Source: Myxococcota bacterium (GTDB lineage: Bacteria; Myxococcota_A; UBA796; UBA9615; JAKLKC01). From it: a stretch of DNA of 64,000 bases. Under the pieces are notes generated by a model. The model did not search any database, was not told where the DNA came from, and saw only the letters and a program-made list of their open reading frames with translations. Location: NCBI GenBank assembly GCA_023150875.1, contig JAKLKC010000001.1, positions 124,001-188,000 of the forward strand, written 5' to 3'. Position 1 is the stretch's first letter, and every line of letters starts with the position of its first letter. This document shows, piece by piece, positions 1 to 64,000 of this stretch. The position numbers and the translations under genes were made by a program.

Positions 1-695
1 CCCTGGGGACGCGGCGGGCGGAGTTCGGGGGGCGCGTCGACGGAGACCCCGCCGCCCTGGTGGTGGGGTCTTTGGAGCTGAGCGCCCGGGGCGCCGGCCT
101 CCAGGTGGTGGCTGTCGAGAGGGCGATCCCCCGGGCCGAAGGCTCCCTCCCCCTCCATCCGGTGACGGCCCGCTTCCGCGGGGATCCCGATCTCGTTCCC
201 CGGCTGGTGGACGACCTGCTGGACGCCCTGGCCCCCGCGGGGCCGCTGGCCCGGATCTCGGCGCTGGAGCTGGAGCTCCGGTCCTTCCGCCACGAGGAGG
301 TCGACGGGTGGATCCTGGTGGAGGTCGCGGGAGCGCGTCCGGCACCCCGCCCCGACGGGAGCACCCTGGCTCCGTTTGCCCCCCCTCCCCTGCCACCCGC
401 CGCCGGGGACCCTCCCCTGCTGGCCCGCGGCCTCGCCGCCCGGCTGGAGGGGGAGAGGAGCCTGCTGGCGGCTCGCCTGGACGCCCTGCTGGACCGAGAG
501 GCCCTGCTGCTGGCGCGGGATCGGATGCGGGAGGAGGAGGAGGCCGCCGGGGCGTGGATCGCCGCCGCCGCGGACGAAGCCGCCGCCACCCGCCGCGCCA
601 CTGCCGCCGCCGTGGTCCGCCTCCAGACCTCGGCGATGGGCAAGGCCGGGTTCCGCTTGGAGGGGGGCGAGCGGCGAGTCTACGACGACGACTGA
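1..695 (+). CDS. 3' part of a gene of unknown function (cut by window start)
   Basis: The reading frame is open from base 3 and ends with TGA at 693-695, so the gene starts before the window. Internal ATG/GTG codons exist, but good coding sequence continues upstream of them. The visible part is about 230 residues. The first half is a mixed alpha/beta region. A proline-rich linker with a PPPLPP stretch follows. The C-terminal third is rich in Ala, Glu and Arg with runs such as REEEEAAGAW and is probably a long helix or coiled coil, ending YDDD. I do not recognise the family. The next gene is on the opposite strand and converges on it, so its operon partners lie outside the window. Confidence 0.75.
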   Translation, partial: LGTRRAEFGGRVDGDPAALVVGSLELSARGAGLQVVAVERAIPRAEGSLPLHPVTARFRGDPDLVPRLVDDLLDALAPAGPLARISALELELRSFRHEEVDGWILVEVAGARPAPRPDGSTLAPFAPPPLPPAAGDPPLLARGLAARLEGERSLLAARLDALLDREALLLARDRMREEEEAAGAWIAAAADEAAATRRATAAAVVRLQTSAMGKAGFRLEGGERRVYDDD

Positions 696-723
696 GGCGC
701 TGTCCGGACGGGCTCGGGCTCGG

Positions 724-3156
724 TCAGAGCACCTGGACCCGGTAGGGGTTCGCCAGCGAGCCGCTGGATCCCTCCCCGCAGCCCCGGACGCGGACGTAGT
801 ACGACAGGCCGCCCTCCATCGCGGCCGTCACCTTCAGGCTTCCCCAGTACTCGCCACCCCCGGCGGGGACGAGTCGCAGGGGGGTGCTGGGGCCGCCGGC
901 GACCCGGTAGATCACCTCGACCTCGCAGCCGGTCCGTCCCGGGACGGTCACGCTGAAGGCGAGGGGGCTGCCGCCAATGACGGCGCTGCGCTGGGGATCG
1001 TGGAGGATCCGCGGGGGCGCGCGGGAGGGATCGGCCGCGGGAGGGGGTGCGGAGGTCGCCGGCGTGGGACGGCGCTCGCCACCGTCCGCCGCCGGTCCCG
1101 GGCCCGGCCGTGGGCCCGAGCCGGACGCATCGATGGCTGCCGGGGGACCCCCGGCCGAGGGAGGCGGACCCCGGGGGGGATCGGCCGCCCCCACGCCCAC
1201 CGGGGTCAGCACGGTGGGCCGCCCCTCCGCGATCCGGGGCAGGCGGGCCGCGGGGGAGCCCTCCGGCCCAGGAGGGGCGTCCGGTGCGGGGGCTTCCCCA
1301 CGCGGATCTCCAGAGTCGCCGCCTCCACCCCCGTCGACGGGGCCTTGGGCCTCTTCGCCCCACGGCGACGCGGGGGGGAGGCCGGTCACCGGGTCCGGCC
1401 CGGCCGGAGTCCTGAAGAACACGGCCCACACCATCACCGCCAGCGCGAGGGCCGCGGCGCCCACCATCGCCACCGCCCGGCCCCGGCCCCGCCCGACGCC
1501 GGGCAGGTCCAGGGGCTCCTCCCACTCCCCGGTGTCCAGCCGCGCGGGAGGCGGGCTCGAACGGGGAGGCTCCGGGGGCGAGGGCGGCCCCGCGGACGGC
1601 GCGCGCGGCAGGGGAGGACTCGGCGGAGCGGAAATCCGGACGGGAGCCGGAGCCCCCGCGGAGCCTGGACCGAAGGTCGGGAGCGAGCCCCAGGCCGCCG
1701 GGGCCGGGCCGCCTCCCCCTGGGCTCGGAGCCGTGCGCGCGGGCAGCGCGGCCCGGGGACGGCCGCTGGAGGGTCGCTTCCCCAGGATGTCCCGGGTACG
1801 CACCTCGCGGGCGGTGTCGACATCGTCCCGTACCGCCGGGGCGTCTATCGACCGGGGGCCGAACTCGTCGTCCCGCCAGGGGTCCGCTGCGGGGGAGGCA
1901 CCTCCGGCGGCTCCCCCTCTGGGCGCACCGGATCCGGGCGCCGGGGGCGTAGATGGGGCGGCGGGGCGGGAGGTCTCGACGTCCCCGACCGCCCCTCCCC
2001 GGGGCACACCCCCGCGGGGGTTCTGCACGATCACCGTCGGAGCGTGGGGCTGGGCGGACAGGGTCGCGCCCTCCCGGCTCATCACGCCCGTGAGGGAATG
2101 GACCGCCCGGGGCCCCGGGTTCGCTCCCGCCTTCAGGTCGGCCAGGCGGAGGCCGACCGCCGTCGGGGGGTTGATCACCGAGTCCGCGGGCACCTCGGCG
2201 CCCGGGTCCTCCCGCCCCTCCCCCGCCGCGGTCTGGCGGTCCCACTCCCGCACCTCCCGGTCCACCCGCTCGGAGAAGCGGGCCAGGCTCTCCCCCGGAG
2301 GGAGATCGCCCCGGCAGGCGCGCAGCGCCTCGGAGAGGTCCAGGGCGCTGGCGAACCGATCCTCGGGGCGCTTCGCCAGGCAGCGCTCCACCAGCCCCCG
2401 CAGCCGCTCCGGCAGGGGAGGGAGCAGATCCAGCCGATCATCCACCTTGCCCGCCTGGACCCGGTCCACCAGGTCGGCCAGGGGCAGATCGGGGTGGAGG
2501 GGCTTGAGGGCGAGCATCTCGAAGAGGATGGCGCCTGCGGACCAGATGTCGGTGGCCGTGCCGAGCTGTTCGCCCCCCTCGGCCTGCTCCGGCGACATGT
2601 AGCGCACCGTGCCCTTGAGCAGGCCCACCGCCGTCCGGGAGGTGGCGTCCCGGTCCCGGGCGATGCCGAAGTCGATGACCTTCACCACCCCGCCCCGGCT
2701 CAGCCGCACGTTGGCGGGCTTGAGGTCCCGGTGGATCAGCGGGTGGGGGTTGCCCTCCGGGTCCACCAGCGTGTGGGCGTGGTGGAGGCCTTCGGCGACC
2801 TGCACGCCGACGTCGACGGCGATCTCCGGCGGGAAGGGCCGCTGACGTTGCCAGTGCAGGTCCAGGACCCGCTCCAGGTCGACACCATCGACGTACTCCA
2901 TCACCAGGACGAACTCGCCGTCGACCCGGAGCAGCTCGTGGATGCGGACCACGTTGGCGTGGTTCAGCAAGCCACCGATCCTCGCCTCGCGGATCAGGTC
3001 CGACTCGGAACGGCGTCCGGTGGCGCCCTCGGGCTTCAGGCGCTTCAGCGCGAACCAGGTGACGAAGCCCGCCTCGCCCGCCAGGCGCGCGAGGAGGACC
3101 TCGCCCATGCCCCCGGTTCCCAGGCGGCGCACGACTTCGTAGCGACCGATCTTCAT
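724..3156 (-). CDS. Membrane-anchored Hanks-type Ser/Thr protein kinase
   Basis: 810 aa. The N-terminal kinase domain (about residues 5-280) is complete: glycine loop GTGGMGEV (13-20), ATP-anchoring Lys38 in ALK, catalytic HRDLKPAN (Asp144), DFG (Asp162) and an APE-like SPEQ. A long Pro/Ala/Gly-rich linker follows, then one transmembrane helix (about 560-581). A roughly 95-residue beta-rich C-terminal domain lies outside the membrane and could act as a sensor. This is the usual PknB-like arrangement in Myxococcota: cytoplasmic kinase, tether and external domain, though no PASTA repeats are visible. It starts at ATG 3156, preceded by GGGAGG-like bases. A TTGCCA-N18-TATCCT promoter lies about 90 bp upstream, and a MITE-like element sits just behind that. 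The ligand and targets are unknown. Confidence 0.93.
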   Translation of the reverse strand: MKIGRYEVVRRLGTGGMGEVLLARLAGEAGFVTWFALKRLKPEGATGRRSESDLIREARIGGLLNHANVVRIHELLRVDGEFVLVMEYVDGVDLERVLDLHWQRQRPFPPEIAVDVGVQVAEGLHHAHTLVDPEGNPHPLIHRDLKPANVRLSRGGVVKVIDFGIARDRDATSRTAVGLLKGTVRYMSPEQAEGGEQLGTATDIWSAGAILFEMLALKPLHPDLPLADLVDRVQAGKVDDRLDLLPPLPERLRGLVERCLAKRPEDRFASALDLSEALRACRGDLPPGESLARFSERVDREVREWDRQTAAGEGREDPGAEVPADSVINPPTAVGLRLADLKAGANPGPRAVHSLTGVMSREGATLSAQPHAPTVIVQNPRGGVPRGGAVGDVETSRPAAPSTPPAPGSGAPRGGAAGGASPAADPWRDDEFGPRSIDAPAVRDDVDTAREVRTRDILGKRPSSGRPRAALPARTAPSPGGGGPAPAAWGSLPTFGPGSAGAPAPVRISAPPSPPLPRAPSAGPPSPPEPPRSSPPPARLDTGEWEEPLDLPGVGRGRGRAVAMVGAAALALAVMVWAVFFRTPAGPDPVTGLPPASPWGEEAQGPVDGGGGGDSGDPRGEAPAPDAPPGPEGSPAARLPRIAEGRPTVLTPVGVGAADPPRGPPPSAGGPPAAIDASGSGPRPGPGPAADGGERRPTPATSAPPPAADPSRAPPRILHDPQRSAVIGGSPLAFSVTVPGRTGCEVEVIYRVAGGPSTPLRLVPAGGGEYWGSLKVTAAMEGGLSYYVRVRGCGEGSSGSLANPYRVQVL

Positions 3157-3244
3157 CGCCAGACGATCCCGGGAGGAGCGCCCTCCCCGGGGCGTCCCCG
3201 GTCCCGGCTACGGAACTCCAGGGATGGGATGCACAAAGCGGGGC

Positions 3245-3274
3245 AGGATAGCGCGCGCGGGCCCGCGGTGGCAA
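3245..3274 (-). promoter_or_regulatory. Putative sigma-70 promoter of the kinase at 724-3156
   Basis: On the minus strand TTGCCA (3274-3269) is followed after 18 bp by TATCCT (3250-3245), which puts the transcript start near 3238, about 80 nt before the ATG. The call rests on hexamer similarity and position only. Confidence 0.45.
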
Positions 3275-3288
3275 GGGCCTCCGGGACG

Positions 3289-3479
3289 CCCCAGATCGTC
3301 GGGTCCGCGAGGACCCGACGATTGACCAAGCCTGAACCGGCAAGGACTTCCGCCCAATCGCGGGGCTGTCCCGCTTTCACCTGGATGGTGAAAGCGGGAC
3401 AGCCTTGAGCGTAGCGAATGCCTGAACTGCCCCAGCGCCCCGCCGGGATCGATGCGCGCCACCAGCCGACGATTTGGGG
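3289..3479. mobile_element. MITE-like element, 191 bp, terminal inverted repeats, GACG duplication
   Basis: The ends CCCCAGATCGTCGG (3289-3302) and CCGACGATTTGGGG (3466-3479) are inverted copies with 13 of 14 matches. Both ends are directly flanked by GACG (3285-3288 and 3480-3483), as expected of a 4-bp target duplication. The interior holds two strong hairpins: 12-bp arms at 3295-3306/3311-3322, and perfect 18-bp arms at 3364-3381/3387-3404 around the loop TGGAT. No credible protein is encoded. It fills most of the 363-base gap between two minus-strand genes, and the large hairpin may also end transcription of the upstream gene (3520-4731). With only one copy here, the mobile-element reading is inference. 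Confidence 0.55.
3364..3404. terminator. Perfect 18-bp-arm hairpin between two minus-strand genes
   Basis: GGCTGTCCCGCTTTCACC (3364-3381) pairs perfectly with 3387-3404 across a 5-base loop. It lies about 115 bases downstream of the stop codon of the gene at 3520-4731. There is no clear T tract on either side, so factor-independent termination is only a possibility. It also forms the core of the MITE-like element at 3289-3479. Confidence 0.4.
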
Positions 3480-3519
3480 GACGCCGGCGACGCCACGGCC
3501 AGCGAGGCGCACTACCCCC

Positions 3520-4731
3520 TCAAAAGCGTACGTGGACGACGCCGAACGGCCGTCCGTCGGGGCCCGGGATCAGGGCCCCCCCTGCGGCGAGGCTCCGGCG
3601 CTTCTGTCCCGAGCCCACCATCAGGGCGATCCCGGTGCCGTGCATCACCCCCGCGCCGACGAAGGACGCGATGGTGAAGCCGAGGTTCCGCTGGTGGATC
3701 GCGTCGAGTCCGTAGTCCGCGTCCAGGCCCGACTCCCACGCGGCCGCGTTCTGGATGGCGAGCCCGCGGTAGACGAACCACGCTCCCGCGCCGTCCGCCG
3801 CGAGGCCGAGGAGGTTCAGGACGATCCCCCCCGCGAGCAGGCTTCGGGGCGACGGACCCGACGCGCTCCGGCGCGACGACGCCGCCGCGGACCGCTTCGA
3901 AGACGAGGACGCCTCGTCGGAGCGCCCCCAGCCACGCCCGGCGCGGCGAGAGTCCTCCGCGCCGGCAGCCCGGGCCGGGGGTGGCTCGGGGGGCGGGTCC
4001 TCGCCCCGCGCGGCCGTCTCGGTCCGCTCCCCCTCGCCCCCGTCCGGGGTCCTGGCCGGCTCGGCCCGGTCGGCCTCCACCGCCGGGGCGGGCGAGCGCG
4101 CCTGCTCGTCCCCGGCGCTCTCCCGACGGGCCGGGGCGGGCTCCGCCTCCGGCGCCGTCGACGGTGTCTCCTCGGCGGCCGTCCGCTCCGGGCTCCTCTC
4201 GGCCACCGCCCCGCCGCCCGAGGTCCGAACCGACTCCTCGTCGATGTCGTTGGAGAAGCGGCTGCTCCCCGTGGACTTCCCTCCCGCGCCGGTGGCGGCC
4301 GGCGTCTTGGACCCCCCGGAGGCCCCGGCGACCGCCGTCGCCGCAGGCCCCGACTCGCCCTCGCACGGCCACGAGGCCCTCTCCCTCTCCACCCGGCCGG
4401 AGAGGGGCGCGAGGTCGGGATCCCGGGAGATCATGTCCAGGTACCGCTCGAACTCCGCCTCCCCCTCGGCGCACCGCCCCAGGGCCCGGTACGCGACGCC
4501 AAGGCCGAAACGGGCGGGGGCGTAGTCGGGGTCGGTGGAGGTGATGCCCGAGAGGTCGACCAGCGCCCTCTCGATGTCCCGGCGGGCCGACGCGGGGTCG
4601 CGCTCCATCCGGTCCCGGGCGTCCAGCGTCCGGCGATAGGCCTCGGCGTAGCGCTGGTCCACGTCGGCGCTGGCGGCGAGGGCCGGAGCGGCGAGCAGCA
4701 GGAGCAGCATCGCTGCCAGGATCCGCGTCAT
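3520..4731 (-). CDS. Secreted/membrane TPR-like protein with long low-complexity linker
   Basis: 403 aa from ATG 4731. The open frame extends to 4884, but only the internal Met gives a proper signal peptide (MTRILAAMLLLLLAAPALAAS) and a GGGAACGG ribosome site. The mature N-terminal part (about 25-120) is helical and TPR-like (YAEAYRRTLDARDR, FGLGVAYRALGRCAEGEAEF). About 150 residues of charged, Ala/Glu/Ser/Pro-rich spacer follow. The C-terminal region has two hydrophobic segments (SLLAGGIVLNLLGLAADGAG and FTIASFVGAGVMHGTGIALM) and ends GVVHVRF. The design suggests an envelope protein that holds a tetratricopeptide module at a membrane. It lies upstream of the kinase at 724-3156 on the same strand but is separated from it by a MITE-like element. 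The exact function is unknown. Confidence 0.75.
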   Translation of the reverse strand: MTRILAAMLLLLLAAPALAASADVDQRYAEAYRRTLDARDRMERDPASARRDIERALVDLSGITSTDPDYAPARFGLGVAYRALGRCAEGEAEFERYLDMISRDPDLAPLSGRVERERASWPCEGESGPAATAVAGASGGSKTPAATGAGGKSTGSSRFSNDIDEESVRTSGGGAVAERSPERTAAEETPSTAPEAEPAPARRESAGDEQARSPAPAVEADRAEPARTPDGGEGERTETAARGEDPPPEPPPARAAGAEDSRRAGRGWGRSDEASSSSKRSAAASSRRSASGPSPRSLLAGGIVLNLLGLAADGAGAWFVYRGLAIQNAAAWESGLDADYGLDAIHQRNLGFTIASFVGAGVMHGTGIALMVGSGQKRRSLAAGGALIPGPDGRPFGVVHVRF

Positions 4732-4884
4732 TCCGTTCCCCAGGAGGCCGTCGGGCGCGGCTCGGCGCGGCCCCTCCGCCGGCACCGCGGTCCACGCCCC
4801 AGGGCCCGGGCGCACCTTATCAGGCATCTTCCTCCGCCGGCAAGCGGGCGACGGCGGGCGTGGGCCCGCGGCGAGGAGCGTCAC

Positions 4885-6561
4885 TCACGACACCCCGGTG
4901 ATCGTCCCGTCCGGAGCGAGGTCGATCCGGCTCGAGGCTGGCACCCGAGGCAGGCCCGGCATGGTGAGGATCTCCCCGGTGAGGGGGACGGCGAACCCCG
5001 CCCCCGCCGACAGGCGGACCTCCCGCACCGTGATCCGGAAGTCCCGGGGCCAACCCACCAGGGTCGGGTCGTCCGAGAGCGAGGTCTGGTTCTTGGCGAT
5101 GCAGACCGGCAGGCCTCCCCACCCCCACCTCTCGATGCGGGCGACGTCCGCCAGGGCCTGCCGGGTGTACTCGACCCCCTCGGCCCGGTAGATCTCCCGG
5201 GCCACCACCCCGATCTTCTCCTGGAGCGGCAGGTCCAGGGCGTAGAGGGGGCGTGGCTCGGGATCCCGGGGGGAGGAATCGAGCACCTCGGCGACGACCC
5301 GGGCCAGCTCCGCGCACCCCTCGCCGCCCCCGCCGAAGGGGTCGGCCACCTCGGCACGGATGCCGCCCCGGGCGCACTCCTCGATCACCCACCGGAGCTC
5401 CGCGGCGTCGTCCGTGGCGAAGCGGTTCACGGCGACCACGGGCTCCAGCCCGAACTTCCGCACGTTCTGGACGTGGACGGCGAGGTTGGCGAACCCCGCC
5501 CGGAGGCGGTCTCCGTCGGGCTCGGCGAGGGCTCTGGGGGAGGCTCCCCCGTGGAGCTTCAGCGCCCTCAGCGTCGCCACCACCACCACCGCCGACGGCC
5601 AGATCCCCGCAGCCCGGCACTTGATGTCCAGGAACTTCTCGGCGCCCAGGTCGAAGCCGAAGCCCGCCTCGGTGACCACGACGTCCGCCCACGCCTGGGC
5701 GAGGCGGGTCGCCATCACGCTGTTGCAGCCGTGGGCGATGTTTCCGAAGGGGCCGCAGTGCACCAGGGCGGGGACCCCCTCCGTCGTCTGCACCAGGTTG
5801 GGCTTCAGCGCGTCCCGCAGCAGGGCCCCCATGGCCCCCGCGAAGCCAAGGTCCTCGCAGGTGACGGGATCCCCGCGCCGCGTCGCCCCCACCACGATCC
5901 GGCCCAGGCGGAGCCGCAGGTCCTCCCACCCCCCGCTCAGGGCCAGGATCGCCATCACCTCCGAGGCGGCGGTGATGTCGAAACCGTCCTCCCGCAGGAC
6001 CCCGCCGGTCCGTCCCCCCATCCCGATCACCGTCCGGCGAAGGGCGCGGTCGTTGACGTCCAGGGCGCGCCGGAACGTCACCGCCCGGGGGTCCAGCTCC
6101 CCCGCCGTGCCGTGGTGGAGCGCGTTGTCCACCCCCGCCGCCAGGAGGTTGTGGGCCGCCGTGATCGCGTGGATGTCCCCGGTGAAGTGGAGGTTGATGT
6201 CCTCCATGGGCTCCACCATCGACCGCCCGCCCCCGCAGCCTCCCCCCTTGACCCCGAACACCGGCCCCAGCGAAGGCTCCCGCAGCGCCACACACACCCG
6301 CCGGCCGATCCGGGCCAGCCCCTGGGAGAGCCCGACGCTGGTGGTGGTCTTCCCCTCGCCCCCCGCGGTGGGGTTCACCGCCGACACCAGCACCAGCCTC
6401 CCCCGGCCGCGCCGTGACGAGGCGTCCAGGGCCTCCAGGGACACCTTGGCCTTGTCGCGGCCGTAGGGCTCGATCCAGCTCGCCTCCAGGCCCAGGGAGG
6501 CCGCCACGTCTCCGATCGGTCGGAGAGCGCCGCGGGGCGCGCGGGACGTCGAGTCGTTCAC
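4885..6561 (-). CDS. fhs: Formate--tetrahydrofolate ligase
   Basis: 558 aa, the usual length. The enzyme joins formate to tetrahydrofolate with ATP to give 10-formyl-THF in one-carbon metabolism. Family features are clear: the P-loop NPTAGGEGKTTTS near residue 63, LREPSLGPVFGVKGG, the HFTGDIHAI stretch, and GFGFDLGAEKF before the central domain. It starts at GTG 6561, whose GTGA overlaps the TGA stop of the receiver gene upstream, so translation is probably coupled. It is the last gene of a three-gene operon (NamZ, receiver, Fhs). No folD is in the window. Assignment is secure; the operon partners are unusual. Confidence 0.96.
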   Translation of the reverse strand: MNDSTSRAPRGALRPIGDVAASLGLEASWIEPYGRDKAKVSLEALDASSRRGRGRLVLVSAVNPTAGGEGKTTTSVGLSQGLARIGRRVCVALREPSLGPVFGVKGGGCGGGRSMVEPMEDINLHFTGDIHAITAAHNLLAAGVDNALHHGTAGELDPRAVTFRRALDVNDRALRRTVIGMGGRTGGVLREDGFDITAASEVMAILALSGGWEDLRLRLGRIVVGATRRGDPVTCEDLGFAGAMGALLRDALKPNLVQTTEGVPALVHCGPFGNIAHGCNSVMATRLAQAWADVVVTEAGFGFDLGAEKFLDIKCRAAGIWPSAVVVVATLRALKLHGGASPRALAEPDGDRLRAGFANLAVHVQNVRKFGLEPVVAVNRFATDDAAELRWVIEECARGGIRAEVADPFGGGGEGCAELARVVAEVLDSSPRDPEPRPLYALDLPLQEKIGVVAREIYRAEGVEYTRQALADVARIERWGWGGLPVCIAKNQTSLSDDPTLVGWPRDFRITVREVRLSAGAGFAVPLTGEILTMPGLPRVPASSRIDLAPDGTITGVS

Positions 6562-7019
6562 CTTCCCTCCCTCCCGCCACGGTGGGACGGGTCCGACAGC
6601 GCCGGTTCGGCCTGGTCCTCGGGCGCCCGTGCGCCCCCGCGGGCCCGCGCCGCCCGGGCCCTCAGGAACGCGCCGACCTGGGTCTTGGGCACCACCCCGT
6701 CCGCCCCCTCCGCCAGCATCCGCTGGTTGCCCCGGGTGGAGGCGGAGATCGCCAGGATGGCCAGGCTCCCCCCCATGGCCGCCCTCAGCGCCCGCACCGC
6801 GGCGTCCCCCGCCACGAGCCCGTTCATTTCGTAGTCCATGAGCACCAGGTCGGGGCGCGCGTCCCGGACCACCGCGACGGCGTCGTCGGCGCGGTCGTAC
6901 AGCCGGAGGTCCACGTCGGGGGGGACCTCCTCGGCCAGCGCGCCGACGGCGAGCAGGTCGTCGAAGACCACGACCCTCAGCACCGCCGGGGGATCTCCGG
7001 CCTCCCCCTCAGCGCCCAT
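6558..7019 (-). CDS. Stand-alone response-regulator receiver protein
   Basis: 153 aa from ATG 7019, chosen because GGAGGGG lies 7-8 bases upstream and the receiver fold begins right after it. The visible pocket is the acidic pair in VVFDDLL, phospho-acceptor Asp in LVLMDYEMNG, Ser/Thr in LAISAS and Lys in VVPKTQ, so it should be phosphorylatable. About 35 charged residues follow the domain with no recognisable output module. The 5' end overlaps the NamZ gene by 11 bases and the 3' end overlaps fhs by 4, so it is embedded in the operon. A role in controlling or localising its neighbours is possible but unproven. No histidine kinase is nearby. Confidence 0.88.
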   Translation of the reverse strand: MGAEGEAGDPPAVLRVVVFDDLLAVGALAEEVPPDVDLRLYDRADDAVAVVRDARPDLVLMDYEMNGLVAGDAAVRALRAAMGGSLAILAISASTRGNQRMLAEGADGVVPKTQVGAFLRARAARARGGARAPEDQAEPALSDPSHRGGREGR

Positions 7020-8226
7020 CGCAGTCCCCTCCGGGGTAGAGCAGGTGGGGGGCTCGGACCTCCCGCCACTCCCGCAGGTCCGCCGCCCAGGAGGCCCGCA
7101 CGTCGGCAAGGGGGGTGTCGGCCTCGATCATCTCCCGCAACCGCTCGTCGCCGAGGAGGAGGTCGATGGCGAGGCGGTCCGACACGAACTCGTAGGGCTC
7201 GGTCCGCCACGCGAACCGCTCGGGATCCTGGGTGCGGCACGCCTGGAGGAAGGCGATCCCCGTCAGGAACGGTTCGAAACGCCGGCGGTCGGTGACGTGG
7301 ACCTGCACTCCTCCGCACCCCTGCCCGGCGTGCTTGTGGAACGTGGGCCGGAAGACCACGGGGCGGAAGCGGACGCCCGCCGCGCCCGCCGCCCCCATGC
7401 GCCGCTCCAGGTCGGCGGCGAGGCGGGAGGGGTCGATCCACGGGGCGCCGGAGAGCTCGAAGGGTCGGGTCGTCCCCCGGCCCTCGCTGAGGCGCGTGCC
7501 CTCCACCAGGCACATGCCGGGATACACCGAGGCGGTGTCGAGGGTGGGCATGTTGGGGGAGGGCATCACCCAGGAGAGGCCCGTCTCGTCGTGCCACGCG
7601 CCCCTTCGCCATCCCTGGACCCTCACCACCTCCAGGTCCAGGTCCAGGCCGAGCTGGTGCCGCCACAGCAGGGCCAGCTCCCCCGCGGTGCATCCGTGGC
7701 GGACGGGCACGGGGAAGCGGCCCACGAAGGAGCGCAGGTGGGGCCGGAGGAGGGGTCCTTCCACCGCCTCGCCCCCGATGGGGTTGGGCCGGTCGCACAC
7801 CACGACCCGGATCCCAGCCCGGGACGCGGCCTCCATGCAGGCGGCCAGGGTGTAGACGTAGGTGTAGTAGCGCGCGCCGACGTCCTGGATGTCGAAGACC
7901 AGCGCGTCCAGGCCCTCCAGGCTGCCGGGCGGGGGGGCGAGGCTGGCCTCGTCGCTCCCGTAGAGGGATACGACGGGCAGGCCGGTCACCGGGTCCCGGT
8001 CACCGGGTTCGACGGCGATCATGTCCTGGGCGTCCCCCCGGACGCCGTGTTCGGGGCCGAAGAGACGCGCCAGGCGGACGTCCGGCGCGGCGTGGAGGAG
8101 GTCGGCCGCGTGGTGGAGCCGCCGGTCCACCGCGGTGGGGTTGCAGATCAGCCCGACGGAGCCGCCCCGGACGAGGTGGCGCTCCTCGTCCAGCAGCCGG
8201 TCGAGACCGGAAGTGCATGGGGACAT
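7009..8226 (-). CDS. Exo-beta-N-acetylmuramidase NamZ family (DUF1343)
   Basis: 405 aa, normal for DUF1343 proteins. Characterised members (NamZ) remove MurNAc from the non-reducing end of peptidoglycan fragments during cell-wall turnover or recycling. Family signatures include GLICNPTAV near residue 25, LFGPEHGVRG (about 55-64), FDIQDVGARYYTY, CDRPNPIGG, MPSPNMPTL, and FELSGAPWID in the C-terminal half. No signal peptide is visible from this start, so the protein may act in the cytoplasm unless another route is used. It is the first gene of an operon with a receiver and fhs. An extended -10 lies about 90 bp upstream. Confidence 0.9.
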   Translation of the reverse strand: MSPCTSGLDRLLDEERHLVRGGSVGLICNPTAVDRRLHHAADLLHAAPDVRLARLFGPEHGVRGDAQDMIAVEPGDRDPVTGLPVVSLYGSDEASLAPPPGSLEGLDALVFDIQDVGARYYTYVYTLAACMEAASRAGIRVVVCDRPNPIGGEAVEGPLLRPHLRSFVGRFPVPVRHGCTAGELALLWRHQLGLDLDLEVVRVQGWRRGAWHDETGLSWVMPSPNMPTLDTASVYPGMCLVEGTRLSEGRGTTRPFELSGAPWIDPSRLAADLERRMGAAGAAGVRFRPVVFRPTFHKHAGQGCGGVQVHVTDRRRFEPFLTGIAFLQACRTQDPERFAWRTEPYEFVSDRLAIDLLLGDERLREMIEADTPLADVRASWAADLREWREVRAPHLLYPGGDCDGR

Positions 8227-8316
8227 GGGGATCGAACCGCCGTGGGTCGGAGGCGAGGGGGGGGGACGTCTCCCGCGCCTGGGGACGCAGGCCCGCGCCC
8301 CCGCGGGAAAGAGCCG

Positions 8317-8325
8317 ATGCTAGCA
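8317..8325 (-). promoter_or_regulatory. Putative extended -10 (TGCTAGCAT) for the NamZ operon
   Basis: The minus strand reads TGCTAGCAT, an extended -10, about 90 bases before the NamZ start. The core TGCTAGCA is self-complementary, so the same bases could serve the divergent YihY gene at 8413. No convincing -35 is seen for either direction. Confidence 0.35.
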
Positions 8326-8412
8326 GAGTGCCCCGCCCGTGGGCAGGGTGTGGGGTCGGCCACTTGCATGGGCACGCCCCGTCGCGCACGCTCCCCCGGG
8401 GATCAGGATCCC

Positions 8413-9270
8413 ATGCGCCGCGTAGCCCCCATCGAAGTCGCCAAGAGGCTGCTGGCGGACGCCGGCGAGCACGGCCTCGGCACCCAGGCGGCGTCCCTCG
8501 CCTACTACCTGCTGCTCAGCGTCTTCCCCTTCCTGATCTGCCTCGTGGCGATGATCAGCCTGTTCCCGCTGGAGGGACAGGTCTCCCAGCTCCAGTCGAT
8601 GATGGCGGAGGTGATGCCCGCCGAGGTGGGGGAGATCGTGGGGCAGCACCTCGGGCAGCTCCTCTCCACGCCCCGCCAGGACCTCCTTGGGATCGGCCTC
8701 GCCGGCGCCTTGTGGGCGGCGTCCCGGGCGGTCTCCGGCCTGATCGGCGGCCTGAACGCGGCCTACGCCGTGAGGGACCGGCGGAACTGGCTCCGGCTCA
8801 AGGTGCTGTCCCTGGCCCTGACCGTCGGCGCGGGGGGCATGGTGGTGGTGGCCCTGCTGACGCTGGCCCTCGGGGGGATCGCCGCGGGCATCGCCGTGCG
8901 CTACGGAGTGATGGGGGGCTGGGCGGCGGCGGCGATCACGGTGGCGCGGTGGCCGACCATGCTCGCCTTCCTGCTCTTCGCGGTGCAGTGCTTCTTCTTT
9001 TTCGGGCCCAACCTGCGCCTGCCGTGGCGCTGGGTCAGCCCGGGCTCCCTCCTCGCCGTCGCCCTGTGGATCGCGGGGACCTGGGGGTTCCGCCTCTACA
9101 TCGAGCGCTTCGGGGACCTCAACGCCACCTACGGCTCCTTGGGAGCCGTGGTCGTGCTGCTCCTGTACTTCTACGTCTCCGCCTACGCGATCCTGCTGGG
9201 AGGAGAGCTCAACGCCGTGCTGGACCGGAGGCGGGGGGAGGCGGCGACGCCCTCCACACCCCCGCGATGA
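8413..9270 (+). CDS. YihY/BrkB-family inner-membrane protein
   Basis: 285 aa with about six transmembrane segments. Family marks include the N-terminal LAYYLLLSVFPFLICLVAMI, the middle LWAASRAVSGLIGGLNAAY, and the C-terminal TYGSLGAVVVLLLYFYVSAY followed by LLGGELNAVLD. The family was once annotated as ribonuclease BN in error. Its real role (transport or envelope function) is not settled. Start ATG 8413 is preceded by GGGGATCAGGA and begins just before the first amphipathic segment. The last 62 bases overlap the 3' end of the convergent EamA transporter gene. Confidence 0.93.
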   Translation: MRRVAPIEVAKRLLADAGEHGLGTQAASLAYYLLLSVFPFLICLVAMISLFPLEGQVSQLQSMMAEVMPAEVGEIVGQHLGQLLSTPRQDLLGIGLAGALWAASRAVSGLIGGLNAAYAVRDRRNWLRLKVLSLALTVGAGGMVVVALLTLALGGIAAGIAVRYGVMGGWAAAAITVARWPTMLAFLLFAVQCFFFFGPNLRLPWRWVSPGSLLAVALWIAGTWGFRLYIERFGDLNATYGSLGAVVVLLLYFYVSAYAILLGGELNAVLDRRRGEAATPSTPPR

Positions 9271-10165
9271 CCATGGCCGCCGCGGGCCAATAGAGCGGGG
9301 TGGGCGCCTCGGCGAAGAGCAGCCAGGCGTAGAGCACCGAGAACAGGGGCTCCCCCAGCAGCGCGATCTGCACCCGCTGGGCCGGCATGTGGCGCCCGGC
9401 GAGGTTGAGCAGGCCGTGGCCCAGGAGGTGGGGCACCAGCGCGAGGCCCAGGAGAGCGAGCCACGCCTGGGGGGGGAAGCCGGTGAGGGAGTGGCCCCGC
9501 AGCGACGAGGCGACGACGAGGAAGGCCGCCGCCGCGGCGGTGACCCATCCGAACCAGGTGCCCAGGGGCAGGGCGTGGCGGAGGGCGCGGCCGATCATCA
9601 GGTAGGCGCTGGCCGCGAGGGCGGCGCCGAGGGCCAGGGCGTCCCCCAGCAAGGCGGAGGGCCCCGTCCCCGGCCCCTGCCGGAGGAGGTCCGAGCCCCC
9701 CAGCAGCAGGGCCCCCGTGAGGGCCAGTGCCAGCCCCCACCAGGTGGCCCGCGGGGTGGGCTCCCCCAGAACCCGGGGGGCCAGGACGGCGGCCCAGAGG
9801 GGGGTGGTGGTCGCCAGGGTCACGCTGGAGGCGATGGACGTCAGCTCCAAGGAACGGAACCACGCGACGAAGTGAACGGCGAGCAGGGCCCCGGCCGCCG
9901 CCACCCACGCCGCCACCCGGGCCGTGGACGGGCGGGGGACGCCCGGCGCCGTGGAGACAGGGGTCCGGAACGAGGCCCCGAGGGCCAGCGGGAGGATCGC
10001 CGCCGCCGCGAGGGCGAGCCTCCAGGCCGCCATCACCTCGGGGGGGATCCCCCCGGCCAGGCGCGCCAGGATCGCCGCCCACCCCACCGCGGCGACGGCG
10101 GCGAAGAGGGCGAGGTCGAGGCCCGGAGGCGGGCGTGCCGGGACCGGCATCGGGGACGTCGTCAC
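9209..10165 (-). CDS. EamA-family (DMT superfamily) transporter
   Basis: 318 aa with ten predicted membrane helices in two EamA repeats. The first runs from about residue 17 (AVAAVGWAAILARLAGG) and the second from about residue 175 (DALALGAALAASAYLMIGRAL). TSIASSVTLATTTPLWAA and QVRIALLGEPLF-like segments (here QRVQIALLGEPLFSVLYAW) are typical. Substrates in this family are metabolites or amino acids and cannot be told from sequence. Translation starts at GTG 10165 or possibly ATG 10150; neither has a good ribosome site. The gene lies 13 bases behind aminopeptidase P and closes a four-gene minus-strand operon. Its end overlaps the YihY gene. Confidence 0.9.
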   Translation of the reverse strand: MTTSPMPVPARPPPGLDLALFAAVAAVGWAAILARLAGGIPPEVMAAWRLALAAAAILPLALGASFRTPVSTAPGVPRPSTARVAAWVAAAGALLAVHFVAWFRSLELTSIASSVTLATTTPLWAAVLAPRVLGEPTPRATWWGLALALTGALLLGGSDLLRQGPGTGPSALLGDALALGAALAASAYLMIGRALRHALPLGTWFGWVTAAAAAFLVVASSLRGHSLTGFPPQAWLALLGLALVPHLLGHGLLNLAGRHMPAQRVQIALLGEPLFSVLYAWLLFAEAPTPLYWPAAAMVIAGVWRASPPPPASGPARR

Positions 10166-10178
10166 GGAGGACCGGGGA

Positions 10179-11531
10179 TCAGGCGGCGGGCGACCGCCCG
10201 TACTTCTTCAGGCCCGAGCGGCGCAGGGCCTCGACGTCGGCGACCTCCTTGGGCGCCGCCGTGGTCAGGACCTCGGGGTCCCCCGCGGTCAGCAGCACGT
10301 CGTCCTCGATCCGCACGCCGATCCCCCTCAGCCGCTTCGGCACCTTCGGCGCGTCGGGGGGGACGTAGAGGCCCGGCTCGACGGTGATGACCATGCCCGC
10401 CTCCAGGGGACGGGGCCGCCCCTCCAGGACGCTCGCGCCGACGTCGTGGACGTCCATGCCCAGGAAGTGGGAGACGCCGTGCGGGTAGAAGCGGCGGAAC
10501 GCCTTGGACTCCACCAGCCCGTCCACATCCCCCCGCAACAGCCGCAGGTCCACCATGCGCTCCGTCAGCCAGCGGATCGCCGTGTCCTGGAGGCGCGTCA
10601 GGTCCATGCCGGGGCGGGCCAGGTCCACAAGGCGCTTCTGGACGTCGAGCACGGCGTCGTACAGGTCCCTCTGGCCCGGGTCGAAGCGGCGTCCCGCGGG
10701 GAAGGTGCGGGTGATGTCGGCGGTGTAGCCGGAGACCTCCGCCCCCGCGTCCACCAGCACCAGCTCCCCCTCCTCGATCCGGTCGTCATTCTCGACGTAG
10801 TGGAGGATGCAGGCGTTGTCCCCCGCGCCGACGATGGTCGGGTAGCCCCAGCCGTCGGCACCCCGGCGGCGGAACGTGTACTCCACCAGCGCCTGCACCT
10901 CGTACTCCCCCATGCCCGGCCGCACCGCCTCCATCGCCTGGCGGTGGGCCTCGGCGGTGATGTCGGCCGCCCGCCGCATCACCGCGACCTCGTCGGGGGT
11001 TTTGCGGAGGCGCAGCTCGTGGAGCAGGGGGCCAGGGTCGAGGAGCGCCATGGGGCCGTGCCACGACTGGCGCTTCGCCCGGCGCAGGCCCTCCAGCGCC
11101 TCGTCCAGCACCGGGCCGAACCACCCCGTCCGCCCGAAGGCGACGTACAGCGCCGTCGCCTCCCGCAGGTAGCCGCCCAGGTGGGAGCGGACGTCGCCCA
11201 CCTCGTGGGCGGCCTCGGCCCCGAAGCGCTCCCGGGCCCCGTCCACGCCCGCCCGCCGGCCCGTCCACACCTCCATCTCCGGGTCCCGGCGCCGGACGAA
11301 CATCACGAACGACGGCCCGTCCAGCCCCTTCCGGAGGAGCACGACGGTCTCGGGCTCCTTGAACCCCGTCAGCCACAGCACGTCGCTGTGCTGCCGGTAG
11401 GGGTACTCGACGTCGCCGTTGCGGGGCGCCACCGGGAGCGAAGGGAAGACCGCCGCCGAACGCTCGGGCATGGCGGCGAGCACCCGGGCGCGGCGCTCGG
11501 CGAAGGGCAGGGAGGGCAGGTCGGCGATCAT
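10179..11531 (-). CDS. pepP: Xaa-Pro aminopeptidase (aminopeptidase P, M24B)
   Basis: 450 aa. This cytosolic metallopeptidase removes the N-terminal residue from peptides with Pro in position two. The N-terminal aminopeptidase-P domain (from RRARVLAAMPERSAAVF) is followed by a pita-bread catalytic domain. All five metal ligands are present: Asp261 in VDAGAE, Asp272 in TADITR, His355 in SHFLGMDVHD, Glu385 in VEPGLY and Glu409 in RIEDDV. Start ATG 11531 overlaps the SDR stop codon as ATGA, so the two are translationally coupled. Length and motifs fit E. coli PepP. Confidence 0.95.
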   Translation of the reverse strand: MIADLPSLPFAERRARVLAAMPERSAAVFPSLPVAPRNGDVEYPYRQHSDVLWLTGFKEPETVVLLRKGLDGPSFVMFVRRRDPEMEVWTGRRAGVDGARERFGAEAAHEVGDVRSHLGGYLREATALYVAFGRTGWFGPVLDEALEGLRRAKRQSWHGPMALLDPGPLLHELRLRKTPDEVAVMRRAADITAEAHRQAMEAVRPGMGEYEVQALVEYTFRRRGADGWGYPTIVGAGDNACILHYVENDDRIEEGELVLVDAGAEVSGYTADITRTFPAGRRFDPGQRDLYDAVLDVQKRLVDLARPGMDLTRLQDTAIRWLTERMVDLRLLRGDVDGLVESKAFRRFYPHGVSHFLGMDVHDVGASVLEGRPRPLEAGMVITVEPGLYVPPDAPKVPKRLRGIGVRIEDDVLLTAGDPEVLTTAAPKEVADVEALRRSGLKKYGRSPAA

Positions 11532-12355
11532 GGCTCCACGTCCCGGAACTCGGCGCGGGGGATGGGCTTCTTGAGGCGGCGCTGGATCAGGTCCAGGGCG
11601 CCGGGCGCCAGCACCGAGAGCAGGTAGAGGGCCCGGGCCCGGGGCGAGAGGATGGCCTCCCTCCGCCCCGCGGCCACGGCGTCGAGGATGCCGTCGGCGA
11701 CGTCGCCGGGGCTCATCATGGGGATCCCGGCGTGGTCCTGTCGATAGGTCCCGTAGCCGGCGCGGTCGAAGAAGGGCGTGTCCACCGCGGGGGGGCACAC
11801 CACCGTCACGCCGATCCCGTCCCCCTCGACGTCCCTCCGCAGCCCGTCGCTCCATCCGATGAGGGCGTACTTCGACGCGCAGTACCCCGCGAGCCGCGGG
11901 TAGCCGCGCTTCCCGGCGACGCTGGCGACGTTCACGATCGTCCCCCGCCGGCGCTGGCGCATCCCCGGCAGGACCGCCTGGGTGACCCGGATCGCGCCGT
12001 ACAGGTTCACGTCCATCACCCGCCCCAGGCGTTCGAGGTCCAGCTCCCACCCGTCGCGGAAGTACCCGACCCCCGCGTTGTTGAAGAGCAGGTCCACGGG
12101 CCCCAGGCGAGCCTCGGCTTCGGCGACGGCCCGGGCCACGTCGTCGTCCCGGGTGACGTCCATCGCCAGCGCGATCCCGGGGCGGACCGCCCCGGCGACC
12201 TCGCGGCCGACGGCAGCCAGGGCCTCGGGATCGCGGCCCGTGGCGACGACGGCTGCCCCCCGGCGGGCCAGTCGTCGGGCGAGCTCGCGGCCGATGCCGG
12301 AGGTCGCGCCGGTGACCAGGGCGACCTTGGCCTCGAAGGGATCGGGGGTGGGCAT
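11528..12355 (-). CDS. Short-chain dehydrogenase/reductase (classical SDR)
   Basis: 275 aa. The Rossmann nucleotide-binding motif TGATSGIG is at residues 15-22, the structural NNAG motif near 92, the catalytic Ser in NVASVAG, and the catalytic Tyr/Lys in YCASK. TGRD after the second beta strand suggests an NADP(H) preference. A hydrophobic C-terminal segment (LYLLSVLAPGALDLI) is common in SDRs that act on lipids or membrane-bound substrates. The substrate cannot be deduced. Start ATG 12355 has GGGGAG seven bases upstream. It is the second gene of the TPR-SDR-pepP-EamA operon and overlaps pepP by 4 bases. Confidence 0.92.
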   Translation of the reverse strand: MPTPDPFEAKVALVTGATSGIGRELARRLARRGAAVVATGRDPEALAAVGREVAGAVRPGIALAMDVTRDDDVARAVAEAEARLGPVDLLFNNAGVGYFRDGWELDLERLGRVMDVNLYGAIRVTQAVLPGMRQRRRGTIVNVASVAGKRGYPRLAGYCASKYALIGWSDGLRRDVEGDGIGVTVVCPPAVDTPFFDRAGYGTYRQDHAGIPMMSPGDVADGILDAVAAGRREAILSPRARALYLLSVLAPGALDLIQRRLKKPIPRAEFRDVEP

Positions 12356-12392
12356 GGGGGACTCCGGGGAGGCGGGGAAGGGGGTGGTGGAC

Positions 12393-13502
12393 TCACCGCA
12401 ACGACAGGAACGCGCCCAGGGCGGCCCCCGCCAGGGCCAGGAGCCCCGCCAGGGCGGCCAGGGGCGGGCGTCCGGGCCGCCCGGGCCACCACCCGCCGCC
12501 GCCCAGCAACTCGGCCAGGGGGCGGGCCGAAGGGAGGGTGTTCACCCACATCCAGCCCCGGACCGCGGCGATCCCCTTCAGGTCCTGGTAGGCCAGGCGG
12601 AACACGAAGCGGACCTCCGGCACCACCCTGGACTGGAAGGGGACCTGGGCCATCACCGCCTTCAGGACCGCCACGGCCTCGGCGTCCCGGCCCGCCCCGC
12701 GCAGGGCCGAGCCCAGGAAGACCAGGGCCACGAGATCGGCCTCGTCCATTTCCGCCAGGGCACCGGCGGCGCCCCGGGATCCGCGGAACCGGGGGGCGAG
12801 CAGGGCCCGGGCCTCGCGGGACGCCTCCTCCGCCCGCCCCCGCCGGAGGGGCTCGAAGACCCGCTCGTAGACCGGCCCGAGCCGGGCCTTCACCCGCTCC
12901 CGGTCTCCGAACCCTTCGGCACGGTCGTTGATCCGGACCTCCATGAGGCCGACGGCGTCGGTGCCGCGCCCGGCCACGTCCCCGTCCGGGACGAGCCCCA
13001 CGCCCCCGGCCGGCAGCGCGTCCAGGGCGACCTTGAGCTCGTCCATCAGCTCGACCACGCCGTCCCTCGCGCCCAGGTCCAGAGCACGATTGAGGCACCG
13101 GAGGGCCTCCTGGACCCGGTCGGCATCCCCCAGGTCGATCCCGCTCCGGCCCAGGAGCCGCCCCAGCCCTCGCCAGGCCCGGCCCCGCAGCCCCGCGTCC
13201 AGACCCCCGTACTCCCGGTCGACGACCAGGGACCGCCGCAGCTCCCCGGCGGCCTCGTCCCCGCGCCCCAGCCGGGCCAGCAGGGCACCCCGGTGGAAGG
13301 CCAGGACGGCGTCCTGGGCGGCGCCGACGGGGTCCAGGGCGGCCGCGCGGTTGATCTGGGCCAGGGACAGGACCGGGTCCCCCGCCCCTTCCCCGCTCCC
13401 CCGGAGGGCCTCCCGGGCGACGGCCTCGTCCCGGAGGCCCTTCGCCTCGGCGTGCAGCCACGGGGCCGGAGGGCGGACGGGCTCGATGGGGGGGCCGGGC
13501 AT
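12393..13502 (-). CDS. TPR-like protein with a C-terminal membrane anchor
   Basis: 369 aa. The N-terminal half has repeated helical pairs of tetratricopeptide type (LSLAQINRAAALDPVGAAQDAVL, LGRLLGRSG, ALRCLNRALDLGA). A middle region (VYERVFEPLRRGRAEEASREA) is also helical. The last 23 residues (LAALAGLLALAGAALGAFLS, then LR) form a single hydrophobic helix, as in tail-anchored proteins, so the bulk would face the cytoplasm. ATG 13502 follows GGAG. It is the first gene of the operon with the SDR, aminopeptidase P and EamA genes. I do not recognise a named family. Confidence 0.72.
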   Translation of the reverse strand: MPGPPIEPVRPPAPWLHAEAKGLRDEAVAREALRGSGEGAGDPVLSLAQINRAAALDPVGAAQDAVLAFHRGALLARLGRGDEAAGELRRSLVVDREYGGLDAGLRGRAWRGLGRLLGRSGIDLGDADRVQEALRCLNRALDLGARDGVVELMDELKVALDALPAGGVGLVPDGDVAGRGTDAVGLMEVRINDRAEGFGDRERVKARLGPVYERVFEPLRRGRAEEASREARALLAPRFRGSRGAAGALAEMDEADLVALVFLGSALRGAGRDAEAVAVLKAVMAQVPFQSRVVPEVRFVFRLAYQDLKGIAAVRGWMWVNTLPSARPLAELLGGGGWWPGRPGRPPLAALAGLLALAGAALGAFLSLR

Positions 13503-13633
13503 GGGGGCTCCACGGGCTCCCCGCCCCTATAGGCCCCGCCCCCGGCTCCGTCAAGCACGGGTGGAAGCGTCCCCCACGGCCGCCGCCAGCCGTTCCCCGC
13601 GCCGCGAAGGGCCCCGCGGCCCCCCGAGGAGGG

Positions 13634-13639
13634 TACAAT
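13634..13639 (+). promoter_or_regulatory. Putative -10 box TACAAT before the MopE-repeat lipoprotein
   Basis: GGGTACAATCG lies 40 bases upstream of ATG 13679. The same GTACAATC string precedes the aminotransferase at 17557. No good -35 is seen. Confidence 0.4.
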
Positions 13640-13678
13640 CGCCCTCCGCTCGGGTCCGCCGGGCGCGGGGGTCTGGGC

Positions 13679-16600
13679 ATGTCGGTGGAACGGACGCCGG
13701 GTGTGTTCGAACGCGCGGGGCGCGCCCTCGGGCTCGGGGTGGCCCTGGCGACGCTGGGCTGCCAGGGCTCCGCCGCGGCCCCGGACGTCGCTCCCGACGT
13801 GCTCGACTTCCCCCAGGTGGAGGTGGGGGGCGAGGTCACGCTCCCGTTGGAGATCTCCAACGCCACAGGGGCGGACGCCGACTACACGGTGCGCGTGGAC
13901 GAGGGGGGCTTTCCGGTCTTCTCGCTGGTGGGGGACGCCTCGGGCACCGTCGCCGACGGTGGGGACACCCGGGTGTACGCGCGGTTCAGCCCCGCCGCCT
14001 ACGGGGTGGTGGAGTCCAGCCTGACGGTGGACTTCGGAGGCCTCGGCGCCCGGGTGGTGGGGCTGCGGGGGCACGGCGTGGAGCCGGTGGTCGACGGGGA
14101 TCGGGACGACTCCCCCGCCGACGAGGACTGCGACGACGGCGACCCCTCGGTCTACCCGGGGGCCGAGGAGATCTGCGACGGGCGGGACAACGACTGCGAC
14201 CACGCCTCGGACGAGGGCTTCGACGACGACGGCGACGGGATCGGGGACTGCCTCGACTGCGACGACGACGATCCCGCGGCCTTCCCCGGCGCCGAAGAGG
14301 TCTGCGACGGGAAGGACAACGACTGCGATCACCTGTCCGACGAGGGCTTCGACGGCGACGGGGACGGCTACGGCCCCTGCCTGGACTGCGACGACGCCGA
14401 TCCCGCGGTCCACCCGGGCGCGGCCGAGACCTGCGACGGCGCCGACGAGGACTGCGACGGCGCCGTCGACGAGGACCACGACGACGACGGCGACGGGTGG
14501 ACCACCTGCGGCGGCGACTGCGACGACGCCGGGCCGGGGATCCGCCCGGGGGCGGCCGAGGCGTGCGACGGCCTCGACAACGACTGCGACGGCGAGGTCG
14601 ACGAAGAGGAGGACGGCGACGGAGACGGCTGGACCCCCTGCGGCGGCGACTGCGACGACGCGGCGGCTCAGGTGCACCCGGGGGCGGCCGAGCTCTGCGA
14701 CGGTGGGGACGGCGACTGCGACGGGACCGTGCCCCCGGACGAGGCCGACGCCGACGGCGACGGCGTGCGCCCGTGTGGTGGAGACTGCGACGACGCGGAC
14801 CCCTCGGTCCACGGCGGCGCCGCCGAGCTCTGCGACGGCGTCGACACCGACTGCGACGGGGGCGTGTCCCCGGAGGAGGCCGACGCCGACGGCGACGGCG
14901 CCCGCGGGTGCGGCGGCGACTGCGACGACGCGGCGGCGCTGGTGTACCCGGGGGCGGCCGAGCTCTGCGACGGCGCCGACGGCGACTGCGACGGGACCGT
15001 GCCCCCGGACGAGGTCGACTCCGATGGCGACGGCGTGCGCCCGTGTGGTGGAGACTGCGACGACGCGGACCCCACGGCCCACCCCGGGGCGGCGGAGGCG
15101 TGCGACGGGCGAGACGGGGACTGCGACGGAGCCCTCCCCGAGGACGAGGAGGACCGGGACGGAGACGGAGCCCGCCCCTGCTCCGGCGACTGCGACGACG
15201 GCGACGCCGCCGTGGGGCCGGGGGTGGAGGAGGCGTGTCACCCGACGGACGCCGTGGACGACGACTGCGACGGGCTCGTGGACGAGGGGTTCGACGAGGA
15301 CGGGGACGGCGCCACCACCTGCCGGGGCGAGTGCGACGACGCCGACCCCGCGGTCCACCCGGGCGCCGTCGAGGACTGCGACGGCGCGGACGACGACTGC
15401 GACGGGCTCGTGGACGAGGGGTTCGACGCGGACGGGGACGGCTCCACCGACTGCGGCGGCGACTGCGACGACCACGACGCCTCGGTCCGCCCGGGGGTCG
15501 CCGAGGCCTGCGACGGCGCGGACGGGGACTGCGACGGGGCCGTGCCCCCGGGCGAGGTCGACTCCGACGGCGACGGGGCGAGGCCCTGCGGCGGCGAGTG
15601 CGACGACGCCAACCCCGCGGTCCACCCCGGCGCCGCCGAGGACTGCGACGGCGTCGACGACGACTGCGACGGGGTGGTGCCCCCGGACGAGGCCGACGCG
15701 GACGGCGACGGGGCGAGGCCCTGCGACGGCGAGTGCGACGACGCCGACCCCGCGGTCCACCCCGGCGCCGCCGAGGACTGCGACGGCGTCGACGACGACT
15801 GCGATGGCCTCGTGGACGAGGGCTTCGACGGCGACGGGGACGGCTTCACCCCGTGTGGCGGCGACTGCGACGACGCCCAGCACCTGATCAACCCCGGCGC
15901 GGCGGAGACCTGCAACGGCATCGACGACGACTGCGACGGGATGGTGGACGACGGCCTGGCCCCGGACCTCGCCTCGTCCTTCGCCCGCGCGCCCCTGCTC
16001 GGGCGCATCCGGCTCTACACCCGGGCGGGGGGCGCCTGGACGGGCCCTGCGGAGGTGGGTCCCCCCGTCACCGTGGGGGGCGCCGCCAGCGACTTCTTCA
16101 CCGGCCTGGCCATCGCGGACCTCGACGGCGACGGGGACCTTGAGCTGGCCGGCGAGCTGTGGCAGTCGCGCACGGTGCTGGCGATCGAGGTCCGCTGCGA
16201 CGGGTACGCGGCCTGGAGCGTCCTGGACCTGGATCCCGGGGAGGACGTGCGGTTCGCCACCGACGCGGACGGGGACGGCCTGGCGGACCTCGTGGGATGG
16301 TCCGAGGATGGGGCCGGGCTGACCTGGCTCAACGGCGGGGACGGATCGTTCGCGCGGGTGGAGGCGGGCTTCGAGGTCCCATGGGTGGGCGACGACGCGG
16401 CGGGATCGCCCTTCCCGGGGGCCTGGGACGCCACGCCCCGGGACTGGGACGGTGACGGCCTGGTGGACCTGGTCCTGTGCGCCAGCAAGCCCGGCGAGGG
16501 AGCGGAGCGCTACCGCTGCGACGTCTTCCCCGGCGTCGGCGCGGGGGAGTTCGGTACGCCCCAGGCGCTGGTGGAGGGGGACGGGGTGGTCCACGGCCTC

Positions 16601-17002
16601 GCCAGCGGGGACTTCGACGGGGACGGCCTCGGCGACCTGCTGATGGGCCTCTCCGACGCCTACGACCCAGGGCAGGCCTGGGTGGCCTGGGGATCGGGCG
16701 ACCTGGCGCCCGCGGCGGGCGTCCCCGCCTTCGACCTGGAGCCTTACGTGGAGGCGGGGGACCTGGGGGTCCCCGCCGCGGGGCGGGGCTACGCCGTCGC
16801 GGGGGACTGGACCGGGGACGGCGCCCACGATGTGGTGGTGGTCTACGACGAGGACGTGCTGAGCGAGGAGCGGGGGATCGCCTTCGTCTCGCCGGACGGG
16901 GGGGCCTGGACCACCGAGGTGCTCGCCACCGGCCAACCCCGGGGAGAGGACTGGGCGGTGTGGGGGGAAGCCCTCGCCGCGCCCCTCGTCCCCGCGCCCT
17001 GA
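13679..17002 (+). CDS. Large surface lipoprotein with MopE-type metal-binding repeats and FG-GAP repeats
   Basis: 1107 aa. A type II signal peptide ends in the lipobox LATLGC (Cys28). Residues about 38-138 form an ASH/HYDIN-like immunoglobulin domain (DFPQVEVGGEVTLPLEISN, YARFSPAAYGVV, LRGHG). Fourteen acidic repeats follow (about 150-760), each near 43-47 residues with a DCDD..P..PGA.E.CDG.D.DCDG...DGDG..CGG pattern, the putative metal-binding motif first noted in MopE. The last 340 residues hold at least five FG-GAP/VCBS-like motifs (DLDGDGDLEL, DADGDGLADL, DWDGDGLVDL, DFDGDGLGDL) and probably form a beta-propeller. The protein would bind Ca2+ (or Cu, as claimed for MopE) at the cell surface. 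It stands alone in its orientation. Confidence 0.92.
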   Translation: MSVERTPGVFERAGRALGLGVALATLGCQGSAAAPDVAPDVLDFPQVEVGGEVTLPLEISNATGADADYTVRVDEGGFPVFSLVGDASGTVADGGDTRVYARFSPAAYGVVESSLTVDFGGLGARVVGLRGHGVEPVVDGDRDDSPADEDCDDGDPSVYPGAEEICDGRDNDCDHASDEGFDDDGDGIGDCLDCDDDDPAAFPGAEEVCDGKDNDCDHLSDEGFDGDGDGYGPCLDCDDADPAVHPGAAETCDGADEDCDGAVDEDHDDDGDGWTTCGGDCDDAGPGIRPGAAEACDGLDNDCDGEVDEEEDGDGDGWTPCGGDCDDAAAQVHPGAAELCDGGDGDCDGTVPPDEADADGDGVRPCGGDCDDADPSVHGGAAELCDGVDTDCDGGVSPEEADADGDGARGCGGDCDDAAALVYPGAAELCDGADGDCDGTVPPDEVDSDGDGVRPCGGDCDDADPTAHPGAAEACDGRDGDCDGALPEDEEDRDGDGARPCSGDCDDGDAAVGPGVEEACHPTDAVDDDCDGLVDEGFDEDGDGATTCRGECDDADPAVHPGAVEDCDGADDDCDGLVDEGFDADGDGSTDCGGDCDDHDASVRPGVAEACDGADGDCDGAVPPGEVDSDGDGARPCGGECDDANPAVHPGAAEDCDGVDDDCDGVVPPDEADADGDGARPCDGECDDADPAVHPGAAEDCDGVDDDCDGLVDEGFDGDGDGFTPCGGDCDDAQHLINPGAAETCNGIDDDCDGMVDDGLAPDLASSFARAPLLGRIRLYTRAGGAWTGPAEVGPPVTVGGAASDFFTGLAIADLDGDGDLELAGELWQSRTVLAIEVRCDGYAAWSVLDLDPGEDVRFATDADGDGLADLVGWSEDGAGLTWLNGGDGSFARVEAGFEVPWVGDDAAGSPFPGAWDATPRDWDGDGLVDLVLCASKPGEGAERYRCDVFPGVGAGEFGTPQALVEGDGVVHGLASGDFDGDGLGDLLMGLSDAYDPGQAWVAWGSGDLAPAAGVPAFDLEPYVEAGDLGVPAAGRGYAVAGDWTGDGAHDVVVVYDEDVLSEERGIAFVSPDGGAWTTEVLATGQPRGEDWAVWGEALAAPLVPAP
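14120..15960 (+). repeat. Fourteen in-frame tandem MopE-type repeats (about 130 bp each)
   Basis: The unit begins with TGCGACGACG and recurs every 129-141 bases. At protein level two linker types alternate irregularly. One is short and glutamate-rich (VDEGFD), in units 1-4, 9, 10 and 13. The other is longer (VPPDEADADGDG), in units 5-8, 11 and 12. Units 12 and 13 are nearly identical in their first halves, which points to recent duplication. The final unit has NG instead of DG after its second Cys. Confidence 0.85.
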
Positions 17003-17021
17003 TGCCCCGGGGGGCGAGCCG

Positions 17022-17225
17022 TCAGGCGCGGGGGGGCTCCCTCTCGCGGTCGGCCGCGCTCTCCAGCCTTTCGATCATCGCCCGGATCCGACGCTGCTTC
17101 TCCTTCAGCTCGTCCCGCACCTCCCAGGTGAAGGTCCGGCGCACCTCCGCCCTCGTCTCGCCCACCTCCCGGCGGAGGATCTGGCTCAGGATCTCCTGAT
17201 CCGTGCGGTCGAGTTCCAGGCGCAT
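17022..17225 (-). CDS. Small charged helical protein (67 aa)
   Basis: 67 aa from ATG 17225, fixed by a near-perfect GGAGGTGAG ribosome site ending two bases before it. The product is almost wholly helical and highly charged (MRLELDRTDQEILSQILRR at the start, then ELKEKQRRIRAMIERLE), with no signal peptide and no cysteine. The longer open frame that reaches 17375 runs into a MITE-like element and is rejected. Its last bases face the end of the lipoprotein gene at 17002. The pattern could be a coiled-coil or nucleic-acid-associated small protein. I do not recognise the family. Confidence 0.7.
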   Translation of the reverse strand: MRLELDRTDQEILSQILRREVGETRAEVRRTFTWEVRDELKEKQRRIRAMIERLESAADREREPPRA

Positions 17226-17285
17226 CTCACCTCCCGCGGGGCCGGTCCCCGGGGAACGCGGTCCCGGCCGGGTGGTGGGTTCAAG

Positions 17286-17459
17286 CATGCCTATCCGGAT
17301 GCCACCCAGGGCGGTTCGTGACGACCGCCAGCCGTCATCAATGGCTCGCCGTCCTTGGCTCGCCCACAGAGGCACGGAGCGGCCCGTCCGGGGCCCACAG
17401 AGAACACAGAGAGAAGCGCGGGGAGGCCCGGAGCTTTGGGCGGCAAACGGATAGGCAGT
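17286..17459 (+). mobile_element. MITE-like element copy A (174 bp, 8-bp target duplication)
   Basis: Inverted ends: GCCTATCCGGATGCCACCC (17289-17307) matches the reverse complement of the right end (17438-17456) at 16 of 19 positions. The element is flanked by GGTTCAAG on both sides (17278-17285 and 17460-17467). A second copy of the same 174-base length, about 95 percent identical and in the opposite orientation, is at 25208-25381 with a different 8-bp duplication. The interior contains CACAGAG/CACGGAG and ACACAGAGAG runs and has no credible gene. It occupies the 331-base divergent gap between the 67-aa gene and the aminotransferase. Confidence 0.8.
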
Positions 17460-17512
17460 GGTTCAAGGACCGTGCCCCGCGCCCTCGGCGGCGTCCCCGG
17501 AGGCGTTTCCTG

Positions 17513-17518
17513 TACAAT
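17513..17518 (+). promoter_or_regulatory. Putative -10 box TACAAT before the aminotransferase
   Basis: TGTACAATCC lies 39 bases before TTG 17557 and 54 bases past the right end of MITE-like copy A, so the insertion lies in or just behind the -35 region. No good -35 hexamer is visible. Confidence 0.4.
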
Positions 17519-17556
17519 CCCCCCCGGCCCGTGCGGGCCCCCGGGAGGTCGGGACG

Positions 17557-18444
17557 TTGGACTCCGCGGTGTACGTGGACGGCCGGATCGTGCCGCCGGA
17601 ACAGGCGACGGTCTCGGTCTTCGACCGGGGTTTCCTCTACGGGGACTCCGTCTACGAGACCATGCGCACCTACGGCGCCCGCCCCTTCATGGGGCAGGCC
17701 CACCTCGAAAGGCTGCGCCACTCCGCCGCGGGGATCCACCTCCAGGTCCCCTGGAGCGACGATGAGCTCGACGGGGCCATCGGGCGGACCGTCGCCGCCG
17801 CCCGGGGCGACTCGGGGCGCGACCTGTACCTTCGGGTGGTGGTCACCCGGGGCGCGGGGCCCATCGGCCTGGACCCGGCGCTGGCGGACCGGCCGTCCCT
17901 CATCGTGATCGCCCTCCCCTACGTCCCCCTGCCCCAAGGGGCCGCGACCCAGGGCGTCGCCGTGCGGATCGCCTCCATCCGCCGCACCTCCCCCGAAGCC
18001 CTCGCTCCCTCCCTCAAGACCGGCAACTACCTCAACAACGTCATGGCCTTGCGGGAGGCCCGGGCGGCTGGGGCCTTCGAGGCCCTGATGCTCAACGCCC
18101 GGGGCGAGCTGGCGGAGGCGACGACCTCCAACGTCTTCCTGGTCCACGGTGGGCGGGTCCGCACCCCCGCCACGGCCTCGGGGATCCTCCCGGGAGTCAC
18201 CCGGGCCCTGGTGCTGGAGGTGCTGCGCGGAGCGGGGCTCCCCGCCGAGGAGGTGACGCTGGGCCCGGACGACCTCGCCTCGGCCGACGAGGTCTTCCTG
18301 ACCTCCACCCTCAAGGACGTGGTCCCCGTGACCACCGTGGACGGTCGCCCCGTGGGGGATGGCCGGGTCGGGGCGGTGACGGCGCGGGTCGCCGAGCTCT
18401 ACCGGGACCGGGTGCGGCGGTGGATCGACGAGGGGGGGCGGTGA
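17557..18444 (+). CDS. Class IV PLP-dependent aminotransferase (BCAT / D-amino-acid aminotransferase / PabC-like)
   Basis: 295 aa from TTG 17557, chosen because GGGAGGT lies 7 bases upstream and the family N-terminus (VYVDGRIVPPEQATVSVFDR) starts directly after it. Fold-type IV marks are the GFLYGDSVYETMRTY strand, the PLP lysine in SLKTGNYLNN (about residue 154), the Glu in ELAEATTSNVF, and GILPGVTR binding the phosphate. The combination resembles branched-chain or D-alanine aminotransferases more than aminodeoxychorismate lyase, but substrate choice cannot be fixed by eye. Its stop overlaps the next start (GTGA), which couples it to a secreted MYXO-CTERM protein. A MITE-like element lies directly upstream of the promoter. 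Confidence 0.9.
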   Translation: MDSAVYVDGRIVPPEQATVSVFDRGFLYGDSVYETMRTYGARPFMGQAHLERLRHSAAGIHLQVPWSDDELDGAIGRTVAAARGDSGRDLYLRVVVTRGAGPIGLDPALADRPSLIVIALPYVPLPQGAATQGVAVRIASIRRTSPEALAPSLKTGNYLNNVMALREARAAGAFEALMLNARGELAEATTSNVFLVHGGRVRTPATASGILPGVTRALVLEVLRGAGLPAEEVTLGPDDLASADEVFLTSTLKDVVPVTTVDGRPVGDGRVGAVTARVAELYRDRVRRWIDEGGR

Positions 18445-20504
18445 GGGGGCTCCTGGTCGCGGCCGGGGCGCTGGGCCTCGCCGTCCTGGTCCCCCCCCAC
18501 GCCCGGGGGGCCCCTCCCCGGGCCGAGTGGGGGCCGCGGGACGAGGGCCCGCTGGAGATGCCCCTCGCGGGGGGCTACGACCGCCGGGTGATCGCCTTGT
18601 TCGACCTCGATCCCGCCCCCGGGCGGGCCGAGGACTGGACCGGGTGGTGGGGGACCGAGGAGGTCCGGGGGCAGGGCCGGGACGGGAGCACCGCCACGGA
18701 GTTCGAGGTGGAGCCCGACCACGAGGTCCTCGCCCCCACCGCGGGCGTCGTCAGCGCCGTCCGGGACCACGTCGCGGCGGACGACCCCATCGGCAACTCC
18801 GTGGAGGTCACCCTCGTGGAGGAGTCCCCGGACGGAGGCCCCCCCGTCACCTGGGTCACGCGGTGCTCCCCCCTGAAGGAGGGCGGCTCCGAGGTGGTCT
18901 CCGTCGGCGACGAGGTGGAGGCCCGCTCCCTCGTGGGGTACGGCGGCGGCGAGGACGCATCGGGCTCGGGCCACCTGCGCCTGGAGGTCTTCCGGGACGG
19001 TGTGCCCGTGGACCCGTGGCTGGGGACCTGGTGGCGGGATCCCTTCGTCGGCCTGAACGGGCTCTGGCTCTCCGGCGACCCCGCGCCCCTCTTCGCGGCC
19101 CCCGAGGACGACGCCGAGGGGGTCGGCGAACTCCAGGACGCCTACGAGTACCTCGCCACCGGGGAGTCCGACGGCTGGTTCCGACTGTGGAGGGCCGACT
19201 CCTGGGGCGACCTCGTGGAGTCCCGGAACGAGAGAGGGGGGAACGGCGATCCCGCCGCGTACTCCGAGCCATCGGGCTCGTGGGCGACGTGGGCGGGGGG
19301 CTCGGGGGCGCCGGGCGCCGTGGGGGTCGGCTTCCGGGGCACCGACGGCCACGGGAGCGCCGTGTTCGCCCCCCGGATCCCCGAGGACGGGGAGTACCGG
19401 GTGTCCGTCACCTGGGGAGCCGGTGCCAGCGCCCGGGACGTCCCGATGACGGTCCACCACGCCGACGGGTCATCCCCTGCGACGGTCACCATGGTGGGGG
19501 GCGGCTCCGGCGCGCCGGACGACCCCCGGATCGTGCTGGCCTCGCCCTACTCCGACGACGGGGACCTGGACTCCCTCGCGGCGTACGGAGTGTGGGAGAG
19601 GGAGGACTGCGCCCCGGGGGTGGACTTTGACGGCCCCGAGGCGCTCAACCGCCTGGAGACCGCCACGGCCGGGTCCATCGAGGCCGTACTGTCGGGGGTC
19701 GAGCCCGGCGCCGACCTGCTCCTCCTGCTCCTCTCGGGGCAGGACCTCGAGGAGTGCCTCCAGGCGGACGGGGAGTCGGTGGCGGTGGCCGACGCGGCCC
19801 CGGGGACCTGGTGGCTCGCGGTGGAGTCCCCCGGCGACGCCGCCGGCGACCGCCACCCCGGCGCCTTCCACCTGGAGGTCGCGTACACGGGGGCGCCGTC
19901 GGGGGAGAGCGCGGGCCCGGAGCGGAACGGCGACCGGTGGCACGACCTGGGCACCTTCCGGTTCGAGGCGGGTGCGGACGTCTCCCGGGCCTCGGTCGAG
20001 GTCACGGCGGAGCCGGGCCTGGCGTCGGCGGGGGGGCCCCTGCGGGTCGCCGCGGACGCGGTGCGCTTCGAGAAGGTCGAGCCCCGCCTTCAGTCCTGGG
20101 GGCGGATGGCGGACGGTCTCACCTCGTTCCGGGTGCTGAAGGGGCGGGGGATCGTGGGGATCCAGGGGGTCGAGTACGCCCCCGCCCACGAGGACGACGA
20201 CGCGGAGTCCAGGGTGGCGATGCGGATCCCCGAGGGCCAGCGCTTCTTCTCGGACCTCCAGTGGGGGGGGTGGTACCGGCTCCGGGTGCCCGGTCACGAG
20301 GCGGGCCTCTGGGTCAGGGAGGGGTTCCTGGCGGTCCACAACGCCCCCGCCGAGGGCTCCCCCGACGAGGAGCCCGGCGGGGACCTCCCCCCGGCGGAGG
20401 TTCCGGACGTCCCCGAAGGGTGCGCGTGCGACTCCTCGGGGAGGGTCGCCGCCCCGCCCCTGGGACTCGCCGCCCTGCTCGCCGTCCGACGACGCCGCGG
20501 CTGA
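18441..20504 (+). CDS. Secreted MYXO-CTERM protein: LytM-like, golvesin-type and PPC-like domains
   Basis: 687 aa from GTG 18441, overlapping the aminotransferase by 4 bases. An N-terminal signal peptide (LLVAAGALGLAVLVPPHARG) is followed by an M23/LytM-like beta-barrel (about 60-190: TAGVVSAVRD, IGNSVEVTLVE, GHLRLEVF). It lacks the HxxxD and HxH zinc ligands, so it is probably inactive. The golvesin C-terminal-like fold appears in two pieces, about 277-340 (WATWAGG to VHHADG) and about 498-545 (WHDLGTFRF to VAADAVRFE). Between them sits a PPC-like beta domain (about 362-483). The tail has CACDSS, a hydrophobic stretch and RRRRG, the MYXO-CTERM signal for surface sorting in Myxococcota. The substrate is unknown. 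Confidence 0.82.
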   Translation: MRGLLVAAGALGLAVLVPPHARGAPPRAEWGPRDEGPLEMPLAGGYDRRVIALFDLDPAPGRAEDWTGWWGTEEVRGQGRDGSTATEFEVEPDHEVLAPTAGVVSAVRDHVAADDPIGNSVEVTLVEESPDGGPPVTWVTRCSPLKEGGSEVVSVGDEVEARSLVGYGGGEDASGSGHLRLEVFRDGVPVDPWLGTWWRDPFVGLNGLWLSGDPAPLFAAPEDDAEGVGELQDAYEYLATGESDGWFRLWRADSWGDLVESRNERGGNGDPAAYSEPSGSWATWAGGSGAPGAVGVGFRGTDGHGSAVFAPRIPEDGEYRVSVTWGAGASARDVPMTVHHADGSSPATVTMVGGGSGAPDDPRIVLASPYSDDGDLDSLAAYGVWEREDCAPGVDFDGPEALNRLETATAGSIEAVLSGVEPGADLLLLLLSGQDLEECLQADGESVAVADAAPGTWWLAVESPGDAAGDRHPGAFHLEVAYTGAPSGESAGPERNGDRWHDLGTFRFEAGADVSRASVEVTAEPGLASAGGPLRVAADAVRFEKVEPRLQSWGRMADGLTSFRVLKGRGIVGIQGVEYAPAHEDDDAESRVAMRIPEGQRFFSDLQWGGWYRLRVPGHEAGLWVREGFLAVHNAPAEGSPDEEPGGDLPPAEVPDVPEGCACDSSGRVAAPPLGLAALLAVRRRRG

Positions 20505-20526
20505 GACCGGGAACGGGCCGCCCCGG

Positions 20527-20542
20527 CCGGCGCGTGCGCCGG
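20527..20542. terminator. GC-rich hairpin downstream of the MYXO-CTERM gene
   Basis: CCGGCGC / GCGCCGG (20527-20533 and 20536-20542) is a 7-bp stem with a 2-base loop, 22 bases after the stop codon and followed by TTG. It could pause or end transcription. It also overlaps the -35 region of the next promoter. Confidence 0.35.
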
Positions 20543-20571
20543 TTGCGCCTCCCGGGGGGGCGCATTAACCT
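20543..20571 (+). promoter_or_regulatory. Putative sigma-70 promoter of the NYN gene
   Basis: TTGCGC (20543-20548), 17-bp spacer, TAACCT (20566-20571). The predicted transcript begins near 20578, about 60 bases before TTG 20638. The same TAACCT box recurs at 37218 and 41272. Confidence 0.5.
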
Positions 20572-20637
20572 CCGACCGCGAACCCACCCTGGCCGGATCG
20601 TCCGCCCTATCGATGGATGGCGCCAGGAGGAGTCGAA

Positions 20638-21540
20638 TTGAACATCGCATTGCTGATCGATTTCGAGCACCTTCGCCGGGAGATCGCCAACCACCAGACC
20701 GAGCCGAGGGACGCCGCGGAGACGGGGGCCGACATGATGGCCCGCCTCGTCGCGCGCCTGGAGCGGGACGATCGGGACCGGGTCGTCGTCCGGCGCGCCT
20801 ACGCGGACTGGGAGTCCATGGGCCTGGCTGGGGCTCCGGCGCGGTTGATGTCCGGAGGAATCCGCCCCCAGTACGTCCCCCCGGGCCGGGCCCGCACCGG
20901 CGAGCTGGAACTGGCGCTGGACGCCATCGAACTGGCGATGGGACGCCCCGATCTCCAGCGCTTCGTGCTGCTGGTGGGCGACCGCGACATGGCTCCCCTG
21001 GTCCGCCGGCTGAGGGAGATCGGGCGCCAGACCACGGTCGTCGGCTTCCGGGACGCCATCGGCGCGGACCTGGTGGAGGCGGCGGGGAGGGGGGGCTTCC
21101 TGCCCGCCTCCCAGCTCATGTCCGAGGTGTCCGACGACCTCTCGGTCCCCCCCCGCGCCTACGGCTCCCCGATGCTGGGGGAGGCCGCGCCCCCCATCGT
21201 CGACGAGGACCTGGAGGCGACCCGCGCCCTGCTCCGCGCCGCGAGGGCCCGCTTCGGCTCCGAGGTCCCCCTCGTCACCTTCTACAAGGACTTCATGAAC
21301 CCGGAGCTGCACCACCTGAACAACGAGGGACGCAAGCGCTTGGTGGCGGAGCTGGAGCGCCACGGCGAGCTCCTGGTGCAGGTGCGGAGCGACGTGAGCG
21401 GGGTGAGGTTCGCGGTGGCGGTGATCGCGGAGCGACTGGGCGACGAGGGCGCGACGGGCCGCTCCCCCGAGCCCTTGGCGGACCGGACGGACCTGTCGGA
21501 GCTGTCGTCCCCGCCGCCGGGATCGGCCATGCTGGAGTAG
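20638..21540 (+). CDS. NYN-domain (PIN-like) putative ribonuclease
   Basis: 300 aa from TTG 20638. AGGAGGAG seven bases upstream decides this start; ATG 20617 would add seven residues without a good ribosome site. The NYN domain (about 1-160) shows the acidic positions of the PIN-like nuclease fold: Asp in ALLIDFEHL, Asp in RAYADWE, Glu/Asp in ELELALDA, and the pair in LLVGDRDMAPL. A C-terminal segment (about 185-270: TRALLRAARARFG, VTFYKDFM, HHLNNEGRKRLVAELE) looks like a winged-helix or LOTUS-like RNA-binding module. Bacterial relatives (LabA/DUF88) act in RNA processing or clock and stress control. It is monocistronic with its own promoter. Confidence 0.85.
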   Translation: MNIALLIDFEHLRREIANHQTEPRDAAETGADMMARLVARLERDDRDRVVVRRAYADWESMGLAGAPARLMSGGIRPQYVPPGRARTGELELALDAIELAMGRPDLQRFVLLVGDRDMAPLVRRLREIGRQTTVVGFRDAIGADLVEAAGRGGFLPASQLMSEVSDDLSVPPRAYGSPMLGEAAPPIVDEDLEATRALLRAARARFGSEVPLVTFYKDFMNPELHHLNNEGRKRLVAELERHGELLVQVRSDVSGVRFAVAVIAERLGDEGATGRSPEPLADRTDLSELSSPPPGSAMLE

Positions 21541-21564
21541 TTCCCCGGGGGGCCCTCGCCGGGC

Positions 21565-22449
21565 TCAGGGCCCGTACCAGCAGGTCGGCTGCCCCGAGTT
21601 GTACCACCCCGAGACGCAGGCGGCGGCGGTCGCCTCCTGGTCCCCCCGCACCCCCAAGGGCGCCATCGCCCGGACCCGCCACTCCAGCCGGATCGTCCCG
21701 GCCCCCGCGTCGATGACCGCCTCGGCCTGCCCCTCGGCCACGGACTCGATCAGGGACCACGCGATGGGGAGCTCCTGCTCCACGGAGGCGGTGGGGAACT
21801 CCTGGGAGACGATCTCGGTCACCACCTCCCCGCCGCTGGGGGTGGAGGTCAGCAGCACGAGCTGGCCCCGGACCTTGTCGGCGGCGGGATCGTCGGCCCG
21901 GAACCAGAGGCTGACCATTTCCCCCAGCGTGTCCAGCTCCGCCCCCTCCTCCGGCGACAGGATCTCGGGGATGCGGAGCTGCACGAACGGCGCGGGCTCC
22001 GACAGGGGCCCACAGGCTCCTCCGGCCCTCACCCTCCCGTAGGCGGCCCGCACGGCGCCCCAGGGCTCGCCGGGGTCCAGGACGAAGCCGCCCAGGCTCG
22101 ACGCGTCCGCCCCCTGGGTCGAGTCCCCCGAAGGGTCCCCCGCCGGACCCTCGATCTGGGCCTCCCCCACGAGCCGGGCCTCGGTCCCCTCGCCGTCGTC
22201 CACCCACAGCTCCAGCGCCTCCATGCCGTCGAAGGCGATGGCGTTCCCCACGACGGCGGTGGGCCAGGCGACGGCCAGCCGGCCGACGAGGCGGCCCGTG
22301 GACTCCACCCGCAGGAACTCCACCTCCGGCACCGCCACGCCCGGATCGGGCTCGGCGCAGCCCGTAGTGTCGGCGACGTCGTCCGGACCGTCGTCTCCGC
22401 AGCCGAGGACCAGCGCCCCCGCGAGCGCGGCCATGTGGAAGCGAGCCAT
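21565..22449 (-). CDS. Lipoprotein of unknown function
   Basis: 294 aa. The signal peptide ends in the lipobox LVLGC (Cys17), followed by an acidic GDDGPDDVADTTGC stretch. The mature chain alternates beta strands and reads like two to three immunoglobulin-like or fibronectin-like domains (VEFLRVESTGRLVGRLAVAW, PEILSPEEGAELDTLGEMVS). It ends with CVSGWYNSGQPTCWYGP, where two Cys may form a disulfide. It converges on the NYN gene and is followed 24 bases later by that gene's stop. No enzyme motif is seen. Confidence 0.75.
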   Translation of the reverse strand: MARFHMAALAGALVLGCGDDGPDDVADTTGCAEPDPGVAVPEVEFLRVESTGRLVGRLAVAWPTAVVGNAIAFDGMEALELWVDDGEGTEARLVGEAQIEGPAGDPSGDSTQGADASSLGGFVLDPGEPWGAVRAAYGRVRAGGACGPLSEPAPFVQLRIPEILSPEEGAELDTLGEMVSLWFRADDPAADKVRGQLVLLTSTPSGGEVVTEIVSQEFPTASVEQELPIAWSLIESVAEGQAEAVIDAGAGTIRLEWRVRAMAPLGVRGDQEATAAACVSGWYNSGQPTCWYGP

Positions 22450-22602
22450 GCCACGCCTTTCCCGGAGCCCGTCCCGCGGGCCCCGGTGAGAACGCTGCGC
22501 CCCCTCCCCTCCCTGTCCACCCGGCGACCGGCCGGGGGCTCCCCGGGGACGGCCGCGACCCGCGGGGACGCGGGGCGTGCGACCGCAGCTCGCGTTCGAC
22601 TC

Positions 22603-23094
22603 TCAGTGGTGGCCGCCGGGACCGTGGGCGTGGCCGTGGGCCAGCTCCTCGGCCGTCGCCGCCCGGACCTCGAGGATGTCGACGTGGAAGTGGAGGTCGA
22701 CGCCAGCGAGGCGGTGGTTGCCGTCCAGGACCACCTCGGTCTCGCCCACCTGGGCGACGACGAAGTCGATGACGTGCCCCCGCTCGTCCCGTGCCTGCAC
22801 CGGCTGTCCTGGGGCGAGCTGGACGCCCGCCGGCACCTCCGAGCGGGGCACGCGGACCATGCGGGTGGGGTCGTAGACGCCGTAGCCTTCGGCGGCGGCG
22901 ACGACGACGTCGAACGTGTCGCCGACGCCGCGGCCGTCCAGCGCCCGCTCCAGGCCGGGCACGATCTGTCCGTGCCCGTGCAGGTAGGTCAGCGGTTCGT
23001 CCCGCTCCGACGAGTCGATCAGCTCCCCGCCCGGATCCCGCAAGGAGTAGTCGAAGCGGACGACGGTGTTACGCGAGATCCTGGCCTGGCTCAT
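22603..23094 (-). CDS. slyD: SlyD-type FKBP peptidyl-prolyl cis-trans isomerase
   Basis: 163 aa. It speeds proline isomerisation and acts as a chaperone. The FKBP start VVRFDYSLRDPGGELIDSS and the GLERALDGRGVGDTF and AAEGYGVYDP motifs flank an insert-in-flap domain (about 75-125, RVPRSEVPAGVQL). It resumes with NHRLAGVDLHFHVDILEV. The end HGHAHGPGGHH is a short histidine-rich tail like the Ni/Zn-binding tail of SlyD, though shorter and without cysteines. ATG 23094 has GGAGAGAC directly upstream. It is cytosolic and probably monocistronic. Confidence 0.93.
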   Translation of the reverse strand: MSQARISRNTVVRFDYSLRDPGGELIDSSERDEPLTYLHGHGQIVPGLERALDGRGVGDTFDVVVAAAEGYGVYDPTRMVRVPRSEVPAGVQLAPGQPVQARDERGHVIDFVVAQVGETEVVLDGNHRLAGVDLHFHVDILEVRAATAEELAHGHAHGPGGHH

Positions 23095-23259
23095 GTCTCT
23101 CCGGGGTGCGCGGTGGCGCGGCAGGTGTCGTCCATGGTAGCCACGTTCGCCCCGCGGGCCAGGGCATGCCGGCCCTTTCTCGGTGGCGGCGGGTCATCCC
23201 GGCGCCGGGGCGCCGGCGGCCAGGCCCCGGGGAGCGGCCGTGGCCTGGCGCGGGATCTC

Positions 23260-23781
23260 TTACGGATCTAGGGCTTCATTCCTCTTCTTCGCCCGCCGGG
23301 CGGCCTCTCCCCAGGGACCACCCAGGGCCTCGGCGGCGGCGAAGGCGGTCCTCGCGGCGGCCGGGTCCCCGGCCATGGCCTCGGCCTCCCCCAGGTAGTA
23401 GCGGTATCGGGCGTCGGCGGGGGCGGCCTGGACCGCGCGGCGGAGCTGCTGTCGGGCGGGCTCCGCGAGCCCATCCATCAGGTAGCTCGCCCCGAGCTGG
23501 AACCTCAGGGTGGGATCGTGGGGGCGCCCGGCGGCGGCGCGGCCGAACATCGCCGCGGCGCCCCGGTAGTCGCCGGCCCGCCACGAGGCCACCCCCTGCC
23601 TCCAGCTCAGCGCCGCGATCCCCGTCAGACCCGCGGGCGGCGCGTCGGGGAGTGCGGGCGTGACGAGGTCGTGCCGCGGTCCCGGCTCCTCCGCCGCCCC
23701 TCCACCGCGGGACAGCCACACCGCCGCGAGGATCGCCGCGGCGAGCAGGAGGAAGGCGAGGGTGTGGACGGCGGTACGCAA
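23260..23781 (-). CDS. Membrane-anchored TPR protein
   Basis: 173 aa from TTG 23781, the only start that keeps the N-terminal membrane helix (VHTLAFLLLAAAILAAVWLS). A short linker leads to about three tetratricopeptide repeats (LSWRQGVASWRAGDYRGAAA, LRFQLGASYLMDGLAEPARQ, YRYYLGEAEAMAGDPAAART), which would face the periplasm. It ends KKRNEALDP. It lies 28 bases after the glycosyltransferase gene on the same strand and may be co-transcribed with it. TPRs of this kind recruit partners; none can be named. Confidence 0.75.
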   Translation of the reverse strand: MRTAVHTLAFLLLAAAILAAVWLSRGGGAAEEPGPRHDLVTPALPDAPPAGLTGIAALSWRQGVASWRAGDYRGAAAMFGRAAAGRPHDPTLRFQLGASYLMDGLAEPARQQLRRAVQAAPADARYRYYLGEAEAMAGDPAAARTAFAAAEALGGPWGEAARRAKKRNEALDP

Positions 23782-23809
23782 CGGAGGGGGTGACCGATCC
23801 GGCGGCGGA

Positions 23810-25057
23810 TCACCTCGTGGGGACGGGCGCCCCCTGGCTCTTGACGCCGCTCTCGCCGAAGCGCCGGTAGAGGTTGGCCGAGGCCTCGACGAGCTTGTTG
23901 GCCCCGAAGTTCTCCCGCACGCGGATCCGGGCGGCCTCGCCGATCCGGGCGCCGAGGGCGCGGTCCTCGGCGAGCCGCTTCAGCGCTCGGTCCAGGTCCG
24001 CCGGCGCGGAGGGATCGAAGTACAGCGTGCTCCGCTGGTCCACCCCGACGTCGCCGTTCCCGGCCACCCGGGAGAGCACCGTGGGACGCCCGGCGTACAT
24101 CGCCACCAGGGGCCACCACGGGAAGTCCTCCCGCTCCGACGTGCTCACCACGATGTCCAGGGACCGGATCAGCGCCTCCACCCTCCCCCTCGCGTCCACC
24201 ACCTGGAACCGCTCCTTGGCCTTGGGGTGGGTGGCCAGGGCGGCGTCCAGCGCGCCCCGGGCCGCGTCGTGGGAGAGCCCCCCGTCGTCGAGCCAGTAGA
24301 ACCGGGCGTCGACCCCCCGGTCCAGGAGCGTCGCGAAGGCCCGGGCGGCCAGGTCCGGGCGTCGCCACGACGCCAGGCGCCCCGCGGCGCCGATGGCCAG
24401 GACCCCGTCCGGGTGTCCCGGGAGCGGCTGGGCGGGGATCGCGTCCAGGGCGTCGAACTCCAGCCCGTCGGGGATCACCACCACCCGCTCCGCCGCCCCG
24501 AACCCGCCGCGGATCGCCTCCTCCTTCTCGGCGTTGGTCAGGCACACGTAGTACGCGGCCATGCCCGACATCAGCTTCTCGATGGTCCCGTAGACCCACC
24601 GGCGCCGCGCCTCCATGCCCTCGTAGCGGAGGCCGTGGAAGGAGTGGACGGCGAACCGGTCCGCCAGGCGGGCGGCGAGGCGCGCTTGCACGCCCGCGTA
24701 TCGCCCATGGGAGTGGATGACCTTGTAGCCCCCCTCCCGCAGGACCCCGGCCAGGGACCGCGCCACCAGGGGGGAGCGGCCACGCAAGTCGATCTCGTGC
24801 ACCGAGACCCCGATCTCCCGCCACCTTCCCGCGTGGGGGTCCCCGGGGGGGAGCGCCACCCCGAACCCACCCGCGTGGGACACCGCGAGACCGCGGACTA
24901 CCCGGTCCACGTACCCGAACTCCGCGGTCCCCTCGGGGGACGCCACCACGAGGAGCACCTTCGGGATCGGGGCCGCCCCCGAGCGGAAGTCCGACTCCTT
25001 CTCGCGGCGGCGCTCCTCGACGCTCTTCACGCTGGACCTGCTCGGGGCTTCGGCCAT
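23810..25057 (-). CDS. Glycosyltransferase, GT4-like (GT-B fold)
   Basis: 415 aa from ATG 25057, supported by GGAGGTGA upstream and a TATCAT -10. The longer open frame would start inside a MITE-like element. The N-terminal Rossmann half (PKVLLVVASPEGTAEFGYVDRV) carries HSHGRYAG, typical of the family 4 donor/acceptor cleft. The C-terminal half has IGAAGRLASWRRPDL (the GR..K-type loop with Arg), DIVVSTSEREDFPWWPLVAMYAGRPTVLS (the E.x7.E region in altered form) and a final Rossmann helix. It probably transfers sugars to an envelope glycan or glycolipid. A TPR membrane protein follows. The acceptor is unknown. Confidence 0.85.
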   Translation of the reverse strand: MAEAPSRSSVKSVEERRREKESDFRSGAAPIPKVLLVVASPEGTAEFGYVDRVVRGLAVSHAGGFGVALPPGDPHAGRWREIGVSVHEIDLRGRSPLVARSLAGVLREGGYKVIHSHGRYAGVQARLAARLADRFAVHSFHGLRYEGMEARRRWVYGTIEKLMSGMAAYYVCLTNAEKEEAIRGGFGAAERVVVIPDGLEFDALDAIPAQPLPGHPDGVLAIGAAGRLASWRRPDLAARAFATLLDRGVDARFYWLDDGGLSHDAARGALDAALATHPKAKERFQVVDARGRVEALIRSLDIVVSTSEREDFPWWPLVAMYAGRPTVLSRVAGNGDVGVDQRSTLYFDPSAPADLDRALKRLAEDRALGARIGEAARIRVRENFGANKLVEASANLYRRFGESGVKSQGAPVPTR

Positions 25058-25123
25058 GGGACGCTGATCACCTCCACGGGTTCCGCGTGCCCCGCCACCA
25101 CCCGGGCGTTGGCGGGGCGCCGA

Positions 25124-25132
25124 ATGATAACA
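25124..25132 (-). promoter_or_regulatory. Putative extended -10 (TGTTATCAT) of the glycosyltransferase
   Basis: The minus strand reads TGTTATCAT, matching the extended -10 consensus TGnTATnnT, about 67 bases before ATG 25057. MITE-like copy B begins 76 bases further upstream. Confidence 0.45.
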
Positions 25133-25207
25133 TCGCCGCCCGAGCGCGGGAGGGGCGGAGCGCGCCGCCCGCCCCGGCGAGCCGCGCCCCCAGAGCATGG
25201 TCCCGAC

Positions 25208-25381
25208 ATCGCCTATCCGTTTGCCGCCCAAAGCTCCGGGCCTCCCCGCCCTTCCCTCCGTGTTCTCTGTGGGCCCCGGACGGGCCGCTCCGTGCCTCTG
25301 TGGGCGAGCCCAGGACGGCGAGCCATTGACGACGGCTGGCGGTCGTCACGAGCCGCCTTGGGTGGCATCCGGATAGGCATG
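25208..25381 (-). mobile_element. MITE-like element copy B (174 bp, 8-bp target duplication)
   Basis: This is the reverse-oriented partner of 17286-17459, with the same length and about 95 percent identity by eye. Its ends are GCCTATCCGTTTGCC (from 25211) and CGGATAGGC (to 25378). It is flanked by GTCCCGAC at 25200-25207 and 25382-25389, an 8-bp duplication unlike that of copy A, so the two inserted independently. It fills the 336-base divergent gap between the glycosyltransferase and TPR-lipoprotein genes, and its last three bases supply an ATG in frame with the lipoprotein. Confidence 0.82.
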
Positions 25382-25393
25382 GTCCCGACCTCC

Positions 25394-26749
25394 ATGACGG
25401 CCCGCGGAGTCCTCGGCATCCTGGCGCTGCTCGTCACCGCGCCCTCGTGCGGGTCGGGGGCACCGGAGGAAGGGGGGGGTGTCGGCCCCCCCTCGGCGGC
25501 CGGCCGCATGGCGCTGGCCCGGGTCCCCGAGGGGGATCCCCGCTTCGCCCGGATCGCCGCCCTCCAAGCCGCCGCCGCGTCCCCGGACGCCACCTCCGCC
25601 GCCTGGGAGGACCTGGGGAGGGCCTTCGTCCAGAGGGCGAGGGAGGACCTGGACCCGGGCTTCCTCCTCCAGGCGGAGTCGGCGTCGGACCGGGCGCTGG
25701 AGCTCTCGCCGGGCTCGCCGCCGGCCCTGGTCCTGCGGGCGCTCGCCCGGATCTCCCAGCACCGCTTCGCCGAGGCGCGGGAGACGGCCCGGGCGGCCAC
25801 CGCCGGCGACGACGCCGACCCCGCCGCCTGGGGAGCCTTGTTCGACGCCGCCATCGAGATCGGCGACGACGCCGAGGCGGTGGCGGCGTGCGAACGGATG
25901 CTGGCCCTCGGCCCCACCTCCGCGTCCCTGGCCCGGGCGGGCTGGCTGGCCTGGCTCCACGGGGACGTCCCGGGCGCCCTCTCCCGGGTCGCGTCGGCGC
26001 TGGAGGCGAGCCGGGCGGCGGGGGGAGAGCCCTTCGCCTGGACCGCCGCGCTCCTGGCCCGACTGCGCCTCTCCTCGGGGGATCCCGCGGGGGCCCTGGC
26101 GGTGTGCGACGAGGCCGCGGCGCGGATCCCCGCCCATCCCTTCCTGCTGGCCTGCCGGGGCCGGGCCCTCCTCGCGCTGGGCCGCCCGGGGGACGCGGCG
26201 CCCCCCCTGCGGGATGCCCTCGCCCTGCAGCCACTCCCCGACCACGCCTGGGCCCTGGGGGACGCCCTGACCGAGGCCGGGCGCGCCGACGAGGCGGAGG
26301 GGGCCTACGCCATGGTGTCCCGCCTCGGCGCCATGGTGGACCCGAGGGCCCTCGCCGCGTTCCTGGCGGCGCGGGGGGAGCGGAGCGAGGAGGCCCTGGC
26401 CCTGGCCCGCAAGGAGGCCGCGACCCGCGACGATCCCTACACCCGGGACGTCCTGGGGTGGGCCCTCTTCCGCGCCGGGCGGCGGGAGGAGGCGAAGGAC
26501 GCCTCGGACCGCGCCCTGGCCCTCGGGACCCGTGAGCCCACCTTCCTGTACCATGCCGGGCGCATCGCCGAGGCCCTGGGGGAGCGCGCCGAGGCGGCCC
26601 GCCTCGCCTGCGCCGCCCTCCCCGTCCGCTCGGGCCTCCCCGCCGCCGAGGCCGCGGACCTCGCGGCGATGCTGCCTCGGGTCGCGCGCGGCGGATCCTG
26701 CCCGCCCGCAGCCAGCACCGCCGGGACCCCGGGCACGAGGACGAGATGA
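25394..26749 (+). CDS. TPR-repeat lipoprotein
   Basis: 451 aa from ATG 25394. An in-frame ATG at 25379 lies inside the MITE-like element and adds five residues. The signal peptide MTARGVLGILALLVTAPSC carries a lipobox-like end (Cys19), followed by GSGAPEE. The rest is a long array of about eight tetratricopeptide-type helix pairs (AWEDLGRAFVQRAREDL, LVLRALARISQHRFAEA, AWALGDALTEAGRADEAEGAY, LGWALFRAGRREEAKDA). Its stop overlaps the HupE start as ATGA, so the two are probably translated together. It may scaffold HupE or another periplasmic partner. Confidence 0.82.
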   Translation: MTARGVLGILALLVTAPSCGSGAPEEGGGVGPPSAAGRMALARVPEGDPRFARIAALQAAAASPDATSAAWEDLGRAFVQRAREDLDPGFLLQAESASDRALELSPGSPPALVLRALARISQHRFAEARETARAATAGDDADPAAWGALFDAAIEIGDDAEAVAACERMLALGPTSASLARAGWLAWLHGDVPGALSRVASALEASRAAGGEPFAWTAALLARLRLSSGDPAGALAVCDEAAARIPAHPFLLACRGRALLALGRPGDAAPPLRDALALQPLPDHAWALGDALTEAGRADEAEGAYAMVSRLGAMVDPRALAAFLAARGERSEEALALARKEAATRDDPYTRDVLGWALFRAGRREEAKDASDRALALGTREPTFLYHAGRIAEALGERAEAARLACAALPVRSGLPAAEAADLAAMLPRVARGGSCPPAASTAGTPGTRTR

Positions 26750-27819
26750 GACCCAGGATCGCCCCCCTCCTCGCCGGGCTCGCCGCCGCCGTCGCCGTCG
26801 GGATCGTCCCCGGGGCTGTCCGGGCGCACCAGGTGGGTCTCTCCTACGGGGAGTACGAGGTCCGCGGACACGAGGTGGGGATCCGCCTGAAGTTCTCCCC
26901 CGAGGAGGTGGTGCTCGCCTCCCCCGGGGTGGACGCCGACGGCGACGGCGCCCTCACCCCCGCGGACCAGCCCCGGGGGCGGGAGGCCCTGCTGGCCGCC
27001 ACCCTGGCGCGGGTCGCGGTGTCCCCAGCCGAGGGTCCCTGCGTCACCACCGCCGGTCCCGTCGCCTTCGACGACGTCGACGGGGTGGTGATCGGGGCCA
27101 CGGCCCGATGCGCCGCGCCCCCCTCCCGGACCACGTTCCGGATCGGCTACCTCGCCGACTTCCCGCCCGGGCACCGGCACCTCGCCCGGGTGGACGGCGC
27201 GGGCGAGGTCCAGGAGCACGTCGCCTACGCCGCCGAGCCGGCCTTCACCGCGGGGGGCGCCCCGCCGACGTGGACGACGGCGAGCCGCTTCTTCGCGCTG
27301 GGGGTGGAGCACATCCTCGGGGGGATCGACCACCTGCTGTTCCTGCTGGGCCTCCTGCTGGTGGGCGGGAGCCTGCGGGAGCTGGCGGGCATCGTCACCT
27401 CGTTCACCGCCGCCCACTCCATCACCCTGGTCCTGGCGACCCTGGGAGTGGTGGACCTGGGCCCCCGGCTGGTGGAGCCGGCCATCGCCGCCAGCATCGT
27501 CTACGTGGCCCTCGAGAACCTCCGTTCCGAACGCCCTCGCCACCGGTGGCGCCTGACGTTCGCCTTCGGGCTGGTCCACGGGTTCGGCTTCGCCGGGGTC
27601 CTGAAGGAGCTGGACCTGCCCCGCTCCGACCTCGCCGCCTCCCTCGTCTCGTTCAACCTCGGGGTCGAGGCCGGGCAGATGTGCGCGGTGGCCCTGGCCC
27701 TTCCGGCCCTGGCGTTCCTCGGGAGGACCCGCTGGTTCCCGTCCCGGGGGGTCCAGGCCGCCTCCCTGGGTCTGGCCGCCGTCGGCGGCGTCTGGTTCTT
27801 CGAGCGGATCTTGGGATAG
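26746..27819 (+). CDS. HupE/UreJ-family membrane protein
   Basis: 357 aa. A signal peptide ends ...GAVRA, and the mature chain begins HQVGLSYGEYEV, as in HupE/UreJ-2 proteins whose first residue is a conserved His. A periplasmic domain of about 150 residues holds a DADGDGALTPAD loop that looks EF-hand-like. About six membrane helices follow with the metal-type motif GVEHILGGIDHLLFLLGLLL, then FTAAHSITLVLA and FGLVHGFGFAGVL. HupE proteins are linked to nickel uptake for hydrogenase or urease, but neither enzyme is in the window, so the metal is open. The gene overlaps the TPR lipoprotein by 4 bases. Confidence 0.88.
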   Translation: MRPRIAPLLAGLAAAVAVGIVPGAVRAHQVGLSYGEYEVRGHEVGIRLKFSPEEVVLASPGVDADGDGALTPADQPRGREALLAATLARVAVSPAEGPCVTTAGPVAFDDVDGVVIGATARCAAPPSRTTFRIGYLADFPPGHRHLARVDGAGEVQEHVAYAAEPAFTAGGAPPTWTTASRFFALGVEHILGGIDHLLFLLGLLLVGGSLRELAGIVTSFTAAHSITLVLATLGVVDLGPRLVEPAIAASIVYVALENLRSERPRHRWRLTFAFGLVHGFGFAGVLKELDLPRSDLAASLVSFNLGVEAGQMCAVALALPALAFLGRTRWFPSRGVQAASLGLAAVGGVWFFERILG

Positions 27820-27858
27820 CGGTCGGCGGCGGGCCGCAACACCCGGAGGGCCCCGCTT

Positions 27859-27875
27859 GTTCCCCGCGGGGGAAC
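27859..27875. promoter_or_regulatory. Perfect palindrome upstream of a kinase gene
   Basis: GTTCCCC GCG GGGGAAC is a perfect 7-bp inverted repeat with a 3-base centre. It lies 40 bases after the HupE stop and 29 bases upstream of the TGCTAGACT box. It may be an operator for the kinase promoter or a weak terminator for HupE. Confidence 0.35.
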
Positions 27876-27903
27876 GACCGGGCGTGGCATGCGCGGTCCA
27901 GCG

Positions 27904-27912
27904 TGCTAGACT
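27904..27912 (+). promoter_or_regulatory. Putative extended -10 (TGCTAGACT) of the kinase pair
   Basis: TGCTAGACT fits an extended -10 and places the transcript start near 27919, 33 bases before ATG 27952. Related TGCTAG boxes occur at 8317, 41219 and 63219. Confidence 0.45.
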
Positions 27913-27951
27913 TCCGCGTCGCCGACGGCAGACCGGTGGCCACGCGGACTT

Positions 27952-29001
27952 ATGGACGCTCAGGCGCGTTACGAGCTGTTCGATGTCATCGGTCGGGGTG
28001 GTGGCGGCGTGGTGTACCGCGCCCGCGACCGCGCCCTCGACCGGGACGTCGCCTACAAGGTGCTGCGCGCGGCGTTCTCGACGGAGCGCGAGAGGGTGCG
28101 CTTCCTCGCCGAGGCGCAGATCGCCGCTCAGCTCGAACACCCGAACATCATCCCCGTCCACGACGTGGGCACCACGCCGGACGGCGACGTCTTCTACGTC
28201 ATGAAGCGGGTGGAGGGGGAGACCCTCGGGGAGCGGATCAAGCAGTACCACTCGGGCTCCGCCGATGCCGGGGGGCTCATCGGCCTGCTCCAGGCGTTCC
28301 GGGGCGCCCTCCTCGCCGTCGCGTTCGCCCATGATCGGGGGATCGTGCACCGGGACCTCAAGCCCGCCAACGTCCTGATCGGGCTTTGGGGCGAGGTGCT
28401 GGTGGTGGACTGGGGGCTGGCCCGCCCCTTCCGGGCTTCCCGCGGCGTCGGCTCCACGGCACGGGACGCGTACGGCGGCGCCCTCACCCTGGACGGCGAG
28501 GTGGTGGGTTCCCTGAAGTACATGGCCCCCGAACAGGCTCGGGGGGAGGTGGACCGGGTGGGTCCCGCCGCGGACGTCTACGCCCTCGGCGCCATGCTCT
28601 ACGCCGTCCTCACCGGGCACTCCCCCCGAAAGGCGTCCACGCTCCAGGAGCTGCTGGCGGCGTACACGCGCCGCCCCGCCCTCCCCTCCCGGCGCAAGCG
28701 GGGGGCCATCGTCCCTCCGGGCTTCGACCGGCTCACCCTCGCCTGCCTGGAGGTGGGCGGCGACCTGCGGCCCCCCGACGCCGGGATCATGCTCCAGATG
28801 TTCGACAGCGCCCTGATGTCGGGGCTGAAGGGAGAGCAAGGCGCGACGGCCTCGGGGGAGTACTCGGTGGAGATCCCCGCCGACGCACGGTCGTCCGGTG
28901 AGTCCCGCGCGCTCCCCCCGTTCCCGCCCCGGGACGCCTCCCCCGATCTCCTGACCTCCGTGGACGACTTCGAGGGGCTCGAGGACCCCGTGCGGGCGTG
29001 A
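27952..29001 (+). CDS. Soluble Hanks-type Ser/Thr protein kinase
   Basis: 349 aa. The kinase domain fills about residues 7-290: loop GRGGGGVVYRA, Lys in VAYKVL, catalytic Asp in IVHRDLKPANVLI, and VVDWGLAR with DWG in place of DFG (a variant common in planctomycete and myxobacterial kinases). YMAPEQARGE then closes the activation segment. The activation loop carries an insert (SRGVGSTARDAYGGALTLDGEV). About 55 residues of disordered, Ser/Pro-rich tail follow; there is no membrane helix. A second, larger kinase gene starts 20 bases downstream, so the two form an operon and may phosphorylate one another. Confidence 0.93.
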   Translation: MDAQARYELFDVIGRGGGGVVYRARDRALDRDVAYKVLRAAFSTERERVRFLAEAQIAAQLEHPNIIPVHDVGTTPDGDVFYVMKRVEGETLGERIKQYHSGSADAGGLIGLLQAFRGALLAVAFAHDRGIVHRDLKPANVLIGLWGEVLVVDWGLARPFRASRGVGSTARDAYGGALTLDGEVVGSLKYMAPEQARGEVDRVGPAADVYALGAMLYAVLTGHSPRKASTLQELLAAYTRRPALPSRRKRGAIVPPGFDRLTLACLEVGGDLRPPDAGIMLQMFDSALMSGLKGEQGATASGEYSVEIPADARSSGESRALPPFPPRDASPDLLTSVDDFEGLEDPVRA

Positions 29002-29020
29002 GTCCCGCGGGGAGGAGCCC

Positions 29021-32000
29021 TTGCCGGCGCGGGTGAAGCTGGGGCGGTTCCGGCTCCAGCGCCGGCTCGGCGAGGGGGCGAGCGGCCTGGTCTTCCTGGC
29101 CGTCCACGAGCCGTCGGGCCACGAGGTCGCGGTGAAGGTGCTGAGGCCCGAGAGGGCCGTCGCCGCCCGCTCCCTGGAGCGGTTCGAGCGGGAGATCCGC
29201 GCCGTGGCCCGCCTGGACCACCGGGGGATCATCCGCTTCCTCGACCACGGGATCGTGGACGGGCTGGCCTCGAAGGAGAGCGGAGACTACCTCTCGCCGG
29301 GCTCGCCGTGGCTGGCGATGGAGCTGGCCCGGGGCCCCTCCCTCGGCGCCCGCCTCGCCCGGGGCGTGCGCTTCGATGACGTGGTGGATTTGGCCAGGGC
29401 GCTGCTGTCGGCCCTCGCCCACGCCCACGCCCGGGGGATCGTCCACGGCGACCTCAAACCGGAGAACGTGCTGGTCCGCACCCCCTCGGACTCCCTGGCG
29501 GACGTGGTGCTGACGGACCTCGGGCTCTCGGGCCTCTGGACCGCCCGCGCGGGGGAGGCCCGGCGGGGGGACCGGTGCTGCGGCACCCCGGGGTACATGG
29601 CGCCGGAACAGCTCGCCGGCTCCGCGGAGATCGGCCCCGAGGCCGATCTCTACGCCCTGGGGGCCCTGCTGTGGTCCGCGATCTGCGGATCTCTCCCCTT
29701 CGGCAACGACCTGCCCGGATCTCCCCTGGCGCGCCTGGTCGCCCACCTGCCTCCCCTGCGGCCCCGCCCGGGGGTCTCGCCGCCCCCGGGGACCCTCGGC
29801 TTCCTGGCGGGGCTGCTGGCGGGCTCCCCCCGCGACCGCTTCGCCAGCGCCGCCGAAGCCGCCCGGGCCCTGGACGCCGTCACCCGCGGCGCCGCGCCGC
29901 TCCGTCCCCGGGGGGAGTCGCCCCCTCCACCCTCGGACTGGAGGGGCCTCGACGCCCCCCGCCGGGACGCCGGCCACGCCGCCGGGCTGTCCCTGCTGGA
30001 CCTGCGCCCTCCCCCCTTCGGCGGCCAGGAGGGCCTGCGGGACCGCCTCTGGGCGGCCCTCGGGGACGCGGCGCGGGGCGAGGGCACCCGGATCGTGCTG
30101 CTGACGGGGCACCAGGGGGTCGGCAAGAGCCGCCTGGCCCGCTGGCTGTGCGAGCTGGCCGAGGAGCACGGCTACGGGCGCGCCGCCGTCGCCCGCTACC
30201 CCGACGAGGGAGGGCCCCTCGACGGCCTCCGGGGCGCCCTCGCCCGGCTGCTGCGGGTGGGTGGACGCAGGGGCGACTCCCTGGTCTCCCATCTGGCCGC
30301 CCACCTGGGGGGGCTCACCCGGACCGACGCGTGCGCCCTGGCCTCGTGGCTCCGGCCCGGGTCCTGCGCGGAGGGAGGGGCGGCCCTGCCGACCGCGGAC
30401 GAGCGTTGGTCCCTCGTCCTCGGCGTGCTGGCCATGGAGTCGTCCCAGTGCCCCGTGGTCCTCTGGATGGACGACGTCCACCACGCCACCGAGGGGTTCG
30501 AGCTCCTCCGGCACCTCGCCGCGGACCCCGCCCGCGCCCCCCGACTGGTGGTGGTGGCGACGGCCCGCAGCGCCGATCCCCACGAGCCCGAGGATCCCCG
30601 CCTGCAGGCCGCCCGGCGCCTCCCCGGGGTCGACCACGGGGAGGTCCTGCCCCTGGGCCGGTCGGACGTCCGGGACGTGGCTCGGGGGGTCGTCCCCCTC
30701 GCCCGGGGGCTGGCCGATCGCATCGCCGAGGCCAGCGAGGGCAACCCCCTCTTCGCCATCCAGGTGGTGGAGGAGCTCGCCGCCCGGGACGAGCTCCGCC
30801 CCGTGGCCGACGGCTTCGATGCGAAGGGGACGGTGGAGATCCCCCTCCCCAGGGGGCTCCTGGAGGCCCTGGCGCGCCGGGTGGACGTCGTCTGCCCACG
30901 TCCCCCCTCGGAGGAGCGCTCCGCCCTCCACCTCCTCGCCGTCCTCGCCGCCCGGCCCGACCGCAGGGAGTGGTCCGCCGCGCTGGGTGCCGCCGGCCTG
31001 CCCGTCCAACGCGCCCCCGAGCTGTGGCACGCCTGGGCGGAGTCGGGGCTGCTGGACCCGATGGGAGCCCAGCAGGCCGCGTTCACCCACGGGCTGGTGC
31101 GGACCCTCCTGGTGCGGGAGGCGGCGGCGTCCGGGACGAGGGCCCGGCTGGAGGCCGCCTGCGCCCTGGCGCTGGCGGGACTCCACCCCGACCCGGACCG
31201 CTGGGTCCGGGCGCGGATCGGCCGTCACCGCCTCGCCGCGGGGGACGCCGAGGCGGGCCTCGCCGACCTCCTGGACGCCGCGTGGTCGTTCCACACCGCT
31301 GGGGACTACGCTCAGGAGGAGGAGATCCTCGCCGACGCCCGCGCTGCCGCCCGGGGTCGCGGCGGCCGGCCCGCCCATCCCGCGGCGGACCTCCTGGCCA
31401 TGCGGGAGGCGGGGATCCGGCGCCGGGGCGGGGACCGCCACGCCGTCGAGGCCACCGCCCGGGACGTGCTCTCCCGGGTGCGACCGGACGCCGAGCCGGG
31501 CTCGTGGGAGCGCCGCGCCCGCACGGAGGCCCTGCGGGCCCTGGGGATCGCCGTCCTGGAGCGGGGAGAGGCCGACGCGAGCCTCCCCCTGCTGGAGGCC
31601 TCCCTCGAGGCGTACCGGGAGGAGGAGGACCCCCGGGGGAGCGCCGCGGTCCTGCGGGCCCTCGGGCACGCCCACCTCCTCCGGGGGGACGTTTCCGGCG
31701 CGGAGGCGACGTTCCGCCTGGCGGAGGAGGAGTTCAGCCGGGGCGGGGACCGGGTGGGGTGTGCCCAGGCGTCGTGGAGCCGCGCCCTCGCCCTGGTCTA
31801 CCGGGGCGATCTCCCGCGCGCCGAGGCCCTGTACCGCGAGGTGCGGGATGCGTTCCGCCGGGCGGGCAGCCGCCTGGGGGAGGCGGAGAGCGCCAACGGC
31901 CTCGGCGACGTGCTCCGCCACCAGGGCCGCCTCGACGAGGCCGAGGTCGCCTACCGCGACGCCCTGGCGGGGCTGGAGGGGCTGCGGAGCCCCCACGCCT

Positions 32001-32341
32001 GCCTGGTCCAGGCGAACCTCGGGCTGGTCTCGTTGCTGCGGGGCGATCCCGGCGGGGCGCGCCCCTGGCTGGACTCCGCCCGAAGCGCGCTGGAGCGCCA
32101 GGGCCGGGTTCGGCTGACGGGGCTGGTCGTCTGCGCCTCGGCCCTCGCGGCGGCACTCTCGTCGGACGTGGTCACCGCGGAGGCGGAGCTTCGCCGCGCG
32201 ACCGCCCTCTTCGGGGGTCGCCCCCCCGCGGACCCGGACCTCGCCCGGCTCCTGCGGAGTCTGGCCGAGCGCCTGGACACCCTCGGCCGGCCGGACCTGG
32301 CGGCCCTGGCCCTCGGGATCGAGCCCCCCGGCGTCGCCTGA
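29021..32341 (+). CDS. Ser/Thr kinase fused to AAA/STAND-type ATPase and TPR repeats
   Basis: 1106 aa from TTG 29021, preceded by CGGGGAGGAG. Residues about 8-290 are a kinase domain with LGEGASGLVF, Lys in VAVKVL and VHGDLKPEN. HGD replaces HRD, and TDLGLSG replaces DFG. The catalytic and metal-binding Asp remain, but this is a non-RD kinase. Residues about 340-640 form an AAA-16-like ATPase with Walker A TGHQGVGKSRLA (about 362-370) and Walker B VVLWMDDVHH (about 480). The last 450 residues are TPR-like helix pairs (LRALGHAHLLRGDVSGAEA, SANGLGDVLRHQGRLDEAE). This PknK-type layout suggests a signal-driven ATPase scaffold. It is co-transcribed with the kinase upstream. Confidence 0.93.
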   Translation: MPARVKLGRFRLQRRLGEGASGLVFLAVHEPSGHEVAVKVLRPERAVAARSLERFEREIRAVARLDHRGIIRFLDHGIVDGLASKESGDYLSPGSPWLAMELARGPSLGARLARGVRFDDVVDLARALLSALAHAHARGIVHGDLKPENVLVRTPSDSLADVVLTDLGLSGLWTARAGEARRGDRCCGTPGYMAPEQLAGSAEIGPEADLYALGALLWSAICGSLPFGNDLPGSPLARLVAHLPPLRPRPGVSPPPGTLGFLAGLLAGSPRDRFASAAEAARALDAVTRGAAPLRPRGESPPPPSDWRGLDAPRRDAGHAAGLSLLDLRPPPFGGQEGLRDRLWAALGDAARGEGTRIVLLTGHQGVGKSRLARWLCELAEEHGYGRAAVARYPDEGGPLDGLRGALARLLRVGGRRGDSLVSHLAAHLGGLTRTDACALASWLRPGSCAEGGAALPTADERWSLVLGVLAMESSQCPVVLWMDDVHHATEGFELLRHLAADPARAPRLVVVATARSADPHEPEDPRLQAARRLPGVDHGEVLPLGRSDVRDVARGVVPLARGLADRIAEASEGNPLFAIQVVEELAARDELRPVADGFDAKGTVEIPLPRGLLEALARRVDVVCPRPPSEERSALHLLAVLAARPDRREWSAALGAAGLPVQRAPELWHAWAESGLLDPMGAQQAAFTHGLVRTLLVREAAASGTRARLEAACALALAGLHPDPDRWVRARIGRHRLAAGDAEAGLADLLDAAWSFHTAGDYAQEEEILADARAAARGRGGRPAHPAADLLAMREAGIRRRGGDRHAVEATARDVLSRVRPDAEPGSWERRARTEALRALGIAVLERGEADASLPLLEASLEAYREEEDPRGSAAVLRALGHAHLLRGDVSGAEATFRLAEEEFSRGGDRVGCAQASWSRALALVYRGDLPRAEALYREVRDAFRRAGSRLGEAESANGLGDVLRHQGRLDEAEVAYRDALAGLEGLRSPHACLVQANLGLVSLLRGDPGGARPWLDSARSALERQGRVRLTGLVVCASALAAALSSDVVTAEAELRRATALFGGRPPADPDLARLLRSLAERLDTLGRPDLAALALGIEPPGVA

Positions 32342-32375
32342 TCCCCCGCCGGTGGCGACCGCCACGCCCCTGCAC

Positions 32376-32381
32376 TACACT
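32376..32381 (+). promoter_or_regulatory. Putative -10 box TACACT before the receiver gene
   Basis: CACTACACTGTCC lies about 100 bases before ATG 32483 in the short gap after the kinase-ATPase gene. It gives the receiver a possible promoter of its own. A 5-bp stem GTGGC-GACC-GCCAC (around 32352-32365) precedes it. Confidence 0.3.
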
Positions 32382-32482
32382 GTCCAGGTCCACCCGCCGC
32401 CGCTCCCGGAGCGCCCCGCCTGGCGCCGGGGGACCCGGCGGACCCGCTGCCCGGGGCCGTGTGCCTCCTGGAGAGCCCGCGC

Positions 32483-33067
32483 ATGGATGCGACGAGGGAG
32501 AGGACCCATGTGCTGGTGGTGGAGTCGAACGCCGCGGACGCCCAGAGGGTCACGGGGCTCCTGGACGGGATGTTCGCCTGGGACGCCGCCCGCAGCCTGC
32601 CCGAGGCCGAGGCGAAGATCGGCCGGCTGAGGCCGCGGGTGGTGCTGGTGAGCGACGACTGGGGCGAGACCCCCACCCGGGAGTTCTGCCGGCGGGTCAA
32701 GACCGGTCCCCTCCGCCGGGAGGTCGTGGTCGTCACCATGACCCGGGGCGACCCGAAGCTGATCCAGATGGTGTGGGGCCGGCAGAGCGGGGTGGACCTG
32801 CACCTGCGCAAGCCCGTGGACGCCAAGGCCCTCCACGACTGCCTGCGCCTGTGCTGGCAGGTGCTCAAGAGCGGTGAGGTCGCGGTGGCGGCGCAGGACG
32901 ACGCGCCGCGGCAGGTCGCCGGACCGGTGGCGGGCGAGCCCCCGTCCTCCCCCGCGGCGTCCCCCGAGAGCCAGACCCGCCTCCGGGAGATCCTCCACAT
33001 GGAGATCAACGGCGACACGCTCAAGAAGCTCTTCGGGGGTCGGCGGGACCAGGCGTCGTCGGGCTGA
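32483..33067 (+). CDS. Response-regulator receiver protein with degenerate acidic pocket
   Basis: 194 aa from ATG 32483, nine bases after GGAG. The receiver domain spans about 8-125. The usual acidic pair is altered (VLVVESN, with one acid only). The acceptor region is RVVLVSDDWGE, the Thr is in VVVTMT, and the Lys in HLRKPVDAKAL. A Pro/Ala/Ser linker leads to a C-terminal helix (TRLREILHMEINGDTLKKLFG). The weakened pocket suggests poor Mg2+ binding or phosphorylation-independent action. It follows two kinase genes on the same strand, and its last 47 bases overlap the convergent glycosyltransferase-acyltransferase gene. Confidence 0.8.
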   Translation: MDATRERTHVLVVESNAADAQRVTGLLDGMFAWDAARSLPEAEAKIGRLRPRVVLVSDDWGETPTREFCRRVKTGPLRREVVVVTMTRGDPKLIQMVWGRQSGVDLHLRKPVDAKALHDCLRLCWQVLKSGEVAVAAQDDAPRQVAGPVAGEPPSSPAASPESQTRLREILHMEINGDTLKKLFGGRRDQASSG

Positions 33068-34763
33068 GGGCTTCGACCTCGCTCCCTCTCTCGCCCGCCA
33101 GGGCCCGCGGGGGCGGGTCCGGGGCCGCCCCGGTGGCGGCACCCGGAGGCGAGGGAGGGGCCCAGAACCGGTAGAAGTTGAACCACTGGTAGGGGAACCG
33201 CCTCACCCACGCCTCCAGTCGGGCGGCGTAGGCGGCGACCCACTCCCGCATCTGCGCGTCCCGGTCCTCCCCCGGGCGGAAGGCGATCCGGGTGGGCCCG
33301 TCGACGGCGATCCGGTACCGGGTCGGTCCCACCTTGATGCAGTGGACCTCCATGATGGGGGAACGGGCGATGGCGGCGATGGCGAAGGGCCCCGTGGGGA
33401 ACGCCGCGTCGGCCCCCAGGAACGGCACCGAGACGTGGTTGCCGTCCACGAGGCGGTCCCCCTTCATGGCTACCACCGCGCCCCGGCGGAGCGCCTTCAG
33501 GATCTCCAGGGAGGCCATGGAGCCCGGCGTCACCCCGATCACCTCGGGCATCCGTTCGCCGAAGCGCCCGAGGAAGCGGCGGACGTCGGCCCTCTCGTTC
33601 TGGAACATCACCAGCTTCACGGGCACGTCCCGCCCCAGGGACAGGGCGATCCCCGCCAGCTCGGCGTTCCCGAAGTGGGAGGTCAACAGCATCACCCCCC
33701 GGCCCTTCCCCCACTCCTCCCGGAGGAGCTCCATCTCCTCGCCGACGAACTCGAAGGCGTCCGGGCCCTGTTGGAGCATCAGGAAGCGGTCCACGAGGTA
33801 GGTGGCGAAGGCCCGGAAGTGCGCGCGGACCCGGTGGACGCGCACCGGGAGGGACGCCGGCCCGAGGACCCGCCCGAGGTAGTCGTCGGACGCCGCCCTC
33901 CCCCTGCGGGCGAACAGCGCGTACCACGCCGAGATCGGGTGCAGCATCACGTAGACGGCCCGGCGGCCCAGCAGGCGCATCACCCAGTAGGTGAGGTGCC
34001 AGCCCAGCACGGCCCCCTGGGCCTGGCCCGACCACCCCACGTCGCCCCCCGCGGGGGTGGCGCGGCGGCCCGGCAACAGTCTCTGGAAGGGCCAGAGGAA
34101 GAACAGGGTCGCGAAGACCCTGCTGAACCGGACGTTGTCCCGGAGCACGTCGAAGTGGCTGACCCGCTCCGACGCCGGCGGGTAGTAGACGCCGATGGGC
34201 ACGTTGGCGATGGCGATGCCCGCCCAGGCGGCCCGGACCAGGACCTCCATCTCCCAGTCGTAGCGGCGGGCCCGGAGGCGCAGGGCGAGCACCTCCGCCG
34301 CCGGGTAGACGCGGAAGCCGCTCTGGCTGTCCTCGACGGTCACCCCGCCGTCGATGCGGACCCAGAGGTTCGAGAACCACCGCCCGAACCGGGCGGCCCG
34401 GCTCCGGTTGGGCCCGTCCCACGGACGGCTCCCCACCACGAGGGTCGGGACCCCGCCCTCGGCGGCCCGGAGCAGGGCCGGCGCGTCCTCGGGGTGGTGC
34501 TGGCCGTCGCCATCCAGGGTCACGACGTGGGAGAAGCCCCTCGCCACGGCCGCGGCGAGCCCCGTCTCCAGCGCCGCCCCCTTTCCCCGGTTGACCTCGT
34601 GGACCAGGACTTCCGCGCCGGCCTCCCGCGCCCGGTCCCCGGTGCCGTCGGTGGACCCGTCGTCGACGACGAACACGGGCTCCAGCACCGCCCGGGCGCG
34701 GGCCACCACGGCGGCGATGGTGCCGGCGTTGTCGAAGCTGGGGATCACGACGCAGGCGCGCAT
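33021..34763 (-). CDS. GT2 glycosyltransferase fused to LpxL/HtrB-type acyltransferase
   Basis: 580 aa from ATG 34763; GTG 34778, nine bases after GGAGGG, is an equally good start. Residues 1-215 are a family 2 glycosyltransferase (RACVVIPSFDNAGTI, FVVDDGSTDG, VTLDGDGQHHPED, EDSQSGFRVYP). After a short linker, residues about 260-555 form an LPLAT domain of the lauroyl acyltransferase type, with LLTSHFGNAELAG (HX4E) and VAMKGDRLVDGNHVSVPFLG. Both domains occur as neighbours in aryl-polyene and xanthomonadin clusters. There they attach the polyene head group to a membrane lipid. It sits behind LolA-like and DUF3261 genes in one operon, and its end overlaps the receiver gene by 47 bases. Confidence 0.9.
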   Translation of the reverse strand: MRACVVIPSFDNAGTIAAVVARARAVLEPVFVVDDGSTDGTGDRAREAGAEVLVHEVNRGKGAALETGLAAAVARGFSHVVTLDGDGQHHPEDAPALLRAAEGGVPTLVVGSRPWDGPNRSRAARFGRWFSNLWVRIDGGVTVEDSQSGFRVYPAAEVLALRLRARRYDWEMEVLVRAAWAGIAIANVPIGVYYPPASERVSHFDVLRDNVRFSRVFATLFFLWPFQRLLPGRRATPAGGDVGWSGQAQGAVLGWHLTYWVMRLLGRRAVYVMLHPISAWYALFARRGRAASDDYLGRVLGPASLPVRVHRVRAHFRAFATYLVDRFLMLQQGPDAFEFVGEEMELLREEWGKGRGVMLLTSHFGNAELAGIALSLGRDVPVKLVMFQNERADVRRFLGRFGERMPEVIGVTPGSMASLEILKALRRGAVVAMKGDRLVDGNHVSVPFLGADAAFPTGPFAIAAIARSPIMEVHCIKVGPTRYRIAVDGPTRIAFRPGEDRDAQMREWVAAYAARLEAWVRRFPYQWFNFYRFWAPPSPPGAATGAAPDPPPRALAGERGSEVEALSPTTPGPADPRRAS

Positions 34764-34802
34764 CGTTCGCTCGGGCACCGGCCGGCTCCCTCCCACCCTC
34801 CG

Positions 34803-35501
34803 CTACCGCGGGGAGGGAGCCTCGTCGAACAGGTTGGGATCGTACTCGACGTCGAAGGTCGCGTCCTGGAGGCGCAGGCGCAGCGTGTAGCGGTGGGCCC
34901 GGCTCGCCACGTCCACCGACCGGTGCACCAGCGGCTGGCCCGGCAGGGGCTCCGACAGCACCACCACCGCCCGCTCCCGGCCCCGGCGATCCAGGAGCCG
35001 CTTGGTGGTGCGCGCACCGTCGCTCCTCACCTCCAGCGTGGTGCCCCCCTCCCTCGGGCAGCGGCGCACCGTCGCCCCCGGCACCTCCCCGACCTCGCCC
35101 TCCCCGGGGGCGCATCGGTCCACCAGGGCGAGGTGGAGGTCCCGAGCCAGGGGCTCGCCCCGGAAGATGGGGCGCAGGGGCGGGAACAGCACCTCGGCCC
35201 GGGCCCCCGCGGGCGTCCAGGCGAGCTGGAAGAGGTCGACCCCCATGGGTGTCGACGCGACCAGGATCCAGCCCCTCTCCGGCACCCACAGGGTGTAGGA
35301 GGTGAACACGAAGCTCCGCAACGGCAGGCGCATCTCCACCTGGTGGACGAGCTGGGCCGACCGGGGGAGGGTGGCCGGGGGCTCCTCGCCCGCCACGGCC
35401 CAAGCACCCGGCTCCGGGAGGCGCGTGCGGTGGGCGCATCCTGCGGATCCCAGGCAGATCAAGACTGCAATCGCCAGGGCGGTGGGGGCGGTGGGGACCA
35501 C
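34803..35501 (-). CDS. DUF3261-like outer-membrane lipoprotein
   Basis: 232 aa from GTG 35501. A lipoprotein signal peptide ends in LGSAGC (Cys22). The mature chain is beta-rich and about 200 residues long (VHQVEMRLPLRSFVFTSYTL, AWTPAGARAEVLFPPLRPIF, VDRCAPGEGEV). It resembles DUF3261 lipoproteins that regularly accompany LolA-like and acyltransferase genes in aryl-polyene clusters. Identification is by overall layout and neighbours, not by a catalytic motif. It lies 27 bases after the LolA-like gene and about 40 before the fusion gene, so the three form one operon. Confidence 0.7.
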   Translation of the reverse strand: MVPTAPTALAIAVLICLGSAGCAHRTRLPEPGAWAVAGEEPPATLPRSAQLVHQVEMRLPLRSFVFTSYTLWVPERGWILVASTPMGVDLFQLAWTPAGARAEVLFPPLRPIFRGEPLARDLHLALVDRCAPGEGEVGEVPGATVRRCPREGGTTLEVRSDGARTTKRLLDRRGRERAVVVLSEPLPGQPLVHRSVDVASRAHRYTLRLRLQDATFDVEYDPNLFDEAPSPR

Positions 35502-35528
35502 GTGGGGAGGGGACCGCTCGCTCGGGGC

Positions 35529-36155
35529 CTAGGGCGCCGAGCGGTCGACGGCCTTCTGGGAGGTGAACTCGATGTCGGTGGTGTCGCCGTCGGGCTCGGA
35601 GATCACCAGCCGCCGCACGAGGAGGTCGTCCCCGAACGTGAACGCCAGGCCCGCGATGTACTTCCGCATCCCCTCGTCCCGAGGGACCAGCCGCAGCTCC
35701 GTCCCGGGATCCGTGACGAGCCGGACGTCGTAGTCCTTCCGGAGCGCGGCGGGATCCGCCTTCAGCCACAGGAACATGGACTCGATGATCCCCTTCATCC
35801 CGGGGCTGCGGGCGAGGTCGAACTCCTCGGAGCGCCCCAGGTCCGGGTAGGACATGGTGACCTTCCCCGCCGCGAGGGTCAGGGAGCTGCGCTGGGGCGA
35901 GGTGTACTCCCAGACCAGGGAGCCGTCCCGGGCGAAGGAGAGCCTCCCCTCGCTCCTCTGGGGCTGGGCGAAGATCCGCAGGGTCTTCTTCTGGACGAAG
36001 GCGGACTCCAGGGACTCGAGCCGCCCCAGGCGCGCGAACAGCTCCGCCTCGGTGGGTGGGGACGCCGAGGCGGGGGCGGCCCCCGGGAAGGCTCCCAGGA
36101 GCAGGGCGGCGATCGCGGCGGCGATGGCTCGCCTCAAGGGGTTCGGACGCGGCAT
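35529..36155 (-). CDS. LolA-family outer-membrane lipoprotein carrier-like protein
   Basis: 208 aa with an N-terminal signal peptide (AAIAALLLGAFPGAAPASAS). The LolA half-barrel is recognisable: LESLESAFVQKKTLRIFAQPQ, GRLSFARDGSLVWEYTSPQR, LAAGKVTMSYP, the central helix KGIIESMFLWLKADPAAL, and C-terminal strands FGDDLLVRRLVISEPDGDTT. LolA carries lipoproteins across the periplasm. Divergent copies next to DUF3261 and acyltransferases carry polyene or other lipids instead. As the first gene of the three-gene operon it diverges from the PlsC gene at 36364. It is probably not the housekeeping lolA. Confidence 0.82.
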   Translation of the reverse strand: MPRPNPLRRAIAAAIAALLLGAFPGAAPASASPPTEAELFARLGRLESLESAFVQKKTLRIFAQPQRSEGRLSFARDGSLVWEYTSPQRSSLTLAAGKVTMSYPDLGRSEEFDLARSPGMKGIIESMFLWLKADPAALRKDYDVRLVTDPGTELRLVPRDEGMRKYIAGLAFTFGDDLLVRRLVISEPDGDTTDIEFTSQKAVDRSAP

Positions 36156-36227
36156 GGATGGGGCTCCAGCGTCTCCCTCCCGGGGCGGAGGGGCGTGGAA
36201 GTGCGCGGAAGGTCGCAGGAAAGCGTG

Positions 36228-36233
36228 TATGAT
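36228..36233 (+). promoter_or_regulatory. Putative -10 box TATGAT before the PlsC gene
   Basis: CGTGTATGATGCTC lies in the 208-base divergent gap between the LolA-like operon and PlsC, about 130 bases before GTG 36364. The best -10 match in the gap; no -35 is evident. Confidence 0.35.
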
Positions 36234-36363
36234 GCTCGCTGGGCGGTGGGGGCGTCAAGGGGCCGTGGCCGGGGGCCTGTCCCGCCGGCGTCCCCGTCCC
36301 CCGTCCCGCCAACGCCGGCCCGGACCCCGGGCCCGGCCCCGAACGCCGGGCGACGCCAGCAAC

Positions 36364-37161
36364 GTGAACCGCCTCGCCGCGCTCTACATCTGGACCCTGG
36401 TGGTGGCTTTCGCCGCCCTGGCGTACGTCGTCGGGCTGCCGATCCGCCTGCTGGCGCCCCCGCGGCTGGACCCCGGCCGGCGCCTCCTGGACCGGGTCAG
36501 CCGGATCGCATGGGGGCGCATCCCCTTCTGGCTCAACCCCTTCTGGCGGCGATCGGTCGAGGGCCTGGAGCGGCTCCAGGGGACCGGCCCCTTCCTGCTG
36601 CTCCCGAACCACCAGTCCATGGTGGACGTGCTCGCCCTTCAGGGCCTGCCGATCCAGATCAAGTGGGTGACCTCGTCGCGCTTCTTCGCCGTGCCCCTCG
36701 TCGGCGCCCACATGCGCTCCGCGGGCTACGTCGGGGTCGACCCCCGGGACCTGGCCTCGGTGCGGGGGATGATGCGGGAGTGCGGCGAGTGGCTCCGGCG
36801 GGGGATCTCGGTGTGCCTCTTCCCCGAGGGCACCCGCTCCCCCGACGGGGCGCTCCAGCCCTTGCATCTCGGCCCCTTCCGGATCGCCCTCGACAGCGGG
36901 GCCACCATCGTGCCCATCGTCATCGACGGGAGCCGAGAGGCGCTGCCGAAGGGATCCGCCCTTCCCCTGGGCCGCCCGCCATGGCGGATCCGGGTGCGGA
37001 TCCTGGAGCCCATCGCCGCGCGGGAGTACCAGGGCATGACCGCGGCGGCCCTCTGCCGCACCGTCCACGGCCGCCTCGCCGCGGGGCTGGGGCACCTCAG
37101 GGAGGAAGCCCGCCCCCGCTCCGCCCCGGCCTCCCGCTCGGGGGGCGACGGGGGGCGCTGA
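36364..37161 (+). CDS. PlsC-type 1-acyl-glycerol-3-phosphate acyltransferase
   Basis: 265 aa from GTG 36364. An N-terminal membrane helix (LYIWTLVVAFAALAYVVG) is followed by the LPLAT core: motif I LLPNHQSMVD (HX4D), the FFAVPLVGAHMRSAG stretch, motif III LFPEGTRS, and IVPIVIDGS. The enzyme makes phosphatidic acid or acylates a related lipid at the inner membrane. Its position opposite a LolA / DUF3261 / GT-acyltransferase operon suggests a role in building a special envelope lipid, but a housekeeping PlsC cannot be ruled out. The open frame extends far upstream, yet homology begins at this GTG. Confidence 0.88.
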   Translation: MNRLAALYIWTLVVAFAALAYVVGLPIRLLAPPRLDPGRRLLDRVSRIAWGRIPFWLNPFWRRSVEGLERLQGTGPFLLLPNHQSMVDVLALQGLPIQIKWVTSSRFFAVPLVGAHMRSAGYVGVDPRDLASVRGMMRECGEWLRRGISVCLFPEGTRSPDGALQPLHLGPFRIALDSGATIVPIVIDGSREALPKGSALPLGRPPWRIRVRILEPIAAREYQGMTAAALCRTVHGRLAAGLGHLREEARPRSAPASRSGGDGGR

Positions 37162-37194
37162 CGAGGGCGCGTCCCCGCCGGCGGGCGGGCCCGC

Positions 37195-37223
37195 TTGCCC
37201 CTCCCCTCCCCCGCCCGTAACCT
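37195..37223 (+). promoter_or_regulatory. Putative promoter TTGCCC-N17-TAACCT
   Basis: TTGCCC (37195-37200), 17-bp spacer, TAACCT (37218-37223). The predicted transcript start near 37230 leaves a short leader before GTG 37244 or GTG 37277 of the methyltransferase fusion. Confidence 0.5.
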
Positions 37224-37243
37224 GTGCCGCCGCGCCGCCCCCG

Positions 37244-38608
37244 GTGGGCCCTCCACCCACCCATGCCGTCCCTGCCGTGAAGACCTCCCCCACGCCCCCG
37301 CCACTGCCAGGAGCGACGCCCAGAGGCGCCGGAACGCCGGGCGCCTCGGGGAGGTCGGGGTCTGTCCGCCAGGTCGTCCGGGAGCTGAAGCGCGTGCGGG
37401 GCCCGGCCGAGGCGTTCCGGCTCCTCCTCCACCACCTCGCCCACGACCACACGGAGCCCTCTCGCCTGGCGGCGGCCGTGGCGGTGGGGACCTTCCTGGG
37501 CGCCACCCCCTTCTACGGGTTCCACGTCGCCCTGTGCGTGGTGGCGGCCCTGGCGCTCCGCCTCAACGTCCTGGTCACCTACCTCGCCGCCAACGTCTCG
37601 AACCCGGTCTTCGCCCCCTTCCTCGTCGTCGCCGAACTCCACGTCGGGTCCTGGCTGCTCCACGGGAGGCTCGCGCCGTGGACCGTCGCCGAGCTGCGGG
37701 AGCGCCTGGGGGCGGACCCCACGGGGACCCTGCGGGGCCTCGCCGACACCGTGCTCGGCCCCCTCCTCCTGGGCTCGGCGGTGGTGGGCGCGGGGCTCGG
37801 AGCCGCGGGAGGGCTGCTGACCTGGGACGTGGCCCGGCGAGCCCGCGCACGACGGGCCCTCCACCGGGAGTCGGGGATCTCTCCGGTGCCCCCCGGAGGG
37901 GATCCGGCGCTGGACGCGGCCCTCGGAAGGGTCGCCGAACTGGCCCTCACCCTCCCGCCTCCGCCGGGGGCGGGGCGGTTCGCCCGCCGCTACGAGCGGG
38001 AGTTCGTGCGGCGGAAGCTCGGGTACGACCCGATCTTCCGCACCCTGCCTCCCCTGATCCCCGACGGGGCCGACGTGTGCGACGTCGGGTGCGGGCGGGG
38101 GCTGCTCCTGGCGGTCCTCGCGGCGCGGGGGCACCGGGGTGCCCTCCGGGGCTTCGACTGGGACGACGCGCGCCTCGGCACGGCCCGGCACCTGTCCGGG
38201 GGACGTGGTGACGTCGCCCTGGCCCGGGCGGACGCGCGATCCGCGCCGATCCCGGAAGCCGACGTGATCGTGCTGGTGGACCTGCTCCACTACCTCGCCC
38301 CCCAGGAGCAGGACGCGGTCCTGGAGGCGGCCATCCTTCGCCTCCGCCCCGGGGGGAGGCTGCTCCTGCGGGACATGGACGTGTCCCCCGGCGCGGGGTG
38401 GAGGGGGGGCCTCCACCGCCTCCAGGAACGGCTGACCACCTCCCTGGGGGTCAACCGCGGCGAGCGGGTGGCGCCCCCGGGGCTGGACGCGATCCAGGCC
38501 CGCCTCGAAGCCCGCGGCTTCGCCGTCCGCTCCCAGCGGATCGCCGGGTGGTTCGGGAGCACGGATCGGCTCCTGGTGGCGGACCTTCCCGGGCGGGACG
38601 CGCCGTGA
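37244..38608 (+). CDS. DUF2062 membrane domain fused to SAM-dependent methyltransferase
   Basis: 454 aa from GTG 37244; GTG 37277 is an alternative and neither has a good ribosome site. The N-terminal DUF2062 domain (about 75-205) has AAAVAVGTFLGATPFYGFHV, an NVSNPVFAPFLVVAE loop and a final membrane helix. A class I methyltransferase follows (about 265-450) with the SAM loop DVCDVGCGRGLLLAVLA, FDWDDARL, and VIVLVDLLHYL. DUF2062 is often joined to glycosyltransferases; a methyltransferase partner is less usual. The protein probably methylates a membrane-bound lipid or pigment precursor. Its stop overlaps the next start as GTGA. Confidence 0.85.
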   Translation: MGPPPTHAVPAVKTSPTPPPLPGATPRGAGTPGASGRSGSVRQVVRELKRVRGPAEAFRLLLHHLAHDHTEPSRLAAAVAVGTFLGATPFYGFHVALCVVAALALRLNVLVTYLAANVSNPVFAPFLVVAELHVGSWLLHGRLAPWTVAELRERLGADPTGTLRGLADTVLGPLLLGSAVVGAGLGAAGGLLTWDVARRARARRALHRESGISPVPPGGDPALDAALGRVAELALTLPPPPGAGRFARRYEREFVRRKLGYDPIFRTLPPLIPDGADVCDVGCGRGLLLAVLAARGHRGALRGFDWDDARLGTARHLSGGRGDVALARADARSAPIPEADVIVLVDLLHYLAPQEQDAVLEAAILRLRPGGRLLLRDMDVSPGAGWRGGLHRLQERLTTSLGVNRGERVAPPGLDAIQARLEARGFAVRSQRIAGWFGSTDRLLVADLPGRDAP

Positions 38609-39555
38609 GGGCCGCGGCGCGGGTGGTCGTCGTGGGCAGCGGCGTCGCGGCCCGGGCCCGGGTGCGCGCCCTCACCGCCCTGGGGGGCTCGGCCGCCCTC
38701 GCCGGGATCGTCTCCCGGCACCCCTCTGCCGCCGTCCAGGCGGTCGCCCCCTCCCCCTCCACGCCGTCGTTCCCGGACCTCGCCACCGCCCTGGCCGACG
38801 TCCGCCCCGACCTGGTCCTCCTCTGCCACGCCAACGCCGCCCACGCCCCGGACGCCCGGAGGGCCCTGACCGCCGGCTGCCACGTCGTCGTCGAGTACCC
38901 CCTCGCGCTGTCGGTGGGGGAAGCGGAGGACCTGTACGCCCTGGCCGACGCCCGGGGAGTCTCCCTGCACTGCGGGCACATCGAGCTCCGGACCCCCGCC
39001 CACCGCGCCCTGTCGCGGCAGGGCGGGGACATGGGGCCCCTCGTGGGGGGCTCCGTGGAGGCCCGGATCCCCTGCCCCGCGGGGGATCCCTCCTGGCACT
39101 CCGATCCCGCCCTGGCCGGCTTCCCGTCCTTCGCCTGGATCTCCCGCCTCACCCGCCTCGTGGCGGTGGCCGGTCCCCTCGCCGTGGACGCGGCGGAGCT
39201 GGAGGTCGCCGCCGTCGGGCCCCTCGCCTGGGCCGACGCGCGGCTCCGCGCCGGGCTCCGCACCGGATCCGGGGCCTCCCTGGGCGTCGCCCTGGAGCGG
39301 AGTCCCCGGTGCCGGGAGCGCAGGACCGTGCTGGACCTCCGCTTCGAGCGCGGCCACCTCTGGACCGACGGCTCCCGCGTCCTGCGGGACGGCGGCGAAG
39401 TCCCGCTCCCTTTCGCCGAGGGGCTCTTCCTGTCGGACCTCCGGGACGTCCTGACCCACCTCCGGGGGGGGCCGGAGCCCGAACCGACCCGGGCCTTCGT
39501 CCTCGAAGCGCTCCGCCTCGCCGAGGCGATCCGCCGGGCGGCCGGCGGGCCCTAA
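38605..39555 (+). CDS. Biliverdin reductase homologue (Gfo/Idh/MocA superfamily)
   Basis: 316 aa from GTG 38605. The N-terminal Rossmann fold starts VVVVGSGVAARARVRAL. The strongest clue is HVVVEYPLALSVGEAEDLY, followed by LHCGHIELR. Animal BVR-A has HVLVEYPMTLS with its active-site Tyr, followed by LHEEHVELL, whereas ordinary family members have EKP. The C-terminal domain also matches: GFPSFAWISRLTRLV against GFPAFSGISRLTWLV, and GLFLSDLRDVLTHLRGG aligns with the closing region. The product would reduce biliverdin to bilirubin with NAD(P)H. No haem oxygenase is in the window. It is translationally coupled to the DUF2062-methyltransferase gene. Function is inferred from remembered sequence similarity. 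Confidence 0.78.
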   Translation: MRAAARVVVVGSGVAARARVRALTALGGSAALAGIVSRHPSAAVQAVAPSPSTPSFPDLATALADVRPDLVLLCHANAAHAPDARRALTAGCHVVVEYPLALSVGEAEDLYALADARGVSLHCGHIELRTPAHRALSRQGGDMGPLVGGSVEARIPCPAGDPSWHSDPALAGFPSFAWISRLTRLVAVAGPLAVDAAELEVAAVGPLAWADARLRAGLRTGSGASLGVALERSPRCRERRTVLDLRFERGHLWTDGSRVLRDGGEVPLPFAEGLFLSDLRDVLTHLRGGPEPEPTRAFVLEALRLAEAIRRAAGGP

Positions 39556-39568
39556 CGGCGCTGGGGGG

Positions 39569-40246
39569 TCACTCCGCGGCCGCCACCGTCGCCGTCGCCA
39601 CCGGCACGCCGAGCACGGCGGGCTCGTCGCCGGATTCGGCGATCATGTGCCCCATCCGCCGCCTCTTGGCCTGGAGGTACCCGCGGCTGTGGGGGCTGCT
39701 GGGCACCAGCACCGGCATGCGTCCCACCACCGGCACCTCCAGGGCCCGGAGCTGCTCCAGCTTGGCGGGGTTGTTGGTCAGCACCCGGACCGACCGCACC
39801 CCCAGGTCCCTGAGGATGTCGGCGGCGGCGCCGTACTCCCGGCCGTCGTCGGGCAGTCCCAGGGCGCGGTTGGCGTCGACGGTGTCCAGGCCCTCCTCCT
39901 GGAGGGCGTAGGCGGCGATCTTGTTGCCCAGCCCGATCCCCCGGCCCTCCTGGCGCAGGTAGATCACGACGCCCCGGCCGTGGCGCTGGACCAGCTCCAG
40001 GGCGAACTCGAGCTGCTCGCGGCAGTCGCACTTCAGGGATCCCAACACCTCGCCCGTGAAGCACTCGGAGTGGACACGCACCGGCACCCCGTCCTGCCCC
40101 CGCACGTCGCCCGCCACGATGGCCGAGGGCTCGGTGCCGGAGAGCTGGTCGCGGTAGACCCGGACGCGGAACTCGCCGTGGCGGGTGGGCAACAGGCTCT
40201 CGGAGAAGAACGCGGTGCGGGGAGCGGCACTGTCGGGCGGGGTCAC
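39569..40246 (-). CDS. ribA: GTP cyclohydrolase II
   Basis: 225 aa from GTG 40246, chosen because GGAG lies six bases upstream; the open frame to 40339 has no such site. The enzyme opens GTP to the first riboflavin precursor. The zinc site is present as HSECFTGEVLGSLKCDCREQL (three Cys), followed by VVIYLRQEGRGIGLGNKI with the catalytic Arg, and a C-terminal NPAKLEQLRALEV. It is a stand-alone RibA without the RibB domain. It converges on the biliverdin reductase gene with a 13-base gap. No riboflavin neighbours are seen. Confidence 0.95.
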   Translation of the reverse strand: MTPPDSAAPRTAFFSESLLPTRHGEFRVRVYRDQLSGTEPSAIVAGDVRGQDGVPVRVHSECFTGEVLGSLKCDCREQLEFALELVQRHGRGVVIYLRQEGRGIGLGNKIAAYALQEEGLDTVDANRALGLPDDGREYGAAADILRDLGVRSVRVLTNNPAKLEQLRALEVPVVGRMPVLVPSSPHSRGYLQAKRRRMGHMIAESGDEPAVLGVPVATATVAAAE

Positions 40247-40452
40247 TGGTGACTCCAGGAGTGTTCGGAGGCTTCCGCGATCGGAATGACGAGTACCTCC
40301 GACAAGTGCTCTCGGCCCCCGGCCCGTCCGCCACGCCATGCGCGCCGGCGCGGGCCGGGAGGCCTACCATAAGGGCACGGCCCGGACCGGTCAACGCGAT
40401 TGGCCGGACGCTCGCCGCGGCCCCGTCCGGCTGGCGGCTTCCCCCGCCAGGA

Positions 40453-41211
40453 TTAACCCGGGAGGGCCGGTCCCGCCGCCGGCTCCCCGGCCGCGCCTCC
40501 TCCCACGCCGAGGGGCACCAGCCGTCCGGCCCGCAGGGCCAGGGCGACGTCGGCGGCCGCCGCGAGCTTCTCGTCGTGGGTGGCGATGACGCAGGCGGTC
40601 CCGTCCCGCCTCCCCACCTCCCGGAGCAGCGCGACCACGGCCTCCGCCGACCCCCGGTCGAGGCTCCCCGTGGGCTCGTCCCCCAGCACCAGGGCGGGAC
40701 GATGCACCAGGGCCCGGGCCAGGGCGACGCGGTGGGCCTCTCCCCCGGAGAGCCGTGAAGCCGGGGCCTGGGCGCGGTCGGCGAGCCCGACCCTGGCCAT
40801 CAGCGCGCCCGCCCGGGCCAACGCGGTGGCCGGGGGCACCCCCGCCAGCAGCAGGGGGAGCGCGGCGTTCTCGACGGCGGACAGCCGCGGCACCAGGCGC
40901 GCCTCCTGGAAGAGCATGCCCACCCGGGTCGCCCGCAGCCTCGCTCCCCCCTCGTCGTCCAGGGCGGCGACGTCGATCCCGGCCACCCGGACCTCCCCCG
41001 CGTCGGGGCGGATCAGGGCGGCCAGCACCGCCAGCAGCGTGCTCTTCCCGGCCCCCGATGCCCCGGTGACGGCGACGAGGGCCCCGGGGAGGACGTCCAG
41101 GTCCAGCCCGTCCAGCACGGGTCGTCCCACACCCGCCCACGCCTTCACCAGCCCGCGCACCCGGGCGACGGGATCGGTGCCCGGGCGGGGCGAGGGGTGC
41201 GGCGACGGCAT
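40453..41211 (-). CDS. ABC transporter ATP-binding protein, LolD/MacB type
   Basis: 252 aa from ATG 41211. Walker A is VTGASGAGKSTLLAV (about residue 53), the Q-loop GMLFQEARLVPRLS, the signature RLSGGEAHRVALARALV, Walker B LVLGDEPTGSLD, and the switch His in IATHDEKLA. The VGMLFQ..RL.P..S..EN pattern and size match LolD/MacB/FtsE-type ATPases, which pair with a FtsX-like permease. No permease gene is adjacent, so the partner must be elsewhere. An extended -10 ends seven bases before the ATG, so the message may be leaderless. It diverges from the GluQ-RS gene. Confidence 0.92.
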   Translation of the reverse strand: MPSPHPSPRPGTDPVARVRGLVKAWAGVGRPVLDGLDLDVLPGALVAVTGASGAGKSTLLAVLAALIRPDAGEVRVAGIDVAALDDEGGARLRATRVGMLFQEARLVPRLSAVENAALPLLLAGVPPATALARAGALMARVGLADRAQAPASRLSGGEAHRVALARALVHRPALVLGDEPTGSLDRGSAEAVVALLREVGRRDGTACVIATHDEKLAAAADVALALRAGRLVPLGVGGGAAGEPAAGPALPG

Positions 41212-41218
41212 GGCGGGG

Positions 41219-41227
41219 ATCCTAGCA
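41219..41227 (-). promoter_or_regulatory. Putative extended -10 (TGCTAGGAT), leaderless ABC ATPase gene
   Basis: The minus strand reads TGCTAGGAT and the hexamer ends seven bases before ATG 41211, so the predicted transcript would begin at or next to the start codon. Confidence 0.45.
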
Positions 41228-41271
41228 CGCGCCATGGAGGCGGTGGCCTCCCCCCGAGGCTCGGGCGGGGG

Positions 41272-41277
41272 TAACCT
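41272..41277 (+). promoter_or_regulatory. Putative -10 box TAACCT before GluQ-RS
   Basis: GGGTAACCTGGGG lies 20 bases before ATG 41297. It matches the boxes at 20566 and 37218, but no TTG-type -35 is seen. Confidence 0.35.
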
Positions 41278-41296
41278 GGGGGCCACGGTCCGCCCG

Positions 41297-42295
41297 ATGC
41301 CCCCTGCCCCCTCCCCTCCCCTCCATCCCGCCCGCGGCCGGTTCGCTCCGTCCCCGACGGGTCTCCTCCACATCGGGTCCGCCCGCACGGCCCTGGCGGC
41401 CTGGCTGGCGGCGCGGTCTCGGGGAGGGAGCTTCGTCCTCCGCATCGAGGACCTCGACGCGCCGCGGTGCCGACCCGGAGCCACCGGGGCGATCCTGCGG
41501 GACCTCGCATGGCTCGGCATCGACTGGGACGAAGGCCCCGACGTCGGCGGTCCCGCAGGTCCTTACGTCCAGTCCCTCCGGATGGACGTCTACCACGCCG
41601 CCATGGGGACGCTGGCGAGGGGGGGCCACCTGTTCGCGTGCTCATGCTCCCGGAAGGACGTGCGAGGGGCCGCGTCCGCGCCCCACGGGCCCGAGGGTCC
41701 GGTCTACCCGGGCACCTGCCGGGAGCGGCGGATCGCGGAGTGGCGCGGCGCCCCGCCCCGGGGCACCAGCGTCCGCTTCCGGGCGGAGGGACAGGTCCAC
41801 CTCGTCGATTGGGTCCAGGGGAGGCGGACGGCGGACACCGCCGGGATGGGGGACTTCGTGGTGTGGAGGGCGGACGGCGTGCCCGCCTACCAGCTCGCCG
41901 TGGTGGTGGACGACGCCGCCCAGGGCGTGGGGGAGGTGTGGCGCGGCGCCGACCTCCTGGACTCCACCGCGCGGCAGGTCGCGATCTTCCGGGCCCTCGG
42001 CGCGGCGATCCCGCGCTACGGCCACGTCCCCCTCGTGCTCGGCCCCGACGGTCAGCGCCTCGCGAAGCGCCACGGCGCGATCTCCCTCGCGGAGCTTCGG
42101 GAAGCGGGGGCCGATCCCCGGCGGATCGTCCTCGCCCTGGCCACCTCCCTCGGCCTCCCGGCCCCCGGGGGCCCCTGCGCGCCCACCGACCTGCTTCCGC
42201 TGTGGGATCCGAGTCGGATCAATACCGATCCGTCTGAAGTCGCCCTCGGCGGGACCGGCCCGGGGGGCTCCCCGGCCGCCTCCCCGGCCCCGTGA
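41297..42295 (+). CDS. gluQ: Glutamyl-Q tRNA(Asp) synthetase
   Basis: 332 aa. The enzyme loads glutamate onto the queuosine base at position 34 of tRNA(Asp). It resembles the catalytic core of glutamyl-tRNA synthetase without the anticodon domain. FAPSPTGLLHIGSA holds the HIGH motif (about residue 13 on), LRIEDLD and GIDWDEGP are diagnostic, and QRLAKRHGAISLAELRE replaces KMSKS. The zinc site typical of GluQ-RS is present: CSCSRKDV and then YPGTC. ATG 41297 precedes the HIGH motif at the usual distance. It diverges from the ABC ATPase gene. Confidence 0.93.
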   Translation: MPPAPSPPLHPARGRFAPSPTGLLHIGSARTALAAWLAARSRGGSFVLRIEDLDAPRCRPGATGAILRDLAWLGIDWDEGPDVGGPAGPYVQSLRMDVYHAAMGTLARGGHLFACSCSRKDVRGAASAPHGPEGPVYPGTCRERRIAEWRGAPPRGTSVRFRAEGQVHLVDWVQGRRTADTAGMGDFVVWRADGVPAYQLAVVVDDAAQGVGEVWRGADLLDSTARQVAIFRALGAAIPRYGHVPLVLGPDGQRLAKRHGAISLAELREAGADPRRIVLALATSLGLPAPGGPCAPTDLLPLWDPSRINTDPSEVALGGTGPGGSPAASPAP

Positions 42296-42334
42296 GGGGA
42301 GCGGCGGTCCTTCCGCCCGTCGTGGACCGGGTCC

Positions 42335-42362
42335 TTGCCCGCCCCCGGGTGGGGCTTATGCT
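42335..42362 (+). promoter_or_regulatory. Putative promoter TTGCCC-N16-TATGCT giving a leaderless transcript
   Basis: TTGCCC (42335-42340) and TATGCT (42357-42362) are 16 bp apart. The predicted transcript start falls on the ATG at 42369. Confidence 0.5.
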
Positions 42363-42368
42363 CCGGGC

Positions 42369-42797
42369 ATGCCGCACCCCGGCCAGACCCCGCGCATCCG
42401 GGACATCCTCGTCGTCGAGGACGATCCCGATCAGAGGGACCTCCTCCGACTCGGCTTCAAGACGCTGGGGCTCGACGACCGCGTGGAGTACGCCGCGGAC
42501 TGCGCCGAGGCGTGGCGCGCCATCGACGGCGGCGGCGTGCGCGTGGTGCTCTCGGACCTCTGCCTCGGCTTCGAGTCGGGCCTCGACCTCCTGCTCGCCC
42601 TGGAGGGCCGAGGGGTGGTCGCCCGCGCCCTCTACTCGGCCGCGATGCCCGAGGACCTGGCGTTCCTGGCCCGGGAGCACGGGATCTCGGTGCTGGTGAA
42701 AGGGGTGCGCTTCCACCGGGAGGTTCCGGAGGCCGTCGCCCGCCTGCTCTCCGATCCTTCGCAGGGGGCCGAGAGCGCCGTGCCGGCCCCGGGCTGA
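42369..42797 (+). CDS. Stand-alone response-regulator receiver protein
   Basis: 142 aa. The pocket is complete: acidic pair in ILVVEDDPDQRDLL, acceptor Asp in VVLSDLCLGFESGLDLL, Ser in ARALYSAAMPEDL, and Lys in ISVLVKGVRF. There is no output domain, and only about 18 residues follow the fold. It lies between GluQ-RS and a CoA-transferase but has its own promoter, from which the message should begin at the start codon. Such single receivers act by protein contact, often with kinases or chemotaxis-like systems. No partner is evident here. Confidence 0.87.
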   Translation: MPHPGQTPRIRDILVVEDDPDQRDLLRLGFKTLGLDDRVEYAADCAEAWRAIDGGGVRVVLSDLCLGFESGLDLLLALEGRGVVARALYSAAMPEDLAFLAREHGISVLVKGVRFHREVPEAVARLLSDPSQGAESAVPAPG

Positions 42798-42853
42798 ACC
42801 CTCCGGCGCTCACCGGTACCGCTGGGACCGGGCTGGCGCTATCCTTCGCGGCC

Positions 42854-44092
42854 GTGAGCGACACCGACCAGGTCCGAGAGCCTCCCTCCCCCCTCGCCGG
42901 CGTGCGGGTGCTGGACCTTTCCCGAGTGCTGGCGGGACCTTACGCCACCATGATCCTTGGGGACATGGGGGCGGACGTCGTGAAGGTCGAGAGGCCGGAC
43001 GGGGGGGACGACACCCGGCGCTTCGGCCCTCCCTTCGTCGGCGGGGAGTCCACCTATTTCCTGTCGGTGAACCGCAACAAGAGGTCCCTCGCCCTGGGCC
43101 TGAAGGATCCCCGGGGCCGGGAGCTGCTGTGGCGACTGGTGGAGAGGGCCGACGTCCTGGTGGAGAACTTCCGCCCCGGCACCCTCGCCGCCCTCGGCTT
43201 CGGATGGGAGGCCTGCGCCCGGCACAACCCCCGCCTCGTCTACGCCTCCATCAGCGCCTTCGGCCAGGAGGGGGATCCGGAGTGGACCCGCCGGCCGGGG
43301 TACGACCTGATCCTCCAGGGCATGGGGGGCATCCCCTCCCTGACGGGGCCCCCGGACGGGGGACCCGCCAAGAGCGGAGCCTCGGTGGCGGACGTCGTGG
43401 GGGGGATGGTCGCCCTCCAGGGGATCCTCCTGGCCCTGTACGCCCGGGAGCGGACCGGGCGGGGCCAGCGGGTGGACGCCAGCCTCCTGGAGGGCCAGCT
43501 CTCCCTCCTCACCTGGATCGCCTCGGGCTGGCTCAACGCCGGCCAGGCGCCCCGGCGGGCCGGCAACCGGCACCCGTCCGTCGCCCCCTACGGGACCTAC
43601 AGCGTCCGGGACGGGTGGCTGAACCTGGCGGTGGCCAACGACGCCCAGTGGCGCCGCTTCTGCCGCGCCCTCGGCCGCGAGGACCTGGCGGCGGACCCCC
43701 GCTTCGAGACCAACCCCCTGCGGGCCGAAGGGGCGCCGGCCCTGGACGCCGAGATCCAGGGCGCCCTCTCCACCCGCACCGTCGCCGAGTGGACCCGTGT
43801 CTTGGACGCCGAGGGGGTGCCCGCGGGCCCGGTCCTGGACGTGGAACGCGCCCTCTCCCACCCCCAGGTGCTCGCCCGGGGCCTCCTGGTGGAGCAGTCC
43901 CACCCCACGCTGGGCACCGTCCGTACGGTGGGTCCGCCCCTGAGGCTCTCGGAGGCCCCCGCCGTCGCGGGCCAGCCGCCGCCCCGGCTGGGGGAACACA
44001 CCCGGGAGGTGCTGGCCGAGATCGGCTGCGACGGCGAAGAGGTGGAGGCGCTCATCGCCGCCGGGGTCGCCGCCGTCCCCGGGCCCGGCTGA
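42854..44092 (+). CDS. CaiB/BaiF-family (class III) CoA-transferase
   Basis: 412 aa from GTG 42854. These enzymes move CoA between acyl-CoA and free acids. Family features are GVRVLDLSRVLAGPYATMILGDMGADVVKVE at the start (quoted only as a family block), VENFRPGTLAALGFGWE, and SISAFGQEGDPEWTRRPGYD. The catalytic Asp lies in GASVADVVGGMVALQG, and GRGQRVDASLLEGQ follows. Length is typical. The substrates cannot be read from sequence. A TATCCT box (42840-42845) ends eight bases before the GTG, so this message too may be nearly leaderless. The next gene converges on it. Confidence 0.92.
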   Translation: MSDTDQVREPPSPLAGVRVLDLSRVLAGPYATMILGDMGADVVKVERPDGGDDTRRFGPPFVGGESTYFLSVNRNKRSLALGLKDPRGRELLWRLVERADVLVENFRPGTLAALGFGWEACARHNPRLVYASISAFGQEGDPEWTRRPGYDLILQGMGGIPSLTGPPDGGPAKSGASVADVVGGMVALQGILLALYARERTGRGQRVDASLLEGQLSLLTWIASGWLNAGQAPRRAGNRHPSVAPYGTYSVRDGWLNLAVANDAQWRRFCRALGREDLAADPRFETNPLRAEGAPALDAEIQGALSTRTVAEWTRVLDAEGVPAGPVLDVERALSHPQVLARGLLVEQSHPTLGTVRTVGPPLRLSEAPAVAGQPPPRLGEHTREVLAEIGCDGEEVEALIAAGVAAVPGPG

Positions 44093-44127
44093 CCGGCTGA
44101 CCGGCACCGGGTCCCACCGGGGGTCCG

Positions 44128-45504
44128 TCAGGTGCCGTTCCGCCTCAGGGCCGCAGGCTCCGGGGGCGCCCCCCCGAGCGCCCACCTCAGCGCGGCGGGC
44201 GTGACGAGGGTGGTGAGCACCACCATCACCACCACCGCCGAGAACTCCTGGGTGCCGATCACCGGTTGGCCGTCCAGTGTGAGCTGCCGCCCGATCCCGG
44301 CGAAGATCAGGCCCACCTCGCCCCGGGGCACCATGCCCAGGGCGACGGGCAGGCGGCGGGCGGCCCCCCCGAGGATCCCCAAGCCGCACGCCATCTTGCC
44401 GGCGATCGCGGCCAGGGTGAGGGCCGCCGCGAGGCCGAGCACCCGCGCGTCGGCGAACGCCCCGAGGTCCACGCCGATGCCCATGTGCACGAAGAAGATG
44501 GGCACCAGGAACCAGGACAGGGGCCTCACCAGCTCCTCGAGCTCGTGCTCGCCACGATCGAGGAAGCCCCTGTAGTGGACACCCTCCAGGATCAGCCCCG
44601 CCGCGAAGGCGCCCACGATGGGGGCGAGCCCCATCTCGGCGGCGAGCCAGGCCAGCAGGAACGCGAGGGCGAGGCCCGCGGCCAGGAGCACCCCCGTCCC
44701 CCGAAGCCGGAACGCGGCGCCGAACCAGCGGGGGGCAGCCCAGGCCCCCAGGATCACGGATCCCACCAGGAAGACGGCGGCCTTCAGCACGATGAGGCCC
44801 ACGGACACGAACTCCACGTCGACGCCCCGGTCCGCCGCCTGGATGGCCCCCGCCACCACGGCGAGGATCACCAGCCCCAACACGTCGTCCACCACGGCCG
44901 CGCCCAGGATCACCCTCGCCTCGGGGGACTGGGACTGACCGATGTCCCGCAGCACCCGGGCGGTGATCCCGACGCTGGTGGCCGTCAACGACGCCCCCAG
45001 GAAGGCGTGCACCGCGACGGAGGCGTCCGGCAGGAGCACCGCGGCAGCACCCCAACCGAGGGCGAAGGGCGCGACCACGCCCAGGACGGCCACCAGCAGG
45101 GACGAGGCCCCCACCCTCATCATCTCCCGGACCGTTGACTCCAGCCCGACCTCGAAGAGGAGGATCACGACGCCCAGTTCGGCCAGCACGGCGACGTGGA
45201 CGTCGTCCTCGATGAACTGGAAGGAGTCGATGCCCGCGTAGGGCAGGGCCCCCAGCAGGATCCCGAACAGCAGCTCCCCCAGCACGGCGGGCTGGCCGAG
45301 GCGGGAGACCACGTCGCCGGCGACCTTGGCCCCGACGAGGATGACCACCAGCGCCAGCAGGACGGGGACCACCGCGCCCCCGTGCCCACCGCCCCCCTCC
45401 TCCGCGGCCCGCGCCAGGACCGGCCACGCGCTGGTCACCATCAGGCCGAGGACGAGGGGCAGGGCGAGGCGGCGGCGGAAGGACCCGGCGGGGACGGGGC
45501 TCAC
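44128..45504 (-). CDS. CPA2-family Na+(K+)/H+ antiporter (KefB/NapA-like)
   Basis: 458 aa from GTG 45504. After an N-terminal signal-like helix there are about twelve membrane helices. Typical segments are LGQPAVLGELLFGILLGAL, the VILLFEVGLEST helix, TSVGITARVLRDIG, and AAVVDDVLGLVILAVV. The DD pair there marks electrogenic cation/proton exchangers. LAPIVGAFAAGLIL and GMVPRGEVGLIFA follow. No cytoplasmic TrkA-N domain follows the membrane part. It should exchange Na+ or K+ for protons at the inner membrane. It converges on the CoA-transferase gene. Confidence 0.92.
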   Translation of the reverse strand: MSPVPAGSFRRRLALPLVLGLMVTSAWPVLARAAEEGGGGHGGAVVPVLLALVVILVGAKVAGDVVSRLGQPAVLGELLFGILLGALPYAGIDSFQFIEDDVHVAVLAELGVVILLFEVGLESTVREMMRVGASSLLVAVLGVVAPFALGWGAAAVLLPDASVAVHAFLGASLTATSVGITARVLRDIGQSQSPEARVILGAAVVDDVLGLVILAVVAGAIQAADRGVDVEFVSVGLIVLKAAVFLVGSVILGAWAAPRWFGAAFRLRGTGVLLAAGLALAFLLAWLAAEMGLAPIVGAFAAGLILEGVHYRGFLDRGEHELEELVRPLSWFLVPIFFVHMGIGVDLGAFADARVLGLAAALTLAAIAGKMACGLGILGGAARRLPVALGMVPRGEVGLIFAGIGRQLTLDGQPVIGTQEFSAVVVMVVLTTLVTPAALRWALGGAPPEPAALRRNGT

Positions 45505-45619
45505 GTTGCTGGCTCCGGGGCACGGCGGGGGAGCGGCGGCCGCCGCATCCTGCCCGATCGGGACGCGGAGTCAACCCGCGGAGGACCGGGCCCGTTCCCC
45601 GGAGCGTGGAGAGTCGGAC

Positions 45620-46048
45620 CTACTGCACCGGGCAGGCCTGGCTGGTGTAGGACTGCATGGCGGAGTTGGTCTGGCCGTCGGCGAGGATCTCGCAGTACAC
45701 CCAGTTCTTGAAGGTGTCGTGGACGTCGGCGTCGGTGGCGCCGGAGGCGCTGGCGACGGTCCTGAGGATGGCCCACACCGGGATGTCGTCCTCGGTGAGG
45801 GAGGCCGCCATCTGCGCCTCGAACCAGGCGCGGGCGTTGTCGTTCGGGGCAGGCAGCGCCGCCCCCTGGCTGTCCTTGCAGGTGGCGCTGGGGAGTTGCA
45901 CCGGCATGAAGTCGCACGCCAGGCGGTGCTGCTCGACCCCTCCGGGCGTGGTGTAGGCGGTCGCGGCCCGGGAGGCCCCGAGGGCGGCGGCGAGGCCGGC
46001 GGCGGCGAGGGTGGCGCGGAGGATGGTGGAGGACGAGCTGGGCTTCAT
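45620..46048 (-). CDS. Small secreted protein of unknown function
   Basis: 142 aa with a signal peptide (ATLAAAGLAAALGASRAATA) and four cysteines in the mature chain (LACDFMP, SATCKDS, VYCEILA, QACPVQ) that could form two disulfides. The mature part is helical near its end (DADVHDTFKNWVYCEIL). ATG 46048 is preceded by GAGAGAGGAAG. It stands upstream of the antiporter gene on the same strand with a gap of about 115 bases. No family is recognised. Confidence 0.7.
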   Translation of the reverse strand: MKPSSSSTILRATLAAAGLAAALGASRAATAYTTPGGVEQHRLACDFMPVQLPSATCKDSQGAALPAPNDNARAWFEAQMAASLTEDDIPVWAILRTVASASGATDADVHDTFKNWVYCEILADGQTNSAMQSYTSQACPVQ

Positions 46049-46159
46049 GGGGGTCTTCCTCTCTCTCCCTGCGGGGAGGATGGGGGGAGGGCGGCCGTGC
46101 CGGCTCCTACCTGGGGGAGAGCGCCTTCGGTCGAGGCCGTTCGGATCCGGCTCCCCCGT

Positions 46160-46705
46160 TCAGGACGATCGGGCGCGACGGGACGGACGACGCCGGTGGG
46201 AGGAGAGCCGACGCATCGCCTCGCGCTCCCAGGCAGCGGCCTCGGCGTGGAGGGCGGGGAGGTAGGGCCCTCCCACGCGCTCCCCCACACCGCCCAGGTC
46301 AAGGAGGGCCTGCGCCGGCGTCACCGCGCCCGCGTCCACCGCCTCCACCGCCTCCAGGACCTTCAGGAGGGCTTCGACGACCGGGGGCAGCAGCGCTCCC
46401 ACCGGGGCGAGGCGGTCCAGACGGTCGGGCGGGAGCCAGGCCCTCCGGGTCACGCCGACCCGGGCCGGCATGGCGATGCCGTCCCGCCCCCCCAGGACGA
46501 AGTCGAAGCCCGAGGCCATCTCCGGCGACGGATCCAGGGGGGCGGCGAGGAGGAGGCCGCACGGAGGGGTGGGCGGACGCAGGACCACCAGCATCAGCGG
46601 GTCGCGGTGGGCCCGGGACGACCAGAAGACGCCCCCCACGGGGGGGCCATCCCTGCTGCCGGCCGCGTGGGTGGGCGGCCCCGACTCCCGGTCCTCCCGG
46701 CTCAC
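46160..46705 (-). CDS. MazF/PemK-like protein, weakly supported
   Basis: 181 aa from GTG 46705, 34 bases after the larger gene upstream. The order of strands resembles MazF/PemK toxins: VFWSSRAHRDPLMLVVLRP, GLLLAAPLD, FDFVLGGRDGIAMPARVGVTR, then a helix after WLPPDRLDRLAPVGALL. E. coli MazF has VVLSGQERDGVALADQVKS at the matching place. The C-terminus is basic (RRLSSHRRRPSRRARSS). The similarity is by eye and remote, and the protein is longer than MazF. No antitoxin-like small gene precedes it; the partner is a 473-aa protein of unknown role. Confidence 0.6.
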   Translation of the reverse strand: MSREDRESGPPTHAAGSRDGPPVGGVFWSSRAHRDPLMLVVLRPPTPPCGLLLAAPLDPSPEMASGFDFVLGGRDGIAMPARVGVTRRAWLPPDRLDRLAPVGALLPPVVEALLKVLEAVEAVDAGAVTPAQALLDLGGVGERVGGPYLPALHAEAAAWEREAMRRLSSHRRRPSRRARSS

Positions 46706-46739
46706 GCGGCGGTCCCCCCCCTGCCGGTCACCATCGGCC

Positions 46740-48161
46740 TCAGCCGGAGGGCGAGAGCACGCGCCGGAGCGCCTCCTCCACCCCCACGTCCCGCCCCACC
46801 AGGCATCCCAGCGCCGCCAGCTTCCCGCCCGCCGAGGCGAGGACCTCCGGGTCCAGCCGATCCCCCTGGGCGGACGCCCACGCCGCGACCCGGACGCCGA
46901 ACCGGTCGGCCCTCTCCGAGGCGCTGGACACCGGCACCCCGAGGCGCGCGGGCGCCTCCTGCCGGAACGGACCGGGCGGGGGAAGGGGCCCGGTGGAGCC
47001 GGGGCTCCCGGCGCCCATCTTCGTCATCGCCGACGCGAGGCGGAGCGCGAAGGCCCGGGCGCAAAGCTCCCCCCGGCGCGTCGCCGGGGTGGCGTGCCGG
47101 GCCGGCGACAGCGTCTCCAGGTCCCAGAGCAACGCCACCAGGACCGCGTCCCCCCTCGCCCGGCTCCCGCCGTCGGCGCCCCCCTCGCCCCACGCCCAGG
47201 GGCGCCGCCACTCGTCCCCCGCCGGCCTCGCTCCGTCGATGGCCGCCAGGATCCCGTCCTCGGCGCTCCCGCCGGCCGCCGGGGGCGGGAGGTCGCCGAT
47301 CTCCCGCGTCCCCCGCGCGTCCAGCTCCGAGAGCCCCAGCGCCCGGTCCACCAGGACCAACGCCTCCCTCGGATGGACGAAGCGGTCCAGGAGTCGCAGG
47401 GAGGCTTCCAGGAACCGCGTCAGGCGGCCGTCGTCGATGAGCCGTCCCCTTCGCGTGCCCTCGCCCCGGCTCCCCTCCACGGACGGGACGTCCGGCCCGA
47501 GCGCGGCGAGGATCGCCGCGGCACGCTCCTCCACCTCCCCCGGACGGGCGGGGACGGGAGCGGTCCCGGGCAGGCCGAACCGCGTCCAACCTACCCGCCC
47601 CTCGCCCCCGCCTCCGCCGAGGGGAACGAACGGCGGCGCGGACAGGATCCTCTCGGTCCGGCGCAGCACGTTGCCGGTGTAGCTTCGATACAGCGCCAGG
47701 GACTGGGTCGCCATGCGGTCGAAGAGGGCGATGGCGGCGCCGCCGCTGGGGGCCCGGGAGAGGGCCACCAGCCCGGTCAGGGGCAGGGGGCCTCCCCCGG
47801 CAGGGACGCCGGTGGTGACCCCCGCCGACGCGCTGGCGCCGAGCAGCTTCCACGCGACGAAGTCCTGCCACAGGTCGTCCAGGGTGGCGGCATCCGTCCC
47901 CCGGACGGCTCCCGGCGCCCGCCGCATCTTCCGCAAGAAGCGGGACCTGCCGATCTCGATCCAACCCGCCTCCCTCCCTTCCCCGGCAACGAAGCGCCGG
48001 ACCGAGTCGAGCAGGCGATCCCCCTCCGTGCGGGCGCAGGTGGAAGGCCGCGTCGACTGCTCCAGGGAAGGAGCGACTTGGGGCGGCGCCGTTCGGATCG
48101 GATCGACCGGGACCGCGACGGTCCCGTCCCCATCGCCCGCGTGGCCATGGAGTGGTGGCAT
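46740..48161 (-). CDS. Large protein of unknown function, operon partner of the MazF-like gene
   Basis: 473 aa from ATG 48161; GGGAGG lies nine bases upstream and a TATGAT box about 50 bases upstream. Near residues 55-115 a helical part (LLDSVRRFVAGEG, TLDDLWQDFVAWKLLG) recalls sigma-70 region 2 but is too weak to name. The middle is helical (ALFDRMATQSLALYRSYTGN, RLTRFLEASLRLLDRFVHPREA). The C-terminal third is mostly helical as well (ALLWDLETLSPARHATPATRR). There are no signal peptide or membrane helices, so it should be cytoplasmic. It is divergent from the kinase-ATPase gene at 48376 and is followed by the MazF-like gene. Confidence 0.65.
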   Translation of the reverse strand: MPPLHGHAGDGDGTVAVPVDPIRTAPPQVAPSLEQSTRPSTCARTEGDRLLDSVRRFVAGEGREAGWIEIGRSRFLRKMRRAPGAVRGTDAATLDDLWQDFVAWKLLGASASAGVTTGVPAGGGPLPLTGLVALSRAPSGGAAIALFDRMATQSLALYRSYTGNVLRRTERILSAPPFVPLGGGGGEGRVGWTRFGLPGTAPVPARPGEVEERAAAILAALGPDVPSVEGSRGEGTRRGRLIDDGRLTRFLEASLRLLDRFVHPREALVLVDRALGLSELDARGTREIGDLPPPAAGGSAEDGILAAIDGARPAGDEWRRPWAWGEGGADGGSRARGDAVLVALLWDLETLSPARHATPATRRGELCARAFALRLASAMTKMGAGSPGSTGPLPPPGPFRQEAPARLGVPVSSASERADRFGVRVAAWASAQGDRLDPEVLASAGGKLAALGCLVGRDVGVEEALRRVLSPSG

Positions 48162-48179
48162 GGGCCCAGCCTCCCGGTG

Positions 48180-48205
48180 CCCTCCCCTCCCCCTCCCCAT
48201 CCCCC
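48180..48205 (-). promoter_or_regulatory. G-quadruplex-prone leader of the operon at 46160-48161
   Basis: On the minus (transcribed) strand the leader just before the ribosome site holds five G runs of 3-5 bases separated by single A or AT. It lies between the TATGAT box and the start codon, so it would be in the mRNA and could fold into a stable G-quadruplex next to the translation start. Confidence 0.45.
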
Positions 48206-48212
48206 GCTCGCC

Positions 48213-48218
48213 ATCATA
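48213..48218 (-). promoter_or_regulatory. Putative -10 box TATGAT of the 46160-48161 operon
   Basis: The minus strand reads GGTATGATGG about 50 bases before ATG 48161. No clear -35 is seen. Confidence 0.4.
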
Positions 48219-48324
48219 CCGCCCTGCCGGCGGGCCGGTCTTCGCGGCATCCGAGCGCTCCTCCGCCCCGCGCCGCGGCGATGCGCGGCCCCGGACCGGG
48301 AGGTCCACGCCCGGGGGGGCGTGG

Positions 48325-48330
48325 TATGCT
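48325..48330 (+). promoter_or_regulatory. Putative -10 box TATGCT of the kinase-ATPase gene
   Basis: GTGGTATGCTGGC lies 46 bases before GTG 48376. It is the best -10 match in the divergent gap. Confidence 0.4.
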
Positions 48331-48375
48331 GGCGTCACGGTCCCGTTCCCCTTCCGTCCCCCTTCCGCCGTCGTC

Positions 48376-51300
48376 GTGAAACCGCCGCGCCTCCTCAGCC
48401 TCGCCCTCCATCGACTGGGAATGCTGCGCGGCGGCGCGGGGGAGTCGCGCCCACCCCAGGGCCGCCCCGCGGACGGCGACGGCCCTCAGCCCCGGTCCCC
48501 CACCGAGCCCGTCGGGGTGGACCCGGCGCGGTCGGCTGGGACGGGGGAGGCCGCCCCCCCTCCGCGCCCCGCGGACACCGGCGGTTGGCCCGCCGACGCG
48601 GCGACCGTCCACGTCTCCGTTCCCCCGGTGGGGCCCGATCCGTCAGGGGCGGAGGACCCGCCGCGCCCGACGCACCCCGTGGACGACGCGACGTGGGTAC
48701 CCGAAGGCGGTCCGTTCCGGGGCGCGGACGCCGGCGGCGGCGAGGATCCCCCCGCCCGCCCCCTGTTCACCGCCGTCCCCGCGGTGGGCTGGCCCCTCGG
48801 CCCCTACCGCGTCCGCAACCTGATAGGCGAAGGGGGGATGGGGAACGTCTACGAGGCCGTCCACCTGGCGACGGGGGCGGCGGTGGCCCTGAAGGTGCTG
48901 CACCGGGCCGACCGGCGCGAGGCCCTCACCCGCGAGGCCCGTGCCGTCGCCCGGGTCGACCACCCGGGCGTGATCCGCCTGTACGACTACGACGAGGTCT
49001 CCGAGGAGTCCGCCGATGCCTCCGGCGGCGTGCTCCCCCTCGGCTCCCTCTACCTGGTGATGGAGCTGGCGCCGGGAGGCTCCCTGGAGGCCCATCCACC
49101 GGCCACGTGGCCCGAGGTGCATCGCGCCGTCGACCGGGTGCTGGAGACGCTGGCCGCGGTCCACGCCCGGGGGCTGGTCCATCGGGACCTCAAGCCCGCC
49201 AACGTGCTGAGGATGCGGGGAGGGTGGGGTCGGGGCTCCCTCAAGCTCGCGGACTTCGGCCTCGCCGCCCCCTCCGACGAGAGCTCGGACGTCGCGGGGA
49301 CGCCCCACTACATGGCCCCCGAACAGATCGATCGGGCCCGGGGCGAGGCGGGGCCCTGGACCGACATCTACGCCCTGGGGGCCATCGCCTGGCTATGGGT
49401 CACCGGGACCCCGGCGTTCGGCGGGACGAGCACCGAGGCGGTCCTGGTGGCCCACCTCCGGCGCGATCCGCCGCCCCTGGCGCCCCGGGAAGGCATGGAA
49501 GTACCCCCGGGGCTGGATCTCCTGCTCCGGCGGATGCTCGCCCGGGATCCCCACGGCCGCTTCGACTTCGCCGCCGACGCCCGGGACGCCTGGAGGGCGC
49601 TGCTGGCGGGGGCGACCCAGCGCCCCTTCCCCACCGCGCGGCGACCCGCCTCCACGCGCCAGGATCCTCCCCCCCTCCAGGGGGCTGGCCTCCGCCTCTT
49701 CGCCCTGCGGGAGGCCCCCCTCACCGGCCGGGCCGCAGAGCAGGAGGCCCTCTGGGGCGCGCTGCAGGGGGTCTTCCTCTCGGGCAAGGCCCGGGCCGTC
49801 GTGTTGGAGGGGGCGCCCGGGGTCGGAAAGTCCCGGCTGGCGAGCTGGCTGGTGGAGCGCGCCCACGAGGAGGGAGTCGCCCGGGTGATCGCCGCCACCC
49901 ACGCGTCCGGGGGTGGCACCCCGGACTCCGGCATGCGGGCGGCGGTCGCGCGCTACCTCGGGGTCCACCGTGCCCAGGGGCGTGCGCGGGTCGACCGGTT
50001 GGTCCGCCGCCTCTCCGGGCCCGAGGCCGCGCCTCCGGACCGCGTCGCCCGGGTGCTGGCGTGGCTCGATCCCGCCGAGGGGGCCGCTCCCCCCTCGGGC
50101 CTGCCCCCGGTGGTGCTGGAGGGCCCGGAGGCGCGCTGGAGGGTGGCCGAGGAGGTGCTGGCCCACGTCGCCCTGGACCGGCCGGTGGTCCTCTGGCTCG
50201 ACGACCTCCACTGGGGTCGTGACTCCGTCGGGCTCATGGAATTCCTGCTCAACGCCCAGGATTCCCGCCCCCTGCCGGTCCTGGTGGTGGCCACGGTGAG
50301 GGCGGGGGAGCCCGGCGCAGCCCTTCCCCACCTGCGGGCGCGCCCGGACGTCGCCTGGATGTCCCTCCCCCCCCTGGCCGCCGAGGACTCCCTGGACCTG
50401 GTGCGCCGCACCTTGGACGTGGAGCCCGATCTGGCCCGGGTCGTCGCGGAGCGCTGCGAGGGGAATCCCCTGTTCGCGGTGCGCCTGCTGGGATCGTGGG
50501 TGTCCGAGGCCGCCCTGGAGCCCGGGCAGGCGGGCCTGCGCCTCCGGGCCGGCTCCCGGCACCTCGCGGTGCCGGCGGGGATCCGCGAGGTGTGGGAGCG
50601 CCGGGTCCTTTCCGCCCTCCAGCCCCTCCCACCCGGGGCCCAGGACGTGCTCTGGCACGCCGCCGCCCTGGGCCTGCACGTGCGGCGGGACGAGGTCCGG
50701 GCCGCCCTCACGTCGCCCCAGGGGCCGGGAGACCTCGTCCTGGACGACACGTGGGAGGCGCTGCTGTCCGCCGGGCTCCTCCGGGACGCCGGACCGGGGG
50801 CGGCCTCGTTCGACCACGGGCTGCTGCGGGAGACGGTGCTCTCGGGGATCGGCGAGCACGCCCCGCGGGTGCACCGCGCCTGCGCCGAGGGCCTCTCGGT
50901 CCACCTGGACCGGCGCAGCCCGGGGGCGAGGGGCCGGATCGGCCGCCACTTCCTCCAGGCGGAGGCCTGGCCCGAGGCGGTGGACTGGCTGCTGGCCGAG
51001 GCGCGCTCCCGCTTCTTCTCGTTCGCGATCCAGGAGGCGGAGGCCGCCCTCGTCGACGCCCGCACGGCCCTGGCCCGGGGAGGTCTGGAGGGCGACGCGG
51101 TGCGGCAGACCACCTACCTGCTGATCTCGTCGCGGGTACAGCGCCAGGCCGGCCGGTGCCGGGAGGCGCTGGATCTGGCGGAGAGGGCCTGGGACCTGGT
51201 CGCCGACGCGGACCCGGGGCTCGCGGGGAGGGCGGCCCACCTGGCGGGGGTCGCCGCGGAGGGGCTGCGGGACCTGGACCGCGCCCACGAGCTGGGGGAG

Positions 51301-52233
51301 CTCGCGCTGGACAAGGCGCGGATCGCCGGGGACCCGGTGCTGGAGAGCGACTGCCTCCGCCTGCTGGGGATCGTGTCGGCCCAGCGGGGGGACCTGCGCG
51401 GCGCCGTCCAGATCCTGCGCCAGGCGGCGGACCTCCTCGCCCGGGCCGGATCCCGACGGGACCTCCTGCTCAAAAAAAAACTGAACACCCTCGTCTACTG
51501 GGCCGCGGCGGCGGGGGACCTGGACGACGCCCGCCAGGCGGTGGACCTGGCGCGGACGGTGGTCGCGGGGACGGTGGACCCGGGGGTGAGGGCGCTGGAG
51601 CTCCGCATGGAGGCGGTCCTCGCGCGGGTCTCGGGGGACGCGGAGGCGGCACTGCGGCTGGCCGCGGAGGCCCGATTCGGCTTCGCCGCCAGCGGTGCCC
51701 GGATCCAGGAGCTCTACTGCCTCGACGAGATGGGAGAGGCGGCCCGCGGGGTGGGGGACCTGGACGCCGCCGAGGGATGGTACACCGAGGCCATGGCCGG
51801 GTGGGCGGCCCTCGGCGACACCCGGGGCGAGGCCATCTCCCGGGTCAACCTCGCCCTGCTCCACCTCGCCCGGGGCCAGCTCGAGGACGCCCGGGAGCTG
51901 GCCCAGCGGGCCCGGGAGTCGTTCGCGCGGGAGGGGAACCGGAGCTACGTCGCCGCCTCCGACATCGTGCTCGCCGAGATCGCCGCCGGCCGGGGCGACC
52001 TGCCCGAGGCCGAGGCGAGGCTCGCCGCCGCGGCCGTCGAGCTCGGAGGCACGGGCTTCGTCCACGAGGACCTGGCAGAGATGCTGGAGGACCTCGGTAC
52101 CCGCGCCGCCGCCAGCGGACGCCACGGGCTCGCCCGGAGCGCCCTGGACCTCGCCGCCCGACAATGGGAGCGCCTCGGCCGCGCCGACCGCGCCGACCGG
52201 CTCCGGGAGGAGCCCGTCCCCGCTGGGAGTTGA
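48376..52233 (+). CDS. Ser/Thr kinase fused to AAA/STAND-type ATPase and TPR repeats
   Basis: 1285 aa from GTG 48376 (ATG 48421 is an alternative). A disordered Pro-rich N-terminus of about 130 residues precedes an intact kinase domain (about 140-405): IGEGGMGNVYEA, Lys in VALKVL, LVHRDLKPANVL, LADFGLAA, APEQ. An AAA-16-like ATPase follows with Walker A EGAPGVGKSRLA (about 478) and Walker B VVLWLDDLHWG (about 605). The last 600 residues are TPR-like (LELRMEAVLARVSGDAEAA, AISRVNLALLHLARGQLED). The layout matches the gene at 29021-32341, so the two are paralogues. An A9 run at 51472-51480 lies in the TPR part. It converges on the next kinase. Confidence 0.94.
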   Translation: MKPPRLLSLALHRLGMLRGGAGESRPPQGRPADGDGPQPRSPTEPVGVDPARSAGTGEAAPPPRPADTGGWPADAATVHVSVPPVGPDPSGAEDPPRPTHPVDDATWVPEGGPFRGADAGGGEDPPARPLFTAVPAVGWPLGPYRVRNLIGEGGMGNVYEAVHLATGAAVALKVLHRADRREALTREARAVARVDHPGVIRLYDYDEVSEESADASGGVLPLGSLYLVMELAPGGSLEAHPPATWPEVHRAVDRVLETLAAVHARGLVHRDLKPANVLRMRGGWGRGSLKLADFGLAAPSDESSDVAGTPHYMAPEQIDRARGEAGPWTDIYALGAIAWLWVTGTPAFGGTSTEAVLVAHLRRDPPPLAPREGMEVPPGLDLLLRRMLARDPHGRFDFAADARDAWRALLAGATQRPFPTARRPASTRQDPPPLQGAGLRLFALREAPLTGRAAEQEALWGALQGVFLSGKARAVVLEGAPGVGKSRLASWLVERAHEEGVARVIAATHASGGGTPDSGMRAAVARYLGVHRAQGRARVDRLVRRLSGPEAAPPDRVARVLAWLDPAEGAAPPSGLPPVVLEGPEARWRVAEEVLAHVALDRPVVLWLDDLHWGRDSVGLMEFLLNAQDSRPLPVLVVATVRAGEPGAALPHLRARPDVAWMSLPPLAAEDSLDLVRRTLDVEPDLARVVAERCEGNPLFAVRLLGSWVSEAALEPGQAGLRLRAGSRHLAVPAGIREVWERRVLSALQPLPPGAQDVLWHAAALGLHVRRDEVRAALTSPQGPGDLVLDDTWEALLSAGLLRDAGPGAASFDHGLLRETVLSGIGEHAPRVHRACAEGLSVHLDRRSPGARGRIGRHFLQAEAWPEAVDWLLAEARSRFFSFAIQEAEAALVDARTALARGGLEGDAVRQTTYLLISSRVQRQAGRCREALDLAERAWDLVADADPGLAGRAAHLAGVAAEGLRDLDRAHELGELALDKARIAGDPVLESDCLRLLGIVSAQRGDLRGAVQILRQAADLLARAGSRRDLLLKKKLNTLVYWAAAAGDLDDARQAVDLARTVVAGTVDPGVRALELRMEAVLARVSGDAEAALRLAAEARFGFAASGARIQELYCLDEMGEAARGVGDLDAAEGWYTEAMAGWAALGDTRGEAISRVNLALLHLARGQLEDARELAQRARESFAREGNRSYVAASDIVLAEIAAGRGDLPEAEARLAAAAVELGGTGFVHEDLAEMLEDLGTRAAASGRHGLARSALDLAARQWERLGRADRADRLREEPVPAGS
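51472..51480 (+). repeat. A9 homopolymer inside the kinase-ATPase gene
   Basis: Nine adenines encode Lys1033-1035 in LLLKKKLNTL. In DNA of this composition such a run is rare. One A fewer (or a one-base slip) would read AAA AAA AAC TGA, stopping at once and removing about 250 TPR residues. It is a candidate site for transcriptional slippage or phase variation. Confidence 0.6.
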
Positions 52234-52288
52234 CGGGCGGGCAGCCGCCCGCTGGGGAAGTCCGGGCCCGGGCACCCAAGATCCGCCG

Positions 52289-54376
52289 TCAGCGTTCGAC
52301 GGCCAGGAGCGCTTCCTGGAGCTCCTGGCGGAGCTTGGACGCCACGTCGGGGTCCTCGAGGGCCTTCTGGATCGCGCGCACCGCGCCGGCCCGGCCGACT
52401 CCGAGCTGCCTCAGCACGCCGACCGCCTCGCCGCGGACACCGGGGTGGTAGTGACTGCCCCGGACCACCGACTCCACCAGGGCCATCTCCCCGCCGTCGC
52501 CGAACTTCCGGATCCGGCTCCGGGCCGCGATCACGCACTCCCGCTGCACCTCCCAGGACTTGTCGTGCTCGAGGACCCGGACGAGCTCCTCCAGGGCGCC
52601 CCTGCCCCGCAGGCGTGCGAGCTGCCGCACCGCGGCCATCCGCTTGCCCTGGGTCGGGTGGCGCAGGTCGGCGAGGACGGACGCCGGGACCGGCTGATCA
52701 CGGACCCCCTCGTCCACCGGGTCCGGGGGCAGCCCGCCGGACTTGGGGGCGGATGAGACCCCGGACTTCGGGTCGGGCGTGGGGGCCGGAGTGGGAACCT
52801 CGTCCCCCGTCACCTTCGGGGACGGGTCCCCGTCGGCGGACCGGGGGGCGGGTCGGGCGACCTTGCGCTCCCGTCTCGGCGGGGGCGCCGCCTCGCCGTC
52901 ATCCGGGTCCAGCACGACGGCCAGCCCCGGGCGGGATCCCGAGTACCAGCGCCAGCCCACCCATCCCGCCGCGGCGACGCCGACGGCCAGGCAGCCGAGC
53001 ACCAGCCCCACCAGGAGCAGCGTGGCGCCACCCGCGGACCGGGAGGGGCGACCGTCCACGGCGGGGAGGGACGTCGGAGGTGGAGCGACCGCGCCTGGCC
53101 CCCTCCCCCCGAGGGGAGGCGGAACGGGGCCGGCGACCGGCGGCGGGGTCCGGACCGGGGGATCGGCCGGGCTCCGAGTGCGGGCGGCAGCGGAGCGGGC
53201 CGGCTCGGCCGCGGCCCGGGGCGCGTCCTCCCGGTCGGGGGGGTCCAGGAGCGGAGGCGCCGCCGGAGGCGGCTCGGCGAAGAACGCCTGGGTCCCCGTG
53301 TCGGGAGGCGCGATGGTCGGCGAGGGCAGCGGGGCCCCCGGGCCCGCCCCGCGGGGGGAGAGGGTCGGGGAGCTCGCGGGATCCGCGGCGACGGCGAGGT
53401 TCGGAGCGCCCGAGCCCTGGCGTGACGCGCCCTTGGACGCCTCTCCCCGCATCCACCCGGCGAGGAAGGGGCCGAGCTGCTCGTTGCCCGGGGTGGCGTC
53501 GTAGACGTCGGCAAGGGCCTGCCCCATCTCCAGGGCCGAGGCGTAGCGATCTCCGGGCCTCTTCTGGTATGCCCGGGCGAGGACCGGTCCGATCCCCGGG
53601 ATCCTCGCGTCGGCGCGGGCCACCTGGGTGCGGACGTCGGCCGCGGCGACCTTGCTCATCACCTGGTAGACCTGGGTCCCCTGGAAGCTGATCTCGCCCG
53701 TGGCGACCTCGCACAGGACGGAGGCGAGGCTGAACAGGTCCGACCGGGCGTCGAGGGACTCGCCGGTGACCTGCTCGGGGCTCATGTAGACCGGAGTGCC
53801 CTTGGTCACGTTCGCGGTCTGCGTCCGGAACACGTTGGACTCGGCGCGGGCGATGCCGAAGTCCATGATCTTCACCACCCCGTCCCGGGTGACGATCACG
53901 TTCGATGGCTTGAGGTCCCGGTGGACCAGGTTCAGGGGCCGCCCGTCGGCGTCGGCGGCGGTGTGGGCGTACCCCAGGCCCGTGCAGAGCTGGGTGGCGA
54001 TCTGCAGGACGATCCGCGGCGGTAGCAGGACGCCGTCGCGACACCGGCGCAGGATGCGGTCGAGGGTCCATCCGTCGACGAACTCCATGGCGATGTACCA
54101 GGTGTCGCCCACCTGCCCGAACTCGTAGACCTCCACGACGTTGCGGTGGTGGAGGAAGCCTCCCAGGCGCGCCTCGTTGATGAGGGCCTGCATCAGCTTC
54201 TCCTCCTGGGCCACCGCCGGGAGGATCTGCTTGATGGCCACCGCCTTGCGGAAGCCCATGGGGCCGGCCTTCTCGGCGCGGTAGACCCGGGCCATGCCGC
54301 CCTCGCCGAGCACCTCGATGAGGCGGTACCCGCCGAACTCCACTCCGCTCTCGCCGCCCGACGTCTGCTCGCTCAC
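52289..54376 (-). CDS. Membrane-anchored Ser/Thr kinase with external HEAT-like repeats
   Basis: 695 aa from GTG 54376, eight bases after GGGAG; ATG 54397 would add seven residues. The kinase domain (about 10-280) is intact: LGEGGMARVYRA, Lys in VAIKQI, LVHRDLKPSNVIV, IMDFGIARA, SPEQ. A long Pro/Ala-rich linker leads to one membrane helix (ATLLLVGLVLGCLAVGVAAAG). Outside are a charged spacer and a C-terminal helical domain of HEAT/armadillo-like repeats (AAVRQLARLRGRGALEELVRV, VRGEAVGVLRQLGVGRAGAVRA). The repeats may sense a protein ligand. It converges on the kinase-ATPase gene, with 55 bases between stops. Confidence 0.93.
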   Translation of the reverse strand: MSEQTSGGESGVEFGGYRLIEVLGEGGMARVYRAEKAGPMGFRKAVAIKQILPAVAQEEKLMQALINEARLGGFLHHRNVVEVYEFGQVGDTWYIAMEFVDGWTLDRILRRCRDGVLLPPRIVLQIATQLCTGLGYAHTAADADGRPLNLVHRDLKPSNVIVTRDGVVKIMDFGIARAESNVFRTQTANVTKGTPVYMSPEQVTGESLDARSDLFSLASVLCEVATGEISFQGTQVYQVMSKVAAADVRTQVARADARIPGIGPVLARAYQKRPGDRYASALEMGQALADVYDATPGNEQLGPFLAGWMRGEASKGASRQGSGAPNLAVAADPASSPTLSPRGAGPGAPLPSPTIAPPDTGTQAFFAEPPPAAPPLLDPPDREDAPRAAAEPARSAAARTRSPADPPVRTPPPVAGPVPPPLGGRGPGAVAPPPTSLPAVDGRPSRSAGGATLLLVGLVLGCLAVGVAAAGWVGWRWYSGSRPGLAVVLDPDDGEAAPPPRRERKVARPAPRSADGDPSPKVTGDEVPTPAPTPDPKSGVSSAPKSGGLPPDPVDEGVRDQPVPASVLADLRHPTQGKRMAAVRQLARLRGRGALEELVRVLEHDKSWEVQRECVIAARSRIRKFGDGGEMALVESVVRGSHYHPGVRGEAVGVLRQLGVGRAGAVRAIQKALEDPDVASKLRQELQEALLAVER

Positions 54377-54472
54377 CCGCCCATCTCCCGAGGGCATCCG
54401 CAATGGGGCTGGACCGGGAGCCGGCACCACCGGCCGCCCGCCCGCAACCCCCCGGAACGCGGACGCTGGCCG

Positions 54473-54478
54473 ATGATA
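54473..54478 (-). promoter_or_regulatory. Putative -10 box TATCAT of the kinase at 52289-54376
   Basis: The minus strand reads GGGTTATCATCGG about 100 bases before the start. It resembles the glycosyltransferase box at 25124. No good -35. Confidence 0.35.
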
Positions 54479-54658
54479 ACCCAGATCCCGCGCCGGTCAG
54501 CGCCCGGACCGGCGTCGGCCCGGAACGACGGGGGCCGCGTCGAGGACCTTCAACCCGCTCCGTCCTCGGCGTGGCGCGGCGGTCCTGTCCGCCTCGGATG
54601 CGCGCCCTTGGCCCGGCGCTTGCCCTGAAGCCCGTCCGCCCCGGGTGCCCGGGGCCCG

Positions 54659-54712
54659 ACCGTCCGATCCCCGGACGGAACCGTCCGACGGGCGTCCGAG
54701 AACCGGACGATC
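54659..54712. promoter_or_regulatory. Cluster of CGTCCGA / CGGACG repeats in a divergent gap
   Basis: CGTCCGA occurs at 54661, 54682 and 54693, and the inverted form CGGACG at 54672 and 54704, roughly one helical turn apart. The cluster lies 20-70 bases before ATG 54732, where a regulator of the lamin-tail gene could bind. The rest of the 355-base gap (54377-54731) holds the kinase promoter and nothing else I recognise. Confidence 0.4.
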
Positions 54713-54731
54713 CCGTCCCAGGAGACCGGAG

Positions 54732-55484
54732 ATGCCCGCCCGCCAGACCACACTCCTCCTCACCCTCCTCGCCCTCGGACTCACCGCCGTCGCCCTCGCC
54801 GCGCCGGACCCCGCCGTCGGGGGTCCCCCGCCCTCCGCGGCGCCGGTGTCGGAGGACGCCGGCGGCCCCGGTTCGCCCCCCCTGGAGGAAGGGCCCGGCG
54901 ATCAGGGATTCCCGCCCGGACCCGCCGCGGGCACCCCTCCGGCCCTTCCCCCCGGACCCGGGGACCTGCGGTTGACGGAGGTGATGCCGGACCCCGCCTG
55001 CGTGCCCGACGCCGAGGGGGAGTGGATCGAGCTGCACAACTCCACCGACCACCCGTTGGACCTGTCGGGCGTCCTGGTGGGGGGGAAGAGGGACCGCGCC
55101 CTGCCCCTCGCCTCGGGCTCCCTGGAGCTGGCCCCGGGTGCCTACCTGCTCGCCGGCAGGAGCGAGGTCGGCGGCGCGGCCGGAGCCCCCGTGGACGTCG
55201 TGCTCCCCCGCATGGTGCTCGGCAACCGCAACGGACGGATCGCCCTGTGGCTTCGGGACGTCGAGATCGACGCCCTCGCCTACGGGGAGGACGCCGGGCT
55301 CGACGTGGTCCGGGGCAGGGCGCTGGCCCTGGACCCCGCCGGCCACCTGAACGGAGGGAGCGTCGCCGACGGGGGGTGGTGCCAGGCCCCCACCCGCCTC
55401 CGGGGCCCGTGCGGCGACCACGGCTCGCCGGGCCGGGCGTCGGTACCCTGCCCCCGGCGGGCTCGCGGGGCGGGCCGGCGATGA
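54732..55484 (+). CDS. Secreted lamin-tail-domain (LTD) protein
   Basis: 250 aa from ATG 54732, directly after GGAGACCGGAG. A signal peptide (TTLLLTLLALGLTAVALAAP) is followed by a Pro/Gly-rich spacer. The LTD fold then spans about 75-195: LRLTEVMPDP, GEWIELHNSTDHPLDLSGVLV, LELAPGAYLLAGRS, VVLPRMVLGNRNGRIALWL, VEIDALAYGED. Bacterial LTDs are immunoglobulin-like modules on secreted proteins, often near nucleases, but no catalytic domain is present here. The tail is basic (CPRRARGAGRR). It lies between a kinase on the other strand and a MITE-like element. Confidence 0.85.
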   Translation: MPARQTTLLLTLLALGLTAVALAAPDPAVGGPPPSAAPVSEDAGGPGSPPLEEGPGDQGFPPGPAAGTPPALPPGPGDLRLTEVMPDPACVPDAEGEWIELHNSTDHPLDLSGVLVGGKRDRALPLASGSLELAPGAYLLAGRSEVGGAAGAPVDVVLPRMVLGNRNGRIALWLRDVEIDALAYGEDAGLDVVRGRALALDPAGHLNGGSVADGGWCQAPTRLRGPCGDHGSPGRASVPCPRRARGAGRR

Positions 55485-55550
55485 GGCCGCGGACGGGGGG
55501 CGGAGATTCCGGCTCGGACCCCGGGATGACCGCGTCCCGAGGGCCCTCAG

Positions 55551-55726
55551 CCCGGGTTATTCACCAGACCCCGTCGCGAGCGGGCGGAGACCGCGAGCGA
55601 GGCCGGGACTCGCAGGGTGGAGCGAGGGAAGGCGGGGTGAACCCCGTCGACCGAGCGGAACCCGAGCAGACCGGCCGCAGCCGCGGGATCGGCACGCGCA
55701 GCAGGGCGGATGGTGAGTAACCCGGG
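55551..55726. mobile_element. MITE-like element, 176 bp, with CTCAG duplication
   Basis: The ends CCCGGGTTATTCACCA (55551-55566) and TGGTGAGTAACCCGGG (55711-55726) are inverted copies with 15 of 16 matches. Both are flanked by CTCAG (55546-55550 and 55727-55731). Its interior has no credible gene. The right-hand duplication contains the stop codon of cytidine deaminase, so the insertion hit the very end of that gene and kept the stop. A 5-bp duplication and CC-ends would suit an IS1380-type source, from memory. Confidence 0.7.
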
Positions 55727-55727
55727 C

Positions 55728-56213
55728 TCAGCCGCCGCGGACCGGGTGGCGGGGCAGGACGCTCGGGTCGAATGCGTCGGGGAGGATGTCGCGGATCCGG
55801 GTGTACCGCGCCTCGCCGTCCCGGGTGACGAGGGCGATCTCGGCGTCGGGGCCGAACTCGTGGATGACCTGGCGGCAGGCCCCACACGGGGACACGGGCC
55901 GCGCCGTCTCCGTCACCAGGGCAAGGTGGGTGAGCGCCCTCTCGCCGTGGTGCACCGCCGAGAACACCGCGAGGCGCTCGGCGCAGAGGGTGAGGCCGTA
56001 GGACGAGACCTCGACGTTGGCCCCGGTGTAGATCCTGCTGGCGGCGGCCACGGTCGCCGCGCCTACGCGGAAGCCGGAATATGGCGCGTAGGCCGCCTCC
56101 ATCGCGCTCCGGGCCGCGGCGATCAGCGCCTCCCAACGCCCGGCGTCCGGAGGGGACCCGGGGATGGCCGCGACGGCACCGGAGTCCCCCTCACGGCCTC
56201 GCGCCCGACTCAA
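55728..56213 (-). CDS. cdd: Cytidine deaminase
   Basis: 161 aa from TTG 56213, whose TTGA overlaps the stop of the purine nucleoside phosphorylase gene; no in-frame ATG precedes the family N-terminus. The enzyme turns (deoxy)cytidine into (deoxy)uridine. The zinc site is complete: Cys77-Ala-Glu79 in LCAERLAVFSA, and Cys110 and Cys113 in SPCGACRQV. AAYAPYSGFRVGAA is the typical start. The first 25 residues before it are extra and may not be translated. It is the last gene of the deoC-deoA-PNP-cdd operon, and a MITE-like element abuts its stop. Confidence 0.93.
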   Translation of the reverse strand: MSRARGREGDSGAVAAIPGSPPDAGRWEALIAAARSAMEAAYAPYSGFRVGAATVAAASRIYTGANVEVSSYGLTLCAERLAVFSAVHHGERALTHLALVTETARPVSPCGACRQVIHEFGPDAEIALVTRDGEARYTRIRDILPDAFDPSVLPRHPVRGG

Positions 56214-57148
56214 GGGCCCACCCCCGAGTGGCCCCGCGATCCCTCGCCCCGGGCGGGGGTGGCGGAGCCGGCCAGGGCCGCCCACGCGCTCACGGCCTCC
56301 GTCACCAGCGTGACGAAACCCCCGGCGACCTCCCGGGCGGTGGCGGTGACCTCGTCGTGGGACAGGAGCGCGCCCGGGACCGAGCCTGCGGCCGCGTTGG
56401 AGATGCACGAGACGCACGCGACGCGGCACCCCATGTGGCGTGCGGCGATGACCTCCAGGACCGTGGACATGCCCACCGCGTGGGCCCCCGCCGCGGCCAG
56501 CATGCGGATCTCCGCCGGCGTCTCGTACGAGGGGCCGCCGAGTCCCGCGTACACGCCCCGGCGGAGGGTGAGCCCCGCCGCCCGTGCCGCCCCCGTCACG
56601 GCCTCTCCCAGTTCGGCGTCGTACGCCCGGGTCATGTCCGGGAACCGGGGCCCGAGGTCGGGTTCCGAGGGGCCCCGGAGCGGGTTGGCCCCGGTCAGGT
56701 TCAGGTGGTCCTCCACCAGCATGAAGTCCCCGGCGCGGAAGGTGGGGTCGATCCCGCCTGCGGCGTTGGTGAGCAGCAGCATCTCCACGCCGCAGGCGAT
56801 CAGGGCCCGCACCGGCAGGACCACGTCCCGGGGGGACCAGCCCTCGTACAGGTGGACTCGTCCCTGCAGGGCGAGGACCGGGATCCCGCTCGTGCGGCCG
56901 GCGACGACCCGGCCGTGGTGCCCCTCGACCCCCACGTCGGGGAACCCGGGCACGTCGGCGAACGCCAGCGCCTGGGCATCCTCGAGTCCTTCGGCGAAGG
57001 GGCCCAGGCCGCTGCCGAGCACGACGCCGATCCGGGCCTGCCGGGCCAGGGGCAGGGCCTCGGCGATGGCCGCCGCCGCGGCGCGCACCCTCGAGAGCGC
57101 GGGATCTCCAGCGAACTCCGGCTTGGGCCGGTGGGGGGATGCGTTCAT
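56210..57148 (-). CDS. Purine-nucleoside phosphorylase (trimeric type)
   Basis: 312 aa from ATG 57148. It splits purine (deoxy)nucleosides with phosphate. Motifs: VVLGSGLGPFAEGL (phosphate loop), GRVVAGRTSG, LQGRVHLYEGWSPRDV, LLTNAAGGIDPTFRAGDFML (base-binding region with the expected Asn/Ala-Gly-Gly), and GPSYETPAEIRML with AVGMSTVLEVIAARHMG. The C-terminal 25 residues beyond the fold are polar. It lies in the nucleoside operon between thymidine phosphorylase and cytidine deaminase. The start is the likely one, since upstream GTG 57184 adds residues unlike the family. Confidence 0.94.
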   Translation of the reverse strand: MNASPHRPKPEFAGDPALSRVRAAAAAIAEALPLARQARIGVVLGSGLGPFAEGLEDAQALAFADVPGFPDVGVEGHHGRVVAGRTSGIPVLALQGRVHLYEGWSPRDVVLPVRALIACGVEMLLLTNAAGGIDPTFRAGDFMLVEDHLNLTGANPLRGPSEPDLGPRFPDMTRAYDAELGEAVTGAARAAGLTLRRGVYAGLGGPSYETPAEIRMLAAAGAHAVGMSTVLEVIAARHMGCRVACVSCISNAAAGSVPGALLSHDEVTATAREVAGGFVTLVTEAVSAWAALAGSATPARGEGSRGHSGVGP

Positions 57149-57230
57149 GGCTCTGTCCGGACGTCGCCCGGGGGGAGGGAGCACCCGCCGGGCCGAAGGC
57201 GACGGGGAATGGTCCGCGGGGATCCCGGCG

Positions 57231-58535
57231 TCAAGCCGGAGCGCCCACGTGGCCGAGGATCGGGCGGGGGGACGGTGCCGGGTCCGGGGAGAGCGCCAGG
57301 GCCTCCACCAGCAGGGCGCGGGCCGCCTCGAGGCCCCTTCCCTCCCGGTGGTGGAGGGTAGCGAAGGGCTCCCCCTCCTGGACCGCTTGCCCCGGCGCGA
57401 CCCTCAGCGTGACCCCCACCGCCGGATCGGGAGCCTCGCCTGCGCCGCCCCGCCCACCCCCCAGGGCCGCGACGGCGTGTCCCACCTTCAGGGCGTCGAC
57501 GCGGTGCACGTTCCCTCCCCGCGGGGCGACGACGTCCGTGAACGGCGCGGCGCGGCGACGGCGGAAAGCGCCCAGATCCCCCCCCTGACGGGCCACCATC
57601 CGCTCGAACCGCTCCATCGCCGCCCCGGAGTCCAGGAGCCGGCAGAGCCGAGAGCGGGCCGCCTCCCGGTCGCGCTCCATCCCGGACGACGCCAGCACCT
57701 CCACCCCCAGCTCCACGGTGAGCGCCCGCAGGTCCGGCGGGCCGCCCCCCGCGAGGGCGTCCAGGGACTCGTCCACCTCGTTGGCGTTCCCCGCGGCCAG
57801 CCCGAGCACCGTGCCCATGTCGGTGAGCAGGGCCCGGACCGACCGCCCGTGGGCCTCCCCCAGCTCGACCATCACCCGCGCGAGGCGCTCCGCCTCGGCC
57901 AGGGTCTTCATGAACGCCCCGCTGCCGACCTTCACGTCCAGCACCAGGTGGCGCGCCCCCTCGGCGAGCTTCTTGGAGAGGATCGACGGCGCGATGTGAT
58001 CCAGCGTCTCGATGGTGCCGGTGCGGTTCCGCAGGTCGTACAGCACGCGGTCCGCGGGGACGAGGTCCACCGTCTGCCCGGTGATGCTGCACCCCACCTC
58101 GGCCACCGCGGCGCGGAACTCGCCCGGGGCGAGGTCGCAGCGGTACCCGGGGATCGCCTCCAGCTTGTCCAGGGTGCCGCCGGTGTGTCCCAGGCCACGG
58201 CCCGAGATCATGGGCACCGCGAAGCCCGCCGCCGCCATCAGCGGCGCCCACACCAGCGAGACCTTGTCGCCCACGCCGCCCGTGGAGTGCTTGTCCGCCG
58301 TGGGGAGGTCCAGGTGGCTCCAGTCGAAGGTCGCGCCGCTGCGGTACATCGCCCCCGCATAGTCGGCGCGCTCCCTGGGGGTGAGGCCCCTGCAGAAGAC
58401 CGCCATCAGCCACGCGGCCACCTGGGCCTCGGGGACGCGCCCCCCGGCGACCGCGGCGACGACGCGGCGGATCTCCTCGGTGGAGTGCTCCCCGCCGTCC
58501 CTCTTGCGGACGATGGCCTCCCTCAGGTCCTCCAT
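57231..58535 (-). CDS. deoA: Thymidine / pyrimidine-nucleoside phosphorylase
   Basis: 434 aa, standard length. It converts (deoxy)thymidine or uridine plus phosphate to base and (deoxy)ribose-1-phosphate. Motifs: KHSTGGVGDKVSL (phosphate binding), PMISGRGLGHTGGTLDKLE (family signature), ILSKKLAEGARHLVLDVKVGSGAF, and MGTVLGLAAGNANEV. A C-terminal PYNP domain follows (HRVDALKVGHAVAALGGGR). Whether it prefers thymidine or also uridine cannot be decided. The gene follows deoC with no spacer (ATG right after the deoC TGA on the minus strand in reverse order, so coupling is likely). Confidence 0.95.
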   Translation of the reverse strand: MEDLREAIVRKRDGGEHSTEEIRRVVAAVAGGRVPEAQVAAWLMAVFCRGLTPRERADYAGAMYRSGATFDWSHLDLPTADKHSTGGVGDKVSLVWAPLMAAAGFAVPMISGRGLGHTGGTLDKLEAIPGYRCDLAPGEFRAAVAEVGCSITGQTVDLVPADRVLYDLRNRTGTIETLDHIAPSILSKKLAEGARHLVLDVKVGSGAFMKTLAEAERLARVMVELGEAHGRSVRALLTDMGTVLGLAAGNANEVDESLDALAGGGPPDLRALTVELGVEVLASSGMERDREAARSRLCRLLDSGAAMERFERMVARQGGDLGAFRRRRAAPFTDVVAPRGGNVHRVDALKVGHAVAALGGGRGGAGEAPDPAVGVTLRVAPGQAVQEGEPFATLHHREGRGLEAARALLVEALALSPDPAPSPRPILGHVGAPA

Positions 58536-59363
58536 TCAGTAACCCCCCTGCGCGGCCCCTCCGGTGACGATGGCCACCGAGGCGCTGGCGCCGATCCGGT
58601 CGGCCCCCGCGGCGATGAGCTTGCGGGCGTCGTCCAGGGTGCGGACCCCGCCGCTGGCCTTGACCTCCATGTCCCTGCCGACGACCCGGCGCATGAGGGC
58701 GACGTCCTCGACGGTGGCGCCGCCTCCGCCGAACCCGGTGCTCGTCTTCACGAAGGCCGCCCCGGCGACCTTCGCCAGCACGCAGGCCGCCACCTTCTCC
58801 TCGTCGGTGAGCTTCGAGGTCTCCAGGATCACCTTCACCTTCAGCGGGCGGGCCGCCTCCACCACGGCCCGCAGGTCGTCGACCACCGTCCGGTAGTCGC
58901 CGGACTTGAGCGCGCCGATGGGGAGCACGGTGTCGATCTCGCGGGCGCCGTGGCGGATGGCCTCCTGGGCCTCGTACGCCTTCGCCTCGGGGAGGGCGGC
59001 CCCCAGGGGGAAGCCCACCACGGCGATGGGCAGCACGTCCGAGCCCTGGAGCAGCCGCGCGGCCAGGGGGATCCAGGAGCTGTTGAGGCACACGGTGGCG
59101 AAGTGGTGCTTCCGCGCCTCCTCGCACAGCGCCTCGACCTCCTCCCGGGTCGCCTCGGGCTTGAGCAGCGTGTGGTCGATCATCCGGGCGAGGTCGCGGC
59201 TCCCCTTGGCGGTCCCGAGCACCCGCTCGGGCGACGTGCGGGTGACGTTGGTGTTCCACCCACCGCCGAAGCGCATCCGGTCCTCGTCGCTCAGTCCGGC
59301 GACGCGGGCCTTCACCCGTTCGGCGATGATGTGGGCAATCCGGTCGAGGTCGTGGGCATTCAT
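58536..59363 (-). CDS. deoC: Deoxyribose-phosphate aldolase
   Basis: 275 aa, with about 40 residues more at the N-terminus than the shortest DeoC proteins. It cleaves 2-deoxyribose-5-phosphate to glyceraldehyde-3-phosphate and acetaldehyde, which lets the cell use nucleoside sugar as carbon. The Schiff-base lysine is Lys206 in FVKTSTGFGGGGAT, the second lysine is in VKASGGVRTLDDA, and the Asp in EIDTVLPIGALKSGDY. It is the first gene of the four-gene nucleoside operon, with an extended -10 about 25 bases upstream. Confidence 0.95.
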   Translation of the reverse strand: MNAHDLDRIAHIIAERVKARVAGLSDEDRMRFGGGWNTNVTRTSPERVLGTAKGSRDLARMIDHTLLKPEATREEVEALCEEARKHHFATVCLNSSWIPLAARLLQGSDVLPIAVVGFPLGAALPEAKAYEAQEAIRHGAREIDTVLPIGALKSGDYRTVVDDLRAVVEAARPLKVKVILETSKLTDEEKVAACVLAKVAGAAFVKTSTGFGGGGATVEDVALMRRVVGRDMEVKASGGVRTLDDARKLIAAGADRIGASASVAIVTGGAAQGGY

Positions 59364-59388
59364 GGATCGTCCGCCACGGGCGGCCCGA

Positions 59389-59397
59389 AGACTACCA
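59389..59397 (-). promoter_or_regulatory. Putative extended -10 (TGGTAGTCT) of the nucleoside operon
   Basis: The minus strand reads GTGTGGTAGTCTTCGG and would start the transcript near 59382, about 20 bases before the deoC ATG. No operator palindrome for a DeoR/CytR-type regulator is obvious. Confidence 0.4.
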
Positions 59398-59513
59398 CAC
59401 CGGGAGGCCGGCGCGACCCCTCCCCGCGGGCGCGCGAACCGCGCAGATCGCCTCGCCACGCCGGCACGGTTGTGATAGCCCGTCTCGTGCACTCGCCGTT
59501 GGAGGACGCCCCC

Positions 59514-61481
59514 ATGCCCCGTCCCGTGTCCCGGGGGACGCCGGTCGCCCCTCGCTCCCAGGGCCCCTTCCCCTTCGCCCTGGCCCTGGCCCTCGCCCTC
59601 CCGCTCCTCGGGGCGGGCTGCACCGACACCGGCGGGGACCCTCCGGGGGAGGTCGGCGGGGACGACGACGCCACCGGCGATCCCGTGGCGGCCTTCTGGG
59701 CCGCCCCCTGGCAGGCGCAGGTCGGGCAGTCGGTGAGCTTCCGCGCCGACGACAGCGCCGACGGTGGAGGGGTCCAGGCGATCTACTCGGACTGCGACAT
59801 CCGGGCCTTCCGCTGGGAGTTCGGGGACGGCGCCTCCACCTCCACCGACGTGTACTTCATCGAGCATCCGTACTCCGCGCCTGGCCTCTACCCGGTGACC
59901 CTCACCGTCGAGGACGGCGCCGGGCGCACCGCCACGACTACCTCGAACGTGGAGGTCGTCTGGCCCCCGCCGGTGGTGGACCGGCTGGACGTCTCGGTGG
60001 ACTCGGTGGCGGTGATCGGCGAGAAGGTGCGGGTCCTGGGGGAGGGCTTCCGCGCCGACGACCCGCCCCAGGTCGCTTTCGGCGGCGTGCCGGCGACCAG
60101 CGTCACGTTCGTGAACGAGGGCGAGTACACCGCGAAGGTGGCCCCCTCCACCCCCTCGGGCCCCGTCCAGGCCTCCGTCACCTTCCCCGACGGTACCGGC
60201 GAAGCCGTCTTCGACGTGTGGGTGAAGCGTTATGCCCTCGTCGCAGACGCCTTCCACGACCGGGTCCACGTCCTCTCCTTCGGGGGGGATCTGGTTCCCG
60301 CCATAGAGTCCCAGGCCATCGACATGCCTTCGGCCACCGTCGTCCAGATCAGCGGGGATGGCGCCATCGCCGTCATCGGGGACGGCCGCTACGAGCTGAA
60401 CGCCACCCCCACCCTCACCCTGGTGGACCTCACCGCCGACTTCCAGCCGGTGGTGACCCGGACGACCTCGGAGTGGGGCCTCGGGCCCCTGTTCGACGTC
60501 GCCCTCGCCCGGGACGTGCCCCGGGGCCTGGTGGCGGACCTCACCGGGATCACCGTCATCGACTTCTCCGATCCCTACGCCCCGACCTCCCTCGGACGCA
60601 CCCCCTACGAGACCTCCGGCCTCGCCGCCACCGACGTCGAGCTGACCCCCGACGGCTCCATGGCCCTGGTGCTGGGGACCTTCGACGACCGGGTCCGGTT
60701 CTACCAGGTGGACGCCTCGGGGGCCGCGGAACTCCCGTTCGCGGTGGACGCGGGGGAGCACGTCCAGGACCTGCGTCTCTCACCCGACGGGGGGCGAGCC
60801 TACGTACTGGCCGGCGGCGGGGAGGGCGCGATCCCGCCGGACCTGGGCTTCGACAACACCACCCTCACCGTCATCGACCTGACGGTCTCTCCCCCCGTGA
60901 ACGCCCTGGGCTCGGGAGTCCGCGTGCCCCTGGAAGCCCACGCCCCCGTCCCCTTCGACCTCGACGTCGGCGCGTCGGGGAGGATCTGGGTCTCCTCCTT
61001 CGACCAGAACTTCGGCGTCCTCGCCGACGCCTTCACCGACCTCTTCGGCAGCCTGGAGTCGTTCTTCGACGTGGGGAGCTGGGAGGCCCTCGTCGACGCG
61101 TTCTCGGGGATCGGCTTCGGGGGCGTCACCGGGTTCGACGGCGTCGACGGCGGGAGCGCCGTCGCCCTCACCCCCATCTTCGCGCCATACGGCTTCCAGA
61201 CCGGGATCGACGTCCGCTACGACGAGCGCCTCTACGTGGCCTCCGCCGTGTTCATCGACTTCCGGTCCGACACCTCGGACCTCCTGGACATCGAGGCCGA
61301 GTTGAACATGAGCTTCGGCGTCGTGGTCGGGGACCTCCAGACCGGCCACGGCGTCGCGTACCCCCTGGCCCACGACGCGCTGCTGTCCTACGCGGACCTG
61401 GCGCTGGAGTACGACCTCAGCCCCCTCCTCGACCTCGTCACGCCGCCCTTCAGCTACGGCGACGTCGCCCTCCAGCCCTGA
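59514..61481 (+). CDS. Surface lipoprotein with PKD, IPT/TIG-like and beta-propeller domains
   Basis: 655 aa from ATG 59514, eight bases after GGAGG. The signal peptide ends in LLGAGC (Cys36), followed by an acidic Gly/Asp spacer. Domains in order are PKD (about 55-145, FRWEFGDGASTSTD, HPYSAPGLYPVTLTVED), an IPT/TIG-like immunoglobulin domain (about 155-235, VRVLGEGFRADDPPQVAFGG), and a YVTN-type propeller (about 240-640, VVQISGDGAIAVIGDG, DVELTPDGSMALVLG, DLRLSPDGGRAYVLAG). The last 150 residues are less regular. It is probably an outer-membrane or surface binding protein. It diverges from the nucleoside operon and precedes a glycosyltransferase by 3 bases. Confidence 0.88.
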   Translation: MPRPVSRGTPVAPRSQGPFPFALALALALPLLGAGCTDTGGDPPGEVGGDDDATGDPVAAFWAAPWQAQVGQSVSFRADDSADGGGVQAIYSDCDIRAFRWEFGDGASTSTDVYFIEHPYSAPGLYPVTLTVEDGAGRTATTTSNVEVVWPPPVVDRLDVSVDSVAVIGEKVRVLGEGFRADDPPQVAFGGVPATSVTFVNEGEYTAKVAPSTPSGPVQASVTFPDGTGEAVFDVWVKRYALVADAFHDRVHVLSFGGDLVPAIESQAIDMPSATVVQISGDGAIAVIGDGRYELNATPTLTLVDLTADFQPVVTRTTSEWGLGPLFDVALARDVPRGLVADLTGITVIDFSDPYAPTSLGRTPYETSGLAATDVELTPDGSMALVLGTFDDRVRFYQVDASGAAELPFAVDAGEHVQDLRLSPDGGRAYVLAGGGEGAIPPDLGFDNTTLTVIDLTVSPPVNALGSGVRVPLEAHAPVPFDLDVGASGRIWVSSFDQNFGVLADAFTDLFGSLESFFDVGSWEALVDAFSGIGFGGVTGFDGVDGGSAVALTPIFAPYGFQTGIDVRYDERLYVASAVFIDFRSDTSDLLDIEAELNMSFGVVVGDLQTGHGVAYPLAHDALLSYADLALEYDLSPLLDLVTPPFSYGDVALQP

Positions 61482-61484
61482 TCC

Positions 61485-62291
61485 GTGCCGGTGCCCGACC
61501 TCGCCCCCGCGATCTCGGTGGTGATCCCCGCCCTGGACGAGGCGCGGGAGTTGGGCCCGACCCTCGGGCACCTGTTCGAGGGCGCCGGGGCCGGTGGCCG
61601 GGTGGAGGCCATCGTCGTCGACGGGGGCTCTCGGGACGCCACCGCCGCCATCGCCGTCCGCTCCGGCGCCCGGGTGCTGCCTTCCCGCCGGGGGAGGGCC
61701 CTCCAGATGAACGCGGGCGCGGCGGCGGCCCGCGGGGACGTGCTCCTCTTCCTCCACGCCGACACCCGGCTCCCCCGAGGGTGGCCGGACCACGTCCTCC
61801 ACACCCTCGCCCTCCCCGGCGTGGTCGCGGGCGCCTTCCGCCTGCGGATCGACGGCGCGGGGGCCGGCCTCCGCCTCGTGGAGGCGGGCGTCGCCCTCCG
61901 ATGCCTGGCCCTCCGGCTCCCCTACGGGGACCAGGCACTCTTCATGACCCGCGAACGCTTCGCGTCCGTCGGCGGCTACCGGCCCATGCGCCGGCTGGAG
62001 GATCTGGACCTCGTCGCCCGCGTGCGGACGCGGGGAACCGTCGCCCTGGCGGGGGCGCCGGTGGTCACCTCCGCCCGCGCCTGGGCCCGCCGGGGACTCG
62101 TCCGCCAGACCCTGGAGAACGGGTGGCTGGCGGTGTCCTACGCGGTACGGGGGCCCTCGCCCTTCGACCTCGGCGAGGGTTCCCTCGGGGACGGGATCCC
62201 CCTCTCCGAGCCCTCCGACCCCGCAAGAGTTTTCATTGAACCTGAAAACTTTGCGCAGTGTGTCACGCCGCGTTCCACGCCAGAGGGGTGA
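61485..62291 (+). CDS. Family 2 glycosyltransferase, TIGR04283-like
   Basis: 268 aa from GTG 61485. Motifs: ISVVIPALDEARELGPTL, AIVVDGGSRDATAAIA, RALQMNAGAAAARGDVLLFLHADTRLP (the TIGR04283 family hallmark), and LPYGDQALFMTRERFASVGGY with MRRLEDLDLVARVR. TIGR04283 enzymes were named for arsenosugar synthesis, but most have unknown acceptors and no arsenic genes are near. The last 25 residues (RVFIEPENFAQCVTPR) come from an A/T-richer stretch with a palindrome. They look unlike the family, so the frame may have gained its end recently. It converges on the sigma factor gene. Confidence 0.9.
   Translation: MPVPDLAPAISVVIPALDEARELGPTLGHLFEGAGAGGRVEAIVVDGGSRDATAAIAVRSGARVLPSRRGRALQMNAGAAAARGDVLLFLHADTRLPRGWPDHVLHTLALPGVVAGAFRLRIDGAGAGLRLVEAGVALRCLALRLPYGDQALFMTRERFASVGGYRPMRRLEDLDLVARVRTRGTVALAGAPVVTSARAWARRGLVRQTLENGWLAVSYAVRGPSPFDLGEGSLGDGIPLSEPSDPARVFIEPENFAQCVTPRSTPEG
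62223..62254. terminator. A/T-rich palindrome between convergent genes
   Basis: GCAA-g-AGTTTTCA and TGAAAACT-TTGC (62223-62235 and 62243-62254) pair around a 7-base loop with one bulged G. It lies at the convergent ends of the glycosyltransferase and sigma factor genes, where a two-way terminator is expected. There is no T run, so operator or terminator cannot be told apart. Confidence 0.4.
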
Positions 62292-62305
62292 AGGGCGGGT
62301 GAGGG

Positions 62306-63175
62306 TCAGTTCTCGAGGAAGCTCTCCAGCGCCTGGCGCCGCCGGTTCAGGCGCAGCTTCTTGAGGGCCTTGATCTCGATCTGGCGGATGCGCTCCCGGG
62401 TCAGGCTGAACTGGGAGCCGATCTCCTCCAGGGAGTAGGCCGCCTGCTCGCCGATCCCGTAGCGCATGCGGATGACCTTCTCCTCCCGGGGGGTCAACGT
62501 GGACAGGACGTCGTCGATCTGGTCCCGGAGGGCGGTCTCCACGAGTTGCCCCGCGGGGGACTCGGCCCGCTCGTTCACGATGAACTCGCCCACCGTCGAC
62601 TCGCTGTCGTCGGTGATGGTCGCCTCCAACGAGATGGGCTCCCGAGTCAGGCGGAGCAGCTCCTCGATACGCTCCACCGGCATCTCCAGGCGGTGGGAGA
62701 TCTCGGCGAGGGACGGCTCCCGCCCCAGGTCCTGGAAGAGCTTCCGGCTGACCTGGTGGAGGCGGTTGATCGCTTCGAGCTTGTAGATTGGGATGCGGAT
62801 CGTGCGGATCTGGCTCTCGATGGCGCGGATGATCGACTGCCGGATCCACCAGCTCGCGTAGGTGCTGAACTTGAACCCCTTGGTGAAGTCGAACTTCTCC
62901 ACCGCCCGGATCAGCCCGAGGTTCCCCTCCTGGATCAGGTCCGACAGCGGCATTCCGCGGTACACGTACTGCTTTGCGATGCTCACCACGAGGCGGAGGT
63001 TGGCGTTGATCAGCACCTCCTTCGCCGCCTCGGACTCCGGGGGAGATCCTTCCTTGATCCGCCGCGCGATGTCGACCTCGTCGTCGCGGCTCAGGAGCGG
63101 GATCTGACCCATCGTCTTCAGGTACTTCTGGAGGATGCCGTTCGCCGCCGCACTCCGCGTCCGATCCGTGGTCAT
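62306..63175 (-). CDS. RNA polymerase sigma-70 family factor, group 2 (RpoD/RpoS-like)
   Basis: 289 aa from ATG 63175 (GGAG seven bases upstream); GTG 63193 is possible. Region 1.2 (LQKYLKTMGQIPLLSRDDEVD), region 2 (LRLVVSIAKQYVYRGMPLSDLIQEGNLGLIRAVEKFD and TYASWWIRQSI, given as family blocks), region 3 (PIYKLEAINRL), and region 4 (LTPREEKVIRMRYG and LTRERIRQIEIKALKKLR) are all present. Region 1.1 and the long non-conserved insert of the main sigma factor are absent. Size and content fit an alternative sigma factor of the kind myxobacteria use in development and stress. It is preceded by an extended -10 (TGCTAGCTC). Confidence 0.95.
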   Translation of the reverse strand: MTTDRTRSAAANGILQKYLKTMGQIPLLSRDDEVDIARRIKEGSPPESEAAKEVLINANLRLVVSIAKQYVYRGMPLSDLIQEGNLGLIRAVEKFDFTKGFKFSTYASWWIRQSIIRAIESQIRTIRIPIYKLEAINRLHQVSRKLFQDLGREPSLAEISHRLEMPVERIEELLRLTREPISLEATITDDSESTVGEFIVNERAESPAGQLVETALRDQIDDVLSTLTPREEKVIRMRYGIGEQAAYSLEEIGSQFSLTRERIRQIEIKALKKLRLNRRRQALESFLEN

Positions 63176-63218
63176 CGCGCGCACTCCGGTCACGATCCCT
63201 CATCCCCGGCCGAACGCA

Positions 63219-63227
63219 GAGCTAGCA
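63219..63227 (-). promoter_or_regulatory. Putative extended -10 (TGCTAGCTC) of the sigma factor gene
   Basis: The minus strand reads CTTGCTAGCTCTGCG about 45 bases before ATG 63175. It belongs to the same TGCTAG series as 8317, 27904 and 41219. Confidence 0.4.
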
Positions 63228-63302
63228 AGCCAGGTGCCACCGGTGGCGGCCCCGCCCGAGCGTCGGGGGGAGGATCGAGCTTCGTCAGGCCGACTCCCTC
63301 GC

Positions 63303-64000
63303 CTACGTCGTATCGGCGGGGAAGAGGGAGCCCATGAGCTGGAAGGGGTCCCCATCCGAACGCCGGAGGAGGACCTTCAGCTCCTTCATGCGGCTCACGA
63401 ACTCCCGCAGGTCTCCTCCCACCAGGTCCAGCAGGCGGGCGAACTCCTCCTGGCCGCGGTGGTAGCGGCGCCAGCCCAGGAGGCTCGCGTTGTTCAGCGG
63501 GTTGCGTTCCAGGTAGGTACGGAGGCGTGGGGACGCAAGGGGAAGCTCCGCGAAGCGCCGCGTGGCCGAGGAGATGCGGCGCGCCTTCTCCTGGAGCACC
63601 CGGTCCCGGGGCGCCCCGGACTCGTAGACGCCCTGAAGCTCGTGGTAGACGTCGTCGAGGAAGGACTCGAGCAGCCGTCGGTCCCGGGCGCTCTCTCGGG
63701 AACGCTGGAGGTCCTCGGGGGAGAGACCCCGGGAGCGGGAGGCCAGGTACCGCGCCTCGGCCTCGTCCCCGACGAAGTTGGCGAAGCTCTCGTTCCACTC
63801 GACCTGCCCGGGGACGAACAGCGTGGCGTGGGTCAGCTCGTGGAGGACCGTGTTGGCGAGGTCCCCCACGGGCCACTCCAGCATCGCCGGGGTGACGGGG
63901 TCGCGGAACCAGCCCAGGGTGGAGTAGGCGCCGGCGGTGCGGACCCGTACGTCCAGCCCCTCGGACTCCAGTTCCCCGGCGACCCGGCGGGCGTCCGCTT
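63303..64000 (-). CDS. Putative zinc aminopeptidase (PF10023-like), 5' end outside the window
   Basis: The frame is open through base 64000 and reads on upstream of the internal Met at 63884 with family sequence (AYSTLGWFRDPVTPAM), so the gene is cut by the window edge. About 232 residues are visible. The zinc-protease motif is HELTHATLFVPGQVEWNESFANFVGDE, with HExxH and a downstream Glu (family block). A helical C-terminal region follows (LESFLDDVYHELQGVYESG, NPLNNASLLGWRRYHRGQEEF). The protein resembles predicted aminopeptidases of the COG4324 type, usually lipoproteins. It lies upstream of the sigma factor gene on the same strand with a 127-base gap. Confidence 0.85.
   Translation of the reverse strand, partial: ADARRVAGELESEGLDVRVRTAGAYSTLGWFRDPVTPAMLEWPVGDLANTVLHELTHATLFVPGQVEWNESFANFVGDEAEARYLASRSRGLSPEDLQRSRESARDRRLLESFLDDVYHELQGVYESGAPRDRVLQEKARRISSATRRFAELPLASPRLRTYLERNPLNNASLLGWRRYHRGQEEFARLLDLVGGDLREFVSRMKELKVLLRRSDGDPFQLMGSLFPADTT

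Follow-up and report, generated by a model that had tools for sequence, protein, structure and literature searches.

A putative lipid attachment and outer-membrane delivery arm of an aryl-polyene-type pathway, set apart from candidate synthase and exporter genes in a Myxococcota genome

Introduction

A 64-kb stretch of a bacterial genome (hereafter, the window; bases 124001–188000 of the 265-kb contig C92) contains adjacent genes for a LolA-like carrier, a DUF3261 lipoprotein, and a glycosyltransferase/acyltransferase (GT/AT), raising the question of which pathway these genes serve. The initial annotation regarded them as an orphan trio that could be the lipid-attachment part of a split pigment cluster or a system for another outer-membrane lipid. 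The host genome (G000) comprises 6.92 Mb in 180 contigs (98% complete, 1.2% contamination; GC content, ca. 75%). Its phylum is Myxococcota because same-phylum genomes joined Minicystis rosea in an RpoB tree with 100/100 support; the host genome and its class formed a group of their own.

Arylpolyene clusters are already known to be well represented in Myxococcota (PMC8518188), and APE synthases feature KS–CLF pairs (PMC8358021). In Escherichia coli CFT073, the 18 genes apeA–R form one cluster, which encodes ApeJ (fused glycosyltransferase/acyltransferase), ApeL (LolA), ApeN (DUF3261), ApeD (LPLAT), and ApeM (MMPL) (PMC8253772). The apeJ and apeD mutants of E. coli accumulate late intermediates, and it has been proposed that ApeD and ApeJ perform the attachment to the anchor lipid, followed by transport by ApeM, ApeL, and ApeN (PMC8253772).

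Results

Genes of the cassette

The open reading frames of LolA, DUF3261, and the GT2–LpxL-type protein were confirmed as real (Table 1), and all three lie on the minus strand in one tightly spaced leftward operon, with gaps of 27 bp between lolA and the DUF3261 gene and at most 39 bp between the latter and the fusion gene. The unit is not a trio, as had been proposed: it also takes in the divergent genes for PlsC and the DUF2062-methyltransferase, which are part of one conserved block with the operon. All five ORFs of this cassette are open. For the leftward genes, leave-one-out profiles were built from relatives only, with the window sequence excluded, and were run against 685 kb of the host genome.

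Table 1 Features of the cassette and its intergenic region (positions in the window).
Feature	Position	Strand	Basis and remarks
GT2 + LpxL-type acyltransferase fusion, ApeJ-like, 591 aa	33021..34796	-	Pfam, ApeJ match, leave-one-out profile, motifs
DUF3261 lipoprotein, LolB-like (ApeN-like)	34803..35501	-	Pfam, leave-one-out profile, Foldseek, lipobox-like sequence
LolA-like periplasmic carrier (ApeL / flexirubin LolA2-like), signal peptide	35529..36155	-	Pfam, NCBIfam, tree
Promoter-like site (weak; consensus match only), divergent intergenic region upstream of lolA	36229..36258	-	TTGACG-18-CATCAT
PlsC-type acyltransferase (ApeD-like), divergent	36364..37161	+	Pfam, ApeD match, class-cluster identity
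DUF2062-methyltransferase fusion	37394..38608	+	Start between 37244 and 37394; Pfam, class-cluster matches

Both activities of the fusion are indeed in one protein: Pfam GT2 (3e-19) and Lip_A_acyltrans (6.5e-18) matched the same product, for which another possible ATG start lies at 34763. It showed a full-length phmmer match to E. coli ApeJ (558 aa; 8e-71) and was the top match of its leave-one-out profile (1.5e-170), and its catalytic motifs (DDG and DxD of GT2, HX4E of LpxL) are intact. The fusion is neither unusual nor a novelty because ApeJ has the same fused architecture.

The DUF3261 protein matched its Pfam family at 7e-4, under the Pfam cut-off, and was the top and sole match of its leave-one-out profile (1e-9) as well as the single DUF3261 match in the host genome. 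It carries a lipobox-like sequence (...LGSAGC). The best PDB matches of its predicted model (three sequences; mean pLDDT, only 68) in Foldseek were LolB and LolA, with LolB structures nearest and TM-scores of only 0.2–0.4, suggesting with moderate confidence that the protein folds like LolB/LolA.

The window LolA belongs to the LolA fold family (Pfam LolA, 9e-14) and was the top match of its leave-one-out profile (1e-43). Its best curated match was flexirubin LolA2 (NCBIfam NF053544, LolA2_flexi; 9e-23), at 80.7 bits and thus below the 125-bit equivalog cut-off, and it also fell below the cut-off for canonical LolA (TIGR00547; 47.7 against 112). The host genome has only one other LolA, the canonical copy on C136; in the LolA tree, the window protein was sister to the LolAs of the class clusters (85/88), apart from the canonical one. 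Identities were low (LolA, ca. 30%; DUF3261, ca. 20–27%).

On the divergent side, the PlsC-type protein matched Pfam Acyltransferase (1e-23) and ApeD (8e-8), and shared 34–37% identity with the PlsC portion of the class PlsC-methyltransferase. The neighboring protein matched DUF2062 (1e-22) and Methyltransf_23 (2e-13), its halves corresponding to the DUF2062 gene of the class clusters and the PlsC-fused methyltransferase, respectively. The promoter-like site is the sole occurrence in 6.8 kb (0.0 expected). Nearby lie genes for an ABC transporter ATPase that looks LolD/MacB-like (40456–41118, minus strand), a Ser/Thr kinase with AAA and TPR domains (29021–32341, plus strand), and a protein with a weak response-regulator domain under the Pfam cut-off (32459–33067, plus strand), whose end converges with the fusion gene. 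Further kinase-like ORFs are found in the window at ca. 724–3207, 47683–52230, and 52292–54496.

As initially annotated, KS, ACP, APE-type dehydratase (DH), and MMPL gave no match anywhere in the window. An assembly artefact is an unlikely cause of this split, because the cassette lies at least 105 kb from both contig ends and the 27-bp gap between lolA and the DUF3261 gene is inside assembled sequence.

The conserved block in relatives

We compared the cassette with 18 loci of the same class carrying the GT/AT fusion. The typical class block consists of a PlsC-methyltransferase gene divergent from LolA–MMPL–DUF3261–GT/AT, followed by ACP and KS; several blocks add a FabA-type dehydratase, a flavin oxidase, a halogenase-like protein, and a DUF2062 gene. 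The window agrees with it in gene order and orientation, and only the 4-kb MMPL gene between LolA and DUF3261 is absent. KS was present on the stretch at 13 of the 18 loci and KS or ACP at 16, and at the remaining two the fusion gene is at most 1.7 kb from a contig end. The pigment-type clusters L063, L067, L074, and L076 share with the window the divergent PlsC, the order of LolA, DUF3261, and GT/AT, and the DUF2062 gene. In contrast to the window, their MMPL with AAT and TPR parts lies inside the operon, their PlsC is fused to the methyltransferase, and KS, ACP, FabA-type dehydratase, amine oxidase, and halogenase-like genes adjoin.

The AAT part is an acyl-CoA:6-APA acyltransferase-like Ntn hydrolase, which together with TPR forms a C-terminal extension of the class MMPLs (L063:4674–8657 and equivalents; ca. 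1240–1355 aa). It stands alone in genomes of the same taxonomic order, in Minicystis, and in the host genome, where a separate AAT+TPR protein is encoded on C180 (70989–72683). A polysaccharide deacetylase is encoded by a separate gene in the class cluster L063 (16228–16983) and shares a single open frame with LolA at L217:11956–13476 (G004:C347), adjoining MMPL–ACP–DH–KS.

Beyond the class, more distant relatives of the GT2 and acyltransferase were found, among the matches listed, in KS/ACP/LolA/MMPL clusters of Aminicenantes, Elusimicrobia, Nitrospira, Desulfobacterota, Bacteroidota, and Lysobacteraceae. The opposite outcome named by the initial annotation was that all relatives would have the trio in a lipid A or ornithine-lipid locus devoid of polyene genes. 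This gene-neighborhood survey contradicts it, since KS/ACP/MMPL clusters house these families both in the class and in the more distant groups. The nearest relatives of the same order gave no match for DUF3261, though GT2 and PlsC are kept; therefore, the arm is not uniformly conserved across the order. Relatives of this order also have arrays of ca. eight KS genes (G001:C233:6333–19719, ca. 13 kb from GT2). Minicystis rosea (complete genome; cultured) has another orphan export set, GT2–AAT–LolA (L154:9992–12916), with no KS match in a 20-kb stretch (ca. 10 kb on each side).

Exporter and synthase genes elsewhere in the genome

The cassette is an orphan within the window but not within the genome, where MMPL, KS/CLF, ACP, DH, and KR occur at other loci (C106, C11, C92:84k, and C147). 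The class MMPL profile gave one strong match in the host genome (C147:150519–152939; E value, 1.7e-89), corresponding to a gene for an 837-aa protein (C147:150453–152966) that is followed by a second PlsC gene. KS sites were found on C136 (FabF), C106, C11, C118, C177, C169 (three sites), and C92:84k, which makes, apart from FabF, at least eight KS/CLF loci.

At C106:48480–54131, the gene order is KS–CLF–ACP–hotdog dehydratase–KS–CLF. This set is collinear with one in a genome of the same order (G003:C254), with five of six genes being reciprocal best matches, and the equivalent there comes directly after LolA–MMPL. G001 and G004 have a shorter version, LolA–MMPL–ACP–DH–KS–CLF. In the KS tree, the first C106 KS (C106_49k) grouped with LolA–MMPL-linked loci of the same order (100/99), and the second (C106_52k) with the corresponding KS of the same order and with class-cluster KSs (95/87). 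Both KSs have the Cys-His-His active site, the Cys is absent from the CLFs, and the ACP retains its DSL motif. C11 carries KR–KS–CLF, whose KR is 50% identical to the class KR.

Our best guess for the main partner synthase is the C106 set, at about even odds. The region at C169:43.8–50.7k is a less likely candidate because in the trees its KSs fall with those of the large KS arrays of the same order or near FabF, not with the LolA–MMPL-linked set. The cassette has no physical linkage to a synthase other than the KS–CLF pair at C92:84k, at a distance of 71 kb on its own contig. The loci are linked by phylogeny and gene content rather than physically.

ApeJ-, ApeL-, ApeN-, and ApeD-like genes are common to the CFT073 cluster and the cassette, and the host MMPL gene, the counterpart of apeM, is at another locus; the roles of these five E. 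coli proteins agree with those proposed here. Whereas CFT073 has a single cluster, the host cassette stands alone, with MMPL, KS, CLF, ACP, DH, and KR dispersed, and its C106 synthase has two KS–CLF pairs. No counterpart of ApeH (ApeH-type aryl-ACP ligase) or ApeK and no thioesterase was found in the host KS loci examined; one aromatic lyase is encoded in the host genome, on C112. In a limited literature search, we found no publication describing an export arm that stands alone while its synthase is dispersed.

Discussion

The genes at 33021–38608 probably (at roughly 0.7) act as the arm for lipid attachment and delivery to the outer membrane in an aryl-polyene-type lipid pathway, the synthase and exporter genes of which have dispersed to other loci. 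The computation shows directly what the genes are, that the block order is conserved, and that the missing parts are present in the genome and phylogenetically linked. The suggestion of a split pigment cluster has good support, in that relatives carry the block with KS, ACP, and MMPL, and the host has these plus CLF, DH, and KR elsewhere. Points that speak against this reading are the missing physical linkage to a synthase (apart from the KS–CLF pair on C92), the lack of an ApeH-type ligase or thioesterase in the KS loci examined, the uneven conservation of the arm in the order, and the low identities. We infer the joint working of the parts and their chemistry, which would resemble those of the APE, flexirubin, and xanthomonadin pathways; an aryl starter and a polyene product are possible.

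Alternatively, the cassette could serve a different outer-membrane glycolipid, with the fusion glycosylating an anchor and loading ordinary fatty acyl-ACP while the KS/CLF sets make unrelated products. The window without a synthase, the number of KS loci, any of which may be unrelated, the retention of GT2 and PlsC in genomes of the same order without local LolA/DUF3261, and the Minicystis set are consistent with this. However, the same families sit in KS/ACP/MMPL clusters in the class and six more distant groups, and the host retains cluster-type MMPL and KS sets; we consider this explanation unlikely. Still less probable is that the class-wide pigment cluster lost its synthase and exporter here and left the cassette to decay. 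The MMPL gap falls precisely at the syntenic position, and the host KS loci yielded no amine oxidase or halogenase-like genes of the class type, but the ORFs and the catalytic motifs of the fusion are preserved, and MMPL and KS/ACP/DH sets survive at other loci with intact KS active sites. Finally, although the fusion has an LpxL-family acyltransferase domain, an ordinary lipid A acyltransferase locus is highly improbable, because LpxC and six other Lip_A_acyltrans matches lie at other genome sites, and the identity as a lipid A late acyltransferase (LpxL/HtrB) was rejected, with a TIGR02207 score of 27.9 bits against a cut-off of 297.8, a full-length match to ApeJ, and neighbors that are not lipid A genes. 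Other LpxL-type acyltransferase domains in the host genome occur in open frames of 588–710 aa (C122:37220, C44:94555, C137:25279, and C180:81658).

In the dispersed aryl-polyene-type pathway that we favor, a type II KS/CLF system, for which C106 is the best candidate, with the C11 KR–KS–CLF set helping, would use its ACP to build a polyunsaturated acyl chain. Glycosylation of a lipid anchor would fall to the GT2 domain, and acyl groups, including the ACP-bound polyene, would be loaded by the acyltransferases of LpxL and PlsC type. The C147 MMPL protein may then export the lipid from the inner membrane, after which LolA would ferry it through the periplasm, and the LolB-like DUF3261 lipoprotein would take it up at the outer membrane. 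More speculatively, one stand-alone arm might serve several separate KS/CLF synthases, so that differing polyunsaturated chains made at scattered loci would end up on the same glycolipid anchor and use a common Lol-like shuttle, although we regard this as rather doubtful.

Aryl-polyene-type pathways are usually recognised as a single compact cluster, and cluster-based mining would under-call a pathway in which the attachment/export arm, the exporter, and the synthase are separate. For such pigments, little is yet known about the anchor lipid and the transport steps. The present analysis marks off an export unit consisting of LolA, LolB-like DUF3261, GT/AT, PlsC, and methyltransferase, and offers a testable link between this unit and a specific KS/CLF set.

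Follow-up and report, generated by a model that had tools for sequence, protein, structure and literature searches.

The window, a stretch of 64,000 nucleotides from a Myxococcota bacterium, carries a short insertion at the 3' end of a cytidine deaminase gene (cdd) on its minus strand (Table 1). At 55546-55731, an element of 176 bp (55551-55726) is enclosed by two copies of CTCAG, and its left end CCCGGGTTATTCACCA and the reverse complement of its right end, CCCGGGTTACTCACCA, are identical at 15 of 16 positions. Under an independence model with separations of 50-400, such an arm pair combined with a 5-bp direct repeat is expected about 0.015 times per 64 kb. The element has no transposase gene of its own, and only mechanical ORFs of neighbouring frames span it. 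A sequence-only reading had described this insertion with its inverted ends and direct repeats, and had placed the cdd TGA within the right CTCAG; both descriptions are borne out, and the gene product is recognised as a cytidine deaminase by PF00383. Since the stop codon lies within the target, it predates the insertion and was duplicated. The convergent ORF on the other side received no identity from any of the searches made.

Table 1. Features of the insertion and its flanking genes in the window.
Feature	Position	Strand	Basis
Target duplication CTCAG, left copy (5 bp)	55546..55550	+	Sequence
Left terminal inverted repeat CCCGGGTTATTCACCA	55551..55566	+	Sequence; 14/16 vs resident IS1380 end CCCGGGTTATTCATGA
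Non-coding core, prolongs the foldback rod	55567..55710	+	Fold energy vs shuffles
Apical motif GAGGGAA-stem-loop-GACCGAG	55624..55655	+	Pattern match
Right terminal inverted repeat TGGTGAGTAACCCGGG	55711..55726	+	Sequence
Target duplication CTCAG, right copy, contains cdd stop	55727..55731	+	Sequence, gene calls
TGA stop codon of cdd	55728..55730	-	ORF and gene calls
cdd, cytidine deaminase (start according to own gene caller)	55728..56102	-	PF00383, E 2.3e-17
Convergent ORF, left intact, stops 61 bp ahead of left CTCAG	54732..55484	+	Gene caller

A genome-wide search, which the sequence-only reading had named as a check, revealed other copies: BLAST of the own genome with the element gave 14 rows at E<=1e-4, corresponding to 12 places. 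Three of these hold the full 176 bp between perfect duplications, namely CTCAG in the window, TTGAA at C38 and TTCAA at C118. Because these perfect 5-bp duplications differ from each other, the element is a genuinely transposed MITE, and the proposed 5-bp target duplication is confirmed. Two longer forms (C66 and C165) are extended by approximately 116 bases around position 83; C66 is flanked by CTGAG and CTCAG, hence by no true duplication, and C165 misses its right end. Four further copies run to contig edges (C167, C42, C130 and C170) and three are truncated (C171, C128 and C55), with ATCAG as the flank of C128. In addition, an end-pattern search of the own genome identified two solo ends (C88 and C90) and, at the edge of contig C96, an end of 17 bases. 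The whole element is absent from all 57 other genomes searched, which belong to the same order and class and of which the nearest represent other families of the same order. Short partial matches were observed in 8 of 58 genomes (own genome included) and mostly reflect ordinary GC-rich similarity. The exception is G004 of the same order, in which L041:1450-1613 and L047 carry another foldback repeat, similar in its apex and with inverted ends around GAGCAGATGAC. BLAST against plasmids and phages gave no matches, and no exact 24-mers of the element were found in viral contigs.

Several observations link the element to the IS1380 family (PF13701, NF033539), with which it shares ends of the type CCCGGGTTATTCA, the 5-bp duplication and a resident transposase fragment. 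The own genome has two PF13701 matches, at C104 and C147, each partial. At C104:1-486, a 161-aa fragment corresponds to the C-terminus of an IS1380 transposase (PF13701, 48.2 bits, cut-off 34.7); its score against NF033539 (E 5.5e-19, 68.1 bits) is under the 180-bit whole-protein cut-off because it is only a fragment. About 200 bp past this C-terminus lies the end CCCGGGTTATTCATGA, which matches the MITE end at 14 of 16 positions and is flanked by TTTAG. More right ends of the resident IS1380 are present at C101 (CTTAG), C38:3639 (GTAAA) and C19, and at all four places the end includes an inner inverted copy of itself, resulting in a 50-bp palindrome. The C147 fragment (L054:1424-1873) is a decayed N-terminal part of an IS1380 transposase containing an internal TGA. 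At C40 (L050:1337-1386), two head-to-head IS1380 ends form a solitary near-perfect palindrome of 50 bp, flanked by CTGAA and TTTAT. Related elements occur elsewhere in the class: a complete IS1380 with TTGAA on both sides is present in G031 (L070:946-2704, 1,759 bp, ends 13/15), and in G018 a contig begins exactly at the end of an IS1380 element (1-1587, 1,587 bp) with the flank TTGAG. A pattern scan of four genomes gave similar ends with flanks including CTTAA, TTAAG, TTCAG, CTTAC, ATCAC and GTTAC; the YTNAR flank was built into this pattern with two mismatches allowed, so that the scan only weakly supports a T-N-A core.

Target duplications of the IS1380 family are 4-5 bp long, a length seen in all three full copies and not in the long form C66. 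As in an IS1380-mobilised MITE, a transposase gene of its own is lacking, the ends are IS1380-like and transposase fragments are present in the genome. The IS1380 assignment already suggested for the element is thus supported by the other copies, the matching resident end and the relative in G031 with its 5-bp duplication. A resident DDE transposase of this family would recognise the ends, target a 5-bp palindrome-like site YTNAR with the core T-N-A, duplicate it and move the non-autonomous MITE in trans. The whole explanation, in which a MITE moved by IS1380 enters T-N-A targets, survives in stop codons and carries a paired interior, is given a probability of roughly 0.8. On the other side, the own assembly holds no complete IS1380, the IS ends are located at contig edges or close to them, and the transposase activity is putative. 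The MITE also differs from IS1380 elements in its size and in lacking any part of a transposase gene; its interior is unrelated to that of the IS, the likeness being confined to the ends, and the 50-bp palindrome of the resident right end is missing from it.

The position of the cdd insertion, on a stop codon, is shared by most other checkable copies. At each junction, it was determined whether the stop of the called gene falls inside the target repeat, using a home-made, codon-usage-based gene caller trained on own-genome sequence. Sites were regarded as checkable when a flank is present from which T-N-A would read as a stop, and at 8 of these 10 sites the stop codon lies inside the repeat: the window, C118, C167, C66 (on both sides, with convergent genes), C42, C165, C88 and C90. 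C38 and C128 are checkable and off a stop. Five places were left out of this count (C171, C130, C170, C96 and C55); among them, C171 and C130 are near a gene end, with the stop 41 and 12 bp ahead of the end of the repeat, and C170 leads into an open frame. The junction genes include, according to Pfam, cdd and genes for a PIN-domain protein, a TPR protein, a protein kinase and a lysine-decarboxylase-like protein, while 4 of the 10 junction proteins searched had no Pfam match. Truncation of the junction genes by the insertion was considered and rejected for the subset with complete domains (cdd, PIN and lysine-decarboxylase-like). The hit had been called harmless and an instructive case; harmless it is, as the cdd domain is complete, and rather than a single case it is typical at 8 of 10 sites.

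A survey of 464 kb of the own genome provided the expectation for these counts. YTSAR sites are distributed over coding sequence (960), stops (69) and other positions (137), and CTSAG sites over 268, 43 and 48, respectively. Stops therefore make up 0.059 of all YTSAR sites, 0.335 of the non-coding YTSAR sites and 0.473 of the non-coding CTSAG sites. Compared with random insertion, 8 of 10 has a p value of 6e-9 to 1.5e-6, and compared with the non-coding share 0.0035 (YTSAR) or 0.038 (CTSAG). When the solo ends are left out (C88 and C90), 6 of 8 remain (p 0.02 for YTSAR, 0.11 for CTSAG). On one strand, T-N-A is a TGA or a TAA, so that a hit in a gene's own stop duplicates this codon and leaves the protein unchanged. 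In a genome of 74% GC, stop codons form a large share of the non-coding target sites, because of which surviving insertions would accumulate there. The simplest reading is that harmless insertions into a T-N-A target survive, and loss of gene-breaking hits accounts for most, not clearly all, of the residence at stop codons. An excess of stops beyond survival may remain, and it rests on the home-made gene caller.

The apex of the element has a wider distribution than its ends. The motif GAGGGAA-[12-24]-GACCGAG has one match in the window (0.01 expected) and 13 in the own genome (control 0), and it is found in multi-copy hairpins with differing stems and ends: the 176-bp MITE, a 221-bp family, and repeats in G014, G277 and G053. 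In G014, 24 of 26 matches are one hairpin within a 230-bp element with ends CTAGCAGCCTGTCGGAGAT; in G277, 13 of 15 are alike (165 bp, ends TAGCCCGCATATCTCACC); and the six in G053 represent at least two stem versions. Reversed-pattern controls gave 0, 0, 2 and 0 matches in G000, G014, G277 and G053, respectively. A degenerate apex pattern had at least one match in 197 of 377 genomes. Because its reversed control was common too, single apex hits carry no weight, and the evidence is limited to the multi-copy hairpins in G000, G014, G053 and G277. G041, G012 and G234 were dropped as apex carriers, as their inserts look unrelated on inspection; G241 has a repeated insert at an apex-pattern match and G330 one hairpin-like match. 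A covariance model of the apex, run on 71 genomes, recovered four own places and weak matches in G036, G014 and G006 (E 0.006-0.009), of which on inspection only those of G014 sit in a clear repeat.

The 221-bp family was revealed by the apex-motif search of the own genome and is an unrelated foldback MITE with eight matches, seven of them with both ends (for example L298:1386-1606). Its ends are GAGTCG[GA]ACACG, and its flanks are TCA on the right in all eight, and TCA (5/7) or TCG (2/7) on the left. The TGA of a called gene lies exactly at the right junction in 7 of 8 (p 0.0006-0.0027 compared with non-coding TGA, YTGA and YTGAR sites, 0.025 compared with CTGAG). For both families combined, the stop excess has a p value of 0.0008, or 0.002 with the strict subset of the 176-bp family. 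Truncation of junction genes by the 221-bp insertion was rejected for the inspected cases L303 and L304, where the two flanking proteins look unrelated by reading. The apex may have become common through descent of the module, through swapping or because a stable motif of tandem G.A steps was reached more than once, the data fitting all three. A bolder and quite unlikely view is that of a class of foldback MITEs specialised for stops, in which families whose ends and transposases are unrelated have one apical module with two tandem G.A steps in common, and two of these families home to the TGA of genes in this genome; selection would act on this module as RNA or single-stranded DNA, MITEs would exchange it or arrive at it repeatedly, and the elements would serve as mobile 3' ends.

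The + strand of the 176-bp element folds end to end with -113.9 kcal/mol (z -8.05; equalled by 0 of 200 shuffles), and the minus strand with -95.4 kcal/mol (z -5.10). Pairing was evaluated in six aligned copies, three complete and three partial, with C66 and C165 excluded. All 202 countable cells are paired, compared with 31-42% in slid-structure controls. Both sides have changed at five pairs (10 cells), which was reached by 0 of 500 shuffles; the count of both-side-changed pairs alone is not above shuffles (207/500), because only two stem versions exist, one in the window and C167 and one in C38 and C118, both clean. The long copy C66 adds three further double changes, yet has five broken pairs, and in the decayed copy C165, 12 pairs are neither Watson-Crick nor G-U. 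Apart from these two copies, variants on the + strand give G-U at six pairs and A-C at none, and those of the 221-bp family give 10 and 5 (sign tests for G-U over A-C: 0.031 for 6/6 and 0.027 for 16/21), a mild sign that the + strand matters as a single strand. No terminator-like T run or intrinsic terminator was found in 55350-55900, and an Rfam covariance-model scan gave no matches at E<=1. The interior forms a foldback rod, and compensating changes hold its apex in the paired state. A structural constraint on it as a single strand, either 3' UTR RNA or DNA, is most probable, and its predicted effect on the 3' end is mild at most.

Other explanations differ considerably in how well they fit these data. 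A plain conserved RNA or terminator that does not move, which the sequence-only reading had set against a mobile element, would agree with the strong fold and the compensating changes. It is refuted by the perfect 5-bp duplications, different in each case, around copies at unrelated sites, and the whole element is missing from 57 related genomes; this makes it extremely improbable. The structure is indeed conserved, and the opposition between structure and mobility does not hold, the element being both. Quasipalindrome correction, a known process in which repair is templated by a hairpin, could generate the paired double changes without structural selection. The two clean stem versions fit such a process, and it is a tentative alternative of some weight; however, it is opposed by the preference for G-U on the + strand in both families and by the flanking motif GAGGGAA/GACCGAG, which stays constant while the stems vary.

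Residence at stops could also result from active targeting or positive selection, with the hairpin behind the stop kept for 3'-end formation or mRNA stability. The location precisely at the stop, not just anywhere in the 3' region, in 8/10 and 7/8 insertions of the two families and the excess over non-coding sites (p 0.0006-0.038 separately) speak for this, but a terminator-like T run is absent, the 176-bp family has no clear orientation bias to the gene and abuts stops with either end, and the null comes from 464 kb of sequence analysed with a home-made gene caller, with p 0.11 in the strictest test. Targeting or selection is considered unlikely. As to the enzyme, IS5/IS1031-like elements likewise use TNA targets, and a different, unseen transposase of such a type might move the MITE, the 14/16 match to the IS1380 end then being a coincidence. 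An intact IS1380 is missing from the assembly, and the second MITE family, with its TCA flanks and GAGTCG ends, represents another TNA-type system in the genome. Nevertheless, the end match is accompanied by like flanks (TTTAG and CTTAG) at the IS1380 ends, and a complete IS1380 relative has TTGAA on both sides, which leaves a different transposase decidedly improbable and mobilisation by IS1380 preferred.

Comparable elements have been described in other bacteria. As far as the consulted part of a review on prokaryotic MITEs goes, stem-loop transcripts, an intergenic preference and possible roles as terminators have been reported (PMC10969869); the terms 'stop codon' and 'IS1380' do not occur in its text. 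The Chunjie MITE of Geobacter uraniireducens is likewise short and multi-copy (178-235 bp) and, according to the title of a paper cited there, entered an operon without disturbing it (PMC10969869). It belongs to another host and is compared by description only, and the portion of the source available gives no stop-codon rule (PMC10969869). QMITE2 of Coxiella burnetii, as summarised there, is similar in size (~190 bp) and in a whole transcript predicted to fold (value -113.09), but differs in its 7-9 bp repeats and its host, and the likeness implies no relation (PMC10969869). Choice of a target is also coupled to a stop codon in ISPsp10, where, from the excerpt consulted, the target TAA completes the transposase gene, whereas in the 176-bp MITE the target TGA preserves the host gene (PMC4133298). 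A parallel case of a MITE assigned to an IS through its ends and duplications appears in the accessible part of PMC6382973. In the open-access literature, no report was found of MITEs at stop codons, of compensatory MITE structure or of shared MITE interiors, and a search on palindrome-associated elements in Geobacter gave nothing usable.

The mechanism itself is ordinary; less ordinary are the systematic residence at stops in two MITE families and the shared structural apex. What appeared to be one lucky hit becomes a testable rule: transposases with a T-N-A core target can occupy stops at no cost, as the stop is restored by the duplication, and such elements may have in stop codons a main refuge within GC-rich genomes. 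If the selection on the apex is real, one functional hairpin is carried by MITEs of different transposases, and this would newly hint at why bacterial MITEs retain their interiors.

The window also contains other repeats. A pair of 171-174 bp, located at 25211-25381 and, inverted, at 17286-17456, is 96% identical over 171 matched bp and has ends ...GGATAGGCATG; as had been noted, the 176-bp element is unrelated to it, with zero matches in a BLAST of the window against itself. In the copy at 25211, the ATG at 25379-25381 is the called start codon of the gene at 25379-26749, and this copy thus abuts a start, not a stop. A tandem array of ~132-bp units, with 11 register copies, occupies 14303-16081.
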